Assembly (NCBI GenBank): GCA_900473745.1
Contig: UCMW01000014.1
Location: forward strand, 1-64,000
Direction of reading: 5' to 3'
Source: Hyphomicrobiales bacterium
GTDB taxonomy: Bacteria; Pseudomonadota; Alphaproteobacteria; Rhizobiales; Rhizobiaceae
Length of the DNA: 64,000 nucleotides
Shown here: in pieces, positions 1-64,000 of the stretch
Position numbering within the stretch: the stretch's first letter is position 1
Layout: every line of letters starts with the position of its first letter
The notes under the pieces: model-generated
Told to the model about the DNA's origin: nothing
Databases searched by the model: none
What the model saw: only the letters and a program-made list of their open reading frames with translations
Made by a program: the position numbers and the translations under genes

Positions 1-1257
1 AAGCGTCGCCTTGATCTCGGACACTGCCTCAGATTCCATCTGGCCTACGGTTGCGACCTCTCCATCGGTGATCTTCCAAAGGCGGAAGGGGCCGGTGATG
101 TCGCCGTACTGGTCGAAGCTCACAGGGCCGATGACGCCTTCATATTTGATTGGTTTGCCGTCCTTGAGCAGGCCGAGCGCCTTTTCGAATTCGGCCTTGC
201 CGGCGTAGATCGGGGTGCCTCCGGGTGCTGTGACTTCCGAAATCGCCGTCTTGATCGCGTCCTTGTCGGCCTTGCCAGCCTTGGCGATGGCGAGAGCGAC
301 GATGGCACCGGCATCGTAGGATCGATCGGCTGCCGGGGCTGATGGTTCAATGCCACCGGAGAATTCGGCGTAGTTCGCGTTGAAGTATTCGGTGGAGGCC
401 GTCGGTGTGGTTCCCGACGAAGTGCCATAGGCCTCGTTCAGATATTGTGGGCCCACACTGGCAATGAAATCCTTGGAGTTCATGCCGTCGTTGAACAGGA
501 ATCTCTGCACGCCGCCGCCGGAAATCCAGGCACGGGCGATGGTTGCGCCGTCGACCGGCGTTGATACGAGGTAAAGCGCATCCGGTTCGCCTTCCATGGC
601 AACCGAGGCTTCGGACGAATAGCTCGCCTGTTTCTCATTGTACGGTGTCGTTGAGGTGATAGCTCCGCCGAGCTTGGTGTAGGCGGCGGTGAACTCCTGC
701 ATCAGATTGTTGCCGAAATCGTTGTTGACGTGGATGATGGCGATCTTCTTCATGCCCTGGTCGAGCGCGTATTTGGCTGCCGCCGTTCCCTGCAATGCAT
801 CAGACGTGATGGTGCGGAAGAAGACACCATTGGTCTTGCCTTCGCGGCCGAGTGCCGTCAGCGTCGGGGACGATGATGCCGGAGACACCTGGACGACACC
901 GGCCGGCGCCGTGACCGAGGTCAGGATCGGGATCGAGACCGAGGAAATGATCCCGCCGATGATAACCGGTACCTTCTTGATGTTGACGAGCTGTGTTGCC
1001 TGATCGACGGCCACATTGCCCTGGCTCTGGCTGTCACGCGTGTCCATGACCAGCTTGCAGCCGCCGACGCCGCCCGCCTCGTTGAAGTCACGGAAGGCCA
1101 TTTCGACAGATTTCGCACCGGCCTTGCCATATTCGCCGGCAGGGCCGGTCAGTTCCATGACGACGCCGACGGTGATGTCGCATCCCTGCGCAAAGGCCGG
1201 CGCTGCACCGACAGCAAAACCCGCAAGCATCGTTGAGGCCAGAACCAGGCGTTTCAT
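1..1257 (-). CDS. livK: Branched-chain amino acid-type ABC transporter substrate-binding protein (3' end outside window)
   Basis: Periplasmic ligand-binding subunit of a Liv/HAAT-type importer. The frame opens at 1257 with a classic signal peptide (MKRLVLAS, hydrophobic core, cleavage near AFA-QG at residue 22). It continues with a type I periplasmic fold of the LivK/amide-binding family (GVVMELTGPAGEYGKAG near residue 30). The frame is open to base 1, giving 419 codons with no stop, so the C-terminus is missing. It lies 19 bases after an aldo/keto reductase gene in the same leftward operon. Its permease and ATPase partners (livGFHM) are on the divergent arm from 3497. The ligand is not evident; amino acids, amides or urea derivatives are all possible for this family. 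Confidence 0.88.
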   Translation of the reverse strand, partial: MKRLVLASTMLAGFAVGAAPAFAQGCDITVGVVMELTGPAGEYGKAGAKSVEMAFRDFNEAGGVGGCKLVMDTRDSQSQGNVAVDQATQLVNIKKVPVIIGGIISSVSIPILTSVTAPAGVVQVSPASSSPTLTALGREGKTNGVFFRTITSDALQGTAAAKYALDQGMKKIAIIHVNNDFGNNLMQEFTAAYTKLGGAITSTTPYNEKQASYSSEASVAMEGEPDALYLVSTPVDGATIARAWISGGGVQRFLFNDGMNSKDFIASVGPQYLNEAYGTSSGTTPTASTEYFNANYAEFSGGIEPSAPAADRSYDAGAIVALAIAKAGKADKDAIKTAISEVTAPGGTPIYAGKAEFEKALGLLKDGKPIKYEGVIGPVSFDQYGDITGPFRLWKITDGEVATVGQMESEAVSEIKATL

Positions 1258-1276
1258 CTGATTTCCCTTTTTCATG

Positions 1277-2323
1277 TCATTCCCCTTTGTTGAGATTATA
1301 TTTCATGATGCTGCCGTGACGCCCGGTGCGGTCGCGCTCGAGCGTATAGACATCGCCTTCCAACTCGTGTGCTCCGGCCATGGTGGCCTCGATTTCCGCA
1401 AGGTCGACGTTTGAGAGGACGACATTGGAGATGGCGAGGTTGGAGGCGAGGTGATCGCGATTGCGTGCGCCGACAATGACCGCGGTGACACCGGGCCGAC
1501 GGAGCATGGCGGCGCTGGCAATCGTTGCGATGTCGGTTGTATGGCGGTCCGCCACCTTGCGAAGCGTCTCAAGCAGTGCCTGGAAAAGATCCCAGCCTCC
1601 GAGATCGTCGATGATCAGCTTGTACTTGGTCAGCGAGCGGTTCTCGAGCGGATGCTCCGGTTCGGCCTTGCCCAGCCAGCGGTCGGAGAGGAAACCGCCG
1701 GCGACCGTGCCATAGCAGAACAGCGCGAAGTCGTGGCGGGCTGCGAGTTCGACCATCCGCTTTTCCGGGCGCCAATCGAGCAACGAATATTGCAGCTGCA
1801 GCGAGGTCAGCGGGATCCCGCCATCGAGGATCGCCGTGACATGGTCGCTGTCGAAATTCGTGGCACTGATCTTGTCGATCCGCCCATCTTGCTGGAGCTC
1901 CTTCAGCCAGCCGAGCGTGTCGAGCCAGGCCGGCATCTCGTAGTCCCACCAGTGAAACTGGACGAGATCCAGGCGCTCCATGGCGAGCCGCTTGCGCGAC
2001 GTGTCAATCACGCCTTCCACATAGGCCTTGGTGATCGTCGGCAGGACGCCGAGATCGGGCACGAACTTGGTATGGACGCGAATGCGATCGAGTGCTGACT
2101 GCCCACGGAGATCGCGATAACGCAGCCGGAAACGCCCGATCAGATCTTCCACGCCAGTGTAAATGTCAGCGCAGTCGAAGGTGGTGATGCCGGCATCAGC
2201 AAAGGCCAGCATGTCTTCGATGGCCGTCTCCTCATCAATGGCGCCATGGCCACCGGCAAGCTGCCATCCGCCGCGAATGACGCGGGAGATTTCGTAACCG
2301 GGGGCGATGGAGATGCGCTGCAT
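1277..2323 (-). CDS. Aldo/keto reductase
   Basis: NAD(P)H-dependent oxidoreductase of the aldo/keto reductase superfamily, 348 residues from an ATG at 2323 (MQRISIAPGYEI). A longer frame exists upstream but overlaps the preceding gene. The tetrad is readable: Asp and Tyr in FDCADIYTG, Lys in HTKFVPD, His in VQFHWWDYE. The end carries the cofactor-binding VIVGARNRDHL block. It is a paralogue of the reductase half of the fusion at 6936-8396, sharing FHWW...PAWLD and xTNFDxxH segments. It sits between the TIGR04076-type gene and the livK-type gene, so it probably acts on whatever the transporter imports. Its substrate is unknown. Confidence 0.85.
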   Translation of the reverse strand: MQRISIAPGYEISRVIRGGWQLAGGHGAIDEETAIEDMLAFADAGITTFDCADIYTGVEDLIGRFRLRYRDLRGQSALDRIRVHTKFVPDLGVLPTITKAYVEGVIDTSRKRLAMERLDLVQFHWWDYEMPAWLDTLGWLKELQQDGRIDKISATNFDSDHVTAILDGGIPLTSLQLQYSLLDWRPEKRMVELAARHDFALFCYGTVAGGFLSDRWLGKAEPEHPLENRSLTKYKLIIDDLGGWDLFQALLETLRKVADRHTTDIATIASAAMLRRPGVTAVIVGARNRDHLASNLAISNVVLSNVDLAEIEATMAGAHELEGDVYTLERDRTGRHGSIMKYNLNKGE

Positions 2324-2324
2324 G

Positions 2325-2675
2325 TTACTCTTTTCCTTCGAGGGGCACGGCTGTCGTGGCGGCATGGCTGAAACGGCGAAGGCCGGTGCGCCGAATTCGC
2401 AATCGGGTGGAGCAGTTCGGATCCGGACAGGCGATGTCCGCATCCGTGGTCATCCAGTCATGCGCATGGGTCGGGCGCTGCTTGGCGGCGAGAAGGGGAA
2501 GCACGGAGGCGAGGGAGTAGATCGACAGTCCCTGTCCCGGCGGAAGATAGAGCATCTCACCCTGAAGCTCGAAATAGTCGCCGGGCTTGGCGCCGCAGTA
2601 GACGGCGCCATTTTCAGGGATCACCACCTCGACACGCAGGTCAAAGAGCTCGAATGTGTCGTCTGTGCCGCTCAT
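2325..2675 (-). CDS. TIGR04076-type small conserved protein
   Basis: A 116-residue soluble protein starting at 2675 behind an AGGGAAGG-like ribosome site. The N-terminal half (FELFDLRVEVV...CGAKPGDYFELQGEMLYLPPG) and a Cys pair near the middle (DADIACPDPNC) resemble the small TIGR04076 family often found beside oxidoreductases and transporters. No catalytic motif is assigned for that family. Its stop lies one base from the aldo/keto reductase start and its start is 12 bases after the GntR gene, so it is part of one leftward transcript. The family call rests on remembered pattern, not a search. Confidence 0.6.
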   Translation of the reverse strand: MSGTDDTFELFDLRVEVVIPENGAVYCGAKPGDYFELQGEMLYLPPGQGLSIYSLASVLPLLAAKQRPTHAHDWMTTDADIACPDPNCSTRLRIRRTGLRRFSHAATTAVPLEGKE

Positions 2676-2687
2676 CGATGCCTTCCC

Positions 2688-3401
2688 TCACGCCGCTTCT
2701 TCGCCGGCGTCGAGACGCCCTCGCACGAGATCGAACGAGCGGCCGATGTCATTGGAAAGCGCGTTGACCGCGGCCTCTTCATCGCGCGCTTCAAGGGCTT
2801 CGATGAGTGTCCAATGGTGGTTCGTTGCGGCAAGGCCGCCTTGTTCGTCGTGGATATGGGCGGCGGCGCGGACCACCGGACCAGACTGAAGCCAGAGGCT
2901 TTCGACCATCGGGATCAACACATGCGAGGAGGCGGCGCGATAGATATGAAAATGGAAGCGATGGTTGATTTCAGAGGTGACCGGGCCGACGTCCTGGCCA
3001 TGGCGCTCGAAAGCCGCCTCGCAATCCCGGTTGATCTGTTTGAGGCTTTCGATGTCTTCCGCCGTCAGTCGATGACAAGCGAGCGCCACCAGACGCCCCT
3101 CGATCAGGATGCGGGCACGTTCCAGGTCGTCGAGGCGGTCGCGGGTGATCAGCGGCACGCGCACGGAGCGATTGGGCAGGGCTTCCAGCGCCTGTTCGGA
3201 GACGAGCCGGCCCAGTGCTTCCCGCACCGGCATGGTACTCGTCTTCAGGCGATCTGCCATGTCGACGATCCGCAGGATGTCGCCTGCGGCGAAGCCGCCA
3301 TTGATCAATGTTCGGCGCAGCTGGTCATAGACGCGGTCCTGCAAAGTCTCTCGACCGACAGGCGTGAGGAAGTCGTCCGATTGGCCAATCGTGTCCGCCA
3401 T
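2688..3401 (-). CDS. GntR-family transcriptional regulator (FCD domain)
   Basis: A 237-residue regulator with an N-terminal winged helix (QDRVYDQLRRTLINGGFAAGDIL, then the LKTSTMPVREALGRLVSEQAL recognition region, residues about 20-85). An all-helical FCD effector domain follows, with metal/ligand-type His residues (INHRFHFHIYRAA and NHHWTLIEAL). It starts at 3401 behind GGAGGCGGG. It heads the leftward operon with the TIGR04076, reductase and livK-type genes and is divergent from livG. It is therefore the probable local regulator of both arms, responding to a small carboxylate or related ligand. Confidence 0.88.
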   Translation of the reverse strand: MADTIGQSDDFLTPVGRETLQDRVYDQLRRTLINGGFAAGDILRIVDMADRLKTSTMPVREALGRLVSEQALEALPNRSVRVPLITRDRLDDLERARILIEGRLVALACHRLTAEDIESLKQINRDCEAAFERHGQDVGPVTSEINHRFHFHIYRAASSHVLIPMVESLWLQSGPVVRAAAHIHDEQGGLAATNHHWTLIEALEARDEEAAVNALSNDIGRSFDLVRGRLDAGEEAA

Positions 3402-3452
3402 CCCGCCTCCAAGCCTCCCGGAAATATCGGTTGATTTTCGCGTCCGCGTAAA

Positions 3453-3477
3453 GTTTGATCAAACATCACGGATCAAA
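3453..3477. promoter_or_regulatory. Candidate operator in the GntR/livG divergent region
   Basis: A perfect 12-bp palindrome GTTTGATCAAAC (3453-3464) is followed 14 bases on by a second GATCAAA element (3471-3477). It lies in the short gap between the divergent GntR gene and livG, where an autoregulator would bind. The positions are seen directly; the role as a GntR operator is inference. Confidence 0.4.
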
Positions 3478-3496
3478 TCAAGGCTCATTTTTGAAG

Positions 3497-4309
3497 ATGG
3501 CTGCCGCGCATTCCCAACCATCACTGTCGTTTCAGAGTGCCGCAGCACCGCCTGCCATCGAAGCACAGCATCTGACGAAGCGTTTCGATGGGCTGACCGT
3601 GGTCTCCGACATGTCGCTTCAGCTCGCACGGGGCGAGATCCTGGGCCTGATCGGCCCGAATGGTGCGGGTAAGACCACCATGTTCAATCTGCTGGCGGGC
3701 AGCCTCAAGCCCAGTTCTGGCAAGATCTGGGTCGAGGGGCGTGAAGTCTCGAACCAGGCGCCGGAGCAGCGCATCGTCCATGGGGTCGCACGGACCTTTC
3801 AGATCCCGCGCCCTTTCCTGGAAATGAGCGTGCTCGAGAACCTGCTGGTCGGCGCGCAAAAGCAGACAGGCGAGCGGCTGTTTGCCAATTTCCTCAAAGC
3901 TGGTCAGGTGCGCCGCGAAGAGAAGGCCGCACTTGAGAAAGCGCATGCGATCCTGGAGTTTGTCACGCTGTCGCGGCTGGCCCACGAACCCGCTCGCGTG
4001 CTTTCGGGCGGGCAGCGCAAGCTTCTGGAACTCGCGCGCGTGCTCATGGCCGACCCGCAGGTGATCTTGCTCGATGAGCCGGCCGCAGGGGTGAACCCGG
4101 CTTTGCTCGAAGTGATCATGGAGCGGGTGGTGGCGTTGAACGCGGAGGGTAAGTCCATTCTCCTCATCGAACACAACATGGACATGGTATCGAGGCTGTG
4201 CTCCCGCGTCGTGGCCATGGCGCTCGGCAAGCTGCTTGCGGAGGGAGCGCCGGCTGATGTGGCCGCTGATCCTGCTGTCATCGAAGCCTATCTTGGCGGT
4301 GGTACATGA
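3497..4309 (+). CDS. livG: Branched-chain amino acid-type ABC transporter ATP-binding protein LivG
   Basis: One of two nucleotide-binding subunits of the Liv-type importer. It shows Walker A GPNGAGKT, the LivG-specific stretch VARTFQIPRPFLEMSVLENLLVGA, signature LSGGQRK and Walker B VILLDEPAAGVNP, then the switch His in LLIEHNMDMV. The start is uncertain. An in-frame TTG at 3455 lies inside the palindrome and lacks a ribosome site; the ATG at 3497 (MAAAHSQPS) gives the more usual length of 270 residues, though its ribosome site is weak. The gene ends in an ATGA overlap with livF. Confidence 0.88.
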   Translation: MAAAHSQPSLSFQSAAAPPAIEAQHLTKRFDGLTVVSDMSLQLARGEILGLIGPNGAGKTTMFNLLAGSLKPSSGKIWVEGREVSNQAPEQRIVHGVARTFQIPRPFLEMSVLENLLVGAQKQTGERLFANFLKAGQVRREEKAALEKAHAILEFVTLSRLAHEPARVLSGGQRKLLELARVLMADPQVILLDEPAAGVNPALLEVIMERVVALNAEGKSILLIEHNMDMVSRLCSRVVAMALGKLLAEGAPADVAADPAVIEAYLGGGT

Positions 4310-5052
4310 TCGATCCGGTTCTCAACACCTCGGCTCTGGTTGCGGGCTACGAGCCGGACCTTCCCATCGTTCGCGGCGTCGATTTTTCCGTCGCACAAGG
4401 CGAACTCGTCATCCTCCTGGGTCCGAACGGCGCTGGCAAATCCACCTTCGTCAAGGCGATTGCCGGCATGGTGCCGGTGCATTCGGGTCGAGTTCATCTT
4501 GCCGGTCGCGACATCACGGATGTCGCTCCGCATCGCAAACTGGCCGAAGGTCTGGCCTTCGTGCCACAGACGGAGAATGTCTTTGCCAGCATGAGCATTC
4601 TGGAAAACCTCCAGATCGCCGTGGCTCTGCTGCCGAAATCGCAACGCAACCTCGCCATCGAGACGATGCTGACCCGCTTTCCGGATCTCGCCGTCAAGCC
4701 GAAGCGCCTGGCCGGCGCGCTCTCCGGCGGGCAGCGGCAGATGCTGGCAGTGGCGCGCGCCCTTGCCCTCAATCCGCCGGTACTGATCCTCGACGAACCA
4801 TCCGCCGGCCTTTCGCCAAAGATCGTCGGCGAGGTCTTTTCCATGCTCAAGCGCATCAATGGCGAGGGCGTGACGATCGTGCTGGTCGAGCAGAACGTCA
4901 AGGCGGCCATGGCGATTGCCGACCGCGCCGTCATTCTGGCTGAAGGGCAGATCCGCCACGAGGGGACGCCTGCCGATCTCGCCGATGATCCACTCATCGG
5001 AAAGATCTATCTCGGCACAACCGGGCGCGCAGCCAATGAGGTTGCGCCATGA
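4306..5052 (+). CDS. livF: Branched-chain amino acid-type ABC transporter ATP-binding protein LivF
   Basis: Second ATPase of the importer, 248 residues. Walker A GPNGAGKS is near residue 35. The LivF-typical FVPQTENVFASMSILENL Q-loop region, signature LSGGQRQ, Walker B VLILDEPSAGLSP and the short C-terminal tail IGKIYLG are all present. Start and stop overlap neighbours by four bases, livG upstream and livH downstream, showing translational coupling. Confidence 0.92.
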   Translation: MIDPVLNTSALVAGYEPDLPIVRGVDFSVAQGELVILLGPNGAGKSTFVKAIAGMVPVHSGRVHLAGRDITDVAPHRKLAEGLAFVPQTENVFASMSILENLQIAVALLPKSQRNLAIETMLTRFPDLAVKPKRLAGALSGGQRQMLAVARALALNPPVLILDEPSAGLSPKIVGEVFSMLKRINGEGVTIVLVEQNVKAAMAIADRAVILAEGQIRHEGTPADLADDPLIGKIYLGTTGRAANEVAP

Positions 5053-5960
5053 ACCCACAGTTCCTGATGGATGGACTGATTGCTGGCGCGATCATTGGCC
5101 TCGGCGCGGTCGGCGTGACGCTCACCTATTCGATCCTGCGCTTTTCCAATTTTGCGCATGGCGAGCTACTTTCCTGGGGTGCCTATCTCGCACTCGGCAT
5201 CAGCAGTGCGCTTGGCGTATTGACAGCAGGGCTGACCACGCCGATTGGGCCATTCTCCTTCGGTTGGTCGCTTCCGATTGCAGCGGTGCTCGCTATCGCA
5301 TTGACGGGGTTCCTGGCGCTTGCCGTCGATGCCGCGCTGTTTTCCAGCTTCCGCCGACGCGGCAGCGCCATCATCATCATGGTCATGGCAAGCTTCGGTG
5401 CGTCGCTTGCGCTGCGCAGCCTGCTCGAATTCCTGTTCACCTCGAAGCCCGCCTATTTCAGTCAGGCGCTGCAGATTGCCATGAAGCTGGGGCTGGGTCT
5501 CAGAGCCACGCCCGACCAGTTGGCCATGCTGGCTGTCGCGCTGGTCTCCGTGATCATCGTTCATCTCGTCATGACGCGCACGGATATCGGCCGGGCCATG
5601 CGCGCAGTCAGCGAAAACCCAGGCCTTGCCGGTATCGCCGGTATCGATGTCCGCCGCGTCATCCGAACCGCCTGGTTTCTGGGGGCCGCGCTCGGCTGCA
5701 TCGCCGGCATCATGAGCGGCCTGATCATCCAGATCCGTCCCTATCTCGGGCATGACCTTCTGCTGCCCCTCTTTGCGGCCGCCATTCTCGGCGGTATCGG
5801 TTCGGTGCCGGGCGCCATGATTGCCGGCCTGTTCATCGGCCTTTCGGAAGCTTTCACGGTCCAGCTCATCGGGGCCGAATGGCGGGCGGCGGTGTCGTTT
5901 GCCATCCTGATTGCGGTTCTTCTCGTCCGCCCCCGCGGCCTGTTCGGAAAAGCGACATGA
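5049..5960 (+). CDS. livH: Branched-chain amino acid-type ABC transporter permease LivH
   Basis: A 303-residue inner-membrane permease with about eight hydrophobic segments. It has the LivH landmark FSNFAHGELLSWGAYLAL near residue 33 and the EAA-like loop around MRAVSENPGLAGIAGID, followed by AAILGGIGSVPGAMIAGLFIG. It pairs with LivM to form the channel. It is coupled to livF and livM by four-base overlaps. Confidence 0.92.
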   Translation: MNPQFLMDGLIAGAIIGLGAVGVTLTYSILRFSNFAHGELLSWGAYLALGISSALGVLTAGLTTPIGPFSFGWSLPIAAVLAIALTGFLALAVDAALFSSFRRRGSAIIIMVMASFGASLALRSLLEFLFTSKPAYFSQALQIAMKLGLGLRATPDQLAMLAVALVSVIIVHLVMTRTDIGRAMRAVSENPGLAGIAGIDVRRVIRTAWFLGAALGCIAGIMSGLIIQIRPYLGHDLLLPLFAAAILGGIGSVPGAMIAGLFIGLSEAFTVQLIGAEWRAAVSFAILIAVLLVRPRGLFGKAT

Positions 5961-6916
5961 GCATCGATCTTATCGCCTATGGCGCCTTCTTCCTCACCAT
6001 GGCCTTCACCTATGCGATCATCTGCCTGGGGCTGAATGTTCAATGGGGCATGACGGGACTGTTCAATGTCGGCATCGCCGCATTCGTCGCGGTCGGTGCC
6101 TACACCTCGGCGATCCTGGCGACGCCGGACACGGCAGAGCGCTTCGGCGGCTTCGGCATGCCGATTGCCGTTGGGTGGCTGGGGGCTGCGATCGTCTCAG
6201 GCGCGCTGTCCTGGGCTGTCGGCGCGCTGACGATCCGGCTCAGATCCGACTACCTTGCTATCGCGACCTTTGGCGTCGCCGTCACCGTCCAGCTCTGCAT
6301 GCTCAACCTGCAAAGCGTGACCGGCGGGGCCTTCGGAATCGGCTTCATTCCGCGCCCTTTCGCTGATCTGCAGGGCAATGCGCTGCTGTTCAGTCTCGCC
6401 AATTGCGCTCTCATGGGCCTTGTCGTGCTGGTCCTCTATCTCGGGCTGCAGCATCTGTCGCGCAGCCCATGGGGCCGCGTCTTGCGCGCGATTCGCGAAG
6501 ATGAAGTGGCCGCCCAGGCGCTTGGCAAACGGCCTGTCCGCTTTCGCTTGCAGGCCTTCACCGTCGGTGGCGCCATCATGGGCCTTGCCGGAGCCGCCCA
6601 GGCACATTTCATCGGCTTTATCGCGCCCGACAACTATATGCCGGTCCTCACCTTCCAGGTCTGGGCCATGTTGATCGTCGGCGGTTCAGGCAACAATCGC
6701 GGAGCCATTGCCGGCGCCATTCTCGTCTGGGGGCTCTGGGCTCTCACGGCGGCCGCCGTCTCCGCCTTTGTACCGCCCGAGGAACAGGCGCGGGCCGCCG
6801 CCTTGCAGATCGTCGCGATCGGCGTTGGGCTCTGCCTCATGCTCCTGCTGCGCCCGCGCGGTCTGTTCGGCGAGGTGAGCCCGCTTGCGCGTCTGAGCCG
6901 CAACAAACAATCCTGA
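5957..6916 (+). CDS. livM: Branched-chain amino acid-type ABC transporter permease LivM
   Basis: Second permease, 319 residues from the ATG at 5957 that overlaps the livH stop. It shows the LivM signature GLNVQWGMTGLFNVGIAAFVAVGAY, the cytoplasmic loop LRAIREDEVAAQALGKRPVRFRLQAF and the terminal LLRPRGLFGE. The transporter arm then continues into the AKR-Rid fusion 19 bases downstream. Confidence 0.92.
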   Translation: MSIDLIAYGAFFLTMAFTYAIICLGLNVQWGMTGLFNVGIAAFVAVGAYTSAILATPDTAERFGGFGMPIAVGWLGAAIVSGALSWAVGALTIRLRSDYLAIATFGVAVTVQLCMLNLQSVTGGAFGIGFIPRPFADLQGNALLFSLANCALMGLVVLVLYLGLQHLSRSPWGRVLRAIREDEVAAQALGKRPVRFRLQAFTVGGAIMGLAGAAQAHFIGFIAPDNYMPVLTFQVWAMLIVGGSGNNRGAIAGAILVWGLWALTAAAVSAFVPPEEQARAAALQIVAIGVGLCLMLLLRPRGLFGEVSPLARLSRNKQS

Positions 6917-6935
6917 CCATCGAGGAATGATCTCC

Positions 6936-8396
6936 GTGTCCCAGCATCCCGAACGCATCAAGCTCACCCCGGACCTGTCGATCAGCCGCCTCGTCTGCGG
7001 CCTCTGGCAGGTTGCCGATATCGAAAAGAATGGTGACACAGTCGATCCGGAGCAGGGGGCCGATGCCCTTCAGGCCTATGCGGAGGCCGGGTTCGACAGT
7101 TTCGACATGGCCGATCATTACGGGTCGGCGGAGATCATCACCGGCCATCTCCTGAAGCGCTATGCCGCTGGCGAGAAGCGACCGGTGGCATTCACCAAAT
7201 GGTGCCCTGAGCCTGGTCCGATGAGCCGCGATGTGGTGCGCCGGGGAGTGGAGGACAGGCTTGTCCGCCTTGGCGTCGACAAGGTCGATCTTCTGCAGTT
7301 CCATTGGTGGACCTTTGAACACCCGGCCTGGCTCGATGCCCTGCATGAAATGCAGGCGATGAAGGAGGAGGGCCTGATCGGCGCTCTCGGCCTCACCAAT
7401 TTCGATGCAGCCCATCTCAATCTTGCACTGTCAGACGGGATCGAGATTGCCAGCAATCAGGTCTCTTTCTCCTTGATCGACAGGCGCGCTGCTGGCGATT
7501 TGTCCTCCCTTTGCCTCAAGCGTGGTGTGAAGCTTCTGGCCTATGGCACGCTCTGCGGCGGCTTCCTGTCGGAGAAGTGGCTTGGCCAGCCGGAGCCCGC
7601 GTCGATCCCCGACTGGAGCCGCTCCAAATATAAGCGCTTCATAGATACCGCCGGCGGATGGAGCGTCTATCAGGGTATTCTCCGGGCGGCATCCACCATC
7701 GCCCGCAAGCACGGGGTCTCGATTTCGAATGTGGCGAGCCGCTGGGTCCTTGAACATCCGGCCGTTGCGGCCACCATCATTGGAGCAAGACTGGGTGAAA
7801 ACGAGCATCGCAACGACAATCTGAAGGTTTTTACCTTTGAACTGGATGCGGATGATCAGGCTCTGATCGAAAGCGCCTTTTCAGAGAGCACACCCATTCC
7901 GGGCGATTGCGGTGATGAGTATCGCAAGCCGCCCTTCCTGACGGCATCTGGCGACCTCAGTCATCACCTCGATGCGATCCCGTCCGTCTACACGGCGGTT
8001 TCGGTGCCGGGGCGCGAGGATCGCATGCGGGTTTCCTCTAGCAGCATCTGGGAACCGCTGGCCGGTTACAGCCGGGCTGTGCGGATCGGTGACCGTATCC
8101 TGGTATCGGGCACGACAGCGACCCACGGTACCGATCGTTGCGCGGCGCCTGGCGACCCCGGAGCTCAGGCGACCTATATTCTCGATAAGATTGCCGCTTC
8201 CATCTCCGCGCTGGGCGGACGCATGGAGGATGTGATCCGCACACGTGTCTATCTCAAGGATGCAGCACAATGGGAGCCTGTCTCGCGTGCGCATGGCCGC
8301 GTGTTCTGCGAGGTGCTTCCGGCGAATACCTTGATCGAAGCCGGTGCCCTTGTCGGCGACTACGAAGTCGAGATTGAAGCGGAAGCCGTGCTCTAG
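6936..8396 (+). CDS. Aldo/keto reductase - Rid (YjgF/YER057c) domain fusion protein
   Basis: A 486-residue two-domain protein. Residues about 1-340 are an aldo/keto reductase with its tetrad intact: Asp/Tyr in FDMADHYG, Lys in AFTKWCPE, His in LQFHWWTFE. Residues about 350-486 form a Rid-like domain (AVRIGDRILVSGTTATH...DVIRTRVYLKD...VEIEAEAV). The Arg that RidA uses at its carboxylate-binding loop (PAR) is Asn here (LPANTLIEAG), as in the non-deaminase Rid subgroups. I prefer GTG at 6936 because GAGGA at 6922 is nine bases upstream of it; the ATG at 6927 touches that site. The gene follows livM and is a paralogue of the reductase at 1277-2323. The substrate is unknown. Confidence 0.85.
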   Translation: MSQHPERIKLTPDLSISRLVCGLWQVADIEKNGDTVDPEQGADALQAYAEAGFDSFDMADHYGSAEIITGHLLKRYAAGEKRPVAFTKWCPEPGPMSRDVVRRGVEDRLVRLGVDKVDLLQFHWWTFEHPAWLDALHEMQAMKEEGLIGALGLTNFDAAHLNLALSDGIEIASNQVSFSLIDRRAAGDLSSLCLKRGVKLLAYGTLCGGFLSEKWLGQPEPASIPDWSRSKYKRFIDTAGGWSVYQGILRAASTIARKHGVSISNVASRWVLEHPAVAATIIGARLGENEHRNDNLKVFTFELDADDQALIESAFSESTPIPGDCGDEYRKPPFLTASGDLSHHLDAIPSVYTAVSVPGREDRMRVSSSSIWEPLAGYSRAVRIGDRILVSGTTATHGTDRCAAPGDPGAQATYILDKIAASISALGGRMEDVIRTRVYLKDAAQWEPVSRAHGRVFCEVLPANTLIEAGALVGDYEVEIEAEAVL

Positions 8397-8646
8397 GTCG
8401 AGGCGTCGACAAACGAGGCGCAAAGGCACGAGGAAGCTTTCGCAACGTCTCGCTCTCTTCCCTCATAAGTCCGCAAGCCTCTCGCAACCGCTCAAGATGC
8501 TGATGCGCAGTCGTCCGAAGCCGGAGAGCTGGGCAACCTTGATCGTCTTGCCAGCTGATGGTGGAGAGCGCCGATGGCGACGTGTTGTCTCCGCGTTTTC
8601 TCCCCATCGGATTTGTGCACCCCAAGAACATGGCGGGTAGGTCGGC

Positions 8647-9171
8647 CTAGTCGGCGAGCGGCACGGTTGCTTCCAGTGCCCAGGGACCGCCCAGATATCT
8701 CCAGAGATCAAGACCCGTGATCGTGATGTCATGAGGATGGAAACAGCCGAGCAATTCACCATGCAGCCTGTGCGCGTCCGCCTGGGAGACCTTGTTCTGG
8801 ACCGTGATGTGGGGACGCCATGTCTGCATATCCTGGGAACCAAGCCAGTGAACGAAATCTCGGTGCAGGCTGTGTCGGACTGCGCTCAGGTCAGGGCTTT
8901 CAACCGTAAAGGCGACACCGCCTCCCAGATTACGCAGGCCGTTCACCTTGGCTGAGATCGCACCTTTCCCCGCTGCGACATGCCAGAGGCGTTCGAGGAT
9001 CCTGTCTACATACTCTCCGGGCAGCCGATAATACACTGTCAGATGCGCCCGCAGAAAGTTTCGTTCCGGAGGGAAATGCGCCTGGCGCAGCAGATCCAAG
9101 GGGACAAGATCATGCTCCGCAATGCGGGCTGTCAGAATCATTGGATGTCGTGTCTTCACATCAGACCTCAA
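8647..9171 (-). CDS. 2H phosphoesterase / 2'-5' RNA ligase-like protein
   Basis: A 174-residue protein with the two HxT/S motifs that define the LigT-like 2H phosphoesterases: AHLTVYY near residue 42 and PHITVQNK near residue 120. Family members open cyclic phosphates or 2'-5' linked RNA or nucleotides. It starts at 9171, 29 bases after the exonuclease gene, as the third gene of a leftward dinB-exonuclease-2H group. The actual substrate cannot be read from the sequence. Confidence 0.78.
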   Translation of the reverse strand: MRSDVKTRHPMILTARIAEHDLVPLDLLRQAHFPPERNFLRAHLTVYYRLPGEYVDRILERLWHVAAGKGAISAKVNGLRNLGGGVAFTVESPDLSAVRHSLHRDFVHWLGSQDMQTWRPHITVQNKVSQADAHRLHGELLGCFHPHDITITGLDLWRYLGGPWALEATVPLAD

Positions 9172-9200
9172 GCCTCGTTGCCCGGGGGGAGTCGGGTCGA

Positions 9201-9962
9201 TTACAGAAGCGTCTCCTGGAGGGGAGGAGTAGGCATTGGTGGCTCGGTTTCGCCGCGCCGTGCGAGCTCGGTCTGGGCGCTGAAGCGGACATCCGCGTCG
9301 CGATCACTCAGCAAGGCGGTCAGTGTGTCGGTTGCCAGACGATGCCAGTCCTTTCCACGATGAGGACCCGCCGGTACCCGCGGTAGAAGGCCGGGCTGAG
9401 AACTCCACGACAGGAGCTCATCCAGCGAGGCAGAATTCAACGCGTCACGCAGATGGTGGGCGGTGACGTAGGCGTCTGGCATGGCGCGATGAGCGGGAAG
9501 ACCGATCTCGTGGACCAGGCCTTCCGGCCTTCGCTGATAACGCAGCAACTGGTTTGAAAACCGCGCAAGCTCCGGCCAGACGCGCATGGCACATTTCCAG
9601 GTGCAGATCCAAGGCGTGTTGCCCGCCAGTCTTGGCGTGCAGTAGCGCTGTTCAAACGCGGCACGATGGGCGGCAAGCGCAACAATTGGAAATGGCGGCC
9701 GAAGAATGCCCGGCGCGGCCTCTTTCCAGAAGGGAGCACCTGCGACCTGAGAATCCTGGATGTGGTGAACGGCCATGGTATCGGCTGAAATCGGCCGTCC
9801 AGGATTGATGAGCACCGAGCCACGCTCTTCCGAAACCTGCCACCTGCCATCCTTGCCTTGAACGACGTCCTGCCATCCGATCTCACAGACATCGCTCGGC
9901 CCGTTTCCGGCAGTTTCCAGATCGATGACGCGGATAGTGCGGGAGGGTGTCTCGACGTTCAC
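9201..9962 (-). CDS. DEDDh 3'-5' exonuclease (DnaQ/ExoX-like)
   Basis: A 253-residue exonuclease. Motif I is VIDLETAG (residues 12-19) and motif II is ALAAHRAAFEQ, with Glu rather than the more usual Asp. The DEDDh His-Asp pair is in PAHRAMPDAYVTA. The C-terminal part (LPRVPAGPHRGKDW...DADVRFSAQTEL) matches the extra domain seen in ExoX-like nucleases. It lies between dinB and the 2H phosphoesterase with gaps of 28-29 bases. Proofreading or trimming at damaged DNA is a reasonable inference from that context. Confidence 0.8.
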   Translation of the reverse strand: MNVETPSRTIRVIDLETAGNGPSDVCEIGWQDVVQGKDGRWQVSEERGSVLINPGRPISADTMAVHHIQDSQVAGAPFWKEAAPGILRPPFPIVALAAHRAAFEQRYCTPRLAGNTPWICTWKCAMRVWPELARFSNQLLRYQRRPEGLVHEIGLPAHRAMPDAYVTAHHLRDALNSASLDELLSWSSQPGLLPRVPAGPHRGKDWHRLATDTLTALLSDRDADVRFSAQTELARRGETEPPMPTPPLQETLL

Positions 9963-9990
9963 GGCTCAATCAGCTCCAATGTTCATCTGA

Positions 9991-11088
9991 TCAGAAACCG
10001 AGGCCGAGGCGCGGTTGTTGTTCCACGTCATCGGCATCCTCTTCACCGGTGAGTGACGACAAGGTCAAACCGAGGAGCCGAACTGGTCGCTTGAACGGAT
10101 GGACACCCGCGAGCAAGCCATTGGCCACCTCCAAGATATCCTCGACGCCCGCATGGGCGAGAGCAACTGTCTTGCTCCGGGTGACCTGGGTGAAATCGCA
10201 GTATTTGACCTTCACCGTCACTGTCTTGCCTCTGATGCCCTTGGCCTCGCAATGGGACCAGACCTTTTCGGCAAGTGGCCGAAGTTCGTCGATCGCGCGT
10301 GGGAGGTCACCGATATCAACGGCAAATGTGTCTTCTGCGCCGACGGACTTGCGCACCCGGTCCGGCCGGACAGGGCGGTCGTCAACGCCCCGGGCGATCC
10401 CATGGAAATAGGGGCCGGACTTCCCGAAGTGCTCGACCAGGAACTGCATGGACTTTGCCTTCAAATCCGAACCAGTTTCAATGCCGAGACGATGCATCTT
10501 TTCCGCTGTCGCCGGACCGACGCCATGGAACGTCTTGACCGCAAGCTGCTCGACAAAAGCTGGCCCGTTCTTTGGCGTGATGACTGCCTGGCCGTTCGGC
10601 TTGTTGAGGTCGGACGCCATCTTGGCCAGGAACTTGTTGTAGGAGATGCCGGCCGAAGCATTCAGTCCTGTTTCCGCCTTGATCTTCGAGCGGATTTCCA
10701 GCGCAATCTCGGTGGCGATCGGCATGTCCTTGAGATTTTCCGTGACGTCGAGATAGGCTTCGTCGAGTGACAGGGGTTCGATCACCGGCGTATACTGCGC
10801 AAATATTTCCCGGATTTGCTGGGAGACGGCGCGGTAGACGTCAAATCTCGGCGCCACGAATATCAAGTCTGGACATTTACGGGCCGCGGTGACCGACGGC
10901 ATTGCAGAGCGAATGCCGAACTTCCGCGCCTCGTAGCTTGCGGCTGCGACGACACCACGGGCGGCCGCCCCGCCCACGGCAAGGGGCTTTCCCCGAAGCT
11001 CCGGATTGTCACGCTGTTCGACCGAAGCGTAAAAGGCGTCCATATCCACATGGATGATCTTCCTGACAGGTGATGAAAGCGCGTCCAT
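9991..11088 (-). CDS. dinB: DNA polymerase IV (Y-family translesion polymerase)
   Basis: A 365-residue Y-family polymerase from ATG 11088 (MDALSSPVRKIIHVDMDAFYASVEQ). The frame is open further upstream but the family begins here. The metal-binding motifs are HVDMDAFYASVE and SLDEAYLDVT, with the thumb helix-hairpin-helix GVGPATAEKMHRLGI. The little-finger part RKSVGAEDTFAVDI...RPVRLLGLTLSSL completes the family length. The protein ends near LGLGF with no obvious long beta-clamp tail. It is the first gene of the leftward group and has a near-consensus SOS box 20-34 bases upstream. Confidence 0.93.
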   Translation of the reverse strand: MDALSSPVRKIIHVDMDAFYASVEQRDNPELRGKPLAVGGAAARGVVAAASYEARKFGIRSAMPSVTAARKCPDLIFVAPRFDVYRAVSQQIREIFAQYTPVIEPLSLDEAYLDVTENLKDMPIATEIALEIRSKIKAETGLNASAGISYNKFLAKMASDLNKPNGQAVITPKNGPAFVEQLAVKTFHGVGPATAEKMHRLGIETGSDLKAKSMQFLVEHFGKSGPYFHGIARGVDDRPVRPDRVRKSVGAEDTFAVDIGDLPRAIDELRPLAEKVWSHCEAKGIRGKTVTVKVKYCDFTQVTRSKTVALAHAGVEDILEVANGLLAGVHPFKRPVRLLGLTLSSLTGEEDADDVEQQPRLGLGF

Positions 11089-11107
11089 CGGTCGACAACC
11101 CTTGGTG

Positions 11108-11122
11108 AAACAAAAGAAGAAC
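11108..11122 (-). promoter_or_regulatory. Candidate LexA (SOS) box upstream of dinB
   Basis: Read on the minus strand the sequence is GTTC-N7-GTTT, one base off the alphaproteobacterial LexA box GTTC-N7-GTTC. It lies 20-34 bases before the dinB ATG, a suitable place for repression. The consensus is established knowledge; function here is inferred. Confidence 0.4.
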
Positions 11123-11236
11123 ATTAGCAGTTGTCGAGACGCACTCCAAGTGAAAGTCCGATCAAAGATGATATCATGGAGAAACTCCTTGCCTTGCCGA
11201 CGTTTGACCATCGACCTGGCGACACTGGAGATCAAC

Positions 11237-11560
11237 TCATAACAGACCACAGCATTTCACGATGAAAGCGGTGTCGAGCATCTTGTACAGCAGCGCGGCA
11301 TCCCTTGGTCGCATGTTTTTGTCCGGCCGGTTAGCCAGCAGCACGACGCTACCGACTTCATTGCGATCTTTGCCTGGAACTCAATTTCGTGTTCAGGCCT
11401 GGGGCAGTGACGAAGAGCATGCGGCAATGGGCAAATGCAGCAGGCCACGGGGCTAGCGCCGGGTAAGCGCATTGGCCCTTGGCTGGCGAAGATCGGGACC
11501 CACGGCCATACCTGCGCTGACTGAGCGCTTTGATGGCTTCACACGGCATTCAATCGAGGA
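11237..11560 (-). pseudogene. Remnant of a beta-lactamase/serine hydrolase C-terminus
   Basis: The 500-base gap between dinB and the LacI gene holds no intact gene. On the minus strand, one frame ending at 11237 reads VPGKD...VGSVVLLANRPD...RDAALLYKML, which resembles the end of class C beta-lactamase-like proteins (VPxxxIGVVLLANR). Upstream, other frames give TAPGLNTKL and ALSQRRYG-like pieces in the right order, separated by frameshifts and stops. This suggests a decayed gene. The resemblance is from memory of the family and is tentative. Confidence 0.3.
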
Positions 11561-11590
11561 TTCGCCACGCAGGAGCCCGTGCGTTTATCA

Positions 11591-12649
11591 TCAGTCTACA
11601 TCCTTCAGGGCATCCAACGGTCCGGTCAACGCGGTTCTTGGCGGCACGAGCATGGGCTGCACGAGGTGAGTAGTGGCCGGTGGTCGCGAGGTCGACAAAA
11701 TTCTGAAGCCTTCCGAGATCATCGCTTCGCTGTCCTGACGGATCATGTAGACAGGAAAAGGCAGGAACGAGCCGAAAGGATCGTAGTCATAACAACCGAC
11801 AACAATGTCCGCGAAAGTCTCGTGCGGATGCTGCCCGAGGAACCGCATCAGGCCTTCCAGATTGATCGAGGAGTTGACGAAGAAGCAGCGTGGAAGCTTG
11901 CCGTGCCCCTCATAGAAGGTCTCAAAGGCGCGCGCTGTCATGCCTGGTGAGTATCCTGTCGGGTGAATGCAGGCTTCAGAGTCGTCTCCAAGTATATCGC
12001 GCTTGGTATCGCGAAAGCCGCGAATGCGCTCGCGACTGGCATGGTCGTCTCGGCCCCCGAAAAGGTAGACTTCGTCGGATATGACCGGACCATCTTGCTG
12101 GGCCCGCTCAATGATTGCGCGGGTCAGCATGCGCGCGCCTTCGAAGTTGTCCGAGATCACGGACGGCGCACGGGTGCCCGGCAGATCGATATTGACGTGC
12201 CGCAAGCCTGCCTTGATGCACACTTCGTGCACGCCATCCGGATCCGTGGCTCCGGCAATGAAGAGTTCGTCGATCGAATAGGAGATCAGTGTTTCGACGA
12301 TCTTACGTTCCTCGTCCGGATCGCGGCAGGCACTGACGACGATCGGGCATTGACCGCGGCTCCTGGCTTCCGCTTCGAAGGTCTGTGCCATAGACGAGAA
12401 ATAGCGGTTGTCGTGCACCGGCAGGAGCAGGCCGACCAGACCCGAACGAGACGAGCGCAAACCGCGTGCCTGGAGATTGGCCGTATATTGATGCTCGTCG
12501 GCGAGCCCCTGGATAAGCTGTGCCGTTGCCTCCTTGATCCGGCGCTTGCGCCAGCTGCCGTTCAAAACAGCGCTCACGGTCGATGGCGAACATCCCGAGA
12601 GGACCGAGAGATCGTAGATAGTGGCCTTCTTTTTCCCGAAATCAATCAT
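11591..12649 (-). CDS. LacI-family transcriptional regulator of the adjacent sugar operon
   Basis: A 352-residue LacI/GalR regulator starting at 12649 (MIDFGKKKATIYDLSVLSGCSPSTVSAVLNGSW). The helix-turn-helix spans residues about 8-30 and a type I periplasmic-like effector domain follows (GLVGLLLPVHDNRYFSSMAQTFEAEA...). It is divergent from the binding-protein gene at 12889. The intervening 239 bases carry a promoter-like pair and an operator-like dyad, so it most likely represses the importer, epimerase, kinase and aldolase operon until the sugar is present. Confidence 0.9.
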   Translation of the reverse strand: MIDFGKKKATIYDLSVLSGCSPSTVSAVLNGSWRKRRIKEATAQLIQGLADEHQYTANLQARGLRSSRSGLVGLLLPVHDNRYFSSMAQTFEAEARSRGQCPIVVSACRDPDEERKIVETLISYSIDELFIAGATDPDGVHEVCIKAGLRHVNIDLPGTRAPSVISDNFEGARMLTRAIIERAQQDGPVISDEVYLFGGRDDHASRERIRGFRDTKRDILGDDSEACIHPTGYSPGMTARAFETFYEGHGKLPRCFFVNSSINLEGLMRFLGQHPHETFADIVVGCYDYDPFGSFLPFPVYMIRQDSEAMISEGFRILSTSRPPATTHLVQPMLVPPRTALTGPLDALKDVD

Positions 12650-12689
12650 ATGCGTCTCCCTGACCGCTCTCCTTAGGAAAATTCCCCTC

Positions 12690-12718
12690 TTGACGAAAGT
12701 GTAGCCTTGTTGGATATT
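12690..12718 (+). promoter_or_regulatory. Predicted promoter of the sugar ABC operon
   Basis: A TTGACG hexamer (12690-12695) stands 17 bases from GATATT (12713-12718), a good sigma-70-type pair pointing at the binding-protein gene about 170 bases downstream. The predicted start site falls at the edge of the operator-like repeats. Confidence 0.45.
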
Positions 12719-12720
12719 GA

Positions 12721-12761
12721 TTGCACCATCGATTGTGCAAAGAAGAAACTTCGATTGTGCA
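12721..12761. promoter_or_regulatory. Candidate LacI-type operators
   Basis: TTGCAC-C-ATCGAT-T-GTGCAA (12721-12740) is palindromic at 18 of 20 positions, with the central CG pair typical of LacI-family sites. The core TCGATTGTGCA recurs 22 bases later (12751-12761). The sites lie immediately downstream of the predicted -10 element, where bound repressor would block initiation. The assignment to the adjacent LacI protein is inference. Confidence 0.5.
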
Positions 12762-12888
12762 TGATGGTTCGCCGGAGGAGGCGATGGGAGGCAAGGGATT
12801 TCCCGGGCCAAGAGGAAACCAAGGACGACCTAGCGCCAAGCCGCAGGTCGAGATCGTTGATGTCGGCGATCTTTGAGGAGGAGTGAAC

Positions 12889-13872
12889 ATGAAAAGGCTT
12901 ATGGTGGCGGCTCTTGCCGCATCGCTTTCGCTTGCCGGCGCGCTGGCTGCCCATGCGGCTGACGCGCCGAAAGTCGGCGTCGTCGTGAAGATCGGTGGCA
13001 TCCCGTGGTTCAACGCCATGGAAGCCGGTATCAAGGAACAAGGCCAGAAGCTTGGCCTTGATGCCTTCATGATTGGCCCGACGAGTGCAGATCCGGCGCT
13101 GCAGGTGCGCGCGATCGAAGATCTGATCGCCCAGGGCGTCAAGGTCATCGGTGTAGTCCCCAATGATGCCAAGGTACTCGAGCCGGTGCTTCAGAAGGCG
13201 CAGGCGGCAGGCATCAAGGTCGTCACGCATGAATCGCCCTCCCAGAAGGGCGCAGACTGGAATTTCGAACTCGCCTCCTCGACAGGCTTCGGTGAAGCCC
13301 ATGCCAAGCTTCTCGCCGAGAAAACGGGTGGCAAGGGCCAGTATGCCGTCTATGTCGGCTCGCTCACCGTGCCGCTGCACAATGCCTGGGCTGATGCCGC
13401 TATCGAGTATCTGAAGAAGAACCATCCCGACATGAAGCTGGTTGGCGATCGCTATGGGGTGGCTGAAGATGTCGACAAGAGCCGCTCGACCGCGCTCGAT
13501 CTGATTGCCGCCAATCCGGAACTCAAAGGCTTCCTTGCCTTCGGCAGCCAGGGCCCGATCGGTGCTGGGCGTGCAGTCGAGGAGCGCCGCAAGACGGGCG
13601 AGATCTTCGTCATCGGTCCCTTCTCGCCCGGCCAGGGCCAGAAGCTGATCAAGGCCAATGCGATCGCGGGCGGCTTCATGTGGAATCCGAAACAAGCCGG
13701 TGAGGTCTTTGTCACCATGGCTGACCGCCTGATCAAGGGCGAAAGTGTCAAGGACGGCGACGACATCCCAGGTCTGGGCGTGATCAAGCCCGTCGGTAAC
13801 GACATCATCGTCGATCAGTTGCTGGCGATCAACAAGGACACGGTCGACGAACTCGCGGCCATGGGGCTCTAA
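12889..13872 (+). CDS. Sugar ABC transporter substrate-binding protein (CUT2, RhaS/AI-2 type)
   Basis: A periplasmic sugar-binding protein of 327 residues with a signal peptide (MKRLMVAALAASLSLAGALAAHA-AD). It has the CUT2 fold (KVGVVVKIGGIPWFNAMEAGIKEQGQKLG...VRAIEDLIAQGVKVIGVVPND), closest in style to rhamnose and autoinducer-2 binding proteins. ATG 12889 is chosen over GTG 12883 because GGAGGAG is correctly spaced from it. It is the first gene of a CUT2 operon, and a strong hairpin separates it from the ATPase gene. Confidence 0.9.
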   Translation: MKRLMVAALAASLSLAGALAAHAADAPKVGVVVKIGGIPWFNAMEAGIKEQGQKLGLDAFMIGPTSADPALQVRAIEDLIAQGVKVIGVVPNDAKVLEPVLQKAQAAGIKVVTHESPSQKGADWNFELASSTGFGEAHAKLLAEKTGGKGQYAVYVGSLTVPLHNAWADAAIEYLKKNHPDMKLVGDRYGVAEDVDKSRSTALDLIAANPELKGFLAFGSQGPIGAGRAVEERRKTGEIFVIGPFSPGQGQKLIKANAIAGGFMWNPKQAGEVFVTMADRLIKGESVKDGDDIPGLGVIKPVGNDIIVDQLLAINKDTVDELAAMGL

Positions 13873-13940
13873 CCCAGCGAAAGACCTCCCCGGTTCCGGA
13901 CTCGCAGGCCCCCACCCGCCGTCCGGATCTTCGCTGACCA

Positions 13941-13973
13941 CCGGTGTCCGGTCGCCCTCAGGCCGGACACCGG
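13941..13973 (+). promoter_or_regulatory. Intra-operon hairpin after the binding-protein gene
   Basis: An 11-bp perfect stem CCGGTGTCCGG / CCGGACACCGG with an 11-base loop, between the binding-protein and ATPase genes. No T-run follows, so it is more likely an mRNA-stabilising or partial attenuation element than a full terminator. Confidence 0.6.
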
Positions 13974-14007
13974 ACCCTACCGTCCTTTCAGCAGGCAGGC
14001 CATTTCA

Positions 14008-15522
14008 ATGAACACCGCAACGGATCAGGACGCAGAGGCCCGACCGCTTCTCTCGCTGCGCGGCATCAACATGACGTTCGGGGGCGTGCAGGCGCTCAAG
14101 GATGTTTCCTTCGAAGTAAGGCCGGGCGAAGTGCATTGCCTCGCGGGTGAAAACGGATGCGGAAAGAGTACGCTGATCAAAGTGATCACCGGCGTCTATC
14201 GTCCCGCTCAGGGCGCCGAAATCGTCTTTGAAGACCAGCAGGTTTCTCAGATGAGCCCCAGCAAGGCTCAGGCTCTCGGGATTCAGGTTATCTGGCAGGA
14301 TCTCGCCTTGTTTCCCGAGATGTCGGTTGCCGAGAACATCGCCTTCCAGACGCTGACCGGATCTCGTCCAAGGCTCGTCAATTATGGGAGGATCCGGGAA
14401 ATCGCCGAGCAGGCCCTTGCGAGACTTGGAGTGACATTCGACGTCGATCGCCCGCTGAAAGACTTCGCCATTGCACAGCGCCAGATCGTGGCGATTGCCC
14501 GTGCGCTTGTCGGCGATGCCCGCATCGTCTTCATGGATGAGCCGACCGCTTCACTCACCCAGTCGGAAACCGACTATCTGCTCGACATCGTGCGCACTCT
14601 CTCGAAGTCGGGTGTCGCCGTGGTCTTCGTCAGCCACAGGCTGGCCGAAGTGCTCGAGATCTCATCGCGCATCACCGTTCTGCGCGACGGAAAACTGATC
14701 GGTGTCTATCCCGTGGAGGGGATGACCCAGTCCAGGGTCACGGAACTGATGACTGGTCGCACCTTCGATCAGAATCAGCGCGCGCGCGACAGGAGTGCAG
14801 AACCGGTCGTGCTGTCGGTCGAAGGCCTCGGTCGGACAGGTGAGTTTTCCGACGTAACCTTCGAGCTGCGCCGGGGTGAGACACTCGGTATCACCGGTCT
14901 GCTCGGCTCCGGTCGCACCGAGCTTGCATTGACCCTTTTTGGCATGCGCCGCCCCGAAACGGGTCAGATCAGGCTCGATGGGCGGCCGCTTTCTTTCGCT
15001 TCCAACCGCCAAGCAATCGCAGCCGGTATCGCATATCTTTCCGAAGATCGGCTGTCGCTCGGTCTCAACCAGCCGCAATCGATTGCCGACAATCTGGTCA
15101 TGGCATCCCTGAGCCGCATCATGCGCGGCGGGTTGATCGCTTCTGACCGCAAGAAGGCCTCGGTCAGCCGGTGGATTACCGATCTCGGCGTGAAGATCGG
15201 CATGCCCGAAGATGCAATTTCCACGCTTTCAGGCGGCAATCAGCAACGTGTGGCGATCGCCAAATGGCTGGCCACCGATCCGCGCGTGTTGATCCTGGAT
15301 GCCCCGACCGTCGGTGTCGATGTCGGCGCAAGGGCTGGCATCTTCGAAATCGTCGCGCATCTCGCCGAAGCAGGGCTGGCCATCATCCTGATTTCGGACG
15401 AGGTGCCAGAAGTCTATTTCAACGCCGACCGTGTCCTGCACATGGAAAAGGGACGCATCAAGGCAAGCTACGATCCGCGCGTGACGACGCTCACCGACAT
15501 GGAGGCGGCCGTCTATGCGTAA
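14008..15522 (+). CDS. Sugar ABC transporter ATP-binding protein (CUT2, two NBDs)
   Basis: A 504-residue tandem ATPase of the RbsA/RhaT kind. The first half has Walker A GENGCGKST, the CUT2-type degenerate signature FAIAQRQ and Walker B IVFMDEPTASL. The second half has a diverged P-loop region (LGITGLLGSGRTEL), an intact LSGGNQQ and LILDAPTVGVDVGA, where Walker B Glu is Ala in LILDAP. One composite site is therefore probably weak, as is common in CUT2 ATPases. Its stop overlaps the permease start by eight bases. Confidence 0.92.
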   Translation: MNTATDQDAEARPLLSLRGINMTFGGVQALKDVSFEVRPGEVHCLAGENGCGKSTLIKVITGVYRPAQGAEIVFEDQQVSQMSPSKAQALGIQVIWQDLALFPEMSVAENIAFQTLTGSRPRLVNYGRIREIAEQALARLGVTFDVDRPLKDFAIAQRQIVAIARALVGDARIVFMDEPTASLTQSETDYLLDIVRTLSKSGVAVVFVSHRLAEVLEISSRITVLRDGKLIGVYPVEGMTQSRVTELMTGRTFDQNQRARDRSAEPVVLSVEGLGRTGEFSDVTFELRRGETLGITGLLGSGRTELALTLFGMRRPETGQIRLDGRPLSFASNRQAIAAGIAYLSEDRLSLGLNQPQSIADNLVMASLSRIMRGGLIASDRKKASVSRWITDLGVKIGMPEDAISTLSGGNQQRVAIAKWLATDPRVLILDAPTVGVDVGARAGIFEIVAHLAEAGLAIILISDEVPEVYFNADRVLHMEKGRIKASYDPRVTTLTDMEAAVYA

Positions 15523-16546
15523 GCTGCTCGTCTCTCATCCCACAGAGCTGGTCTTGATCCTCGTGATCGCCGCGATGAGCCTGGTGCTTTCGCTGCTGAC
15601 GGAGCGCTTTTTCACGCTGGGCAATGCCTTCGACCTGCTCAATATCAGTGCGGTCAACATCATCTTCGCCGTTGGCCTTCTGGTGGTCCTGATCGCTGGC
15701 GGGATCGACATTTCCTTCGCCGTGGCCGCGTCAGTCGTTCAATATGCGTCGGCCCTTGCTCTGGCGCAGATCGGTGGCGGTGACTGGGTCTCCGGCTTGC
15801 TGATCGCCTCCGTTTTTGGCGTCGCTCTCGGGCTTATCAACGCGTTTCTGATCCACCGTTTCAACATCATTTCGATCGTCGCGACGATCTCGACCTTCAA
15901 CATCTATTTCGGTCTGCTGATGTTCTTCACAAAGGGGGTGTCGATCTACAACCTGCCGGATTGGCTGACTACGCGCGTCATTGTCTATGAACGGGAAATG
16001 TCGGATGGCAGCTGGGCGGAAATCACGCTGCCGGTGGTGGTCATGCTCGTCTGTGTGCTGATCACCTGGCTGTTCATCACGCGCACCACGACCGGTCGCC
16101 AGCTCTATGCTTTTGGTGACAATCCGGAGGGCGCACGTCGCTTCGGCATCAATATCGGGGCCATGCAATACATCGCCTTCGGATGGTTGGGCCTGATGGC
16201 TGGTATCGCCGGGCTGATGCAGGCGCACTATGCACAGGAAGTGGTGCCCAACGCGTTTTACGGCCGCGAACTGGACGTGCTCGCTGCCGTGGTCCTCGGC
16301 GGCGCGCGGCTCGGTGGCGGCAAGGGGTCCGTCATGGGCTGCGTGCTCGGCGTGCTCCTGGTGTCGATCACACAGAACGGCTTGAATCTCATGGGTGTTT
16401 CGCCCTTCGCCTTCAAGATGATCGTCGGTGCCATCATCCTCGTCGCCATTACGCTGTCTAGCACTCGTCTCGAGGGGCTCTTCGGTCTTGTCGCGCCGCG
16501 CAACCGCCAGAAATCCGGACAGGATAAGCAGGGAGGGGCACGATGA
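15515..16546 (+). CDS. Sugar ABC transporter permease (CUT2)
   Basis: A 343-residue membrane protein with 8-10 hydrophobic segments. It carries the CUT2 landmarks VGLLVVLIAGGIDISFAVAASV and REGARRFGIN-like loop (GDNPEGARRFGINIG), then LDVLAAVVLGGARLGGGKGSV. It is the first of two permeases, likely forming a heterodimer with the next gene product. It overlaps the ATPase by eight and the next permease by four bases. Confidence 0.91.
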   Translation: MRKLLVSHPTELVLILVIAAMSLVLSLLTERFFTLGNAFDLLNISAVNIIFAVGLLVVLIAGGIDISFAVAASVVQYASALALAQIGGGDWVSGLLIASVFGVALGLINAFLIHRFNIISIVATISTFNIYFGLLMFFTKGVSIYNLPDWLTTRVIVYEREMSDGSWAEITLPVVVMLVCVLITWLFITRTTTGRQLYAFGDNPEGARRFGINIGAMQYIAFGWLGLMAGIAGLMQAHYAQEVVPNAFYGRELDVLAAVVLGGARLGGGKGSVMGCVLGVLLVSITQNGLNLMGVSPFAFKMIVGAIILVAITLSSTRLEGLFGLVAPRNRQKSGQDKQGGAR

Positions 16547-17529
16547 ACTCGCTCGCCACACGGTTCAACGCCATCTTCGGCGCGGACATGGCCGGACCGC
16601 TTGCCGCACTTGCCATCGTGCTCGTCGTCTTCGGCCTTTCTTCACCGCAATTTTTTACCGCGGCCACCTTCGGTTCGGTCGCCTTCCAGTTGCCCGAACT
16701 CGGCATCCTGACACTCGCCATGCTCATGCCGATCCTGACAGGCGGTCTCAACCTGGCAATCACATTCACCGCCAACATGGCGGGGCTGATCCTTGCCTGG
16801 GTGCTGCAGGCGAATGGCGGCATTGATGCCGGCCCCATGGCGTTCCTGCTGGGTTCGGTGCTCGCAGTCGGCGTCGGTGCGGCGAGCGGCCTTGTGATGG
16901 GCCTCGTCATCGCCTTCACCCGAGCCCATCCGATCCTCGTTTCGCTATCGATGATGATCTTCCTGCGCGGACTTGGCGAGTTCCTGACCCGGGGCGGCGA
17001 TATCTCCGGCTTCCCGGCCTTCGTTGCGCCCATCGGCCATGGCAGCATACTCGGCCTGCCGGTTCCGTTGTTGATCCTCGTTGCCTGCGTCGCTGCCATG
17101 CATTTGCTGTTGTCACGTACGCGGCTGGGCTTCGCGACCTATATGATCGGCTCGAATATCGAGTCCGCCCGCTATTCCGGCATCAACACCCGCAAGGTGC
17201 TGGTGCTGGTCTACGTGCTGTCCGGCGCCATCGCCGCGATTGCCGGCATCATCATGCTGGCGCGTTTCAACTCGGTGCGTGTGGGCCATGGTGAATCCTA
17301 CCTGCTGATCACGGTGCTCGCCTGCTTCCTCGGCGGCATCAATCCGTTCGGTGGCTTTGGTCGGGTGGTCCCGGTCTTCGTCGCCCTTGTCGTCCTGCAG
17401 TTGCTGTCCTCAGGGCTCAATCTGCTTGGTGCCAACCAGCATCTCGCGACCGCTTTTTGGGGCCTCTTGCTCATCGCCGTGATGGTGTTGCGCTGGGTGT
17501 CCGTCAAATTCATCAAGAAAAATAGGTAA
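16543..17529 (+). CDS. Sugar ABC transporter permease (CUT2)
   Basis: Second CUT2 permease, 328 residues. It shows LTLAMLMPILTGGLNLAITFTANMAGL, the loop GSNIESARYSGINTRKVL and the closing segment LLITVLACFLGGINPFGGFGR. It pairs with the preceding permease. The epimerase gene starts 11 bases downstream with its own GGAG site. Confidence 0.91.
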   Translation: MNSLATRFNAIFGADMAGPLAALAIVLVVFGLSSPQFFTAATFGSVAFQLPELGILTLAMLMPILTGGLNLAITFTANMAGLILAWVLQANGGIDAGPMAFLLGSVLAVGVGAASGLVMGLVIAFTRAHPILVSLSMMIFLRGLGEFLTRGGDISGFPAFVAPIGHGSILGLPVPLLILVACVAAMHLLLSRTRLGFATYMIGSNIESARYSGINTRKVLVLVYVLSGAIAAIAGIIMLARFNSVRVGHGESYLLITVLACFLGGINPFGGFGRVVPVFVALVVLQLLSSGLNLLGANQHLATAFWGLLLIAVMVLRWVSVKFIKKNR

Positions 17530-17540
17530 GGAGTACGATC

Positions 17541-18389
17541 ATGGAAGGCTTTGGCGTTCACACGAGCATGTGGACCATGAACTGGGATCGCGCCGGCGCT
17601 GAAAAGGCGATTGCAGGGGCGGTCCACTACAAGATGGACTTCATCGAGATCGCGCTCCTCAATGCGCCCGCCGTCGATGCCAAGCATACCCGCGATCTCC
17701 TGGAGAAGAACAAGCTCAGGGCCGTCTGCTCGCTCGGTTTGCCGGAGACGGCCTGGGCCTCGGTGCGTCCGGATGCGGCGATCGAGCATCTGAAGGTTGC
17801 GATCGAAAAGACGGCAGAGATGAGCGGGGAGGCGCTGTCCGGCGTCATTTATGGCGGGATCGGCGAACGCACCGGCCTGCCGCCGACGCAGGGTGAATAC
17901 GACAATATCACCCGCGTGCTCGACGCCGCCGCAAAGCATGCCAAGCGCTTCGGCATCCAGCTCGGTGTCGAGGCCGTCAACCGCTATGAGAACCATCTGG
18001 TGAACTCCGCGCAACAGGCGGTCGACGTGGTCGAGCGGGTCGGCGCGGCCAATGTCTTTGTCCATCTCGACACCTACCACATGAATATCGAGGAAAAGGG
18101 CGCGGCAAACGGCATTCTGATTGCGCGTGACCACCTCAAATATATCCACTTGTCGGAGAGCGATCGCGGGACACCCGGCTATGGCAACGTGCCGTGGGAT
18201 GAGATCTACGCCACCCTGGCTGCTATAGGCTTCAAGGGCGGGCTTGCCATGGAGAGCTTCATCAACATGCCTCCCGAAGTTGCCTATGGCTTGGCGGTCT
18301 GGCGTCCGGTGGCGCGGGACATGGAGGAGGTCATGGGCAACGGACTGCCCTTCCTGCGCAACAAGGCCGAACAATACGGCCTGATCTGA
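17541..18389 (+). CDS. Ketose 3-epimerase (sugar phosphate isomerase/epimerase family)
   Basis: A 282-residue TIM-barrel enzyme of the D-tagatose/D-psicose 3-epimerase type. The metal and catalytic residues are visible: Glu in LGVEAVNRYENH, Asp/His in HLDTYHMNIEE, His in KYIHLSESDRGTPGYG and Glu in LAMESF. It should epimerise C3 of a free ketose in the cytoplasm. Being located between the importer and the FGGY kinase and aldolase genes, it probably converts the imported or isomerised sugar into the kinase substrate. Confidence 0.85.
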   Translation: MEGFGVHTSMWTMNWDRAGAEKAIAGAVHYKMDFIEIALLNAPAVDAKHTRDLLEKNKLRAVCSLGLPETAWASVRPDAAIEHLKVAIEKTAEMSGEALSGVIYGGIGERTGLPPTQGEYDNITRVLDAAAKHAKRFGIQLGVEAVNRYENHLVNSAQQAVDVVERVGAANVFVHLDTYHMNIEEKGAANGILIARDHLKYIHLSESDRGTPGYGNVPWDEIYATLAAIGFKGGLAMESFINMPPEVAYGLAVWRPVARDMEEVMGNGLPFLRNKAEQYGLI

Positions 18390-18453
18390 CGGTCGTAATG
18401 GCTACGGTCCCCGTTTCGACACATGGCCTGCCATGCGCCGAGGAGTATTTCTG

Positions 18454-19098
18454 ATGTCGACACTTTACCAGAATGCGGAAAGTTTGGCTCTTGAGGCTGT
18501 CGCACGGTATGCCGGCCATGGCGGAGCCCGGGTGTTGGTTGCGATTGCAGGTGCTCCGGGGTCAGGCAAGTCCACTCTCGCACAGGCGGTAGCGGAGAGG
18601 ATCAATCGGGACGAGCCTGGGCTTGCCGCTGTCTTGCCCATGGATGGATATCACTATGACGATCATGTGCTGAAGGTGCTGGGTCGGCTGGAAACCAAGG
18701 GTGCGCCCGATACGTTCGACATCCATGGCCTGAGGCATATGCTGCTACGGCTCAAGGCAAATGCCGAAGACACGATCGCTGTGCCGGTCTTCGATCGACA
18801 GATCGAGATCGCGCGGGCCGGGGCGCACCTCATCCCCCATGAAACAGGCATCATCATCTGCGAGGGCAATTATCTTCTGCTGCGAGAACCACCCTGGGAC
18901 ACACTGAAGCCAATCTTCGACTTCACCGCCTTTGTCGATGTGCCGAGGGAGGAACTGCGCAAGAGGTTGACCGAGCGCTGGGAAGGTTATCGTCTGCCAG
19001 CGGACCAGATCCGGTTCAAGGTTGAGGAGAACGACCTGCCGAATGGGACCCTCATCCTGGAGCGCAGTGCCGAGCCTGATCTGCGCGTCAGAAACTGA
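18454..19098 (+). CDS. P-loop sugar/nucleoside kinase-like protein (FrcK/uridine kinase-like)
   Basis: A 214-residue P-loop protein with Walker A GAPGSGKST near residue 33. It has the uridine-kinase-like block VLPMDGYHYDD, the segment VPVFDRQIEIARAGA, and IIICEGNYLLL. Family relatives include the fructose-operon FrcK of rhizobia and pantothenate/uridine-kinase-like enzymes. The start at 18454 is preferred because AGGAG (18441-18445) is eight bases upstream; an ATG at 18433 has no such site. It provides the operon with a second possible phosphorylation step. Its substrate is not known. Confidence 0.75.
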   Translation: MSTLYQNAESLALEAVARYAGHGGARVLVAIAGAPGSGKSTLAQAVAERINRDEPGLAAVLPMDGYHYDDHVLKVLGRLETKGAPDTFDIHGLRHMLLRLKANAEDTIAVPVFDRQIEIARAGAHLIPHETGIIICEGNYLLLREPPWDTLKPIFDFTAFVDVPREELRKRLTERWEGYRLPADQIRFKVEENDLPNGTLILERSAEPDLRVRN

Positions 19099-19168
19099 CG
19101 GAGGGAGAGGAGCATCATGTCCCGATCTCGACGGAAAGCGGCAACTAGCGCTTCAAAGGAGCGGCAAG

Positions 19169-20617
19169 ATGGTTGATCCGCGAGCTTTTGCCAGTATCTG
19201 CGTCCTCGATGTCGGCAAGACCAATGTAAAGCTGAACGCCGTGACCGCAGCCGGGGAGATTGTGGAGACCGTTACCATCGCAAACCCCGTCCGGCCCGGG
19301 CCGCCCTGGCAGCATCATGACCTTGCGGGGCTCGGCGACTGGGTCTTCGAAGAACTCGCAAAGCTCGCAAATCGCCATCCAATCAGGACTTTCGTCTGCG
19401 CCGCCCATGGCTCAGGCGGGGTTCTGGTCGGTGAAGATCCCGATGCCCGTGACGGGGGCACCGCTCTTCCCATGATCGACTACGAACAATCGCTGCCGGC
19501 AACAATTCGCGAGAGCTATGTGCCCCTTGCCGGCTCGTTCCGTGATCGCGGCAGCGCCATCATGCACGGTGCGACCCATCAGGCACGTCAACTGCTGTGG
19601 ATGGAGACCGCGGAGCCGGCTCGATTCGCCGCAGCTCGCAGCTTCCTTGGTCTACCGCAATACTGGGCGTGGCGGATGACGGGTGTCGCGGTTTCGGAAG
19701 CAACTTGTCTGGGAGCCCAATCACATCTGTGGAACGCTGCGGACAGTCGCCCGACCCCGATCGTCGTCGCACGTGGATGGCAGAGGCTGCTGCCGCCGTT
19801 TGCATCGGCCTGGTCAAGCCTCGGGCTCGTGCGTGCGCCGCTCCTGCGCCGCTTCGGGCTACCGGACGGGATACGGGTTCTGGTCGGAATTCATGACAGC
19901 AGCGCCAACCTCTACCGCTATCAGGCAGCCGGCCTTTCCGACGCCGCGATCTTGTCTACGGGCACCTGGATCGTCGGCATGTCCCGCGCCACCCCACTCG
20001 ATGGGCTCGACGAGGACGCCGGCATGACAATCAACAGTGACGTCTACGGTCGGCCGGTCGCCGGAGCCTTGACGATGGGCGGACGGGAGTTTGTTCATGT
20101 CGCGGGCGAGGACGCCGGCACTGCCGTCGATCCCGCTGTTGCGATAGCGCTGATTACGCGTGGAACCATGGCGCTGCCAAGCTTTGGCGATGGGAACGGG
20201 TTCTTCCCCGGCAGCGCGGGGCAGGGCTGCATTGTCGGCTCACCGCCGGAGAATGCCGCCGAGCGTCGGGCGCTTGCCTTGATCTACATCGCGCAATTGT
20301 CTGTCGAATGCCTCGCTGCATTGAAGGTCGACGCAACGGTGGTGCTCGATGGCAGCTATCTCAAGGACCCGCTATTCGCAAAGCTGGTCACCACCTTGCG
20401 TGGGAGCGGTGAAACGCTCTTCAATCTCGACGCCTATGGTGTGGCGACCGGAGCTGCACTGCTCGGGTCTCATGGCACGACGCGCGCGCGAGACGGTCTG
20501 CATCTGCAGACTGCAGACACTATCGCCGCGCCCGCTGATCTTTTGACGTCTTACCATCGACGCTGGCGCGAACTCGCGCGTCAGGCGCAGCATGTTCCCA
20601 GAAAGGATGCCCCATGA
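19169..20617 (+). CDS. FGGY-family carbohydrate kinase
   Basis: A 482-residue sugar kinase starting at 19169 behind AAAGGAGC. The N-terminal phosphate-binding motif is VLDVGKTNVKLNAV. The second is AILSTGTWIVGMS, as in fuculo- and rhamnulokinases, and the adenosine region is TVVLDGSYLKDPLFAKL. It is expected to phosphorylate a ketose, plausibly at C1, to make the aldolase substrate. Its stop overlaps the aldolase start by four bases, so the two products are made together. The exact sugar is unknown. Confidence 0.85.
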   Translation: MVDPRAFASICVLDVGKTNVKLNAVTAAGEIVETVTIANPVRPGPPWQHHDLAGLGDWVFEELAKLANRHPIRTFVCAAHGSGGVLVGEDPDARDGGTALPMIDYEQSLPATIRESYVPLAGSFRDRGSAIMHGATHQARQLLWMETAEPARFAAARSFLGLPQYWAWRMTGVAVSEATCLGAQSHLWNAADSRPTPIVVARGWQRLLPPFASAWSSLGLVRAPLLRRFGLPDGIRVLVGIHDSSANLYRYQAAGLSDAAILSTGTWIVGMSRATPLDGLDEDAGMTINSDVYGRPVAGALTMGGREFVHVAGEDAGTAVDPAVAIALITRGTMALPSFGDGNGFFPGSAGQGCIVGSPPENAAERRALALIYIAQLSVECLAALKVDATVVLDGSYLKDPLFAKLVTTLRGSGETLFNLDAYGVATGAALLGSHGTTRARDGLHLQTADTIAAPADLLTSYHRRWRELARQAQHVPRKDAP

Positions 20618-21309
20618 CCAACTTTGAGACTAACGAGCTGCGCCGAAACTTGGTGGACATTTGCCGGAGGATGAATTCCAGCGGCATTAATCAGGGCACT
20701 GCCGGCAATCTGTCGGTGCGTGCAGGCAACGGCTTCCTGATCACGCCGTCCTCCTTGCCCTATGACGTCATGACGCCGGAGGATCTGGTCGAGATGGACT
20801 TCGACGGCACCTATACGGGCCGACGCCCCTCGTCTGAATGGCGGTTTCATCGTGATATCCTGAAGAATCGTCCCGACATCAATGTCGTTTTGCACTGCCA
20901 TTCGATGTATGCGACGACACTCGCCTGCCATCACAAGACCATTCCTGCCTTCCACTACATGGTTGGTGTGGCCGGCGGCACCACAGTTCGTTGTGCCGAA
21001 TATGCGACTTTCGGCACGCAGGCTCTCTCGGACCATGCCTTGAAGGCGCTTGATGGCCGGCTTGCTTGCCTGCTTGGGCAGCATGGGCAAATCTCGCTCG
21101 GCAAGGATCTGGAACAGGCCCTGTGGCTTGCGATCGAGGTGGAAACGCTCGCGCGAATGTATGTGCAGGTCTTGACACTAGGCCAACCGCCGATCCTGGA
21201 TGATGCCGAAATGGAACGTGTGATCGATCAGATGAAGCGGATGAGTTACGGGCTCGGTCCGGAGGCTGAAGGTTCGAACGACGTGGCACGACCACGTGAG
21301 CCGATTTGA
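20614..21309 (+). CDS. Class II aldolase/adducin-family protein (L-fuculose-phosphate aldolase-like)
   Basis: A 231-residue zinc aldolase. It has GINQGTAGNLSVRAGNGFLITPSSLPYD at the phosphate-binding end, catalytic Glu in PSSEWRFH, and zinc His residues in VVLHCHSMYAT with a further His in LLGQHGQISLG. Family members split ketose-1-phosphates into dihydroxyacetone phosphate plus an aldehyde. It closes the operon, following the FGGY kinase by a four-base overlap. The combination fits cleavage of a C1-phosphorylated ketose. Confidence 0.85.
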   Translation: MTNFETNELRRNLVDICRRMNSSGINQGTAGNLSVRAGNGFLITPSSLPYDVMTPEDLVEMDFDGTYTGRRPSSEWRFHRDILKNRPDINVVLHCHSMYATTLACHHKTIPAFHYMVGVAGGTTVRCAEYATFGTQALSDHALKALDGRLACLLGQHGQISLGKDLEQALWLAIEVETLARMYVQVLTLGQPPILDDAEMERVIDQMKRMSYGLGPEAEGSNDVARPREPI

Positions 21310-21556
21310 GCCTGGCGGAGTTAAGTTTCCCGGATCCATCGAACGGAAGCACAAGACCTCACCTATCCACCGGGCCTAACGCCTAATCGACGACAGCGCT
21401 GCATTCGGGAGATGGCGGGCAAGACGGTGTGCCGTATCGATTGTGGGGTATGGATAGCTCATCGGCGTCTTCATACAATACCTGGCTTTGGGTCCCATAT
21501 GCTGGTGTGCCCTCCGCAAGCCAAACGCCAGGCGAGCCTCGATGCGGAGGTTGTAG

Positions 21557-21594
21557 ACTGATCAAACCATGCCCTAGGGCATGGTTTGATCAGT
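21557..21594. repeat. 38-bp perfect palindrome at the convergent operon junction
   Basis: Half-site ACTGATCAAACCATGCCCT is followed directly by its exact reverse complement, with no spacer. It covers the stop codon of the leftward ATPase gene (21590-21592) and sits between two convergent operons. In RNA it would form a hairpin of roughly 17 bp on either strand, so it may act as a bidirectional transcript end. There is no T-run. It could also be a copy of a rhizobial intergenic palindromic element. Confidence 0.75.
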
Positions 21595-22657
21595 TTATCC
21601 TTTGTCCCTCTGCGTCGAAGAGGTGCAGCCTGTTCATCGGGAAATCGACCTTGACCGCGCCGGTCGTGTTCATAGCGCTGCGATCAAGAGTGAAGATCTT
21701 GAAGGGCAGACCGTGCAGCGAAAGATGCATTATGATGCCGAAGCCGGTCGGCTCGACCAGGTCGACACCGGCTTCGATTGCGCCTGTCGGCGAAATCACC
21801 ACATGCTCCGGTCTGATGCCGAGAGTTACAATGCTCTCATGCCCAAGCCTCGCCCGCGGTTCGACTGCAATCTGCGTACCATTGGCGAAGCGAACCGCAG
21901 CAGCACCCTTTTCGACCACATAATGGCCGTTGAGAAAGTTCATCCCCGGGGACCCGATGAAGCCGGCAACAAAAAGGTTGGCGGGCCGGTCGTAGAGGTC
22001 CAGAGGTGCGCCCACCTGCTGGACCACGCCGCCATGCATGGCAACGATGCGGTCAGCCAGCGTCATGGCTTCGATCTGATCGTGGGTCACGTAGATCGAG
22101 GTCGCGCCCAGCTCCTTGTGCAGCTTCTTGATCTCGGCGCGCATTTGTTCGCGCAGGCGCGCATCGAGATTGGAGAGCGGTTCGTCGAAAAGGAAGGCCT
22201 TGGGCTGGCGGACGATGGCGCGGCCCATGGCGACGCGCTGGCGCTGGCCGCCGGAAAGGGCCTTGGGGCGGCGCTGCAGCAGGGCGTCGAGGCCGAGCTT
22301 GGACGAGGCGCTGGCGACGATCTCGGCGATCCGCTCCTTCTTCGTCTTTCGCAGCCGCAGGCTGTAACTCATGTTGTCGGCGACCGTCATATGCGGATAC
22401 AGCGCATAGGACTGGAAGACCATGGCGATGTCGCGATCCTTTGGCGCAAGGTCGTTGACCCGGCGGCCTTCAATCGAGATCTCTCCTGAGGTGACCTCCT
22501 CAAGGCCTGCGATCATGCGCAAAAGCGTGGACTTGCCGCAGCCGGATGGTCCGACCAGAACGATGAACTCGCCGTCGCGGATGGTGAGGTCGATGCCGTG
22601 CAGGACCGGGAAATGGCCGTAGCTCTTGCGGATGGCGGAAATATCTATGGAAGCCAT
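21590..22657 (-). CDS. Carbohydrate ABC transporter ATP-binding protein (UgpC/MsmK type)
   Basis: A 355-residue CUT1 ATPase. Walker A is GPSGCGKST and the Q-loop MVFQSYALYPHMTVADNMSYSLRLR. The signature is LSGGQRQRVAMGRAIVRQPKAFLFDEPLSNLD, with switch His in VTHDQIEAMTLADRI. The C-terminal OB/TOBE regulatory region ends LHLFDAEGQRI. It is the last gene of the leftward GntR-PLP-binding protein-permease operon. The substrate is not shown by this subunit, which often serves several importers. Confidence 0.93.
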   Translation of the reverse strand: MASIDISAIRKSYGHFPVLHGIDLTIRDGEFIVLVGPSGCGKSTLLRMIAGLEEVTSGEISIEGRRVNDLAPKDRDIAMVFQSYALYPHMTVADNMSYSLRLRKTKKERIAEIVASASSKLGLDALLQRRPKALSGGQRQRVAMGRAIVRQPKAFLFDEPLSNLDARLREQMRAEIKKLHKELGATSIYVTHDQIEAMTLADRIVAMHGGVVQQVGAPLDLYDRPANLFVAGFIGSPGMNFLNGHYVVEKGAAAVRFANGTQIAVEPRARLGHESIVTLGIRPEHVVISPTGAIEAGVDLVEPTGFGIIMHLSLHGLPFKIFTLDRSAMNTTGAVKVDFPMNRLHLFDAEGQRIN

Positions 22658-22670
22658 TGGGTAAGACCTT

Positions 22671-23504
22671 TCAGCCTTTGACTGCGCCGGCCGTCAGGCC
22701 CTGCACGAGATAGCGCTGGATGAGCAGGAAGAAGAGGCAGGCCGGGATGAGGGCGAGCACGCCGGCTGCCATCATCTGCCCGAAATTGACCGAGAATTTC
22801 GACACGAAGGACAAGAGCCCGACCGGGAAGGTGGCGGCGTCATTGCCCGATATCAGCATCAAGGCGAAGAGCAGTTCCGACCAGGCGGCGGTGAAGACGA
22901 AACCGAGCGTCGCGGCGATGCCCGGCAATGTGAGCGGCAGGATGATCTGGCGGAAGGCGACGAACTGCGTGGCGCCATCGATCATGGCCGCTTCCTCGAG
23001 ATCCTTCGGAATGCCGTCGAAGAAGGACTGCATCAGGAAGGTGGCAAAGGGCACGTTGAAGGCGGAGTAGACGACGACGAGTCCGGTCAGGCTGTTGGTG
23101 AGGCCGAGCGGGGACAGGATCTTGAAGATCGGCGCGACCAGCATGACCAGCGGAAACATCTGGGTCAGCAGCATCAGCGCCACGATCCAGTATTTGGCCC
23201 GGAAGTTGAAGCGCGACAGCGCATAGCCGGACAGCGAGGCAATGATCGTGACGACGAAGGCGGTCGAGCCGGCAACGATCAAGCTGTTCTTGAAGAAGGT
23301 CGGAAAGGCGCTGTTGGCGATGACGTAGGTGAAATGCTCGAAGGTCGTGCGCGAGGGCCACATCCTGACACCTTCGCTGTAGAGCAGATTGTTCGGCGTG
23401 ACGGCGACCTTCAAGAGCCAGTAGAGCGGGAAGAGGGCAACGACGACATAGGCGAGGATCGCCAGTCGGTGCGCGACAGTCAGGGCAATGCGGGACGGCC
23501 TCAT
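22671..23504 (-). CDS. Carbohydrate ABC transporter permease (MalG type)
   Basis: A 277-residue membrane protein with six hydrophobic segments. It has the EAA loop LEEAAMIDGATQFVAFRQIILPLTLPGI and the usual MalG ending (PACLFFLLIQRYLVQGLTAGAVKG). It is placed four bases after the MalF-type gene and 13 bases before the ATPase gene. Confidence 0.93.
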   Translation of the reverse strand: MRPSRIALTVAHRLAILAYVVVALFPLYWLLKVAVTPNNLLYSEGVRMWPSRTTFEHFTYVIANSAFPTFFKNSLIVAGSTAFVVTIIASLSGYALSRFNFRAKYWIVALMLLTQMFPLVMLVAPIFKILSPLGLTNSLTGLVVVYSAFNVPFATFLMQSFFDGIPKDLEEAAMIDGATQFVAFRQIILPLTLPGIAATLGFVFTAAWSELLFALMLISGNDAATFPVGLLSFVSKFSVNFGQMMAAGVLALIPACLFFLLIQRYLVQGLTAGAVKG

Positions 23505-23508
23505 CTGC

Positions 23509-24432
23509 TCAGTCCTTGTTCAACAGAGACTGCCGGAGCAGCACGATCAGCATGGAATAGGCGAGCAACAGGACGAGCAGCACCAGCGCGATCGCTGAGG
23601 CGTAACCGAAATCCAGCCGCTTGAAGGCCTGGGTGAAGATGTAGGAGGCGACGATCTGTGTCCGGTCTGCCGGCCCGCCATTGGTCATGACGATGATCAG
23701 GTCGGCGAAGTTCGAGATCCAGACGGTGCGCAGCAGAACGGTGATCGCAATGGTTGGCGCAAGGAAGGGAAGCGTGATCGACCAGAAACGCTGCACGGGG
23801 CCGGCGCCATCAATGGAGGCAGCCTCGTAGAGATCGCGCGGAATGGCCTGGAGGGCTGCGAGCAACGTGATGGCGAAGAAGGGAATGCCCCACCAGACAT
23901 TGGCGACGATTGGCCCCCACATGGCGAGGTCCGGATCGGAGAGAATGTTGTTCGGCTCGGAAAGAATGCCCATGGCAAAGAGCCAGTGGGGCAGGGGGCC
24001 GATGACGGGATTGAACAGCCAGGCCCAGTTGAGACCAGCGAGGAAGCTTGGCACGGCCCACGGCAGGAAGACCAGCGCCTGGGCAAGGCCCCGGCCGTAG
24101 AACGGCTTGTCGAGCAGAAGGGCGAGGATCAGCCCGAAGGTGAATTGCAGCGCGACGGACGCCCCTGTCCACCAGAGCGTGTTCTTCAGCGCGCGATAGA
24201 AATCGGCGTCTTGCCCGAGTGTCCGAAAATGGTCGAGACCGATGAAGCCGCCGGAAAAGGGGTTGAGCAGCTGGATATCGCGAAAGGCATAGGAAACGCC
24301 CAGCACAAGCGGCACCAGCATGACCGCGATGATCAGGATCAGCGCCGGCGCACTGTAAAGATAAGGGTCCGACGCATCGGCCATCCGCTTGAGTAGCGTC
24401 CGCCGATCGCCCCGCGCGAGGGTCGATGTCAT
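23509..24432 (-). CDS. Carbohydrate ABC transporter permease (MalF type)
   Basis: A 307-residue permease with SAPALILIIAVMLVPLVLGVSYAFRDI at the first membrane span. The EAA loop is LYEAASIDGAGPVQRFWSITLPFLAPTI. It partners the MalG-type product. A hairpin lies between this gene and the preceding binding-protein gene. Confidence 0.93.
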   Translation of the reverse strand: MTSTLARGDRRTLLKRMADASDPYLYSAPALILIIAVMLVPLVLGVSYAFRDIQLLNPFSGGFIGLDHFRTLGQDADFYRALKNTLWWTGASVALQFTFGLILALLLDKPFYGRGLAQALVFLPWAVPSFLAGLNWAWLFNPVIGPLPHWLFAMGILSEPNNILSDPDLAMWGPIVANVWWGIPFFAITLLAALQAIPRDLYEAASIDGAGPVQRFWSITLPFLAPTIAITVLLRTVWISNFADLIIVMTNGGPADRTQIVASYIFTQAFKRLDFGYASAIALVLLVLLLAYSMLIVLLRQSLLNKD

Positions 24433-24463
24433 CGTTCAGGCTTTCTTGCTGTTAGGCTTCAAT

Positions 24464-24496
24464 CGATCGGGCGAAGGCCGCGCCTCCGCCCGATCG
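24464..24496 (-). promoter_or_regulatory. Intra-operon hairpin after the binding-protein gene
   Basis: A 10-bp perfect inverted repeat CGATCGGGCG / CGCCCGATCG around a 13-base GC-rich loop, in the 72-base gap between the binding-protein stop and the MalF-type start. No T-run follows on the minus strand, so differential expression within the operon is more likely than full termination. Confidence 0.55.
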
Positions 24497-24504
24497 TGAA
24501 TGGC

Positions 24505-25764
24505 TTACTGCTTGGCCAGGTGCTTCTGCTGCGCCTTGGTCAGGTAGTCGGCCCACTGGTCGGCCAGTTCCTGGGGCGTGATATCGCCGAGCAGGGCCTG
24601 CTGCGAGGTCTTGATCACGAGCGAATCCTTGAAGAAGGCGAATTCTTCGAGATGCGTCGGCATCACTGTCGGCACAGCATCCTTGTCGGACAGTTCCTCG
24701 AACCAGCCCTTGAACTGCGGGCTCGCATAGAACGGGTCGCTTTCTGCGGACTTGAGTGCCGGAAGCGCCCCGGTCCGCTTGTTCCAGGCGATGTTACCTT
24801 CCTTGCCTTCGAGCGTGGCGATCAGCTTCCAGGCGAGATCCTTGTTGGCGCTCGCCGACATCATCGACCAGCCAGCGTAACCAATGGTCGGGAAGGTCTT
24901 GCCGTCGGGTCCTTTCGGCATGGCCATGACGCCATAGTCGTCTTCGCCCATGTGTTCGGCGATTGCGATGAGCGCGTCTGGATCCTGGTCGAGGAACGCG
25001 CAGGTGCCGCTATAGAAGCCGGCGACGATCTCGTTGAAGCCCCAGTTGACCGAGTCCTTCGGGGCGTAGCCGTTCTTGTAGAGGTCGATCAGCCAGGTAA
25101 GACCCTTGACCCAGCCTTCGGAGTTGAAGGTCGAGCTGCCGTCTTCGGTGAAGAAGGCGTTCGAGCCAGCCATCGAGGCGCCGAACATGACCCAGCCGTT
25201 CAACCCGCCCGGTCCGCCACGCAAGCAATAGCCATATTTGCCCGGCAGAGCCGAAACCTTCTTGGAAGCCTCGGCAAAGTCTTCCATGGTCTTCGGTGGT
25301 TCGGAAACGCCGGCCTCGGCCAGCAGCTTCTTGTTGTAGAACATCGCCCTCAGATAGAAGCCGTAAGGCAGCATATAGGCGGTGTCCTTGACATCGCGAC
25401 CGAGTTCGAGCGCGCGGTCGGAGAGATCGGCCGTCTGGTCCCACTCCTTCAGATAGGGCTCAAGGCTCTCGACGATACCGTTATTGGCATAGAGCGACAG
25501 CCAGGTGTCGGGCATTTCCATGACGTCGGGGATTTCGCCGGCCGAAACCATGGTGGCAAATTTCTGGAAGGCTTCGCCCCAGGGGAGCGAGATGATCTCC
25601 ACCTTGGTGCCGGGATTTTCCGTCTCGAACTTCGAGACGATCGACTTCAGGGTTTCAGTGCGTTCGGGGCTCGTGATTACTTCCACGAGCTTGAGCGTGG
25701 TGTCGGCAAGGGCGGTCCCTGCCATCAGCGCGCTCATCAGGGCTGCTGTCAAAATTGCTTTCAT
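24505..25764 (-). CDS. Carbohydrate ABC transporter substrate-binding protein (CUT1)
   Basis: A 419-residue extracellular solute-binding protein, family 1. Its signal peptide is MKAILTAALMSALMAGTALA and the mature start DTTLKLVEVITSPERTETLKSIVSKFE is typical. A hinge/ligand motif follows (MLPYGFYLRAMFYNKKLLAEAGVSEPPKTMEDF), with FPTIGYAGWSMMSASANKDLAWKLIA near the end. It starts at 25764 behind GGAGGAACTG. Its neighbours are a PLP lyase upstream and MalFG downstream. An amino-sugar or sulfur-containing glycoside would suit the lyase, but this is speculation. Confidence 0.9.
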   Translation of the reverse strand: MKAILTAALMSALMAGTALADTTLKLVEVITSPERTETLKSIVSKFETENPGTKVEIISLPWGEAFQKFATMVSAGEIPDVMEMPDTWLSLYANNGIVESLEPYLKEWDQTADLSDRALELGRDVKDTAYMLPYGFYLRAMFYNKKLLAEAGVSEPPKTMEDFAEASKKVSALPGKYGYCLRGGPGGLNGWVMFGASMAGSNAFFTEDGSSTFNSEGWVKGLTWLIDLYKNGYAPKDSVNWGFNEIVAGFYSGTCAFLDQDPDALIAIAEHMGEDDYGVMAMPKGPDGKTFPTIGYAGWSMMSASANKDLAWKLIATLEGKEGNIAWNKRTGALPALKSAESDPFYASPQFKGWFEELSDKDAVPTVMPTHLEEFAFFKDSLVIKTSQQALLGDITPQELADQWADYLTKAQQKHLAKQ

Positions 25765-25806
25765 TATACAGTTCCTCCACTGCTTATTGGGTTGGTTCGA
25801 CAGGGC

Positions 25807-26979
25807 TCAAGGTTGTTTGGCGACGGCAATGGCCGTCTCCAGATCCCTCCACAAGACCTCGGTTCCCTCGAGGCCGACATGAAGGCGCACGGACCGCGGG
25901 TTCATGCCGAAGGCATGCGCGGAATTCGGTTGGGCTTTCTGCTGCAGGACCACTTCGCCTGGCACCACGAGACTTTCATGGCCGCCCCAGCTCACGCCCA
26001 GCTTGAAGAGTTGCAGCTGGTCGCAGAAGGCCCTGATGTCGACGCCCTCGCGGAAGACGAAGGAGAAGAGGCCGGAGGTGCCGGTGAGACCCGGCGGCAA
26101 TTGATTGGCAAGGCCCGGATGGTTGACCTGCTCGACCACATCGAGCGCCTTCAGCCGACGGGCGATGTCGAGAGCTGACGCCTCATGCGCCTTCATCCGG
26201 ATCGGAAGCGTCCGCAAGCCCCGGATCAGCAGCCAGGCATCAAACGGCGACATCTTTCCGCCGAGATAAGGCAAGGCCTCGCCGCGGATGCGATCGATCA
26301 GCGTCTTCGAACCGGTCACGACGCCGGCCACGACATCGCTATGGCCGCCGAGATATTTCGAGGCCGAATGCAGGACGATATCGACGCCGAGCGACAGCGG
26401 GCGCTGGAAGATCGGGCTTGCCCAGCTGTTGTCGATGACGCTGACGGCGCCGTGTTTTCTAGCGATGGATGCGAGTGCCGCCACGTCATGCGGCTCCATG
26501 ATCCAGCTTGTCGGGCTTTCGAGATAAAGCAGCTTGGCGCCGGCCATGGCCTGGTCCACTGCATCGAGATCCGTGCCGTCGACATAGGTCACTTCGACCT
26601 TCATGCGTTTCAGAAGCGTGCCGAACAGACGAAAGGCATCCGGATAGAGATGGCGGACGGCGACGATACGATCGCCGGGCTCGACAAAGGTGATGACGGT
26701 GGACGAGATCGCTGCCATGCCGCTGCCGAAACCGAGCGCATCCTCGCCGCCTTCGAGCTTGGCCAGCATCTCCTCGAAATGGCGCACCGTCGGGTTAAGA
26801 CCGCGCGAATACACGGGCCGGTTACGCTCGCCGCGATAGGTGGCGACCATTTCGTCATAGGTCTCAAACGTGAACAGCGAGGTCTGGACGATCGGGGGAA
26901 CGACCGCCTCGAAGGCATTGGTTCCGTCATGGGCGACGATAAGGGAGGCGAGCTCAAACGGATCCGAACCGTTGATCAT
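25807..26979 (-). CDS. Cys/Met-metabolism PLP-dependent enzyme (cystathionine lyase/synthase family)
   Basis: A 390-residue fold-type I PLP enzyme. The internal-aldimine Lys is in SASKYLGGHSDVVAG, near residue 212. Other landmarks are YSRGLNPTVRHFEEMLAKLEGGEDALGFGSGMAAIS and the PLP Asp in VSVIDNSWASPIFQRP. Family reactions are beta- or gamma-elimination or replacement on sulfur amino acids. Its start overlaps the GntR stop by four bases, and the binding-protein gene follows 42 bases later. The family is clear but the substrate is not, and the pairing with a sugar-type importer is unusual. Confidence 0.87.
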   Translation of the reverse strand: MINGSDPFELASLIVAHDGTNAFEAVVPPIVQTSLFTFETYDEMVATYRGERNRPVYSRGLNPTVRHFEEMLAKLEGGEDALGFGSGMAAISSTVITFVEPGDRIVAVRHLYPDAFRLFGTLLKRMKVEVTYVDGTDLDAVDQAMAGAKLLYLESPTSWIMEPHDVAALASIARKHGAVSVIDNSWASPIFQRPLSLGVDIVLHSASKYLGGHSDVVAGVVTGSKTLIDRIRGEALPYLGGKMSPFDAWLLIRGLRTLPIRMKAHEASALDIARRLKALDVVEQVNHPGLANQLPPGLTGTSGLFSFVFREGVDIRAFCDQLQLFKLGVSWGGHESLVVPGEVVLQQKAQPNSAHAFGMNPRSVRLHVGLEGTEVLWRDLETAIAVAKQP

Positions 26980-27680
26980 TTGGACATTTCCTTGATGTCT
27001 TCCTCGACGATGTCGAGAATCTTGATGGTCTCGCGTCGCGCTGCCTCGGTGTCTTGGGCGACGATCGCGTTGAACAATGTGCGGTGATACGGGAAGGACC
27101 TGAAGGCAAAGTCGGGTCTGTCGAAGGGCGTGTCCCAGAAGCGCTCGAACGCTTCGCGCATCTGTTCGAGCAATTGCCGGAACAGCGGATTGTGGGTGGC
27201 GTCGTAGATCGCGAGGTGGAAGACGAGGTCTTCCTTGCCGGCGGTGCCCTTGATCAGATGCACGCGCTCCATCTCATCCAGAGCCTCGCTGATCTTGCGC
27301 AGATCCTCTGCCGTCCTGCGGCGGGCGGCCGCCATGCAGGCCTCGCATTCGATCCCGCGGCGAACCTCCAGCGTTTGCAAAAGCGCGTCGCGCAGGCTGC
27401 CCATCGTCATGGAGAGGGGCATATGGACGGTTGCCGACGTGATCGGCTTGATCAGATAGGTGCCGCTGCCCTTGCGGGTTTCCATGACACCCAGCGCCTG
27501 GAACTGGCGAATGACTTCGCGGATTGTCGAGCGCCCAACGCCGAGTGCGGCCATCAGCTCCCGCTCCGCCGGCAGCCGGTCCCCGGCCGCGAGCGCCGAT
27601 TGCTGGATATAGGCCGCCAGAGATTCGGTCACTTGGCGCCCTCGATCCGCGGGCGGGAGGGGTATGAGAGAGGTTTTCAT
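26976..27680 (-). CDS. GntR-family (FadR-type) transcriptional regulator
   Basis: A 234-residue FCD regulator. The start at 27680 (MKTSLIPLPPADRG) is preferred because a TGAGGTAACG ribosome site directly precedes it. The winged helix is in LPAERELMAALGVGRSTIREVIRQFQALGVMETRKGSGTYL, residues about 35-75. An FCD domain follows with candidate ligand residues (DLVFHLAIYDATHNPLF and FRSFPYHRTLFNAI). It heads the leftward operon and so probably controls its own transcript with the PLP enzyme and importer. Confidence 0.9.
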   Translation of the reverse strand: MKTSLIPLPPADRGRQVTESLAAYIQQSALAAGDRLPAERELMAALGVGRSTIREVIRQFQALGVMETRKGSGTYLIKPITSATVHMPLSMTMGSLRDALLQTLEVRRGIECEACMAAARRRTAEDLRKISEALDEMERVHLIKGTAGKEDLVFHLAIYDATHNPLFRQLLEQMREAFERFWDTPFDRPDFAFRSFPYHRTLFNAIVAQDTEAARRETIKILDIVEEDIKEMSK

Positions 27681-27689
27681 CGTTACCTC

Positions 27690-27712
27690 AAATTGGTCTG
27701 ACATCATATCAA
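27690..27712. promoter_or_regulatory. Possible GntR operator upstream of the regulator gene
   Basis: AATTGGTCTGAC is followed by a TATCAATC half. The left part equals the half-site seen in FadR/PdhR/LldR-type operators (AATTGGTNNNACC), but the right half is imperfect. It lies just upstream of the ribosome site of the GntR gene, consistent with autoregulation. Low confidence. Confidence 0.25.
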
Positions 27713-28151
27713 TCAGGTCACTGTTGTCCTGTCAACGACCGATGCCTTGCGACGGTGGATTGTTCCTCGGACCGGATCATCCAGGCGCTCCGTCCACATG
27801 CGCGGGAGTAGGGGGAGCGCGTCGGGGTAGCGCCAGATGGGCCGTGCATGAAGCTTGCTCCTCAGTGAGGACAGCCCAAGACCGGATAAGATAACCCAGC
27901 TTCTCGGCACTATCCTGAACTCCCCCGCCCAAACACGGCGGGCGACCTCGTTTGGGTGCTGTTCGCGCACACCAGCGCTGTATTGCTGGCGGCATTGCAT
28001 GGAGGCTCGGGTTGGCGACGGAGGTGCCGTTCGTCAGGTCGTTGTTGGCATTTGGAAGACTGGCAATTACGTCGTGGGCTTTCGTTGGAAACGCGACTAA
28101 AACAGGTGGCTGTAAACGGCGCATAAGGCAGGCTCAAGCAATGGGGACACT
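27713..28151. other. Non-coding gap between divergent GntR operon and BciA-like gene
   Basis: About 440 bases with no reading frame that shows a recognisable protein. It must contain promoters for both flanking genes, but I see no convincing -35/-10 pair, tRNA or repeat. Confidence 0.5.
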
Positions 28152-29189
28152 GTGACGGGCAATGGCATTTCGGCGATACCGGGCCATTCCGGCCTGCGAG
28201 CCTCCAGGCGTGTCTGCCTGCTGGGCGCCACCGGCACGATCGGTCGCGCGACATCTGCGGCTCTCATGCGGCGCGGATATGAGGTGGTCTGTTTGGTCCG
28301 GCCGCCTGCTGCTGCCAGTGGAGCGGGCGTTCCAACGACACTCTCTCGAGAGCTGGAAGGTGCATCTGTCCGGTTCGTGGATGTTTCTGATCCGGTATCC
28401 CTGGATCGCGTCGGATTTTCCGGCTCCAGATTCGATGCCGTGATCTCTTGCATGGCGTCGCGTACCGGGGCGCCGAAAGATGCCTGGGCCATAGACTACC
28501 GCGCTCAGTTGAACGTGTTGGAAGCGGCACAGCGTGGAGGCGTGGATCACTTCGTCCTTTTGTCTGCCATCTGCGTACAGAAGCCGTTGCTCGCCTTTCA
28601 ACAGGCCAAGCTGGCATTTGAGGGAGCCCTTGTGGCATCCGGTCTGCGCTATTCCATCGTGCGACCGACCGCCTTCTTCAAATCCTTGTCCGGCCAGATC
28701 GAACGCGTCCGTAAGGGTAGCCCGTTTCTGATCTTCGGAGACGGCACACTGACCTCCTGCAAACCCATCAGCGATAGCGATCTGGGCGACTATCTCGTCT
28801 CTTGCCTGGAAGATGCGCATCTCTGGAACTGCATCTTGCCCATCGGCGGGCCGGGTGAGGCGATCACACCACGCCAGCAGGGCGAGGCACTCTTTGAACT
28901 CCTCGGGCGCCAGCCTAAGTTTCGATCCGTTCCAATCGCCGTGCTCGACGGCATTATCGGCGGCCTCGCCACCCTTGGTCTGATCGTACCGGCTCTGCGC
29001 GAGAAGGCGGAACTGGCACGGATCGGCCGCTACTACGCAACCGAATCCATGCTTGTGCTCGATCCGCAGACAGGGCGGTATGATGCGGATGCCACGCCTT
29101 CGACAGGGACCGAGACTTTGTTCGACTTCTACCGCTCTGTCGTGGCCGGTGGTGCCCTGCCTGACAGGGGAGACCATGCCGTCTTCTAG
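28152..29189 (+). CDS. bciA: NAD(P)-binding protein similar to divinyl chlorophyllide a 8-vinyl-reductase (BciA)
   Basis: A 345-residue atypical short-chain dehydrogenase starting at GTG 28152. The Rossmann motif is VCLLGATGTIGRAT near residue 22, and the block YSIVRPTAFFKSLSGQIERVRKGSPFLIFGDGTLTSCKPISDSDL (given here only as a landmark, about residues 172-216) is what marks BciA-type reductases. Such enzymes reduce the C8 vinyl group of divinyl chlorophyllide with NADPH in bacteriochlorophyll synthesis. No other pigment gene is in the window. The protein is either a relic of or a distant part of a photosynthesis set, or a relative with another substrate. The call is by remembered motif. Confidence 0.6.
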   Translation: MTGNGISAIPGHSGLRASRRVCLLGATGTIGRATSAALMRRGYEVVCLVRPPAAASGAGVPTTLSRELEGASVRFVDVSDPVSLDRVGFSGSRFDAVISCMASRTGAPKDAWAIDYRAQLNVLEAAQRGGVDHFVLLSAICVQKPLLAFQQAKLAFEGALVASGLRYSIVRPTAFFKSLSGQIERVRKGSPFLIFGDGTLTSCKPISDSDLGDYLVSCLEDAHLWNCILPIGGPGEAITPRQQGEALFELLGRQPKFRSVPIAVLDGIIGGLATLGLIVPALREKAELARIGRYYATESMLVLDPQTGRYDADATPSTGTETLFDFYRSVVAGGALPDRGDHAVF

Positions 29190-29296
29190 GTTGCTGTGAG
29201 GCCTGAACGATCTGCTCTCTGAGAACGCATCTTTCCATTGCCACGCAAGCGTTTAGGTCCGGGGAGAGATTATGAAGGCATGATGGGGAGCAGGAC

Positions 29297-30247
29297 ATGG
29301 CCAGAAGAGGGAAGATGATGATGATGACGATCTTTGCCTGGCTGGCCGGGTTCATTGTCCTTGGGATCATCGCCATGGCGGTCTGGCTTTATCAACCCGA
29401 CAAACCGCGTGCCGCGCTGGAAGAAGCCTATGCCGGCGAGTATCGCACTGTCGACGGAGTTCGTCTGCGGTTGCGCGACACCGGCCCGTCGGACGCGCAG
29501 GCCATTGTCATGCTCCACGGTTTTGGCGCCAGCCTGGAAACCTGGGAGGACTGGGCAAAGGCCTTGTCGGCACGCTACCGGGTCATTCGCTTCGACTTGC
29601 CGGGATTTGGGCTGACCGGGGCAGATCCGACGGGCGATTACACTGACGCGCGCAGCATGAAGATCCTGGGAGACCTGATGGACCAGCTGGATGTGGATCG
29701 CGCGAGCCTGATCGGCAATTCCCTGGGCGGGCGCATTGCCTGGAACTTTGCCGCGCTGCATCCGGATCGGGTGATCAATCTCGCCCTCATCTCTCCCGAT
29801 GGTTTCGCCAGTCCCGGCTTTGACTATGGCAGGCAATCAGAGACGCCGCTGATCATGCGCGCTCTGCCCTATACGGCACCGCGCAGCATGTTGAAGGCCA
29901 ATCTGGCCGCCGCATATGGAAACCCGGAAGCCCTGAGCGAGGCGAGCGTCACCCGCTACCATGACATGATGCTGGCACCTGGCGTCCGTCCCGCAATCCT
30001 TGCACGCCTGAGCCAGGTGCTTCTGCGCGAACCCGGTCCAACGCTCGCCCGCATACAGGCCCCGACACTGCTTCTCTGGGGCGAGAAAGACGGCATGATC
30101 CCGATCAGCAATGCGGATGATTATCTGCGACACCTCCCAAATGCCACGCTGGTGCGCTTGCCGGGCCTTGGCCATCTGCCCTTTGAGGAAGATCCTGTTC
30201 GGTCGCTCCTCCCCCTGGAGCGCTTCCTGTCAGGCGAGGCGCCATAG
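29297..30247 (+). CDS. Membrane-anchored alpha/beta hydrolase
   Basis: A 316-residue hydrolase with an N-terminal membrane anchor (MMMMTIFAWLAGFIVLGIIAMAVW). The oxyanion motif is LHGFGASLETW, the nucleophile elbow GNSLGGRIAW, the Asp lies in WGEKDGMIP and the His in PGLGHLPFEEDP, so the triad is complete. The start is ambiguous among 29297 and the Met run from 29315, which has AGAGGGAAG just before it. It follows the BciA-like gene by about 107 bases in the same direction. The substrate is unknown. Confidence 0.8.
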   Translation: MARRGKMMMMTIFAWLAGFIVLGIIAMAVWLYQPDKPRAALEEAYAGEYRTVDGVRLRLRDTGPSDAQAIVMLHGFGASLETWEDWAKALSARYRVIRFDLPGFGLTGADPTGDYTDARSMKILGDLMDQLDVDRASLIGNSLGGRIAWNFAALHPDRVINLALISPDGFASPGFDYGRQSETPLIMRALPYTAPRSMLKANLAAAYGNPEALSEASVTRYHDMMLAPGVRPAILARLSQVLLREPGPTLARIQAPTLLLWGEKDGMIPISNADDYLRHLPNATLVRLPGLGHLPFEEDPVRSLLPLERFLSGEAP

Positions 30248-30693
30248 AGCGTCGATTGATGAAGGGGCGGCCTGCTGTCGGTTTCGCGGACATCGGGGGT
30301 CTGATCAGGCGATCAACGAGTTCTCGCAGTCGATCCTTCTTGGTCGCGTTTCGACGCTGGCGGATCTCACGGGATCAACCCGATTTCTGGTCTCGTCTCT
30401 GTCCGACTGCGATTGCCATCGAAACCGGAACCCAGAACCCAGAACCCAGAACGAAGCGCTCGGTCTTGCTGTCGGCCTGATGATCGCTGGCACGCGTACA
30501 GCGTTTCCTGATACGAAATTGCTGTCCGTCACTCCTCGATCGGCGCCTGGCTCTTCCTTCACCGCACCATTCATCCTGCGCGGCGGCGTCTCGCGCACCG
30601 CTGCTGGAAACGATGAGACCGTCCAGGCTGGATGACTGGCGCGATATGCGCGTCCAGAGTTTGAAGGCGAGCTGCGGGAGATGGGGTCCCCGC
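30248..30693. other. Gap between hydrolase and LacI gene, with a short tandem repeat
   Basis: About 445 bases between two converging genes. No supported coding frame was seen. The only marked structure is the heptamer repeat at 30428-30452. No clear hairpin-plus-T-run terminator was found. Confidence 0.5.
30428..30452. repeat. Heptamer tandem repeat
   Basis: Three perfect copies of GAACCCA followed by a partial GAAC copy, in non-coding DNA. Its length makes it a candidate strain-variable microsatellite. Confidence 0.8.
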
Positions 30694-31716
30694 TCAGAGG
30701 TTCTCCTTCAGCAGAACCTCGATGCGGATCTTTTCCTGGGATGCGATCAATTCGCGTTGTTCTAGCCTGGCTCGCATGATGCGGATCGCGCTTCTGACGG
30801 CATGGCTCGGGTCCTGTGCGATGATGGCATCGATCCGGTCATCCTTCAGCGCTTCTTCGCTGAACGGCGTTCTTTCGTGGACGACGATCGTCAGGGTGCA
30901 GGGGTCCTGCACGTCCTCTATGGCGATCAGGGGGGCTCGTGCTTCCGAGCTCAGGACATAGACGGCTCGGACGTCCGGATGGTTCTCCAGAAGGCGGCGG
31001 ATGACCTGTCTCGCGCGCTTTTCGTCGCCATAGGTTTCCAGCGAGGGCAGGGAGACGAGATCAGGGAACTGCTGGTTGATGATGCTGTCGAAGCCAAGTC
31101 GGCGCTCAATGCTGTCCTGGGCCATCATGGTGTCCGCGACGACCATGATCTTGCCCTTTCTGCCCCCCAGGAAGCGCCCGATGATCTTGCCGGCGGTGGC
31201 GCCTGCGGCGAAATTGTTGACGCCGACGAAGTCCGCTTCGGGCAGGCGTTCCTGGCCTGAGAGGAACTGGACGACCTTGATGTTGCGCTCGATCAGGCGC
31301 GCCATCGCATCTCGGACCTGAGGCGATTCCGGTGCCATGATGGCGACGCCGTCGATCTCGCTGCTTGTCAGCCTCGAGAGGTTCCTCGCAATCCCGTGAG
31401 GATCCGAGGCGGGTACCTGGATCACGTCGATGTCCGTCAGGTCGGCACGCATGGCCTCTCTCGCCTGGTCCACCTGGGTCAGCAGCTGCGTGAGATATTG
31501 GTCGCCTGCCTGGGGGAGCACGAAACAGAAGCGGTAGATCCGGTTTCGGGCGAGATTGACCGCGGCCGGATTGCGAATGAAGCCTAGCCGCTCGATGGCC
31601 TCATTGACCTTGCGTGCGGCTTTTTCACTGACATTCGGCCTGTCGTTGAGGACGCGGTCGACCGTCGCAAGGCTTACGCCTGCCGCTTCCGCAAGATCTC
31701 TGGCTGTTGGTCTCAT
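30694..31716 (-). CDS. LacI-family transcriptional regulator of the DhaKL/CUT1 operon
   Basis: A 340-residue LacI regulator. The helix-turn-helix is TARDLAEAAGVSLATVDRVLNDRPNVSEKAARKV (residues 3-36, landmark only). The effector domain follows (FCFVLPQAGDQYLTQLLTQVDQAREAM...). It is divergent from the binding-protein gene at 32014. The intergenic region has two identical perfect palindromes of LacI type, one lying inside the promoter spacer, which strongly suggests that this protein represses the operon. Confidence 0.92.
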   Translation of the reverse strand: MRPTARDLAEAAGVSLATVDRVLNDRPNVSEKAARKVNEAIERLGFIRNPAAVNLARNRIYRFCFVLPQAGDQYLTQLLTQVDQAREAMRADLTDIDVIQVPASDPHGIARNLSRLTSSEIDGVAIMAPESPQVRDAMARLIERNIKVVQFLSGQERLPEADFVGVNNFAAGATAGKIIGRFLGGRKGKIMVVADTMMAQDSIERRLGFDSIINQQFPDLVSLPSLETYGDEKRARQVIRRLLENHPDVRAVYVLSSEARAPLIAIEDVQDPCTLTIVVHERTPFSEEALKDDRIDAIIAQDPSHAVRSAIRIMRARLEQRELIASQEKIRIEVLLKENL

Positions 31717-31788
31717 GTGTTATCCGCATGCGGCAAGGCAGCCGCCTGCGGAGAGTTCTCCAACAAATTCAAACCAAAAGCAAGAAAA

Positions 31789-31804
31789 TGAGGTGCGCAC
31801 CTCA
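31789..31804. promoter_or_regulatory. LacI-type operator O1
   Basis: Perfect 16-bp palindrome TGAGGTGCGCACCTCA with the central CG step typical of LacI-family operators. Its centre is exactly 30 bp from that of O2, about three helical turns. Confidence 0.75.
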
Positions 31805-31812
31805 AAATTAAC

Positions 31813-31841
31813 TTGCTTTGAGGTGCGCACCTCAATTATAC
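31813..31841 (+). promoter_or_regulatory. Predicted promoter of the DhaKL/CUT1 operon
   Basis: TTGCTT (31813-31818) is followed after 17 bases by TTATAC (31836-31841). The whole spacer is filled by operator O2, so bound repressor would exclude RNA polymerase. The transcript would have a leader of about 165 bases before the binding-protein ATG. Confidence 0.5.
31818..31835. promoter_or_regulatory. LacI-type operator O2
   Basis: Second identical copy of TGAGGTGCGCACCTCA (31819-31834), extended by one T/A pair to 18 bp. It overlaps the predicted promoter spacer. Confidence 0.75.
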
Positions 31842-32013
31842 CATCCGTAGAGTTGGATGGAGGGTGGCAGATCCTGCCGCGGCCATGGCTCGCTGTCGGC
31901 GCCGGAGGAGGAAGGCGGACCGACCGGAGGACTGCGCATCTTGTGTTGGGCCCTTTGGGGGCGTTGGACGAAACGCGATGGAGGTCGCTGTTTCGCTATG
32001 GGAGGAGAACGTC

Positions 32014-33348
32014 ATGAAGCCTGCATTCCTGAAATCATCCGTGGCGGTGGCGACCTTGCTGCTTGCCGGCCTGTCCGGGGCGAGCGGCGCCAAGGCCGAG
32101 GATCTGACCCTTTGCTGGGCCGCATGGGATCCTGCAAATGCGCTTGTCGAACTCAGTAAGGACTTCGAGGCGAAGTCCGGTCACAAAATGAAATTCGAAT
32201 TCGTGCCTTGGCCGAATTTTGCCGACCGCATGCTCAACGAGCTCAATTCGGGAGGCAAGCTCTGCGACCTTCTGATCGGCGACAGTCAGTGGATCGGTGG
32301 TGCCGCCGAAAACGGCCAGTATGTGAAGCTCAATGATTTCTTCGACAAGGAAGGGATCAAGATGGACAACTTCATCCCGGCGACAGTCGTCGGTTATGCC
32401 GAGTGGCCGAAGGGCACGCCGAACTACTGGGCGCTGCCGGCCTTCGGCGACGTGGTCGGCTGGACATATCGCAAGGACTGGTTCTCGCGCCCCGAGCTTC
32501 AGGAGGAGTTCAAGACCAAGTATGGCCGCGATCTCGCCGTGCCGAAAACCTTCGCTGAGCTCAAGGATATTGGCGAGTTCTTCCAGGGGCGAAACATCGA
32601 TGGCAAGACAGTCTATGGTGCAGCCATCTACACCGAGCGTGGCTCGGAGGGTATCACCATGGGGGCGATGGATGTCCTCTATTCCTTCGGCTTCGAATAT
32701 CAGAATCCCGCCAAGCCGTATGACATGGAAGGTTTCGTCAATTCGCCATCCGCCATTGCGGGCCTAGAATTCTACAAGGCCCTCTACGACTGCTGCACCC
32801 CGCCAGGCTCGTCGGACACCTACATGTCCGAAAACATCGATGCCTATAAGTCCGGCCAGGTCGCACTGCAGATGAACTTCGCCTTTATCTGGCCCGGCAT
32901 TCATGCCGATGCCAATGTCGGTGGCGACAAGTCGGGTTACTTCCCCAATCCGGCCGGTCCGGATGGCAAGCAGTTCGCGCAGCTCGGAGGGCAGGGTATC
33001 TCGGTGGTCGCGGCGTCGTCCAAGCAGGATGCGGCGCTCGAATACATCAAGTGGTTCGCCCAGCCGGAAATCCAAAACAAGTGGTGGTCGCTGGGTGGTT
33101 ATTCGGCACTGCGTTCCGTCGTCGAGGATCCGGGCTTCGCATCCAGCCAGCCCTATGCCCAGACCTTCCTCGACTCCATGGCGATCGTGAAAGACTTCTG
33201 GGCGGAGCCGTCCTACGCCTCCCTCCTCCAAGCATCCCAGAAGCGCTTCCACGACTATGTCGTGGCGGGCCAGGGCACGTCCAAGGAAGCGCTTGACGGG
33301 CTGGTGAAGGACTGGACCGAGGTCTTCGAGGACGAAGGCAAACTCTGA
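32014..33348 (+). CDS. Carbohydrate/polyol ABC transporter substrate-binding protein (CUT1)
   Basis: A 444-residue periplasmic binding protein starting at 32014 behind GGAGGAG. The signal peptide is MKPAFLKSSVAVATLLLAGLSGASGAKA. The mature protein (EDLTLCWAAWDPANALVELSKDFEAKSGHKMKFEFV) belongs to solute-binding family 1. Conserved pieces include WALPAFGDVVGWTYRKDWF and the C-terminal YIKWFAQPEIQNKWW. It is the first gene of an operon ending in a dihydroxyacetone kinase, so a triose, polyol or short ketose is a plausible ligand. Confidence 0.9.
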   Translation: MKPAFLKSSVAVATLLLAGLSGASGAKAEDLTLCWAAWDPANALVELSKDFEAKSGHKMKFEFVPWPNFADRMLNELNSGGKLCDLLIGDSQWIGGAAENGQYVKLNDFFDKEGIKMDNFIPATVVGYAEWPKGTPNYWALPAFGDVVGWTYRKDWFSRPELQEEFKTKYGRDLAVPKTFAELKDIGEFFQGRNIDGKTVYGAAIYTERGSEGITMGAMDVLYSFGFEYQNPAKPYDMEGFVNSPSAIAGLEFYKALYDCCTPPGSSDTYMSENIDAYKSGQVALQMNFAFIWPGIHADANVGGDKSGYFPNPAGPDGKQFAQLGGQGISVVAASSKQDAALEYIKWFAQPEIQNKWWSLGGYSALRSVVEDPGFASSQPYAQTFLDSMAIVKDFWAEPSYASLLQASQKRFHDYVVAGQGTSKEALDGLVKDWTEVFEDEGKL

Positions 33349-33388
33349 GCCGCAGGTGCGGGACGGAGTTCTCCCTTGAGGGCTCCAG

Positions 33389-33412
33389 CCGGACCGCCCG
33401 ATGGCGGTCCGG
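33389..33412 (+). promoter_or_regulatory. Intra-operon hairpin after the binding-protein gene
   Basis: A 10-bp perfect stem CCGGACCGCC / GGCGGTCCGG with a CGAT tetraloop, between the binding-protein stop and the MalF-type start. No T-run follows. It probably protects the upstream mRNA segment or reduces read-through. Confidence 0.65.
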
Positions 33413-33470
33413 ACCTTCGGGGGCTTAGAGCGCCGCCCGTTCGCCAAGTTTCATACCGGGGAGGCCATCC

Positions 33471-34418
33471 ATGTCCGAGAGCGCCATCGACCGGATTGCG
33501 CGTGCTACACCAGATCGCGTCTCAAGGCGTGCAACGGGTCTGTCGGATCGGGCGATCGCCTGGATCTTCGTTACGCCGACAATCCTCCTTCTGCTCGCCG
33601 TCAACATTTTTCCGCTCATCTGGACGGTTCGCCTTAGCTTCACGAATTTCCGTGTCAACCGACCGAACGAGGCACCGGAATTCGTCGGCTTGAGAAACTA
33701 CGAGCGTATCCTGACAGACGGTGACATCTGGCTGACTATGCAGGCGACTGCGCATTTTCTGTTCTGGACAATCGCGCTCCAGGTGATGATCGGTTTCACG
33801 CTCGCCTATCTGATCAACAAGAAGTTCAAGGGGAACGATCTGTGGACGACGATCATCGTTCTGCCGATGATGCTGAGCCCTGCCGTCGTTGGCAATTTCT
33901 GGACCTTCCTCTACCAACCACAGATCGGCCTGTTCAATTACGCCGTCGCCTTCGTCACGGGCGTAGATCCGTCGAGCTTCTCGATGATCGGCGATGTATC
34001 GCTGGCTCCCTGGGCGATCGTCATCGTCGATACCTGGATGTGGACACCCTTTGTCATGCTGATCTGCCTGGCGGGGCTGCGCTCCATCCCGGACAGCATC
34101 TACGAGGCTGCCGAATGCGACCGCGCCAGCAAGTGGCGGCAGTTCTGGACGATCACGATACCGCTGGTGCTGCCCTTCCTGATGCTCGCCATCCTGTTTC
34201 GCGGGATCGAGAACTTCAAGATGTTCGACCTCGTGGTCCAGCTGACGGGCGGCGGTCCGGGCTCGATCACGGAACTTACCTCGATCAACCTCAAACGTGA
34301 GGCTTTCGAGAAGTGGCGGACCGGCTATGCCTCTGCCTATGCAGTCATCCTCTTCGTCACGGTCTTTGGTCTGGCGTCGATCTACGTCAAGGCGCTGAAC
34401 AAGGTGAAAGAGCGATGA
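33471..34418 (+). CDS. Sugar ABC transporter permease (MalF type)
   Basis: A 315-residue permease with first span IAWIFVTPTILLLLAVNIFPLIWTV. The EAA loop is IYEAAECDRASKWRQFWTITIPLVLPFL, and a late span ends VFGLASIYVKALNKV. Its stop overlaps the MalG-type start (ATGA). Confidence 0.92.
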   Translation: MSESAIDRIARATPDRVSRRATGLSDRAIAWIFVTPTILLLLAVNIFPLIWTVRLSFTNFRVNRPNEAPEFVGLRNYERILTDGDIWLTMQATAHFLFWTIALQVMIGFTLAYLINKKFKGNDLWTTIIVLPMMLSPAVVGNFWTFLYQPQIGLFNYAVAFVTGVDPSSFSMIGDVSLAPWAIVIVDTWMWTPFVMLICLAGLRSIPDSIYEAAECDRASKWRQFWTITIPLVLPFLMLAILFRGIENFKMFDLVVQLTGGGPGSITELTSINLKREAFEKWRTGYASAYAVILFVTVFGLASIYVKALNKVKER

Positions 34419-35356
34419 GCAGCTATTCCGTCACCGAACCCTCCAAGCGCCAGAAGTGGCTGGCCGGCACACTCGTGGTCTTCTATGCCATCGTCACTTT
34501 GATGCCGCTGGTCTGGATCATCGCGACTGGGTTCAAAAGCCCGTCCGACTCGATCGCCTATCCGCCGAAACTGCTCTTTCAGCCCACTCTCGAAGGATAT
34601 GTGAACCTGTTCACCACCCGGACCCGCGTCTCGGAGGCAGATCTCCAGGCGCTCGGCGAGCCGACGACCTGGTATGAACGTCTCGTGCGCAAGGATGGAC
34701 TCGTGATCGCGGGGCCATCACGCTTCGGGGAACGCTTCTACAATTCCGTCGTCATCGGCTTCGGCTCGACATTCCTGTGCATCGTGCTCGGGACGGCTGC
34801 GGCTTACGCCTTCTCCCGCTTCAAGGTGCCACTGAAGGACGATCTCCTGTTCTTCATCCTGTCGACCCGGATGATGCCGCCAATCGCGGTGGCCATCCCG
34901 ATCTTCCTGATGTTCCGGTCGCTGGGTCTGAGCGACACCCATGCGGGCTTGATCCTGCTTTACACCGCGGTCAACCTCTCGCTCTCGGTCTGGCTGCTCA
35001 AGGGGTTCATCGACGAGATACCCATCGAATATGAGGAGGCGGCCCTGATCGACGGCTACACACGCTTCCAGGCGTTCTACAAGGTTGTCCTGCCCCAGGC
35101 CGTGACCGGTATCGCGTCCACGGCGATCTTCTGTCTGATCTTTGCCTGGAACGAATATGCCTTTGCCGTCCTGCTGACATCGGGCACGGCGCAGACTGCA
35201 CCGCCCTTCATTCCGACCATCATCGGCGTGAGTGGTCAGGACTGGCCGGCCGTTGCCGCCGGCGCCACGCTCTTTCTGGTGCCGGTTGTCGTCTTCACGA
35301 TCGTCCTGCGCAAGCATCTGCTTCGCGGCATCACCTTCGGGGCCGTTCGCAAATGA
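34415..35356 (+). CDS. Carbohydrate ABC transporter permease (MalG type)
   Basis: A 313-residue permease from the ATG in the overlap (MSSYSVTEPSKRQKW). It has the EAA loop YEEAALIDGYTRFQAFYKVVLPQAVTGI and ends LRKHLLRGITFGAVRK. The periplasmic part between spans 1 and 2 is longer than usual (FTTRTRVSEADLQALGEPTTWYERLVRKDG). It overlaps the small membrane protein gene by four bases. Confidence 0.92.
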   Translation: MSSYSVTEPSKRQKWLAGTLVVFYAIVTLMPLVWIIATGFKSPSDSIAYPPKLLFQPTLEGYVNLFTTRTRVSEADLQALGEPTTWYERLVRKDGLVIAGPSRFGERFYNSVVIGFGSTFLCIVLGTAAAYAFSRFKVPLKDDLLFFILSTRMMPPIAVAIPIFLMFRSLGLSDTHAGLILLYTAVNLSLSVWLLKGFIDEIPIEYEEAALIDGYTRFQAFYKVVLPQAVTGIASTAIFCLIFAWNEYAFAVLLTSGTAQTAPPFIPTIIGVSGQDWPAVAAGATLFLVPVVVFTIVLRKHLLRGITFGAVRK

Positions 35357-35541
35357 CCCGCTTTATCGAAAGACTGTGCCGGTTTCGGCGTAACGAATGG
35401 GAACTGGTCGCCTCGTTCCTGATCGGGCTCGGCGTGTTCATGATGATGCAGCCCTTCGCACTCGTTCTCTACAGCTATTCCTTCGTCGTGACGTTGCTGG
35501 GCACGGTGATGTTCGTCATCGTCAGCCACTTCCCGGAGTAA
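35353..35541 (+). CDS. Small two-span membrane protein of the ABC operon
   Basis: A 62-residue protein with two hydrophobic segments (LVASFLIGLGVFMMMQPFALV and FVVTLLGTVMFVIV). Its start overlaps the MalG-type stop by four bases and the ATPase gene begins three bases after its stop, so it is a translationally coupled member of the transporter operon. Rhizobial glycerol ABC operons also include a small membrane protein between permeases and binding protein, which suggests a similar accessory role. No function is known to me. Confidence 0.75.
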   Translation: MTRFIERLCRFRRNEWELVASFLIGLGVFMMMQPFALVLYSYSFVVTLLGTVMFVIVSHFPE

Positions 35542-35544
35542 ATA

Positions 35545-36642
35545 ATGGCGCAGATCAGAATCCATAACCTGCGCAAGGAGTTCGGTGCCTTCACCGCAGT
35601 GCAGTCTTCGAGCTTCACCATCGAGGACGGGGAGTTCTTCATGCTGCTTGGCCCATCCGGCTGCGGCAAGACGACGACGCTCCGGATGATGGCAGGGCTC
35701 GAACTTCCGACCGGCGGTGAGATCTTCATCGATGGCGAGGAAGTCGGGATGAAGCCGGCCAGCCAGCGCGACATCGCATTCGTCTTCCAGATGTTTGCCC
35801 TCTATCCGCACATGAATGTCCGGCGCAACATTTCCTATCCGCTGATCAGTCAGGGCGCTTCCAGGGGCGAGGTCAGAACGCGGGTCGAGGAAATCGCCAG
35901 GATCCTGAAGATCGAGGATATTCTCGACAAGCCGGTGGGCGGGCTGTCTGGCGGCGACCGACAGCGGGTGGCGCTGGGGCGCGCCATCGTGCGCCGGCCA
36001 AAGGCCTTCTTCATGGACGAGCCGCTTGGGGCGCTGGATGCCGAGTTTCGCGAGCACATGGCCGAGGAACTCAGGGCTCTGCACGACCGCATCGGTGCCA
36101 CGACCGTCTACGTCACCCATGACCAGCTTGAGGCGATGCAGATGGGCGACAAGATCGTGGTGATGAACCATGGTGTCGTCGAACAGTTCGGAATGCCCCA
36201 GCAGATCTATGACTGGCCGGCCAGTCGCTTCGTCGCCGACTTCATCGGGTCCCCCTCGATGAACTTCCTCGAATTCGAAGGCATGATCGGGATCGGTGGT
36301 GATCACGTCATTCTCGATGGCCAGCGGATTGCCGTTCCGGTGCAGCGTCAGGGGGCGGAAGGCAAGCTTACGCTCGGCGTTCGGCCGGAGCATGTTCGCT
36401 TCAGCGAAGCCTCCGGCTACCGGGCCAAGGTGATCGCGACGGAATATCTAGGGACGACCCAAATCGTGACCTTGGCGACCGCCAACGGCACCATCAAGGC
36501 GCGCATTTCCTCGTCGGAAAAGATCTCCCAGGGGCAAACGGTCGGTCTCGAATTCAATCCGCGCACGCTGACGATCTTTGCCGGTGCACGTGGCCAAGCC
36601 CTGGTTTCAGAGGGCAATGAGGGAGTGCTCCGTCATGGCTGA
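35545..36642 (+). CDS. ABC transporter ATP-binding protein (first of two)
   Basis: A 365-residue CUT1 ATPase. Walker A is GPSGCGKTT and the Q-loop FVFQMFALYPHMNVRRNISYPL. The signature is LSGGDRQRV, with Asp in place of the usual Gln, Walker B AFFMDEPLGALD, and switch His in VTHDQLEAMQMGDKI. A TOBE-type C-terminus follows. It overlaps the next ATPase gene by eight bases, so the two are probably made as a pair. Confidence 0.92.
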   Translation: MAQIRIHNLRKEFGAFTAVQSSSFTIEDGEFFMLLGPSGCGKTTTLRMMAGLELPTGGEIFIDGEEVGMKPASQRDIAFVFQMFALYPHMNVRRNISYPLISQGASRGEVRTRVEEIARILKIEDILDKPVGGLSGGDRQRVALGRAIVRRPKAFFMDEPLGALDAEFREHMAEELRALHDRIGATTVYVTHDQLEAMQMGDKIVVMNHGVVEQFGMPQQIYDWPASRFVADFIGSPSMNFLEFEGMIGIGGDHVILDGQRIAVPVQRQGAEGKLTLGVRPEHVRFSEASGYRAKVIATEYLGTTQIVTLATANGTIKARISSSEKISQGQTVGLEFNPRTLTIFAGARGQALVSEGNEGVLRHG

Positions 36643-37630
36643 AGTGATCCTGAACTCCGTCATCAAGTCCTTCGGCACGAAGCGAGCACTGGATGACGTC
36701 TCGATGACCGTGCCGGACGGTTCCTTCGTCGTCCTGCTCGGGCCGACGGGAGCTGGAAAGACCACGACGCTGCGGTTGATTGCGGGGCTTGAAGCCGCCG
36801 ACCAAGGCGAGATCCGGATCGGTGGCAAGCCCGTGGACGGCATGACGCCAGCGGAGCGCAACGTCGCAATGGTGTTCCAGCAGTATTCGCTTTATCCCCA
36901 TCTGACGGTCCGGGAGAACCTCGCCTTTCCGTTGAAGTCGCCACTTCTGCGGACACCTCCGGCGGAGATCGTTGCGAAGGTGAACGCGGTGGCGGACATG
37001 CTGCGGATTTCCCACAAGCTGGACAACAAGGCCACGGCCCTTTCCGGGGGCGAGATGCAGCGCGTCTCGATCGGCCGGGCGCTGGTTCGCAATCCGCAGA
37101 TCTACCTCATGGATGAACCGCTGAGCTCGCTCGATGCGAAGCTCCGGTCAGACCTCAGGATCGAGCTGAAGAACATCCAGGCCAATTCGGGCGCGACCCT
37201 GCTCTACGTCACCCATGACCAGATCGAGGCCATGACCATGGCAACCCATGTCGGCGTCCTGCATGAGGGGCGGCTCGTCCAGTTCGGGTCTCCGCGTGAT
37301 GTCTATGAGAGGCCCGTGAGCCTTCACGCCGCCCAGAGACTGGGGCAGCCGCGGATCAATGTGCTGCCGGCCAGTCTCTTTCCGGCGGCGCCCCGATCGG
37401 CTGTCAGCATGGGGTTGCGCCCCGAGCATATCCGGCAGGGGGCGGGCGAGGAGAGCTTCGTCAACCGGGTCGAACGACTGGGCGACCAGACACGGCTTCA
37501 CCTGCTTTTTCGCGGCCATCCGATTGTCACCGTCACCGATCCGCACACGGCGCTCAGTGAAGGCGACATCGTCAGAATAGAACCCGTTGATCCCCTCTAT
37601 TTCGATGCCGACGGCATGCGATGCGCATAA
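36635..37630 (+). CDS. ABC transporter ATP-binding protein (second of two)
   Basis: A 331-residue ATPase from ATG 36635 (MAEVILNSVIKSFGTKRAL). Walker A is GPTGAGKTT, the signature LSGGEMQRVSIGRAL and Walker B IYLMDEPLSSLD, with His in VTHDQIEAMTMATHV. The TOBE region is shorter than in its partner. It differs clearly from the first ATPase, so the importer likely has a heterodimeric motor like the rhizobial GlpS/GlpT pair. Confidence 0.91.
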   Translation: MAEVILNSVIKSFGTKRALDDVSMTVPDGSFVVLLGPTGAGKTTTLRLIAGLEAADQGEIRIGGKPVDGMTPAERNVAMVFQQYSLYPHLTVRENLAFPLKSPLLRTPPAEIVAKVNAVADMLRISHKLDNKATALSGGEMQRVSIGRALVRNPQIYLMDEPLSSLDAKLRSDLRIELKNIQANSGATLLYVTHDQIEAMTMATHVGVLHEGRLVQFGSPRDVYERPVSLHAAQRLGQPRINVLPASLFPAAPRSAVSMGLRPEHIRQGAGEESFVNRVERLGDQTRLHLLFRGHPIVTVTDPHTALSEGDIVRIEPVDPLYFDADGMRCA

Positions 37631-37640
37631 GGAGCTCCTC

Positions 37641-39275
37641 ATGGCACAGTTCATAAACAAGAAGGAAGATGTCGTCGTCGAGGCCCTCGAAGGGCTGCTT
37701 GCAACGGCAGGCGTGCCGCTTGCCCGTCTCGATGGCTACCCGCATATCCGTGTCGTCGTTCGTGCCGACTGGGACAAGTCGCGGGTCGCGCTCGTGTCTG
37801 GCGGCGGCTCGGGTCATGAACCCGCCCATGCAGGTTTCGTCGGGACTGGCATGCTGACGGCTGCGATCTGCGGCGACGTGTTTGCGTCACCCAGTGTCGA
37901 CGCGGTTCTCGCCGGCATTCTGGCCGTCACCGGCCCCGCGGGCTGCCTGCTGATCGTGAAGAACTATACGGGTGATCGCCTGAATTTCGGCCTTGCCGCA
38001 GAGCGCGCGCGCGCTTTCGGGCTCAATGTCGAGATGGTCATCGTCGACGACGATATCGCCCTTCCAGATCTTCCGCAGGCACGCGGCGTCGCGGGCACGC
38101 TGTTCGTGCACAAAATTGCAGGTGCGCTTGCCGAGAAGGGGAAGGATCTCGACACCGTTGCCAAGGCCGCGAGGCGGGTGATCGCCGGCACGAAGAGCAT
38201 CGGCATGTCGCTAGATACCTGCACGGTGCCGGGCTCGCCGAAAGAAGATCGTATTCCCAAGGGCATGGCGGAGCTGGGGCTCGGCATTCATGGTGAGGCT
38301 GGCGTCGAGCAGGTCGATTTCTCCGGCGCGCAGTCGGCCATGGCGGCGGTCGCCCAGAAACTCGAAGCGGCGGTCGGCGAGCGCAGCCATGTGGCGCTCA
38401 TCAACAATCTCGGAGGGACTTCGGTCCTCGAAATGTCGGTCCTCACCCATGAGCTCATCCGCTCGCAGATCGGGTCCCATGTCGGTCACGTCGTCGGGCC
38501 TGCCGCCATGATGACCTCGCTCGACATGCGTGGTTTCTCGATCTCGCTTTATCCGGCCGACGAGGAGGATCTCGCGTGCCTTGCCATGCCCGTCGGGCCA
38601 TCCACCTGGCCGGGGCTTGCGAAGATCCATCCGGTTTCGGTCGTTGCACTTCCCGATGGGTTGAAACCGGTCATGCCGCTTGCATCGAATCACAAGCCGA
38701 CTCGCGATTTCCTGACCGAATGCTGCGAGGTCATGATTGCGGCAGAGCAGGATCTGAATGCGCTCGACGCAAAATCCGGCGACGGGGACACGGGCTCGAC
38801 GCTGGCGGGTGCCGCGCGCGCACTGATCAGCGCGACGGATCGCCTGCCGCTGTCCGATCACACACAGCTGTTGCGGGCGATCGGTCTGGAGCTCAGCCAG
38901 ACCATGGGCGGTTCCTCGGGCGTGCTGCTGGCGATCTTCTTTGCCGCGGCCGGCGATGGCGCTTCGAGCGGTTTGCCGATGCGTGAAGCCTTGAAGGCAG
39001 GGCTTTCGCGCATGCAGGAAATCGGGGGGGCAGGTGTCGGCGACCGCACGATGATCGATGCATTGGCACCGGCTCTCGATGGCCTTGCGGATGGCTTCGA
39101 CGCTGCGGCCAAGGCTGCACGTCAAGGGGCTGACGACACGGCAAGGATGGGGAGAGCCAGAGCGGGCCGGGCTGCCTATGTCAATTCAAGGCAGCTTGAA
39201 GGCAATCGCGATCCGGGTGCCGAGGCTGTTGCGCGCCTGTTCGAATATCTGGCGTCGCGGGCCCGGATGGGCTGA
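37641..39275 (+). CDS. Dihydroxyacetone kinase, DhaK-DhaL fusion
   Basis: A 544-residue ATP-dependent kinase starting at 37641 behind AAGGAG. Residues 1-330 form the DhaK domain: SGGGSGHEPAHAGFVG near 53-68, and the substrate-binding His about residue 217 in GLGIHGEAG. Residues about 345-544 form the DhaL domain, with the magnesium-binding acids in LDAKSGDGDTGSTLAGA (Asp 376, 381, 383) and GGSSGVLLAIFF. The ATP-type fusion phosphorylates dihydroxyacetone or a related short ketose directly, giving glycolytic dihydroxyacetone phosphate. It ends the operon before a terminator. Confidence 0.92.
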   Translation: MAQFINKKEDVVVEALEGLLATAGVPLARLDGYPHIRVVVRADWDKSRVALVSGGGSGHEPAHAGFVGTGMLTAAICGDVFASPSVDAVLAGILAVTGPAGCLLIVKNYTGDRLNFGLAAERARAFGLNVEMVIVDDDIALPDLPQARGVAGTLFVHKIAGALAEKGKDLDTVAKAARRVIAGTKSIGMSLDTCTVPGSPKEDRIPKGMAELGLGIHGEAGVEQVDFSGAQSAMAAVAQKLEAAVGERSHVALINNLGGTSVLEMSVLTHELIRSQIGSHVGHVVGPAAMMTSLDMRGFSISLYPADEEDLACLAMPVGPSTWPGLAKIHPVSVVALPDGLKPVMPLASNHKPTRDFLTECCEVMIAAEQDLNALDAKSGDGDTGSTLAGAARALISATDRLPLSDHTQLLRAIGLELSQTMGGSSGVLLAIFFAAAGDGASSGLPMREALKAGLSRMQEIGGAGVGDRTMIDALAPALDGLADGFDAAAKAARQGADDTARMGRARAGRAAYVNSRQLEGNRDPGAEAVARLFEYLASRARMG

Positions 39276-39283
39276 GTGTCGAG

Positions 39284-39330
39284 CGACGCGCCGGACGGGG
39301 AAACCCCACGGCGCGTCGTCCATTGTTTTT
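39284..39330 (+). terminator. Rho-independent terminator of the DhaKL operon
   Basis: An outer stem CGACGCGCCG / CGGCGCGTCG and an inner GGGG-AAA-CCCC stem are followed by TCCATTGTTTTT. It lies nine bases after the kinase stop. The T-run is on the plus strand only, so it serves the rightward operon. Confidence 0.75.
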
Positions 39331-39343
39331 GCCGGACGGCGTA

Positions 39344-39547
39344 TCAGAGAACGGTAACGTTCTCTGCCTTGGACTTGCCAGTCTTGCGGTCCTGACCGAC
39401 GTCGTAGCTGACCTTCTGGCCGTCCTGAAGAGCGCCGCCAAAGCCAACAGCGGAGATATGGACAAAGACGTCCGGGCCGCCGTTGTCCGGGGTGATGAAG
39501 CCGAAGCCCTTGTCTTGGGCGAAGAATTTTACGATGCCAGTAGCCAT
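39344..39547 (-). CDS. cspA: Cold-shock protein (CspA family)
   Basis: A 67-residue single cold-shock domain. RNP1 is [11 protein letters not shown] and RNP2 is VFVHISAV. The start at 39547 ([14 protein letters not shown]) has GAGGAC upstream. It binds single-stranded RNA or DNA and acts as an RNA chaperone. The last codons form a perfect 9-bp hairpin (CAGAGAACG-GTAA-CGTTCTCTG, 39345-39366) that includes part of the stop codon. Expression may be through the long untranslated leader usual for this family, but no leader element is identified. Confidence 0.93.
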
Positions 39548-39733
39548 GATGTCCTCGTGGAATTTGTGCGACATGTTCGCATAGCGGTTGTGGGAACGAT
39601 CAGCAAGTCCGTCTTGACCGTCTGACCGGACGTTTGGGCTCCATTTGAGGCTTTTTCTCAACAAATGCGGCCCGATGTTGGGGGCCAGCCACCCTTTTGA
39701 TCCGAGTGGCCGGCGAAAACGGGACAGACACCC

Positions 39734-42700
39734 TCAGTGGACTTCCGTCAGAAGCGGTGTCGCGGCGTCCTGCTCTCCATGCTGACGCAGCGGCCTGTTT
39801 CCAGCCAGAAGGCGGGCAAGGACGTAAAAGACCGGTGTCATGAAGATCCCGAAGAAGGTGACGCCGATCATGCCCGAGAATACGGCCACACCCATGGCGG
39901 CGCGCATTTCGGCACCGGCCCCCGTCGAGATGACGAGCGGGATGACACCCATGATGAAGGCCATGGAGGTCATGAGGATGGGCCGCAAGCGCAGTCGGCT
40001 CGCTTCCACTGCCGCCTGGACGGGCGTTCGTCCTTCGAATTCCAGCTCCCGGGCGAATTCCACGATCAGGATCGCGTTTTTCGCCGAGAGGCCGACAAGG
40101 ACAACAAGACCGATCTGGGTGAAGATATTGTTGTCGCCACCCGTATACCAGACACCCACAAGGGCAGCGAGCACGCCCATCGGCACGATCATGATGATCG
40201 AAAGCGGAAGCGTGAGGCTTTCATATTGGGCGGCAAGCACGAGGTAGACGAGCAGCAGGGCGAGCGGAAACACGACGATGCTCGAATTGCCGGCGAGGAT
40301 CTGCTGGTAGGTCAGATCGGTCCATTCAAAATCAATGCCCGTCGGCATGGTTTCTTCGAGGATCTTTTCCATCGCTGCCTGGGCCTGGCCCGACGAGAAG
40401 CCCGGGGCGGGTCCGCCATTGATGTCGGCCGAGAGGAATCCATTGTAGCGGGTGGTCCGTTCCGGTCCGGTCGACGCCTCGACCTTCAGCAGGGCCGACA
40501 GCGGGATCATCTCGCCGCTCTGGGAGCGAACCTTCAACTGCCCGATGTCTTCGGGCTTGGCACGATATTGTGCATCCGCCTGGACGCGGACGCTATACGT
40601 GCGGCCGAAGGCATTGAAGTCGTTCACGTAAAGCGAGCCTAGATAGATCTGCAGGGTCTGGAAGACGTCGGTGACGGCGACGCCGAGCTGTTGCGCCTTG
40701 ACGCGGTCGAGATCGGCGAAGAGCTGCGGCACATTAACCTGGAAGCTCGAGAAAATGCCTGCGAGTTCCGGCGTCTGGTAAGCCCGGGCGAGAACGGCCT
40801 TGGTCGTCTCGTCGAGCGTTTCGTAGCCGAAGCCAGCCCTGTCCTCGATTTGCAGCTTGAAGCCGCCTGTGGAACCCAGCCCGTTCACCGGCGGCGGCGG
40901 GAACATGGCGATGAAGGCGCCGTCGATTGCGGCATATTTCTGGTTCAGTGCCATGGCAATCGCGCCGCCGGACAGCGATGGATCCTTACGCTCTTCGAAA
41001 TCGTCGAGCACGGCGAAGACGATGCCGGCATTGGAGCCGATGGTGAACCCGTTGATCGACAGGCCCGGGAAGGCCAGCGCATTTTTGACGCCGGGTTGTT
41101 CGAGCGCGATGTCGCTCATCTGGCGGATGACGTCTTCGGTTCGGTCGAGCGTAGCGCCATCGGGCAATTGCGCGAAACCGATCAGGTATTGCTTGTCCTG
41201 TGCCGGCACGAAGCCGCCCGGAACCGTGCTGAACATGCCATAGGTTGCCGCGACCAGTGCCAGATAGATGACCATGACCACGCTCTTGCGGCCGAGCAGG
41301 CCTCCGACGCTGCGGCCGTAGCCCGCCGAGGCGGCACCGAAGGCGCGGTTGAAGCCGCGGAAGAACCAGCCGAGCGAGCGGTCCATGACCCGGGTGACCA
41401 GGTCCTTGGGCGCGTTGTGATCTTTCAGGAGAAGTGCCGCCAGAGCCGGCGACAAGGTCAGCGAGTTGATCGCCGAGATCACCGTCGAAATGGCGATGGT
41501 CAGGGCGAACTGACGATAGAACTGACCGGACAGGCCGGTGATGAAGGCGAGCGGTACGAAGACCGCGACGAGAACCAGCGCGATCGCAATGATCGGGCCG
41601 GAGACTTCCCGCATGGCGCGGTAGGTGGCTTCCCGGGGTGAAAGCCCGTTCTCGATGTTGCGCTCGACATTCTCCACGACCACGATCGCGTCGTCGACGA
41701 CGATGCCGATCGCGAGCACGAGACCGAAAAGCGTCAGCGCGTTGATCGAGAAGCCGAAGGCATACATCACGGCGAAGGTGCCGATGATCGAGACCGGGAC
41801 GGCGATCAGCGGGATGATAGAGGCGCGCCAGGTCTGAAGGAAGATGATGACGACGAGCACGACAAGCGCGACGGCCTCGAGCAGCGTATCGACGACCTTG
41901 TCGATCGAGGAACGGACGAATTCCGTCGTGTCATAGACGATCTCGAAGCGGACGCCGTCGGGCATGGCCTGCTGCAGGTCGTTCATCGTCTGCTGCACGG
42001 CATCGGAAATCGCGATGGCGTTCGAGCCGGGTGCCTGGAAGATCGGAATGGCGACAGCGGGTTCGCCATCGAGCAGTGAGCGCAGCGAATATTCGGCCGC
42101 TCCGAGCTCGATGCGTGCCAGATCCGCGAGCCTGGTGATTTCACCGTTCTCGCCGGTTTTTACGACGATCGCGCCGAATTCTTCCGGCGTCTGAAGCCGG
42201 CCTCTCGCGTTGACGTTGAGCTGCAGGTCCACACCTTCAAGCGATGGCGAGGCGCCGATCGTGCCGGCGGCCGCCTGGACATTCTGCTGGGCAATCGCAT
42301 TGGTGATGTCGCTTGCCGCAAGGCCATGTTCGGCCACCTTTTGCGGGTCGAGCCAGATGCGCATCGAATAGTCGCCGGCACCGAAGACCTGGACCTGGCC
42401 GACGCCATCGATGCGGGCCAGGCGATCCTTGATGTTGAGCGTGGCATAGTTGCGGAGATAGGTGAGATCATATCGGTCGCCGGTCGATACGAGATGGACG
42501 ACCATCATCAGGTCCGGCGAGCTTTTCACCGTCGTCACGCCAAGTGCGCGCACCTCTGCCGGCAGCCTCGGTTCGGCCTGCGAGACACGGTTCTGAACGA
42601 GTTGCTGCGCCTTGTCGGGATCGGTGCCCAAGCGGAAGGTAACGGTCAAGGTCAGGACGCCGTCGGACGTCGCCTGGCTCGACATGTACAGCATGTCCTC

Positions 42701-42922
42701 GACGCCGTTGATCTGCTCCTCCAGTGGCGTCGCCACGGTTTGTGCGATCACGGTCGGGTTTGCGCCGGGATAAACGGCCCGGACCACCACCGAGGGGGGA
42801 ACGACCTCGGGATATTCGGAGATCGGAAGTGCGCGAAGGCCGATCAGGCCTGCGACCAGGATCAGGATCGAAAGAACACCGGCAAAAACGGGGCGATCGA
42901 CAAAGAAGCGTGAGAAATTCAT
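39734..42922 (-). CDS. RND-family multidrug efflux permease (AcrB/MexF type)
   Basis: A 1062-residue inner-membrane pump from ATG 42922 (MNFSRFFVDRPVFAGVLS). Twelve spans and two large periplasmic loops are expected. The proton-relay aspartates are in LAIGIVVDDAIVVVENVERNI, about residue 400. Porter-domain landmarks include GVGQVQVFGAGDYSMRIWLDP, and the ending FSGMIGVTFFGIFMTPVFYVLAR is family-typical. It follows the membrane-fusion gene by 137 bases. No outer-membrane factor gene is nearby, so a TolC-like protein from elsewhere would be needed. Confidence 0.95.
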   Translation of the reverse strand: MNFSRFFVDRPVFAGVLSILILVAGLIGLRALPISEYPEVVPPSVVVRAVYPGANPTVIAQTVATPLEEQINGVEDMLYMSSQATSDGVLTLTVTFRLGTDPDKAQQLVQNRVSQAEPRLPAEVRALGVTTVKSSPDLMMVVHLVSTGDRYDLTYLRNYATLNIKDRLARIDGVGQVQVFGAGDYSMRIWLDPQKVAEHGLAASDITNAIAQQNVQAAAGTIGASPSLEGVDLQLNVNARGRLQTPEEFGAIVVKTGENGEITRLADLARIELGAAEYSLRSLLDGEPAVAIPIFQAPGSNAIAISDAVQQTMNDLQQAMPDGVRFEIVYDTTEFVRSSIDKVVDTLLEAVALVVLVVIIFLQTWRASIIPLIAVPVSIIGTFAVMYAFGFSINALTLFGLVLAIGIVVDDAIVVVENVERNIENGLSPREATYRAMREVSGPIIAIALVLVAVFVPLAFITGLSGQFYRQFALTIAISTVISAINSLTLSPALAALLLKDHNAPKDLVTRVMDRSLGWFFRGFNRAFGAASAGYGRSVGGLLGRKSVVMVIYLALVAATYGMFSTVPGGFVPAQDKQYLIGFAQLPDGATLDRTEDVIRQMSDIALEQPGVKNALAFPGLSINGFTIGSNAGIVFAVLDDFEERKDPSLSGGAIAMALNQKYAAIDGAFIAMFPPPPVNGLGSTGGFKLQIEDRAGFGYETLDETTKAVLARAYQTPELAGIFSSFQVNVPQLFADLDRVKAQQLGVAVTDVFQTLQIYLGSLYVNDFNAFGRTYSVRVQADAQYRAKPEDIGQLKVRSQSGEMIPLSALLKVEASTGPERTTRYNGFLSADINGGPAPGFSSGQAQAAMEKILEETMPTGIDFEWTDLTYQQILAGNSSIVVFPLALLLVYLVLAAQYESLTLPLSIIMIVPMGVLAALVGVWYTGGDNNIFTQIGLVVLVGLSAKNAILIVEFARELEFEGRTPVQAAVEASRLRLRPILMTSMAFIMGVIPLVISTGAGAEMRAAMGVAVFSGMIGVTFFGIFMTPVFYVLARLLAGNRPLRQHGEQDAATPLLTEVH

Positions 42923-42952
42923 CTGTAACCCCATTCGGAGGACAAAGTTGAA

Positions 42953-43053
42953 GCGGCCCCGTCGACAGCAGTCGCCGGGGAGGAAGGTCTTTCTGGCAAG
43001 GGGCCGCGGACGGTTGCGAAGCCTAGAGTTTCAGACGGGCCGGCGATGCCGGC
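42953..43053 (-). promoter_or_regulatory. Inverted repeats in the gap between fusion-protein and pump genes
   Basis: The 137-base gap holds a long-range 8-bp inverted repeat (GCGGCCCC 42953-42960 with GGGGCCGC 43000-43007) and a tight hairpin GCCGGC-GAT-GCCGGC (43039-43053). No T-run is present. These could modulate the stoichiometry of the two products. Evidence is structural only. Confidence 0.3.
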
Positions 43054-43059
43054 ACGACA

Positions 43060-44232
43060 TCAGTTTTTGAGCGCGGTCTGTTCCTGCGGTGCGACGGTGA
43101 CACCGGGCTGGATGCGCTGGAGGCCACTGACGACGATGCGTTCGCCGGCATTGAGGCCCTTTTCCACGATGCGTTGGCCATCGACCAGGGAACCAAGCTC
43201 GATCTGGCGGTAGGCAATAGTATTGTCCTGGCCGACGACGAAGACGAACTTCTTGTCCTGATCCGTTCCGACCGCCCGTTCACTGATCGCGAGCTTATCT
43301 TCGGCCTTGGATTGGCCGATGCGGATGCGGACGAACTGCCCGGGGATAAGGTTGCCTTGAGGATTTTCGAAAACCGCTCTGACCCGGATCGTTCCCGTCG
43401 ATGCGTCGATCTCGTTGTTAATCAGCTGCAATCGGCCACGGATCGGTGGGACCTCGTCCTCGGTCGTGATCTCAACTGGGGTCTGGTCCAGGGACCAGCC
43501 GACCGTCGGCACGGTGGGAAGGATCTGCCGAAGATACTCTTCCTCGATGGTGAAGCCGGCATAGATGGGATCCACGGAGACGAGCGTGGTCAGGGACTGG
43601 GATGAAGGGCCCGATGCAACAAGATTGCCGACGGTGACTTCGAGTTGACCTACGCGACCGGAAATGGGTGCTCGGATTTCGGTGTAGTCAAGATCGAGTT
43701 CCGCAAGCTTCAAGGCGGCCTTGGCAGACTGAAGTGCTGCGAGGGCGGATGCATGCGCACCCTGCCGCTGCGCCAGTTCGCTCTGGGAGATCGTGTTGCG
43801 GGACAGAAGAGAGGTTCCGCGATCAAGTTCCGTCTTCGTCAGGTTGACCTGGGCCTGGGCTGCGGCGACATCGCCGTGCGCACGATCGACGGTCGCATGG
43901 TAAGGTTCGGGGTCGATCGTGACCAGTGGATCCCCCTGCTTGACGAGGCCCCCTTCATTGAAGTGGACCGCCTGTATTGCTCCGGCCACACGGGCGCGGA
44001 TCTGCACCCGGTCCACGGCTTCCAGCCGCCCGGAAAACTCGCGCCAGACATTGATTGGTCGTGGGCTGACGGTTGCGACGGTTACTGGGACGGCAGGCGG
44101 TGCCGCCGCAACCTCGGTGGCGGCCGCCAGCGCGTCCTTCGACTGATCGACATAGACAAATCCGCCGACGATTGCCAAAGCGGTTGCCATCGCAGAACCC
44201 CACAGGGCGGCGCTCCTGATCCTTGCGGTCAT
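43060..44232 (-). CDS. RND efflux membrane-fusion protein (AcrA/MexE type)
   Basis: A 390-residue periplasmic adaptor from ATG 44232 behind AAGGAGATAATC. An N-terminal membrane/signal segment (AALWGSAMATALAIVGGFVYV) is followed by the lipoyl half-motifs (VQIRARVAGAIQAVHFNEGGLVKQGDPLVTID and LDYTEIRAPISGRVG). An alpha-helical hairpin lies between them and a beta-barrel region ends GLQRIQPGVTVAPQ. It is the partner of the downstream RND pump. Confidence 0.94.
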   Translation of the reverse strand: MTARIRSAALWGSAMATALAIVGGFVYVDQSKDALAAATEVAAAPPAVPVTVATVSPRPINVWREFSGRLEAVDRVQIRARVAGAIQAVHFNEGGLVKQGDPLVTIDPEPYHATVDRAHGDVAAAQAQVNLTKTELDRGTSLLSRNTISQSELAQRQGAHASALAALQSAKAALKLAELDLDYTEIRAPISGRVGQLEVTVGNLVASGPSSQSLTTLVSVDPIYAGFTIEEEYLRQILPTVPTVGWSLDQTPVEITTEDEVPPIRGRLQLINNEIDASTGTIRVRAVFENPQGNLIPGQFVRIRIGQSKAEDKLAISERAVGTDQDKKFVFVVGQDNTIAYRQIELGSLVDGQRIVEKGLNAGERIVVSGLQRIQPGVTVAPQEQTALKN

Positions 44233-44276
44233 GATTATCTCCTTCGGTTCGGGCTGAACCGCTATGTTTACGGAAA

Positions 44277-44290
44277 CGGACCGTGGTCCG
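44277..44290. promoter_or_regulatory. Small palindrome between the hydrolase-fold and fusion-protein genes
   Basis: CGGACC-GT-GGTCCG forms a perfect 6-bp dyad three bases from the hydrolase-fold stop codon. A GTTTACGGAAAC near-palindrome lies just beside it. It could be an operator for an internal promoter or a weak hairpin. Confidence 0.3.
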
Positions 44291-44293
44291 CAG

Positions 44294-45088
44294 TCAGATC
44301 GGCAGTTCCTGGAGGAACTGCGAGAATTCGGTCGAGAATCGCGAACACCACGTGCCGCTTTTCCCTTGGTACAGGTCTGTCCATCCATACTGGGGGGACA
44401 GGATGCTGGTCGTCACGGACACGCCGGCCTTGCGCAGGCGCTCCGCATAATCGAGGCCCTCGTCGCGTAACGGATCATCGTCCGACGTCACGATTAGGGC
44501 CGGAGCCACGCCGGTTAGCCGCGAACATAGGCACGGCGCCGCATAGGGATGCTGGTAGCCGCAGGCCGAAGCCAGGTAATGATCCCAGCCATCCGACCAG
44601 CGTTCCCGCATGCCGATCTCGTTGGCACGGCCAAACGATGCCGTGACCATGCGCGGATCGATCATCGGCGAGAGGAGAACCTGTCCCGCCAGCTCTCCCG
44701 GCATGGCGTCGCGGGCCTTCAAGGCAAGGCTCGCGGCGATGTTTCCACCCGCCTCATCCCCGGCCAGCACCACCGGCGATCTTGACGTCACATAGCGCCG
44801 GCGCTTGGCGAACATGTACTTCAGGACCTCGAAACCCTGCTCCAGGCTTCCCGGAAAACGATGCCCCGAAGGTGTAACGCAGTCCGCCTCGACCACCAGC
44901 GCGCCCGCCTCCGCCATTGCGAGAGCGGCCGGGGCATCACTTTCGCGATCCTGCCTCGGGCCGAAGGCGGTCCCGGGAAGATAGAGGACCAGCGGTCGTG
45001 CCGATGCTTTCCCCGAACCCTCATAGACCCGATAGGCCAAGGGAAAGGGCAGTTGCCCCTTCTCGGTTGTCTCCCATTGTCTCGTCAT
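44294..45088 (-). CDS. Alpha/beta-hydrolase-fold protein with lost catalytic residues
   Basis: A 264-residue protein of the hormone-sensitive-lipase-like acetyl-esterase family. The usual HGGG oxyanion motif reads YLPGTAFG. The nucleophile elbow reads GDEAGGN instead of GDSAGGN, with the codon clearly GAG. The His position near the end reads YGWTDLYQ. Only the Asp block (TSDDDPLRDEG) is kept. It looks like a folded but non-hydrolytic protein. It is the first gene upstream of the fusion protein and pump, divergent from the LysR gene, so a ligand-binding or regulatory role in efflux is possible. Confidence 0.75.
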   Translation of the reverse strand: MTRQWETTEKGQLPFPLAYRVYEGSGKASARPLVLYLPGTAFGPRQDRESDAPAALAMAEAGALVVEADCVTPSGHRFPGSLEQGFEVLKYMFAKRRRYVTSRSPVVLAGDEAGGNIAASLALKARDAMPGELAGQVLLSPMIDPRMVTASFGRANEIGMRERWSDGWDHYLASACGYQHPYAAPCLCSRLTGVAPALIVTSDDDPLRDEGLDYAERLRKAGVSVTTSILSPQYGWTDLYQGKSGTWCSRFSTEFSQFLQELPI

Positions 45089-45235
45089 GAGCCTGCTCTA
45101 CGCGTGCGGACGAAAACAACTTCCATCTGCTGCCTAGATATAATTATTATCCGCCCATAATGCACAAGATGGCGATATCGGGAAACTCTGTCCCGCAATT
45201 CGGAATAATGAATATAGATTGGATGGGTGCCGTCG

Positions 45236-46174
45236 ATGGATCAATTGTCCGCCATGCGGGTCTTTACGCGAGTCGTGGAGACCGGGAATTTCTCCAGGGC
45301 GGCGACTTCCCTGAAGATGCCCAAGACGACGGTCACCACGGCCGTACAGGCGCTAGAGGCGCATCTGGGCGCAAAGCTGCTCAATCGCACCACACGTCAG
45401 GTGGTGGTCACGACCGATGGTGCACTCTATTACGAGCGCGCCGCACGCATTCTGTCGGAGCTCGACGAGCTGGATGGAAGCTTGTCCAGTTCGCTGGCGC
45501 AACCATCGGGCAAGGTCCGGATTGCGTTGTCGGGAGGATTTGCCGACCGGATCATCATGCCGGCGCTTTGCGAATTTCATACGCGTTATCCGGCGATCCA
45601 GCTCGACTTCGATATAGGGGATCGCATCGTCGACTACATTGCGGAGAACATCGATTGTGCCTTGCGGGCAGGGACGCCGAGCGACCAGTCCCTAGTCGCG
45701 CGCAAGGTGGCCGATCTGGAACTCAGGACATATGCGTCCCCTCGGTATCTCGACCGAATGGGCATTCCAGCCCATCCGCACGACCTTCGAAACGGGCATT
45801 TCGGGGTCGGCTACATGAAGGCGCATGAAGGCCGGGTCTTCCCGATGGTCTTCCGCAAGGGTGAGGAAGAAGTCGAGATCCAGCTTGACTACGTCATCTC
45901 GGTCAATGAATTCAGAAGCTATATCGCGGCGGCTGCGGCTGGCATTGGGATCGCACAGGCGATCGATTTCACTGTCCGCGATCATGTGGATCGGGGTGAA
46001 CTGGTCGAAATCCTGGCCGACTGGCCGCGCGACCCGATCCCGCTCTACATCGTCTATCCGCAGACACGCCACCTGAGCAACAAGGTCCGTGTTTTTGTCG
46101 ACTGGTTGGCGAAAAGACTGCAGGATACGCAGAATTGCGAGACGCGACTGAAGGCTTGCGGTTCGCCCTCCTGA
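45236..46174 (+). CDS. LysR-family transcriptional regulator
   Basis: A 312-residue regulator from ATG 45236 (MDQLSAMRVFTRVVETGNFSRAATSL), the usual LysR opening. A GTG nine bases earlier is possible. The helix-turn-helix is residues about 18-38. The effector domain starts SGKVRIALSGGFADRIIMPAL. It is divergent from the hydrolase-fold/RND operon with about 150 bases between them, where a TATAAT element (45139-45144) lies in AT-rich DNA. It is the likely regulator of efflux, but no clear T-N11-A box is assigned. Confidence 0.9.
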   Translation: MDQLSAMRVFTRVVETGNFSRAATSLKMPKTTVTTAVQALEAHLGAKLLNRTTRQVVVTTDGALYYERAARILSELDELDGSLSSSLAQPSGKVRIALSGGFADRIIMPALCEFHTRYPAIQLDFDIGDRIVDYIAENIDCALRAGTPSDQSLVARKVADLELRTYASPRYLDRMGIPAHPHDLRNGHFGVGYMKAHEGRVFPMVFRKGEEEVEIQLDYVISVNEFRSYIAAAAAGIGIAQAIDFTVRDHVDRGELVEILADWPRDPIPLYIVYPQTRHLSNKVRVFVDWLAKRLQDTQNCETRLKACGSPS

Positions 46175-46361
46175 CGTATTTTCTTGTAATTCGGCGTGGA
46201 TACCGGGGGGCTGGACGCTTCCCGGCTATCTGTAACGCCGTCGAAACCACAATCCGTTGCAGGATGATCAGTCCGCACTTCGGAGGCCCGGGCGGGTTGA
46301 TCATCCGATACCGCACCCATGCTCAGGTTGACCTGTCCGGCATTGGCTGCGACAAGGCCAC

Positions 46362-47519
46362 ATGCAGACACCGATCTCCATAGACCCAGACTATCTCAGG
46401 GCGCGGCTGAAAGCATTGCTCGCCATCCCTAGTCCCACAGGTTTCACCGACGAGGCCGTTCGGCACACGGCGCGTGAACTCGAGCGCCTCGGGCTTGAGG
46501 TCAAACTGACCCGTCGCGGCGCGATCCGAGCCCGGCGTCCCGGTGCTTCGGAGCGGCCCGCGCGTGCAATCGTTTCACATCTCGACACGCTCGGTGCGCA
46601 GGTGAAAGCGCTCAAGGAGAATGGTAGGCTCGAACTCGTGTCGATCGGTCACTGGTCTGCGCGGTTCGCCGAGGGCGCACGCGCCTCGATCTTTTCGGCG
46701 AAAGGCATCTATCGTGGCTCGATCCTGCCACTGAAAGCGTCGGGTCACACGTTTAACGAGGAGGTCGACACACAGCCGACCGGTTGGCAGCATGCCGAGT
46801 TGCGAATTGATGCCTTGGCGCGCGATCGCAAGGATATCGTGCAGCTCGGCATCGACATCGGCGATATCGTCGCCATCGATCCGCAGCCAGAATTCCTCGA
46901 CAATGGGTTCATCGTCTCCCGGCATCTGGACGACAAGGCCGGGGTGGCGATCATGCTGGCCGCACTCGAGGCCATGCAGCGCGAAAACATCGAAACGCCA
47001 GTCGATACCTACTGGCTCTTCACCATCGGTGAAGAGGTCGGCGTCGGTGCTTCCGCGGCTCTCGTGCCGGAGATTGCCTCTCTCGTCGCGGTCGACAATG
47101 GGACGACCGCCCCGGGCCAGAATTCCGACGAGTTCGGCGTAACGCTCGCCATGGCGGACCAGACCGGTCCCTTTGACTATCACCTGTCCAAGAAGCTATT
47201 CGAGCTTTGCGGCGAACACGGCATCCGTGTGCAGAAGGATGTATTCCGCTACTACCGGTCAGATGCGGCCTCGGCCGTGGAAGCTGGACATGATGTGCGC
47301 ACAGCACTCCTCGCCTTCGGGGTCGACGCTTCGCACGGCTATGAGCGCATCCATCTCCATGCGCTGATTTCGGTGGCAAAACTCGTCGTCTACTACGTTG
47401 CGAGCGATGTTCAGATCGAGCGCGATTCCGAGGAGGTCTCCGGCTTGCGCGGCTTCACCCGCCAGAAGGTCGCGCCTGCGGAACAGAGCTTCACGGCGGA
47501 TGAAGCCGACGAGCCCTGA
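46362..47519 (+). CDS. M42-family metallopeptidase (osmoprotectant NAGGN-type)
   Basis: A 385-residue di-metal hydrolase. Ligand positions are recognisable: His in VSHLDTLG, Asp in SRHLDDKAGVA, the Glu pair in TIGEEVGVG, Asp in VAVDNGT and the last His in YERIHLHAL. The sequence style matches the M42-like peptidase that accompanies N-acetylglutaminylglutamine amide synthesis. That system normally has an amidotransferase and an acetyltransferase beside it; neither is present here, so this copy is an orphan. The start is ATG 46362. Confidence 0.75.
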   Translation: MQTPISIDPDYLRARLKALLAIPSPTGFTDEAVRHTARELERLGLEVKLTRRGAIRARRPGASERPARAIVSHLDTLGAQVKALKENGRLELVSIGHWSARFAEGARASIFSAKGIYRGSILPLKASGHTFNEEVDTQPTGWQHAELRIDALARDRKDIVQLGIDIGDIVAIDPQPEFLDNGFIVSRHLDDKAGVAIMLAALEAMQRENIETPVDTYWLFTIGEEVGVGASAALVPEIASLVAVDNGTTAPGQNSDEFGVTLAMADQTGPFDYHLSKKLFELCGEHGIRVQKDVFRYYRSDAASAVEAGHDVRTALLAFGVDASHGYERIHLHALISVAKLVVYYVASDVQIERDSEEVSGLRGFTRQKVAPAEQSFTADEADEP

Positions 47520-47695
47520 CGTTTTCAATGCAGGCAATCCATCAGGTTGGACGCTTCAGGATGGCGGAACTCGATGCCCTCATGGCCCGCCGGGTCTGGC
47601 CGATTGGAGGTGTTGACGCTTGATCTCATCCGCGACAGGCTGTGGGCCGGATCGACGGAACCCTCCTGTTCATTGCCCGAAAGCCTTGATTGCCG

Positions 47696-48448
47696 ATGCC
47701 AAGCGTAGTCCGTTCAGCAGGTCCTGTCGCGGTCGATATCTGGAACTGGTCTTTGGATGAGGCTTTTGCGGATGCTGCCGAAGCCTGTGCACTGCTTGTC
47801 GACACCGAACGTGAGCGAGCAGAGCGCTTTCTCAGGGATATCGATCGTCGGCGCTACAGCATGGGACGGGCGGGCCTAAGGCTCATCCTCGCGAGCTATC
47901 TCGGCATCGAGCCGTCGGTCATCCGCTTCGCCTACAACAGCTGGGGTAAACCGCATCTCGATCTCGGCTATCGCGCAGAAAGAGTTCACTTCAACCTGAG
48001 CCACAGCGCCGGAGAGGCGGTGCTGGCCGTTTCGAGACAGGCAGAAATCGGCATCGACATCGAGGAAATTCGCCAACTCGAGGAAGATGTCGCCGGCCAT
48101 TTCTTTTCCCGGCCAGAGTGTGCCGCGCTCGCAGCCCTGCCGGCTGGTGAACAACTGGCCGGGTTCTATCGGTGCTGGACCCGCAAGGAGGCCTTCGTCA
48201 AGGCGCATGGGGCGGGGCTCTCCGTTCCGCTGCATGGCTTTGATGTTTCACTGAATGTGGAGGACGGGCAGCACTTGCTCAAGCGCCTCGACCAAAACAT
48301 CGGCCTGCTTTCCGACTGGGCACTGCTCAATCTCGACGTGGTCGAAGGCTTCCATGGGGCGCTTGCCGTGTGTTCGGCCGGGCGAAACGTCGTGGTCCAC
48401 TACCGCAGCAGGTCGGCCTGGTCCGCGAACATCGCGTCGATGACGTAG
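47696..48448 (+). CDS. 4'-phosphopantetheinyl transferase (Sfp type)
   Basis: A 250-residue enzyme that loads phosphopantetheine onto carrier domains. The magnesium/CoA motifs are EIGIDIEEIRQ near residue 118 and FYRCWTRKEAFVKAHG near residue 160, with the N-terminal WGKPHL block. The start at ATG 47696 (MPSVVRS) has only a weak ribosome site. It is convergent with the PKS/NRPS operon and its last 49 bases overlap the end of the GINT1-like gene on the other strand. It most likely activates the four carrier domains of that cluster. Confidence 0.9.
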   Translation: MPSVVRSAGPVAVDIWNWSLDEAFADAAEACALLVDTERERAERFLRDIDRRRYSMGRAGLRLILASYLGIEPSVIRFAYNSWGKPHLDLGYRAERVHFNLSHSAGEAVLAVSRQAEIGIDIEEIRQLEEDVAGHFFSRPECAALAALPAGEQLAGFYRCWTRKEAFVKAHGAGLSVPLHGFDVSLNVEDGQHLLKRLDQNIGLLSDWALLNLDVVEGFHGALAVCSAGRNVVVHYRSRSAWSANIASMT

Positions 48449-50022
48449 CGGCCGTTCGAGGCGTCCATGTGGTGACACGCGATGATGCCAGGGGCGAAAT
48501 CTGGTTTTATGGTTCGGATGCAACGCTCGCTGTAGCTATCGAGATCGAGTTCCTCGACCTCCATTATGTTCAGCCCGTAGCCGTAGATGCCGTATTCATT
48601 GCGCTGGGAAGGGCGATAAAGTCGGCCCCCGTGCTCGAACGGACGACCGCCATTGCGCGCCTCTGTGCTGCCCATGACCACCGGATTGTTGCGGTGAGGT
48701 TTGATCCATTTGAGGTCCGGACCATCCACCTCGAAGACATGCAGTTCGCTGCAGTGATCCTCATAGGCATGGAATTCCGACAGATTGGTGAAAAGCCACC
48801 ACTTTCCAGCGAAGGGGAAGAGCGCGGAATCCGCGGAAGATTGGCCTTCCAAGGCTGTCGCATGCAGCTCCCAGCGCAGTGGAAATTCAATGCATCGCCA
48901 GACTTCCAGCCGACGCGCCTGGTTCGTCTCGGGGATCATGAAGATCCCGTCCGCGTGACGAAAAACAAAGGGATAGGAGAGATGATGCTCCGCCTTCAGG
49001 GCGATGCCCAGCCTCTCCAGCCTGTCATCCACGAGCCGCCCGACTGCTATATGTGCCTTGGTATCGCTTGGCGTGTAGGCCTCGTAAAAGACGTAGGTCT
49101 CCTCATCATGCTGAAACAGGAAGGGATCCGCCCGAAGCTCGTCATCGTCCGGTTTCAGCAGGACCGCCGTCCGTGGGTCAAAGTCTTCCGGCCGGCCGTT
49201 TCCGACGAAAATGGCCCAGGGTGGGGCTGCGATCTTGAGCCTGACCTCCAAGGCCTCGCGCCCACGCGCCAGCAGGTTGCGACCCACCCTCACTCCGTAG
49301 GGCAAGAGTTTGGCAAGGCTCGGCGGTCGATGGGCTGTTGTGGTGGCGGACGAGGGCAGGGTGCAGAGAACCCGCTCGACTGCAAGCTTGCGCAATTCCC
49401 GCATGACCAATGTCACTGCACGTTCCTTGATGAAGTCGCTGTTGCGCACGGCGCTGAATTTCGTGCTGAACTCTGCTTCCGCCAGCAGTTTGTCATCCCG
49501 ATCGTCGGTCTGGCGAACGGTAATGTGCAGCTTCGTCGAAGGATTTCTCGCCATCACCTCTTGATAGCCGTACCAGTCGGCGCTGGCATTGGCCTCTTCC
49601 AGGAAGGAGAACTGCCACGACCCGTAGGGCAATCTGGGCAATGCACCCAGAGGGATGTCCAGAGGAGAAATTGCCAGAACCAGATCCAGATTTTGCCCCA
49701 AGTCCGCGTCAGGCAAGTCGTCGAGAGCGATGAAAGGAAAGTCCGCAGATTCTTGGCTTGTTGGAATGTATCGAGGCTGGCGTCCGAGCGTCGATCGTTC
49801 CAGCGCCGCAGCCAGCCGAAAGGCGGCCGGTGCCGCGGCTTGCTTTGGAGGGCAGAGGATGATCGACTGAAGGCAAAGCCTGTCATCGGCGAGAAGTCGA
49901 TGGATCAGGGCAAGCTGCCAGTTGTCGAAGCCATGACGGCGATCCGCCAGCAGGCCGATTCGCAAGGGCTCCAGCGCGGGCTGTATGGAGCTTCTCGCAG
50001 CTTGTCCGGATGACGCGTCCAT
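48400..50022 (-). CDS. Formyltransferase/GINT1-N-like protein with beta-propeller domain
   Basis: A 540-residue protein from ATG 50022, one base from the stop of the C-T-TE gene. The N-terminal part (LRIGLLADRRHGFDNWQLALIHRLL) resembles the nucleotide-fold start of formyltransferase-like proteins in polysaccharide loci. From about residue 270 repeated blades appear (LRADPFLFQHDEETYVFYEAY, LSYPFVFRHADGIFMIPE, DSALFPFAGKWWLFTN, NGGRPFEHGGRLYRPSQ), similar to glycosidase-type five-bladed propellers and the N-terminal domain of plant GINT1. It is last in the biosynthetic operon, so it may tailor or glycosylate the product. Function is inferred only. Confidence 0.6.
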   Translation of the reverse strand: MDASSGQAARSSIQPALEPLRIGLLADRRHGFDNWQLALIHRLLADDRLCLQSIILCPPKQAAAPAAFRLAAALERSTLGRQPRYIPTSQESADFPFIALDDLPDADLGQNLDLVLAISPLDIPLGALPRLPYGSWQFSFLEEANASADWYGYQEVMARNPSTKLHITVRQTDDRDDKLLAEAEFSTKFSAVRNSDFIKERAVTLVMRELRKLAVERVLCTLPSSATTTAHRPPSLAKLLPYGVRVGRNLLARGREALEVRLKIAAPPWAIFVGNGRPEDFDPRTAVLLKPDDDELRADPFLFQHDEETYVFYEAYTPSDTKAHIAVGRLVDDRLERLGIALKAEHHLSYPFVFRHADGIFMIPETNQARRLEVWRCIEFPLRWELHATALEGQSSADSALFPFAGKWWLFTNLSEFHAYEDHCSELHVFEVDGPDLKWIKPHRNNPVVMGSTEARNGGRPFEHGGRLYRPSQRNEYGIYGYGLNIMEVEELDLDSYSERCIRTIKPDFAPGIIACHHMDASNGRYVIDAMFADQADLLR

Positions 50023-50023
50023 G

Positions 50024-52576
50024 TCAGGGATTTCCGTCCGCGAGCCGCTCTTCGATTGCGCCGGCCAATCGACGCATTCCATCGACGGTGAGCGAGTCCT
50101 CGTGCCAACCTTCCAGGTCGATCACAGTTGCTTTGCCGGCGACATTTTCATTCCAGCCGAACAGAAGCTTTCGCGCACGGGCTGGGCTTGCTTCACTGCG
50201 GAAGAGTATCAGTTCTCCAATCGGTTCCGCCCTGAAGTTCCTGGCCGAGTGCACCAGGTAGTCGGTGACGTGAACATTCGCCGTCTCTTCCACACTCGCC
50301 TTGATCCTGTCTGGGCTGAAGGTTGCGAGCAGCCAATTGGTCACGCGGAATTCCTTCAGGAAAACACTTGGCCTCATCCTGCCGGTCAGAAGCTTACGGA
50401 TGAAGTATGTCGTGCGCTTCAGGCGCCGTTCCGCGTTCCACAGCCGCTGGCGCAGCCAAGGCTGCGAGCGGAAATAGCCGGGCGCCCACGCATCTATTGC
50501 CGCAGTGAACGCGACATTGACGCCAGATTGACGGAGCTGGCGCGCCACTTCCAGGGCCAGAATCCCGTTGACGCACAATCCGACGATGCCGACCGGTCCG
50601 GCACCTCTCGGTACATCCATGGCGCGGATCGCTGAGGCGGCGACATCTTCCAGTTTCGTTTCCGCCGACAACTCCGTCTCCGAAGCGCCGAACATGTTGA
50701 CGTTGTAAACTGAGACGGCATCGCTCAGACGGTTGGCAAGCTGGTAGTAAAGGAAAGGATGGTTGATCGTGTAGACAGCGCAGTTCCCTGTTCCCTGTTT
50801 ATAGCTGTTGCGCTCCCAGGCCGGCGCAAATGCGGCGACCGAGGTAAACGGAGGGGATGGGCTTGGACCAAAGGCCGCTTCGGCAAAACCTCGGAGCGTC
50901 TGTTGCTTGAAGAGCAAGGTGAGTTCGGGCTTTGTGCCGAAACGCTCTTTGACGGCCGACAGCATGCGCAGCGCCAGGAGCGAATGCCCGCCGAGCGCGA
51001 AGAAATCGCCGTCCGGCTCGACCTTGTCGACATCGAGGACGTTTGCCCAGATTTCGCCGAGAAGCCGGATGCGCTCGGCAGCGGACAGCGCAGACAGATC
51101 CTCCGGCCCAGCGGACATGGGGGGCTCATCCGTCGGTGTCGCGTGATTGCCGGAAATCGAACCTGTCGAAGAAACGGCGATTGCAGGAGGAACGGCGGCG
51201 AGTGAATGCTGCCCGATGCCGCTGGGTGACAGCGGTGCGGACGGGGAACTCAGCGCCTGCTCATAGACATCCTGCCACATTTTCAGGATGCGTTCGATCG
51301 TGGACCGGTCGAAGAGATCGGTGTTGTATTCGATCGACATGCGCCAGCCGGACGGGCGTCCGACCATGCCGAAGCTGATGTCATAGACCACGCCCGGTGA
51401 CTGTGACGCTGCGCTGAGCAGTTCGAAGTCGCCATAGCGGCGGTCTTCCATGAAGGCCTTGGAGAGATTGAAGTTGACCGAGATCAGCGGGTTGCGGGAG
51501 GGATCGCGCACCGGATTGATGAATTCCACCAGCTTGTTGAAAGGCATGCGCTGGTGATTGACAGCGGCGCTAACCGTCTGCGTTGCTGACTGCAGGTGGT
51601 CCTCGAAGCTCATGGACGGCCGGACCGGCAGACGCAACACCATATTGTTGATGAAGACGCCGATCATCGGTTCGAGATCGGATTGTTCGCGTCCCGCGAT
51701 CTGGGTGCCGAAGAGGATGTCTTCGGCTCCAGTGACGCGATGGAGAACAGCACTGACGATCGCAACGCCGTAGGCGAACAAGGAGACTTTGTGCTCACGG
51801 GCAGCGGCCTCGATGCGCTCGCCGAATTCCACAGACTTGACTGCGGACATGATGTCGCCGCTCGTCGTCTTGATTGCCGGCCGCACGTGATCGCTCGGGA
51901 CCTCGAAATAGGGTGCGCCAGCCAGTGTTTCCTTCCAGAAGCTTCGCTCCGCCTCGAAGCCATAGCTCGACAGGTATTCCTGCTGCCACAGGGCGAAGTC
52001 GCCATATTGCAGGGGCAGGTCCGGCAGTACGGGGGCACGACCAGCCTCCATCGCGGATGCGATTTCACCCAGTTCGCGGCCCAGGACACGGATCGACCAA
52101 CCGTCGAAGCAGGTTTGGTGGGCGGTGATCAGCAGGAAGGCGCGGTTGTTCTCGACCATCAGCAAGGTCACGCGAAAGAGACCGCCGCGCGCGAGATCGA
52201 AGGGCGCGGATGCCGTCTCCTCGCCGATCGACAGGATTCGCTGTTCACGCTGTTCCGGTGGCATGTTTCTGAGATCGATGACCGAAAGCTTGAAGTCTTC
52301 CGCCTCGAGAACCTGCTGGTACGGATTGCCTTTCCGCTCCACGAAGCGCGTACGCAGGATCTCGTGGCGCTGGATGATTTTCTTGAAGGCTGCCTCGATC
52401 GTCGACGCTTTGAAGGATCCTCTGATTTCCCAGCGAACGGCGACATTAAGGGCCGGATTTCCGGGCTGCAGCTGGTCGAGCACCCAGCACCGGAGCTGGG
52501 TCTGCGTGCAGGGAAACTCGCCGATGATCTCCGGCGCGGAGCTGGATGCGACCGTCTGGCTTTCCTGCTGGGTCAT
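50024..52576 (-). CDS. Nonribosomal peptide synthetase, C-T-TE
   Basis: An 850-residue terminal protein. The condensation domain spans about residues 20-445 and has HQTCFDG at 153-159, Gln replacing the catalytic second His of HHxxxDG. The carrier domain (about 490-565) keeps its Ser in LGGHSLLAL (Ser 532). The thioesterase (about 600-850) has the elbow GLCVNG, so the nucleophile is Cys 668, with His 825 in GWHED. There is no adenylation domain between C and T. Its ATG overlaps the stop of the megasynthase by one base. It likely receives the chain from the upstream carrier and releases it, perhaps by cyclisation. Confidence 0.9.
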   Translation of the reverse strand: MTQQESQTVASSSAPEIIGEFPCTQTQLRCWVLDQLQPGNPALNVAVRWEIRGSFKASTIEAAFKKIIQRHEILRTRFVERKGNPYQQVLEAEDFKLSVIDLRNMPPEQREQRILSIGEETASAPFDLARGGLFRVTLLMVENNRAFLLITAHQTCFDGWSIRVLGRELGEIASAMEAGRAPVLPDLPLQYGDFALWQQEYLSSYGFEAERSFWKETLAGAPYFEVPSDHVRPAIKTTSGDIMSAVKSVEFGERIEAAAREHKVSLFAYGVAIVSAVLHRVTGAEDILFGTQIAGREQSDLEPMIGVFINNMVLRLPVRPSMSFEDHLQSATQTVSAAVNHQRMPFNKLVEFINPVRDPSRNPLISVNFNLSKAFMEDRRYGDFELLSAASQSPGVVYDISFGMVGRPSGWRMSIEYNTDLFDRSTIERILKMWQDVYEQALSSPSAPLSPSGIGQHSLAAVPPAIAVSSTGSISGNHATPTDEPPMSAGPEDLSALSAAERIRLLGEIWANVLDVDKVEPDGDFFALGGHSLLALRMLSAVKERFGTKPELTLLFKQQTLRGFAEAAFGPSPSPPFTSVAAFAPAWERNSYKQGTGNCAVYTINHPFLYYQLANRLSDAVSVYNVNMFGASETELSAETKLEDVAASAIRAMDVPRGAGPVGIVGLCVNGILALEVARQLRQSGVNVAFTAAIDAWAPGYFRSQPWLRQRLWNAERRLKRTTYFIRKLLTGRMRPSVFLKEFRVTNWLLATFSPDRIKASVEETANVHVTDYLVHSARNFRAEPIGELILFRSEASPARARKLLFGWNENVAGKATVIDLEGWHEDSLTVDGMRRLAGAIEERLADGNP

Positions 52577-55500
52577 TACAGGCTCTCCATCCGACGTCGT
52601 GCGCCATTCCGGAAACTGGCGAGCGAGGGTATCTGGTAGACGACCCCTCCGACGGCCGGCGCGTTCTCTGCGGTTTCGTCGGCGTAGGCTGCAAGCTCGG
52701 CAATCGAGGGATAGCGAAGCAGGTGTTTCGCTTCCAGCTGGAGACCGGCATCCAGCATGCGGGCGGCAATACGGAAGATCGTCAGCGAGTCCGCGCCGAG
52801 CGCATAGAGATTGTCCTCGACACCAATCGGATCGATGTCCAGCACGCCCTTCCAGATCGTCAAGAGCTTTTCTTCCATCGGTGTGCGCGGTGCTGTCTTG
52901 GGGGCTGCGGTTTCGACCTCGCTGCGACGCAATTCGCGTGTTTCGAGCGTCTTGCGATCCAGCTTGCCGTTTCTCGTCAGGGGCAGTTCTGTTTCCAGCG
53001 ACCAGACGGCCGGAACCATGTAGGCCGGCAAATGCGCTCGCACTGCGTTTGCCAACTGCATGGGGTCTGCCGCCGGGGAGCCGGCGTCGGCCACGAAGTA
53101 GCAGGCGAGAACGAGTTCACCGCGACCATTTCGGGCGCCGACAACTGCACATTGGCGCATGCCTTCGACCTGTGAGACGACAGCTTCGATGTCACCGAGT
53201 TCAATGCGGAAGCCACGCAGCTTCACCTGGTTGTCCCGGCGGCCGAGCAGCTGCAGGGAGCCGTCTTTGAGGCGCCGCCCGAGATCACCCGTCTTGTAGA
53301 GACGCTGCGTTTGGCCGAGGCCGATATCGCGCGAGACAAAGGCCTCTTCGGTGAGATCGGGTCTGTCGAAATAGCCTTGGGCAAGGCCATCGCCGCCGAT
53401 GAACAGTTCGCCGGTGATGCCAGGAGGTGCGAGGCGGCCGTCTGCGCCGAGGATGTGGAGCTGCGTGTTGGCGATCGGATGACCGATGGTAATCGGTGCT
53501 TCGCAGTCTTCAATTTGTGCAACGGAAGACCAGATCGTCGTTTCGGTGGGGCCATACATGTTCCAGAGGCTACCCTGCATTGCGGCCAGTGTCCGGGCGA
53601 GGGCCTTGGGCAGGGCTTCCCCGCCGCACAGCTTTTTCAAGGGGCTGTCGCCATCGAGCCCGGCTTCGACGATCATCTGCCAGAGGGTCGGCGTCGCCTG
53701 CAGGATGGTTGCCTTACTTTCCTTGATCAGCCGAACGAGGGCAAAACCATCTTCGACCTCGGCGCGGTCGGCGATGACGACGCTGCCACCCACAACAAGA
53801 GGCAGGTAGAGTTCCAGGCCGGCGATATCGAAAGAAATCGTGGTCACGGCGACGATGACGTCGTCGGCTGTGAAGCCTGGTTCCCGCGCCATAGACAGGA
53901 GAAAGTTCGTCAGCGACCGATGGGAGATCGTCACACCCTTCGGCGTTCCCGTCGAACCCGAGGTAAAGATCACATAGGCTGTCGCTTCGGTGTCGGTCGG
54001 CAGGCGCTCCAGTTGAGCGCCGGAAAGGGCCTCAATGCTGTCCGCCACCTCATCCAGGCGGATCTTCACCATGCCGTCGGTGGCGAGCGCCGCTGCGGTC
54101 TCGTTCCCGCAAACAAGAGCGGCTGGTCTTGCTGCGGCAAGCGTCTGGCGCAACCGTGTCTCCGGATGGCCGGGATCGAGCGGGACATAGGCGTGTCCGG
54201 CCTTCATGATGCCGATGAGTGCCACCAGCATGTCGAGCGAGCGGTCGACAAGCAGTGCCACGCGCTCGCCTTGCCCGGGGACGATCTTGCGGAGATGCCG
54301 GGCAAACCGATTGGTTTGCGCCTCGAGTTCGGCATAGGTGATCGTCCGTCCGACATGGCGTGCTGCAACGGCTTCTGGTGTCGATTGCGCCCTGTCTGCG
54401 ATGAGCGAGAAGGCGAATTCATCCTGGGGATAATCCAAGACACTCTGATTGAGGTCTTCCGCCAGCCATTTCATCTGCTGCGAAGACAGGAGAGGGAGGT
54501 CGGTCACGGGGCGGCTGATGTCTTCCGCAAGGGCCGTGATCACCGTGACGAGATGGCCGATCCAGCGTTCGACCGTGTCACGGTCGAGGACGTCGGCATT
54601 ATAGTCCACATCGATCCGGATACCGTCCTTGCTCTCAATCATGTTGAGGAACATGTCGAAATTCGCGAATGATTTGGGGTTGGGCACGATCTTGGCGTCG
54701 AGCCCTTCGAATTCCGCGTTCGCCGCGATGCGTTCGAGGTTGAACTGGATGCCCGTTAGCGGCAGTCGGCGCGGATCGCGCTTGACCCCCAGGGTCTTCA
54801 CAAGAGTGCCATAAGTGTAGTCCTGGTGCTCGAAGGCTTTCAGGACCAGTTGTTGCGTGGTCTTCAGGTGGTCTTCGAACGGGGTCGCCGGTTCTACCGT
54901 CTGGCGGATCGGCAGCAGGTTCACGCAGTGTCCGACGAGAATGCGTTCGTCGACCAGGCTCTGGCCTGCAGACGGCACCGCGATGACGACATCATTCTGG
55001 CCGGACAGGCGCGCGAGCACGACCTGGAGGGCCGCCAGCATGGTCGAGAACATCGTGGCCCCCGTCCGCGCGCCACGTTTCCGAACCGCCGTCGTGATTT
55101 CCGGGGGCACGATAACGGTGCAGGTCCCGCCGGCATAGCTGCGCCGATCGGGGTATGGGCGATCAAAAGGCATGTCCGGGAGTTCGGGCAGTTCCCTGTA
55201 CTGTTCATGCCAAAACTGTGAGGTCGTGGTGCTGACATCCGCGCGGGGAGCATGGTTTTCGGCATAGTCGGCGAAAGACATGGCCGGCTCGAGCGAGAGT
55301 CTTTCCGCCTTCAAGACCGCCGAATAGATCGCGGCGAGTTCGTTGATGATGACGTTCAGCGACCAGCCGTCGCAGACGATGTGATGCGCGGTGAAGACCA
55401 GCACATGACGGTCCGGGCCGAGCGCCACGAGATAGGCTCGGGCCAATGGACCTTCCACCAGGTCGAACGGGGTCTTCGCGTCGATCTCGATCAAGTCGTC

Positions 55501-58500
55501 GAGAGCGGCTTTTGCATCAGCCTCTCCGGTCAGGTCCACGGAATCGACCGGAAGCTTGAAGTCGGAGATGAAACGAAAACGTTCGCCGTTTCGGTCGAAA
55601 CGGATGTGCAGGGCGTCATGCCGGGCAATGACCGCATCGATGGCGGCAAGGAAGGCCTTGCGGTCCAGGGAACCGTTCAGTTCAAGCGAGAGGGACTCGT
55701 TGAACGAGCATGACGCATCGTCACCTGCCTGCGCTGCCAGCCAGATCTCGGATTGTGCTTCCGTCAGAGCGGCGCTTTCGGCGCGGACTGCCTGATGCAG
55801 GGTCGGCTTGGGGCCACGGTCAGGTGCAGGCGCCGGGCCGGTCAGTTCGCTCTCGACCTTGGGGGCGAAGATGCCGACCACTTGCAGCGCGTCGATCGCA
55901 TCGCGAAACGCGCGCGCGATCGTCTTGAAATCCTCTTCGGTATGGGCTGTCGTCAGGAAGCAGGGATAGCCATCCTGGATATGGATGCCGTTCATGCGCA
56001 GATAGGGGTAGAGCAGGCCGCCGAGGGGATCCTGGCTGCTGAAGTCCGTGACGAACCAGCTCTTGTAGCCGCGTAGGCAGGGCGAGACGCCGCGCTCAGC
56101 GAGTTCCGAATTGATCTCGTCGACCAGGGCTTCGGTGCGTCGCGCCACACGGTCGTAGAGGGCGGAGCCTTCGCCCTTGATGTGGTGAAGCACGGCGCGG
56201 GCCGCTGCCAGAACTACGGGATGGCGGACGAATGTGCCGGCGAAGAAGGTCGGGACCACATTCGGCACGGAGTCGTCGCCGTAGTTCCAATGCCCACCGT
56301 CCAGGGCATCCATGAAGCGGCCGCTTCCCGCCAGGACACCGATCGGCATGCCGCCGCCGACGACCTTGCCGTAGGTTGCCATGTCACCCTTGATGCCCCA
56401 AATGGCCTGGACGCCACCGGGATCGACGCGGAATCCGGTGACCACTTCGTCGAAGACGAGCGCGCAGCCCGATGTGTCGGCGATCTTGCGCAATTCGGCC
56501 ACGAAAGCGCGCGGCCGCAATTCGGGATGCCGGCTCTGGATCGGTTCGATGATCACTGCCGCGAGATCCTCGGCATTCGTCCTGATCCAGTCGAGGCTTT
56601 CCGGCGCTCCGTAGGGGAGCACAACCATGTTGCCGACGGAGCCCGAGGGGATGCCGGCCGCGATCGGCAGGGCAATCGGTTCCTTGGCCTTGGCGCGACC
56701 TTTCACAAGAACTTCGTCGAACTGGCCATGATAGTCGTTGGCGAATACGACGATTCTGTCGCGGCCGGTGACGGCACGGGCGAGGCGCATGGCTGCCATG
56801 ACGGCTTCGGATCCCGTGTTGCAGAAGGTAACGCGTTCGTGGCCGGTCATGGCGCCGAAGAGTTCGGCGACCTCGCCGGCAAGTGGAGTCTGTGGGCCGA
56901 TGGCAAAACCATCATCCATCTGGATCTTCATGGCGTCGACAACGAAGTCCGGCGCATGGCCGAAAGCCGTCTGGCCGAAACCATTGACGAGGTCGATGTA
57001 TTCGTGGCCGTCGATATCCCAGATGCGGGCGCCCTTGGAGCGATCGCAGACCACGGGGAAGGTCATTTCCTTCCATTCGGACCTGAAGCCGGAAGCGGTG
57101 CGGGGATCTGCGAGGCGGGCTCGATGCGTCTGAGTGTATTCCTTGGACCGCTTGTTGCGGTTGGAATAAGCCAGGACCAGATCGTTGATGAAGTTTTCCT
57201 TCTCAGGTGTGATGTCCGTCTTGGCCTTCGATCCTCCCTGCTGGTAGTGGCGATAACGTTCTCCGCCGATCTCCTCGGAGGGGCCGCTATCCTGAAACGC
57301 CTGCGGTGTCACCGTGGCCTGTGGCGCGGCCACGGTGACCGGGGCGACAATCGGCGGGACCAATGCCGGCGGTGCCGTCGCCACAACAGCCGCTGGCGCC
57401 GATGCTGCGCCCTGGAGAAGCTGGAATTGTTGGGCAAAGAGGTTCTGCGTGAGCGCTAGCTGCGATTGCAGCAGAGCTTCGAGGCCTGTGCCGCCCGGGA
57501 TATGGCCTTGCTGGACTGTCTGGATGCCGCCGGAGATGCCTGGCAGCGGCGCCGGGGGTGGTGCGGAGATCTGCGGCGCCATCTGGGCAGTGGCAGGTTG
57601 GGAAGCGATCGGCTGCACGGCTGCTGCGGGCGCTGGGCTAAACGCTACCTCCACCTTTGCCGGCTCGGGCGGCAGGGCCTGGTCCAGATATTTCGCCAGG
57701 GCCGCAATCGACGGGATGTTGCCAAGCAGTTCGCGGAACGAGATCTTCACGCGATACTGCTTGTCTATTTTCTGCGCGAACTGCCCGATGAAGAGGGAAT
57801 CGAAGCCGAGTTCGAGGAAACTGTCGTTGACGTTGCCCGAATGTATTGGTTCGCCGGACATCTCGCTCAAAAGAGTGATCAGCGCGGTCTCCAGTTCCGG
57901 AGTGCGATCGGCGACCGTGATGGTGCTGATGGCGTTCATGGTTTCCACCTCGTCTCTTGCGAATGGCTCGCTCTTGATACTCTCTGGTTCTGTCTGTCGT
58001 ACGGGTTGGGCCGCGCGTGCCCGCCGCATCGATGGCGGGGCGTCGATCCAGTGTCGCTGCCGCTGGAAGGGATAGGTCGGCAGCGAAACTGTTTTTCGGG
58101 TTTCGTTCGGCAGGCCGGGCCAGGGAAGGTCGCTGCCCGCCATCCAGAGGCGCCCATGGGCGTCGGCGATGAAATGCCGTGCCGCAGAGGCGTTGTCATG
58201 CTCTGGAAGAGACTGCACGATGGCCGGCAACTGGTCCCGGCCGATGGTCTGAGCGGCGAAGACAGATAGCGTTCGGCCAGGGCCTACTTCGAGAAGGATC
58301 GGGCTTTGGTCCTTGCACAGTGTAACGAGGCCATCGGAAAAACGGACGGGTTCACGGCAATGTCGCGACCAGTAGTCCGGGGAGGATCCCAGAGCGTCAG
58401 TCTGCCAGTCGCCCGTCACGCAGGAGATGTAGGGGATAGTCGCGCGACCGTAGGTCACCTTCGATGCGACATCGCGCAGTGCGTCGATGCAGGGCTCCAT

Positions 58501-60747
58501 CATCGCGGAATGGAAGGCGTGCGAAGTATGCAGCCGGCTGAATGCGATGCCGGCCTTCTCAAGCCTGAAACACAAGGCCTCGATATCTTCGAGTGGGCCC
58601 GAGGCCACGCAAAGCTTCGGCGCGTTGATCGCGGCGATCTCCGCATGGCCCATCAGGTGCTCGCGGAGCGTCTCCGGTGCTGCACGAACGGACAGCATAG
58701 CTCCAGGCGCCTGATCCTGCATCAGTTGTCCGCGGGTGGCCACAAGGGTCAAGGCATCCTCGAACGAGATGACATTCGCCAGCGTGGCCGCCACGAACTC
58801 GCCGACGCTGTGTCCGATCATGGCCGCTGGCCGCAGACCACGGCTCATCCATAGCTGGGCGAGGGCGTATTCCACGAGATAGAGGCAGGGCTGCGCGATC
58901 CGGGTTTCCCTCTGCTCAGCCGCCATCGCGCTGCTGACGGCGCCGGCATGGCAGATATATTCCTTCAGATCGATGCCGAAGCGCATCTTCAGGAGCTCGG
59001 TGCCGCGATCGATCCAGCGGGCAAACTCCGGCTCGCCGTCATAAAGGGCTGCTCCCATGCCGACATATTGCGCGCCCTGACCGGGGAACATGAAAACGAT
59101 CGGCGGCGGTTGATCCTCGGCGGTCGCCGTCACCAAACCGTCCCGTCCGAGGGCCTTGATGGCTTCATCAACCGTGGCTGCGGAAATGGCTGTCCTAGTT
59201 TTGAATGCGTGGCGGCCCTGCTGAAGCGTGGCCGCGACCGCCTGCAGGGAAATGTCGCCGTTCTTTTCAAGGCGATCTGCAAGGTTCCTGCGCATCTCCG
59301 ACAATGCAGGCTCCGACCGGGCGGAAAGCGGCAGGATCACGGGGCCGGAATGCTCCTCGCGCGTTTCGGCCCTTTTCGGGGCCTCCTCCAGCACGACATG
59401 GATGTTGGTTCCACCGACGCCGAAGGCACTGACGCCCGCTCGACGCGGCGTCGAACCCGAAAACCAGTCCGTTGTCTGGCGTGGAATGTAAAACCGGGTG
59501 TTGCCCAGATCGATCCGGGGATTGGGTGTCTTGTAGTTCGGCATCGCCGGTATCTTGCGGTGGTGCAAGGCAAGCGTGGCCTTGATCAGTCCCGCCACGC
59601 CAGCGGCCGCATCCAGATGACCGATCGACCCTTTCAACGATCCGAGCGCACATGTTTCCTTCTGGTCATGTGCGCCAGTGAAGGCTTCTTTCAGGCCGGA
59701 GAACTCGATGGGATCGCCGAGAGGTGTCGCGGTTCCATGGCATTCTATATAGCCGATGGTCGCCGGGTCGATGCCGGCATGGGCGATCGCGGCGCTGATG
59801 GCATCAGCCTGTCCTTCTGCACTCGGGGCGGTAAAGCCGATCTTGTCGGAGCCGTCATTGTTTACGGCGTAGCCACGGATCGTTGCGTAAATCAGGTCGC
59901 CATCTTCCACGGCGTCTTCCAAACGTTTCAGGAGAACCACGCCTGCGCCGCTCCCGAAGACGGTGCCGGAAGCATCGGCATCGAAAGGGCGGCAGATCCC
60001 GTCGCGGGAAACCATCCCGCCTTCCTGGTAGATATAGCCACGCTTCTGAGGAATGGTGATGGAGACGCCGCCCGCCAGCGCCATGTCGCAACTGTAGGTC
60101 AGAAGGTTCTGGCAGGCCTGGGAAACTGCGAGCAGGGATGTGGAACAAGCCGACTGCAGGGTGAAGGCGGGGCCGCGAAGATTGAACTTGTAGGCGATGC
60201 GCGTGGCAAGGGCATCGCCGAGAGAGCCGATCAGCTGGTTGTAGCATCCGATCTGGTAGTTGGAGGTGACCTCCTCCACGGCGGCGCGGTCGGCAAGAAC
60301 GTTGTTCAGAAGATAGGTCGGCATCGAGCAGCCAGCAAAGACGCCGACAAGGCCGGGGCTCTTGTAGGGATCGTAGCCCGCGCCTTCGAGCGCTTCCCAG
60401 CAGATTTCAAGGAAGACACGATGCTGGGGATCCGTGAGGGCCGCCTCGCGGGCGAACATGCCGAAGAACTCGGCGTCGAAGCGGTCTACGTCCGCGAGAT
60501 GTGGGCGGCATGCGACGAATTCGGGGGATGAGCGTTCCTCGTCTGTGAAGCCGTCCTCCAGCTCGTCGGTAGCGAAGATGCGAAAGGCGTTGCCGCCACG
60601 TTTGACGAGGTCCCAGAGTGCGGCGATATCGGGCGCGTCCGGAAACCGACCGGACATTCCCACAATGGCAATGCCGCCTGGCAGATCAGGATCACCTGGG
60701 GCGTCGGTCTCCGGGTTAAGGCCATTTGGCCGGGTGTCGACGTTCAT
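52576..60747 (-). CDS. Hybrid PKS/NRPS megasynthase KS-AT-ACP-aminotransferase-C-A-T
   Basis: A 2723-residue multidomain enzyme. KS spans 24-455, with Cys 201 in ACSTS and His 337 and 377. AT spans 550-860, with Ser 647 in GHSVGE and a HAFH motif at 743-746 that indicates malonyl-CoA. ACP spans 945-1025, with Ser 984. An Ala/Pro/Gln-rich linker covers 1025-1160. A class III-type aminotransferase spans 1180-1625, with Lys 1461 in ATYGKVVGGG. C spans 1655-2085 and has an intact AHHIVCDGW. A spans 2100-2605 (TSGSTGTPKG, YGPTETT, NGKLDRK), and T spans 2620-2690 with Ser 2654. There is no ketoreductase, so the beta-keto group should be transaminated to a beta-amino acid, as in iturin/mycosubtilin synthases. 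Confidence 0.95.
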   Translation of the reverse strand: MNVDTRPNGLNPETDAPGDPDLPGGIAIVGMSGRFPDAPDIAALWDLVKRGGNAFRIFATDELEDGFTDEERSSPEFVACRPHLADVDRFDAEFFGMFAREAALTDPQHRVFLEICWEALEGAGYDPYKSPGLVGVFAGCSMPTYLLNNVLADRAAVEEVTSNYQIGCYNQLIGSLGDALATRIAYKFNLRGPAFTLQSACSTSLLAVSQACQNLLTYSCDMALAGGVSITIPQKRGYIYQEGGMVSRDGICRPFDADASGTVFGSGAGVVLLKRLEDAVEDGDLIYATIRGYAVNNDGSDKIGFTAPSAEGQADAISAAIAHAGIDPATIGYIECHGTATPLGDPIEFSGLKEAFTGAHDQKETCALGSLKGSIGHLDAAAGVAGLIKATLALHHRKIPAMPNYKTPNPRIDLGNTRFYIPRQTTDWFSGSTPRRAGVSAFGVGGTNIHVVLEEAPKRAETREEHSGPVILPLSARSEPALSEMRRNLADRLEKNGDISLQAVAATLQQGRHAFKTRTAISAATVDEAIKALGRDGLVTATAEDQPPPIVFMFPGQGAQYVGMGAALYDGEPEFARWIDRGTELLKMRFGIDLKEYICHAGAVSSAMAAEQRETRIAQPCLYLVEYALAQLWMSRGLRPAAMIGHSVGEFVAATLANVISFEDALTLVATRGQLMQDQAPGAMLSVRAAPETLREHLMGHAEIAAINAPKLCVASGPLEDIEALCFRLEKAGIAFSRLHTSHAFHSAMMEPCIDALRDVASKVTYGRATIPYISCVTGDWQTDALGSSPDYWSRHCREPVRFSDGLVTLCKDQSPILLEVGPGRTLSVFAAQTIGRDQLPAIVQSLPEHDNASAARHFIADAHGRLWMAGSDLPWPGLPNETRKTVSLPTYPFQRQRHWIDAPPSMRRARAAQPVRQTEPESIKSEPFARDEVETMNAISTITVADRTPELETALITLLSEMSGEPIHSGNVNDSFLELGFDSLFIGQFAQKIDKQYRVKISFRELLGNIPSIAALAKYLDQALPPEPAKVEVAFSPAPAAAVQPIASQPATAQMAPQISAPPPAPLPGISGGIQTVQQGHIPGGTGLEALLQSQLALTQNLFAQQFQLLQGAASAPAAVVATAPPALVPPIVAPVTVAAPQATVTPQAFQDSGPSEEIGGERYRHYQQGGSKAKTDITPEKENFINDLVLAYSNRNKRSKEYTQTHRARLADPRTASGFRSEWKEMTFPVVCDRSKGARIWDIDGHEYIDLVNGFGQTAFGHAPDFVVDAMKIQMDDGFAIGPQTPLAGEVAELFGAMTGHERVTFCNTGSEAVMAAMRLARAVTGRDRIVVFANDYHGQFDEVLVKGRAKAKEPIALPIAAGIPSGSVGNMVVLPYGAPESLDWIRTNAEDLAAVIIEPIQSRHPELRPRAFVAELRKIADTSGCALVFDEVVTGFRVDPGGVQAIWGIKGDMATYGKVVGGGMPIGVLAGSGRFMDALDGGHWNYGDDSVPNVVPTFFAGTFVRHPVVLAAARAVLHHIKGEGSALYDRVARRTEALVDEINSELAERGVSPCLRGYKSWFVTDFSSQDPLGGLLYPYLRMNGIHIQDGYPCFLTTAHTEEDFKTIARAFRDAIDALQVVGIFAPKVESELTGPAPAPDRGPKPTLHQAVRAESAALTEAQSEIWLAAQAGDDASCSFNESLSLELNGSLDRKAFLAAIDAVIARHDALHIRFDRNGERFRFISDFKLPVDSVDLTGEADAKAALDDLIEIDAKTPFDLVEGPLARAYLVALGPDRHVLVFTAHHIVCDGWSLNVIINELAAIYSAVLKAERLSLEPAMSFADYAENHAPRADVSTTTSQFWHEQYRELPELPDMPFDRPYPDRRSYAGGTCTVIVPPEITTAVRKRGARTGATMFSTMLAALQVVLARLSGQNDVVIAVPSAGQSLVDERILVGHCVNLLPIRQTVEPATPFEDHLKTTQQLVLKAFEHQDYTYGTLVKTLGVKRDPRRLPLTGIQFNLERIAANAEFEGLDAKIVPNPKSFANFDMFLNMIESKDGIRIDVDYNADVLDRDTVERWIGHLVTVITALAEDISRPVTDLPLLSSQQMKWLAEDLNQSVLDYPQDEFAFSLIADRAQSTPEAVAARHVGRTITYAELEAQTNRFARHLRKIVPGQGERVALLVDRSLDMLVALIGIMKAGHAYVPLDPGHPETRLRQTLAAARPAALVCGNETAAALATDGMVKIRLDEVADSIEALSGAQLERLPTDTEATAYVIFTSGSTGTPKGVTISHRSLTNFLLSMAREPGFTADDVIVAVTTISFDIAGLELYLPLVVGGSVVIADRAEVEDGFALVRLIKESKATILQATPTLWQMIVEAGLDGDSPLKKLCGGEALPKALARTLAAMQGSLWNMYGPTETTIWSSVAQIEDCEAPITIGHPIANTQLHILGADGRLAPPGITGELFIGGDGLAQGYFDRPDLTEEAFVSRDIGLGQTQRLYKTGDLGRRLKDGSLQLLGRRDNQVKLRGFRIELGDIEAVVSQVEGMRQCAVVGARNGRGELVLACYFVADAGSPAADPMQLANAVRAHLPAYMVPAVWSLETELPLTRNGKLDRKTLETRELRRSEVETAAPKTAPRTPMEEKLLTIWKGVLDIDPIGVEDNLYALGADSLTIFRIAARMLDAGLQLEAKHLLRYPSIAELAAYADETAENAPAVGGVVYQIPSLASFRNGARRRMESL

Positions 60748-62663
60748 GGAGTGCTCCGGCGGAACTGGGCCATCGTCCTACGCTGCAGGGCGGCTCGCTG
60801 GTCCGCCGCTGTGGCCCGAGACGGCGTCTGGTCGCGGCCGTCCAGAAAGCGTGCCATGTCGCGCACTGTGGGATGCTTGAAGAGAGCCAGAACCTCGCAG
60901 CGCTGGCCGAGTTCAAGCTCGAGGCCTGCATGGACCCGCATCAGCTGGAGCGACGTGCCGCCGAGATCAAAGAAGTTCCGGTCGGCCGGAACGACCTCCA
61001 GCCCGAGGGCGTCGCGCCAGAGCCGCATGAGAATTTCCTCGCTGCGACTGCGGATGGCCACCGGCTGGATGTCGTCGATCGGAGGCAGGGGCAAGCGTGC
61101 CCTGTCGATCTTTCCGGCGTGTGTCAGGGGGAAATCTGACATGACGAGCGCCGTGCTCGGGATCATGTAGGCCGGCAGACTGTTGCGCAGCCGCTCCATG
61201 ACCGCTGGAACGAGGTTTGCATTGGTCATGTCCTGTATTTCGCGGGGGCGGAGGTAGGCGATAATCCGCTTAACGCCACCGGTCTCCCGGCATTCCACCA
61301 CCGCTTCGGCGAGGCGCGGATGACGGCGCAGAGCCGTCTCGATCTCCTCCAGTTCGATGCGTTTGCCGTTGATCTTGACTTGGCGATCGCGGCGTCCCCG
61401 GAAATGAAAGGTCCCGTTCTCGTCCATGACGGCGAGGTCACCTGTCAGGTAACAACGCGTCGTGCCTTCGATGGTTTTAATCGAGACGAACCGTTCGGCT
61501 GTCAGGTCGGGTCGATTGAAGTATCCAAGGGCCAGCCCGTCACCGGCGATGGCGATCTGGCCTTCGATGCCGGGTGCCACAACCTGAAGATCGTCATCGA
61601 CCAGGATGACATCGGTATGGGCGATCGGTCTGCCGATCGGCAGTTCCGATGCGTCGAAATCTGCGGGGACCGTGAAGGTCGTTGCGATGCACGCCGCTTC
61701 CGTCGGACCGTATACGTTGGTTAGAAGGCAGGCTGGATGGGCAGCAACAAAGCGCTTCACATGCGGAGCTGATGCGACTTCGCCGCCGAAAATCGCATGG
61801 CGCAGGCTGGGCATGGGTTCATCCGCATGGTCGGCGAAAATGTTGAAGAGCCCCGTCGTGAAGTTGACGAATGTGATGTCGTGGACCCTGATCAAATCCC
61901 GCATGTCTGACAGCGAGAAGTTCGCCTTCGACATGATCACGAGGGTTGATCCGTTCAGGAGCGCGCCCCAGACATCCACGGTCGATGCGTCGAAGGAAAT
62001 CGTCGTCGAATGGAGGACCATGTCTCCCGGGCGGAATTCGATGAAATTCTGATCGAGCACCAGGCGAGTGATGCCGCTGTGTGGAACCGCCACGCCTTTC
62101 GGCCGACCCGTCGAGCCGGAGGTGTACATGACATAGGCGAGGTCCGATCCCTTGATGCTCGGCAGGCGGGACGGATCACCAGGTCCCAGGCTTTGCAGAA
62201 CCGTATGCAGGTCGACGATGCGGCTATCGGGAAGGCCGAGGCCACCTAGCTCCGAACCGCTATTGCCGGTGGTGAAGACGACCTTGGGGCGGCATTCGTC
62301 CAGAACATATTGAAGGTGGTCTGCCGGATAAGCCGGATCGAGCGGAAGATATCCTGCCCCGGCTTTCAGTATCGCGAGTTTGGCAACGACTGTTTCCAAA
62401 GCGCGCGGGACAAGCAGGCATATGACATCGCCTTTTTCGACGCCGCAGGACACGAGGTACGTGGCGAGCCCGTCGGAGAGCGCCTCAAGTTCGCCATATG
62501 TCAGACGGGCATCATCGCAAATGATGGCCACCGTATCCGGGAATGCGTTGGCATGATCCCTGACGACCTCCGGGACGCTCTGGCTCTTGCTGTAGCGGGT
62601 CGGTCGGCGGACGCTGCCGCCCGCCGCCTGTCCTTTATCCCCCACGACCTGAAATTCCGTCAT
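60744..62663 (-). CDS. NRPS loading protein, A-T didomain
   Basis: A 639-residue starter module from ATG 62663 (MTEFQVVGDKG). An in-frame ATG at 62786 has no ribosome site and lies past a dyad. The adenylation domain spans about 30-525, with YTSGSTGRPKG, NVYGPTEAA, YLTGDLAV and catalytic Lys in HAGKIDR. The carrier domain spans 540-605, with Ser 571 in LGGTSLQ. By position its specificity residues are D-A-V-N-I-G-V-C-I-K, which matches no code I can recall. It overlaps the KS protein start by four bases and would load the first acyl or aminoacyl unit. The C-terminal basic tail may serve docking. Confidence 0.9.
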   Translation of the reverse strand: MTEFQVVGDKGQAAGGSVRRPTRYSKSQSVPEVVRDHANAFPDTVAIICDDARLTYGELEALSDGLATYLVSCGVEKGDVICLLVPRALETVVAKLAILKAGAGYLPLDPAYPADHLQYVLDECRPKVVFTTGNSGSELGGLGLPDSRIVDLHTVLQSLGPGDPSRLPSIKGSDLAYVMYTSGSTGRPKGVAVPHSGITRLVLDQNFIEFRPGDMVLHSTTISFDASTVDVWGALLNGSTLVIMSKANFSLSDMRDLIRVHDITFVNFTTGLFNIFADHADEPMPSLRHAIFGGEVASAPHVKRFVAAHPACLLTNVYGPTEAACIATTFTVPADFDASELPIGRPIAHTDVILVDDDLQVVAPGIEGQIAIAGDGLALGYFNRPDLTAERFVSIKTIEGTTRCYLTGDLAVMDENGTFHFRGRRDRQVKINGKRIELEEIETALRRHPRLAEAVVECRETGGVKRIIAYLRPREIQDMTNANLVPAVMERLRNSLPAYMIPSTALVMSDFPLTHAGKIDRARLPLPPIDDIQPVAIRSRSEEILMRLWRDALGLEVVPADRNFFDLGGTSLQLMRVHAGLELELGQRCEVLALFKHPTVRDMARFLDGRDQTPSRATAADQRAALQRRTMAQFRRSTP

Positions 62664-63355
62664 CTGTGGTCCCGCTCCATTCGATTGCCTATGCTGCCAT
62701 CCGGTCACCGCGGCCGTGCGGCCGAGTTCTCGTTTGGCAAGGCATTCCCCAAGCTTCAGAATTTCACGGGACCGTGAAATGAACATCTGGTCATTGGGGT
62801 GAAAAGGGTCGGCTGACTAGCTTCGGCCTAATCCGTTTGGCCAGTGAGGTGGAACGCGCCCTCGAACCGTCCGCCGGAAAGGCGGAGACTGTGAATAGTG
62901 AGTAAAAGTCCAGGGGCCAAGCGCGGGGTCCGGGGCGTCAAGCGTGTGGTCGGACGGATGCCCATGCTAACGGAGATGAACCTCGACGCTGTCGGGCGAT
63001 GCTCCCCTTGACCCTTAAACATAGACGCTAAACTGCCGCAAGGCCTAGTCCAAAAGAAGTATCTGATCCAGATTGCTACCACTTTTGGACAGTTAACCTG
63101 GTAGAACTTGTACTCAATGGCCTATATGGAGGGTATAGGTTTCTGCTTTTTTTGATGACGAACAATTCTTTGAAGAATGGCAGGGTGCGAAGCACTCTTC
63201 CGCCTGCCGCTTGCGCCACGGAACATTCTTTCGGGCTTTCGGTTAACCTAAACTGGTAATCACTTTGGCAGAATCCCGAATGAATCTGATTACGCTGGGA
63301 AGTAAATGTGTTAAAAAATTGTTAGTCCGTGGGGTGCGGACATATAGGCGATATC
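62664..63355. other. Divergent intergenic region between biosynthetic operon and Crp/Fnr gene
   Basis: About 690 bases, more AT-rich towards the right end, with no supported gene. It holds the 20-bp dyad at 62761-62780. A weak hairpin, CCTATA-N7-TATAGG (63121-63139), is followed by a run of seven T's (63148 region) on the plus strand. The latter looks terminator-like although no gene ends there. Confidence 0.5.
62761..62780. promoter_or_regulatory. Candidate operator upstream of the biosynthetic operon
   Basis: ATTTCACGG-GA-CCGTGAAAT is a dyad with perfect 9-bp arms, about 100 bases upstream of the chosen A-T start. It is well placed to bind a regulator such as the divergent Crp/Fnr-type protein or another factor. 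Binding partner unknown. Confidence 0.45.
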
Positions 63356-64000
63356 ATGCGGCTGGATGATCATCTTAACATGCGTCAAGCATTGGCCTCA
63401 GAACACCGGAAGCCCGGTGCCCGGCCTACCCGCGCCAGCCTGCGCAGCTATCCCGCTGGAACAACGATTTTCGACGTCGAGACCCACTTGTCACGTGTCC
63501 TGTTCATAGAGAGCGGCTGGACGATCTCGAGCAAGACGATGTCGAACGGCACCCGTATCGTGACAGATTTCTTTCTGCATGGGGATGTTCTCTCGTCCGC
63601 TTCTACGAGCATGTCGCACGAGACCGTTCATGCCGTCTCCGACGTGACCTGTTATGAATTCCAGGGTCAGATGTCCGGTGCCGGCAGCGACGGTGGCTCG
63701 CAACTGCCGCTGATCATGACCATCGAACTGATGAAACGCCACGCGCGCATCGCCGAACGACTTGCCAGTATCGGGCGGCGAGATGCTTTCGGTCGCACCG
63801 GTCACCTGTTGCTGGAGCTGGCCGTTCGCGCGGGAAATCCTTCCCGCCCTGGCCTGAACGGATTCGAGTGCCCACTTAAGCAGTCGGAAATCGGAGATGC
63901 CTTGGGACTGTCGACCGTTCATGTCAATCGCGTGCTCAAGGAAATGCGGTTAGGCGGTCTGCTTTCCTTCCGCAACGGCATTGTCGAGTTTCTCAACCGG
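63356..64000 (+). CDS. Crp/Fnr-family transcriptional regulator (3' end outside window)
   Basis: The frame opens at ATG 63356 (MRLDDHLNMRQALASEHRK) and stays open to the last base, 215 codons. A cyclic-nucleotide-binding-like beta barrel (LRSYPAGTTIFDVETHLSRVLFIESGWTISSK, then TRIVTDFFLHGDVLSSAS) is followed by a Crp-type winged helix (CPLKQSEIGDALGLSTVHVNRVLKEMRLGGLLSF). There is no Fnr-like N-terminal Cys cluster. It is divergent from the PKS/NRPS operon and may control it. Confidence 0.85.
   Translation, partial: MRLDDHLNMRQALASEHRKPGARPTRASLRSYPAGTTIFDVETHLSRVLFIESGWTISSKTMSNGTRIVTDFFLHGDVLSSASTSMSHETVHAVSDVTCYEFQGQMSGAGSDGGSQLPLIMTIELMKRHARIAERLASIGRRDAFGRTGHLLLELAVRAGNPSRPGLNGFECPLKQSEIGDALGLSTVHVNRVLKEMRLGGLLSFRNGIVEFLNR

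Follow-up and report, generated by a model that had tools for sequence, protein, structure and literature searches.

Why does a short NRPS-PKS operon lie against a locus for exopolysaccharide export, and what might such an operon make? The question arises from a rhizobial stretch of DNA 64,000 nucleotides long, which was analysed whole and is called the window below. The assembly line probably makes a tiny, amine-rich peptide, and because related operons repeatedly adjoin surface-polysaccharide genes, this peptide may decorate the polymer. Our reading, to which we give a chance close to even and slightly below it, is that the operon is the short NRPS-PKS line of an exopolysaccharide locus and that its product ends up attached to one of the polysaccharide's sugars. 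The domains, the altered motifs and the recurring gene neighbourhood are observations; the assembly steps proposed here are read from the domains, and the transfer to a sugar solely from the gene neighbourhood.

Layout of the operon

The operon and the convergent gene at its end comprise the following features.

60744..62663, minus strand: A-T loading protein (Pfam AMP-binding and PP-binding), with the A domain at ~61110-62561 and the T domain at ~60843-61031
52576..60747, minus strand: hybrid PKS-NRPS, KS-AT-ACP-AMT-C-A-T, 2723 aa (Pfam, 22-sequence alignment, specificity codes)
56026..57066, minus strand: class-III aminotransferase (AMT) domain embedded in the hybrid protein (Pfam Aminotran_3; PDB match)
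50024..52576, minus strand: C-T-TE protein without an A domain, 850 aa (Pfam, motif alignments)
48400..50022, minus strand: two-domain fourth protein (Pfam GINT1_N; models and fold searches)
47690..48448, plus strand: Sfp-type 4'-phosphopantetheinyl transferase, convergent (Pfam ACPS and AASDHPPT_N)

The A-T protein is taken to start at M42 of a 680-aa reading frame, and so has 639 aa, as long as the annotated SL42 homologue; the coordinates of the fourth protein assume a start at M21 of a 560-aa frame. All five coupled reading frames and the domain order described in an earlier note on this DNA are present at the place it named, and the domains are above Pfam cut-offs with the sole exception of the formyltransferase N-terminus of the fourth protein. 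As for the interpretation offered with them, the aminotransferase logic, the lack of a ketoreductase and the A-T loader stand; the cluster is not unique, C-T-TE is no ordinary extension module, and a free peptide as the default product is weakened. The residues of KS, AT, ACP, AMT, the first C and the second T domain that we presume to be catalytic are invariant in all 22 aligned sequences, the window's included.

A proposed route from loader to diaminoacyl-glycine

The specificity letters of the loader A domain read DAVNIGVCIK by alignment, and its anchoring positions hold Asp and Lys. These letters are of the amino-acid type and not those of a fatty-acyl ligase, and a fatty-acyl starter for this operon was rejected on their account. 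An A-domain loader is present in 50 of the 63 loci that carry KS and AMT in one frame; it is a separate A-T gene in 27 and fused to KS in 23, and this fusion in 23/63 loci ties the loader to the KS. In the proposed route, the A-T protein would load an alpha-amino acid, the KS module would add one malonyl unit to it, and the built-in aminotransferase would put an amino group in place of the beta-keto oxygen, so that a 3,4-diamino acyl thioester results. Ketoreductase, dehydratase and enoylreductase domains are all absent from the Pfam matches of the PKS module, in line with a malonyl-extending module that lacks a ketoreductase.

The likeness to iturin and mycosubtilin synthases that had been proposed is borne out by the AMT domain, for which the best PDB match is mycosubtilin synthase subunit A (E ~1e-125). 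Subunit A of these synthases (MycA, ItuA) likewise carries its embedded class-III aminotransferase between KS-AT-ACP and a C domain, and in the window too the AMT directly follows a non-reducing KS-AT-ACP. MycA, however, starts from a fatty acid and belongs to the synthesis of a seven-residue cyclic lipopeptide, whereas the window's operon has an amino-acid A-T loader and a single additional A domain, predicted to be of glycine type, and neither a fatty-acyl ligase loader nor the several NRPS modules of a heptapeptide synthase. PMC3870968 describes a functional characterisation of the AMT domain of mycosubtilin synthase.

In the window protein, the second A domain aligns to the specificity letters DILQLGMIWK. 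A code of this type, which we take to mean glycine, was found in 13/13 rhizobial-group loci read, the window among them, so the single amino acid predicted earlier is probably Gly. Unlike this code in the rhizobial group, the loader code varies across loci, and the second A code departs from the glycine type in L034, L038, L041, L042 and L054. The next module would couple the 3,4-diamino acyl group to glycine.

A terminal protein that probably adds no residue

The C-T-TE protein is not built as an ordinary extension module. It has no A domain for its T domain, its C motif (from residue 153) reads HQTCFDG in place of the HHxxxDG of a canonical NRPS termination module, with Gln for the second His, and its TE motif GLCVNG (from residue 666) has Cys668 as the nucleophile. 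The T serine sits in LGGHSLL, and the Cys, Asp and His of the TE align in the window protein and its rhizobial relatives.

These changes are widespread among 27 C-T-TE or C-TE proteins, a set that excludes two C-C-T-TE proteins (L069, L074) and the C-A-T-TE proteins: the second His is missing from the C domain in 22, HHxxxDG is kept in 5, and the TE nucleophile is Cys in 26. In a Rhizobiaceae family sample, the second His is missing in 14/16 terminal C domains, HHxxxDG is kept in 2/16, and the TE Cys is present in 16/16. KS-AMT clusters of Caballeronia/Paraburkholderia (L031, L033, L062) likewise have a terminal C-TE without an A domain, with an altered His and a Cys TE; they differ from the window in that the T domain was undetected and no homologue of the fourth protein was found in the stretches examined. 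Since a T domain was undetected in 7/27 of the terminal proteins, and since the TE comes right after the second A-T in four distant relatives (L030, L063, L071, L078), an extra residue is not needed. Other relatives, for example L032, L052, L066, L070 and the Bacteroidetes loci, end in C-A-T-TE, which would add a residue.

Because the catalytic His is mostly missing and the TE nucleophile is Cys, the terminal C-(T)-TE protein probably adds no residue to the chain. We infer instead that its C domain may have a docking or acceptor-binding role, and that the TE would take the chain onto its Cys and hand it on to a sugar's amine or hydroxyl group, the putative acceptor being a nucleotide sugar or a lipid-linked repeat unit. 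Against such a transfer, Cys TEs are also found in NRPSs that release free products.

The fourth protein

The fourth protein had been described as formyltransferase/GINT1-like, and two folds are recognised in it by models and fold searches.

~49240-49974, minus strand: formyltransferase fold, N-terminal
~48409-49188, minus strand: five-bladed propeller of the GH130/GH43/GINT1_N kind, C-terminal

Both halves resemble folds of sugar-acting enzymes, among others. Pfam gives only GINT1_N and a sub-threshold Glyco_hydro_43 for this protein, with no match to the formyltransferase part, whose fold was recognised by a fold search of the model; searches of PDB sequences returned no convincing relative, with three matches at E 0.05-0.09 and otherwise none. 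The description holds for the formyltransferase fold and the GINT1_N match. The N-terminal half resembles sugar N-formyltransferases (ArnA N-terminal domain, WbkC, FdtF) in fold, but the site of the Asn-x-His that we presume to be catalytic in formyltransferases reads Gln157-Phe-Ser159, as placed by eye and not by structural superposition, and these positions are variable among 17 aligned sequences. A formylated peptide as the default product was rejected: the fold is present, but the presumed motif is not seen. The likeness to GH130/GH43 propeller enzymes and to the GINT1 N-terminal domain is one of propeller fold alone. In plant GINT1, a GT64 catalytic domain follows GINT1_N, whereas Pfam finds no GT64 domain in the fourth protein, and a role as a GINT1 glycosyltransferase was rejected on this ground. 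The protein may aid the binding or positioning of the acceptor sugar.

Exopolysaccharide neighbourhood and alternative readings

On the loader side of the operon, the last 672 bases of the window and the sequence beyond it lead into a Wzx/Wzy-type exopolysaccharide locus.

63329..64000, plus strand: start of a Crp/Fnr-type regulator, divergent from the operon (ORFs, Pfam, NCBIfam)

This regulator ends at contig position 64093 and is followed by a LuxR-type regulator and then by the locus, which in the window's genome comprises a priming sugar transferase, Wzx flippases, a Wzz-type protein, a Wza-type exporter and glycosyltransferases. The genes adjoining the operon are those of a Wzx/Wzy-type locus, with the polymerase assigned from hydrophobic segments only (a Wzy-like membrane protein with ~10 such segments and no Pfam or NCBIfam match). 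Compared with Wzx/Wzy-dependent exopolysaccharide loci in general, the kinds of gene are the same, and the NRPS-PKS line appears to be an added part.

The arrangement recurs. In 17/17 Rhizobiaceae genomes with a strong homologue, the window's included (those at E 1e-150 or better among 21, four at ~1e-65 to 1e-68 being left out), a priming transferase is encoded no more than 20 kb from the C-T-TE gene. In 26/36 chosen genomes one lies at most 30 kb from the core, counted after three priming-transferase rows below the family cut-off were dropped; the corresponding expectations of 0.5 and 1.6 ignore kinship and overstate independence, because the sampled genomes are related. The 36 genomes were hand-picked for long contigs from the best 80 loci, and were all ten long-contig loci left out (L036, L055, L057, L058, L067, L081, L082, L089, L090, L094) negative, the 30-kb count would be 26/46. 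Other NRPS clusters served as a control, with a priming transferase within 30 kb in 3/20 (Fisher p 5.8e-5 against the core); the 20, merged by hand, are spread over 12 of these 36 genomes, and without two that are themselves KS-AMT clusters (G230:C103, G233:C7) the control is 2/18. In a survey of 13 loci that took in 120 of 130 flanking proteins, the first families listed were regulators, DegT aminotransferases, GMC oxidoreductases and those of polysaccharide synthesis or export, and none of the 25 listed out of 65 families was an ABC, MFS or RND exporter family. Pyruvyl transferases also occur among the flanking proteins of relatives; the DegT and GMC genes of relatives do not adjoin the operon in the window's genome.

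The setting of the operon in an exopolysaccharide locus weakens a free peptide as the default product. We hold it doubtful, yet credible enough to weigh closely, that the cell secretes a free 3,4-diaminoacyl-glycine, or a ring that the TE makes from it, to serve as a signal, an antibiotic or a metal ligand, with the exopolysaccharide genes merely co-located or co-regulated. The assembly line is complete and its aligned TE residues would suit such a release, and 9/36 chosen genomes, including a Reyranella, a Nostoc and two Pedobacter records, have neither a priming transferase nor a Wza-type exporter within 30 kb of the core, so the exopolysaccharide link is not universal. Against a free product stand the 17/17 family genomes, the rarity of priming transferases within 30 kb of other NRPS clusters of the same genomes, and the lack of exporter families among the 25 flanking families listed. 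An RND efflux pair does lie within the window (39734-44388) and would fit secretion, but it is missing from the annotation of four relatives and was rejected as the exporter of the cluster.

It is improbable that the product is a part of polysaccharide export or anchoring (a carrier, primer or cross-linker) and not a substituent. The rhizobial RkpA synthase, with its proposed role in capsule formation, offers a comparison, and the exopolysaccharide neighbourhood of the operon counts in favour of such a role; against it, the Pfam list holds no lipid-forming or fatty-acyl loading domain, and the priming transferase, flippase and exporter are all of ordinary families. An iturin-type lipopeptide synthase is very improbable, since the AMT that is nearest in PDB to mycosubtilin synthase is set against a loader with amino-acid-type anchoring residues, no fatty-acyl ligase and a single further A domain. 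With transfer to a sugar as the preferred reading, the end product would be a Wzx/Wzy-exported polysaccharide bearing small, cationic diaminoacyl-glycine groups.

Distribution and significance

The domain order is no isolated case: among the best 80 of at least 580 confirmed loci, the core recurs in several phyla, and a unique rhizobial invention was rejected for this reason. Locus counts cover what the ORF maps could read, and these maps miss some genes under opposite-strand frames, for example in L017 (A-T and C-T-TE), L040 (KS) and L098 (core genes). It is possible, and we propose it tentatively, that the operon belongs to a widespread NRPS-PKS class that, in place of free natural products, makes short beta,gamma-diaminoacyl-glycine groups with a positive charge and adds them to Wzx/Wzy-exported polysaccharides through a degenerate C domain and a Cys TE, with a starter that varies by lineage.

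Among the papers listed, our literature search found no report of this cluster or its product, nor of an NRPS-PKS line in an exopolysaccharide locus or a peptide-decorated polysaccharide from one. PKS-like rhizobial plasmid clusters without a known product are mentioned in PMC10434180, and the word "polysaccharide" is absent from its main text.

If the product does join the polysaccharide, a class of orphan NRPS-PKS clusters would no longer count as "unknown natural product" but as "surface polymer decoration", a role that would fit its placement beside flippase, exporter and priming-transferase genes, and assembly-line chemistry would be a way in which bacteria decorate their surface sugars. 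The altered C domain and the Cys TE would then be a transferase attaching assembly-line acyl chains to sugars, and rhizobial exopolysaccharides would gain a cationic, peptide-like substituent that could affect plant recognition, biofilm and adhesion. Even with a free product, the coupling to exopolysaccharide genes is recurrent. Weighing against the polysaccharide reading, surface and secondary-metabolite genes can sit in one genomic island without a common product.

Operon structure and predicted chain

The gene and domain order described in the earlier note is present in the window, where a stand-alone A-T gene, a hybrid gene with an embedded class-III aminotransferase (AMT), a C-T-TE gene and a gene for a two-domain protein (N-terminal formyltransferase fold, C-terminal five-bladed propeller) face a convergent Sfp-type transferase:

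47690-48448, convergent to the operon, Sfp-type transferase
48400-50022, minus strand, two-domain (fourth) protein
50024-52576, minus strand, C-T-TE protein
52576-60747, minus strand, KS-AT-ACP-AMT-C-A-T protein, 2723 residues
60744-62663, minus strand, A-T protein

The PKS module had also been described as lacking a ketoreductase, and no reductive domain of any kind is among the Pfam domains of the hybrid protein. Across 22 aligned sequences, the window included, the residues of KS, AT, ACP, AMT, first C and second T that we take to be catalytic are invariant. Subunit A of mycosubtilin synthase is the top PDB match of the AMT region (E about 1e-125), PMC3870968 presents the embedded aminotransferase of that synthase as functionally characterised, and the AMT module is of an already known kind. 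For the fourth protein, a 560-residue ORF, the start (50022-50082) may be the second Met (50022), directly past the C-T-TE stop; among 16 aligned relatives, 6 begin at the column of this Met, 8 later and 2 earlier.

The hybrid-protein A domain carries the code DILQLGMIWK, presumably of glycine type, in 13/13 rhizobial-group loci (L015-L022, L025, L049, L095, L096 and the window; L-numbers denote genomic stretches around related KS-AMT loci). The same code is found in several other phyla, and L034, L038, L041, L042 and L054, among others, depart from it. The loader code is variable: the window shares DAVNIGVCIK with L015, L022 and L095, other rhizobia have DAFFLGVVFK-like codes, and many other loci have DAFWLGGTFK, which we take to be a valine type. 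Judging from the domains, the predicted chain would consist of an amino acid, two malonyl carbons (keto converted to amine) and glycine, i.e., a 3,4-diaminoacyl-glycine.

Adjoining the Sfp gene on its far side, 46362-47519 (plus strand) encodes an M42 peptidase that belongs to the NAGGN osmoprotectant system (TIGR03106, scoring above cut-off). Farther out are an RND efflux permease and adaptor (MexE/OqxAB-like) and a small hormone-sensitive-lipase-like esterase (39734-45088, minus strand); the RND pair and esterase are not listed beside the cluster in four annotated relatives.

The terminal C-T-TE protein

The terminal protein has C, T and TE domains without a Pfam A domain, and in the window it probably adds no residue. 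Of 27 C-T-TE or C-TE proteins, 5 retain the second His of HHxxxDG and 22 have another residue at that position (Gln 14, Ser 3, Ala 3, Tyr 1, Arg 1). In 26 of them Cys serves as the TE nucleophile, the remaining one having Ser, and no T domain was detected in 7. In an even draw of Rhizobiaceae genomes (the family sample), the 16 genomes read besides the window have Gln (14) or His (2) at this position, and the TE has Cys in 16/16. The TE directly follows the second A-T in four distant relatives (L030, L063, L071, L078). Others (L032, L052, L066, L070 and Bacteroidetes loci) terminate in C-A-T-TE, an ending that would add a residue in those relatives and counts against the no-residue reading. 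A cysteine acyl-enzyme would be suited to transfer onto an amine or hydroxyl; Cys TEs occur in ordinary NRPSs as well.

Distribution of the cluster

The cluster is not unique to the window's genome. Of 7992 proteins scored in a search with the ACP-AMT region, 4851 reached E <= 1e-30; among the 120 matches listed, most have the same Pfam set, and their genera include Rhizobium, Ensifer, Sinorhizobium, Nitratireductor, Chelativorans and others. By record titles, the best 80 of 580 confirmed loci span alpha-, beta- and gammaproteobacteria, Bacteroidetes, Verrucomicrobia, Acidobacteria and cyanobacteria. KS and AMT share a single frame in 63 of these 80. An A-domain loader is present in 50 of the 63, encoded by its own A-T gene in 27 and fused to KS in 23; because such fusions exist, we link the loader to the KS. 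The C-T-TE protein was matched in 21 of the 394 genomes of the family sample (17 strong matches, window included). The draw included five further genomes from the window's genus, of which one matched weakly and four gave no match. The cluster has the look of an accessory trait.

The KS-AMT gene of L023 (Rhodospirillales bacterium URHD0017) has one in-frame stop in the match region. Six Bacteroidetes relatives (L037, L046, L053, L056, L059, L073) have A-T-KS-AT-T-AMT plus C-A-T-TE, with loader codes that we assume are often proline-like or asparagine-like, and their nearest priming transferase or exporter gene lies at 3 to 43 kb.

Association with exopolysaccharide genes

The operon lies 1.3 kb from the window end. 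Onward, the same contig encodes regulators of the Crp/Fnr and LuxR types, a protein that matches no family, GT8 and GT1 glycosyltransferases, a membrane protein of ~10 segments and a priming sugar transferase (closest to WbaP, below the model cut-off). Further along are a Wzx-type flippase, a TIGR04325 methyltransferase, a weak GT2-like match, a Wzz-type protein with nucleotide-binding domain, a Wza/SLBB-type exporter, further glycosyltransferases and a second flippase. Near the operon in at least one of four annotated relatives are a pyruvyl transferase, GH16, glycosyltransferases, flippase, sugar transferase, tyrosine autokinase, DegT aminotransferase (nearest sugar aminotransferases) and GMC oxidoreductase (nearest pyranose oxidase and choline dehydrogenase); the DegT and GMC matches all fall below the models' cut-offs.

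We selected 36 genomes from the 80 loci and examined 30 kb around the core: 26 have a priming transferase (PF02397) there, against 1.6 expected, and 20 have a Wza-type exporter (PF02563), against 1.5. Of 20 other NRPS clusters, located in 12 of the 36 genomes, 3 have a priming transferase at up to 30 kb (Fisher 5.8e-5), or 2/18 with two related clusters removed (Fisher 2.8e-5). In the family sample, the distance between C-T-TE gene and priming transferase is below 20 kb, at 3 to 18 kb, in 17/17 genomes from 10 genera, window included (expected 0.5). As the genomes are related to one another, all these counts describe recurrence and not independent trials. Among 120 flanking proteins from 13 loci, the biggest Pfam families (5 to 7 members each) include Bac_transf, Polysacc_synt, Glycos_transf_1 and Crp-type/LuxR-type regulators, with DegT, pyruvyl transferase, GMC and GH16 in the same size class; ABC, MFS or RND exporters are absent from the 25 families listed of 65.

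Domains, motifs and neighbourhood are observed, and we consider it most likely that the product of the assembly line is a small cationic acyl group for a polysaccharide sugar. In the mechanism we infer, including its chain identity, acceptor and direction of transfer, the assembly line would build this group, the terminal protein would pass it to the sugar, and the fourth protein may assist on the sugar side. The main rival, a plausible one, is a free metabolite that is only co-located with exopolysaccharide genes, and it is favoured by the nine of the 36 genomes in which neither PF02397 nor PF02563 occurs at up to 30 kb from the core. If an assembly line were shown to decorate a polysaccharide, that would be a larger step; the open-licence PubMed Central papers listed in our searches include no report of a conserved NRPS-PKS that combines an amino-acid loader, a glycine module and a degenerate C-(T)-Cys-TE terminus and recurs beside exopolysaccharide genes.

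Upstream of the operon, the Crp/Fnr-type and LuxR-type regulators form a pair both on the window's contig (63329 onward; L099:3329-5100, L099 being a stretch of that contig) and in 8/12 rhizobial stretches, which suggests that operon and polysaccharide genes are controlled together. The TIGR04325 methyltransferase (L099:13158-14099), whose substrate could be peptide or sugar, has the largest NCBIfam membership (8) in a check covering 13 proteobacterial loci. An HMM grown from the L099 protein found relatives in 24/88 stretches, among them cyanobacterial (L045, L050, L064), Bacteroidetes (L046, L059) and Acidobacteria (L069, L074) loci.
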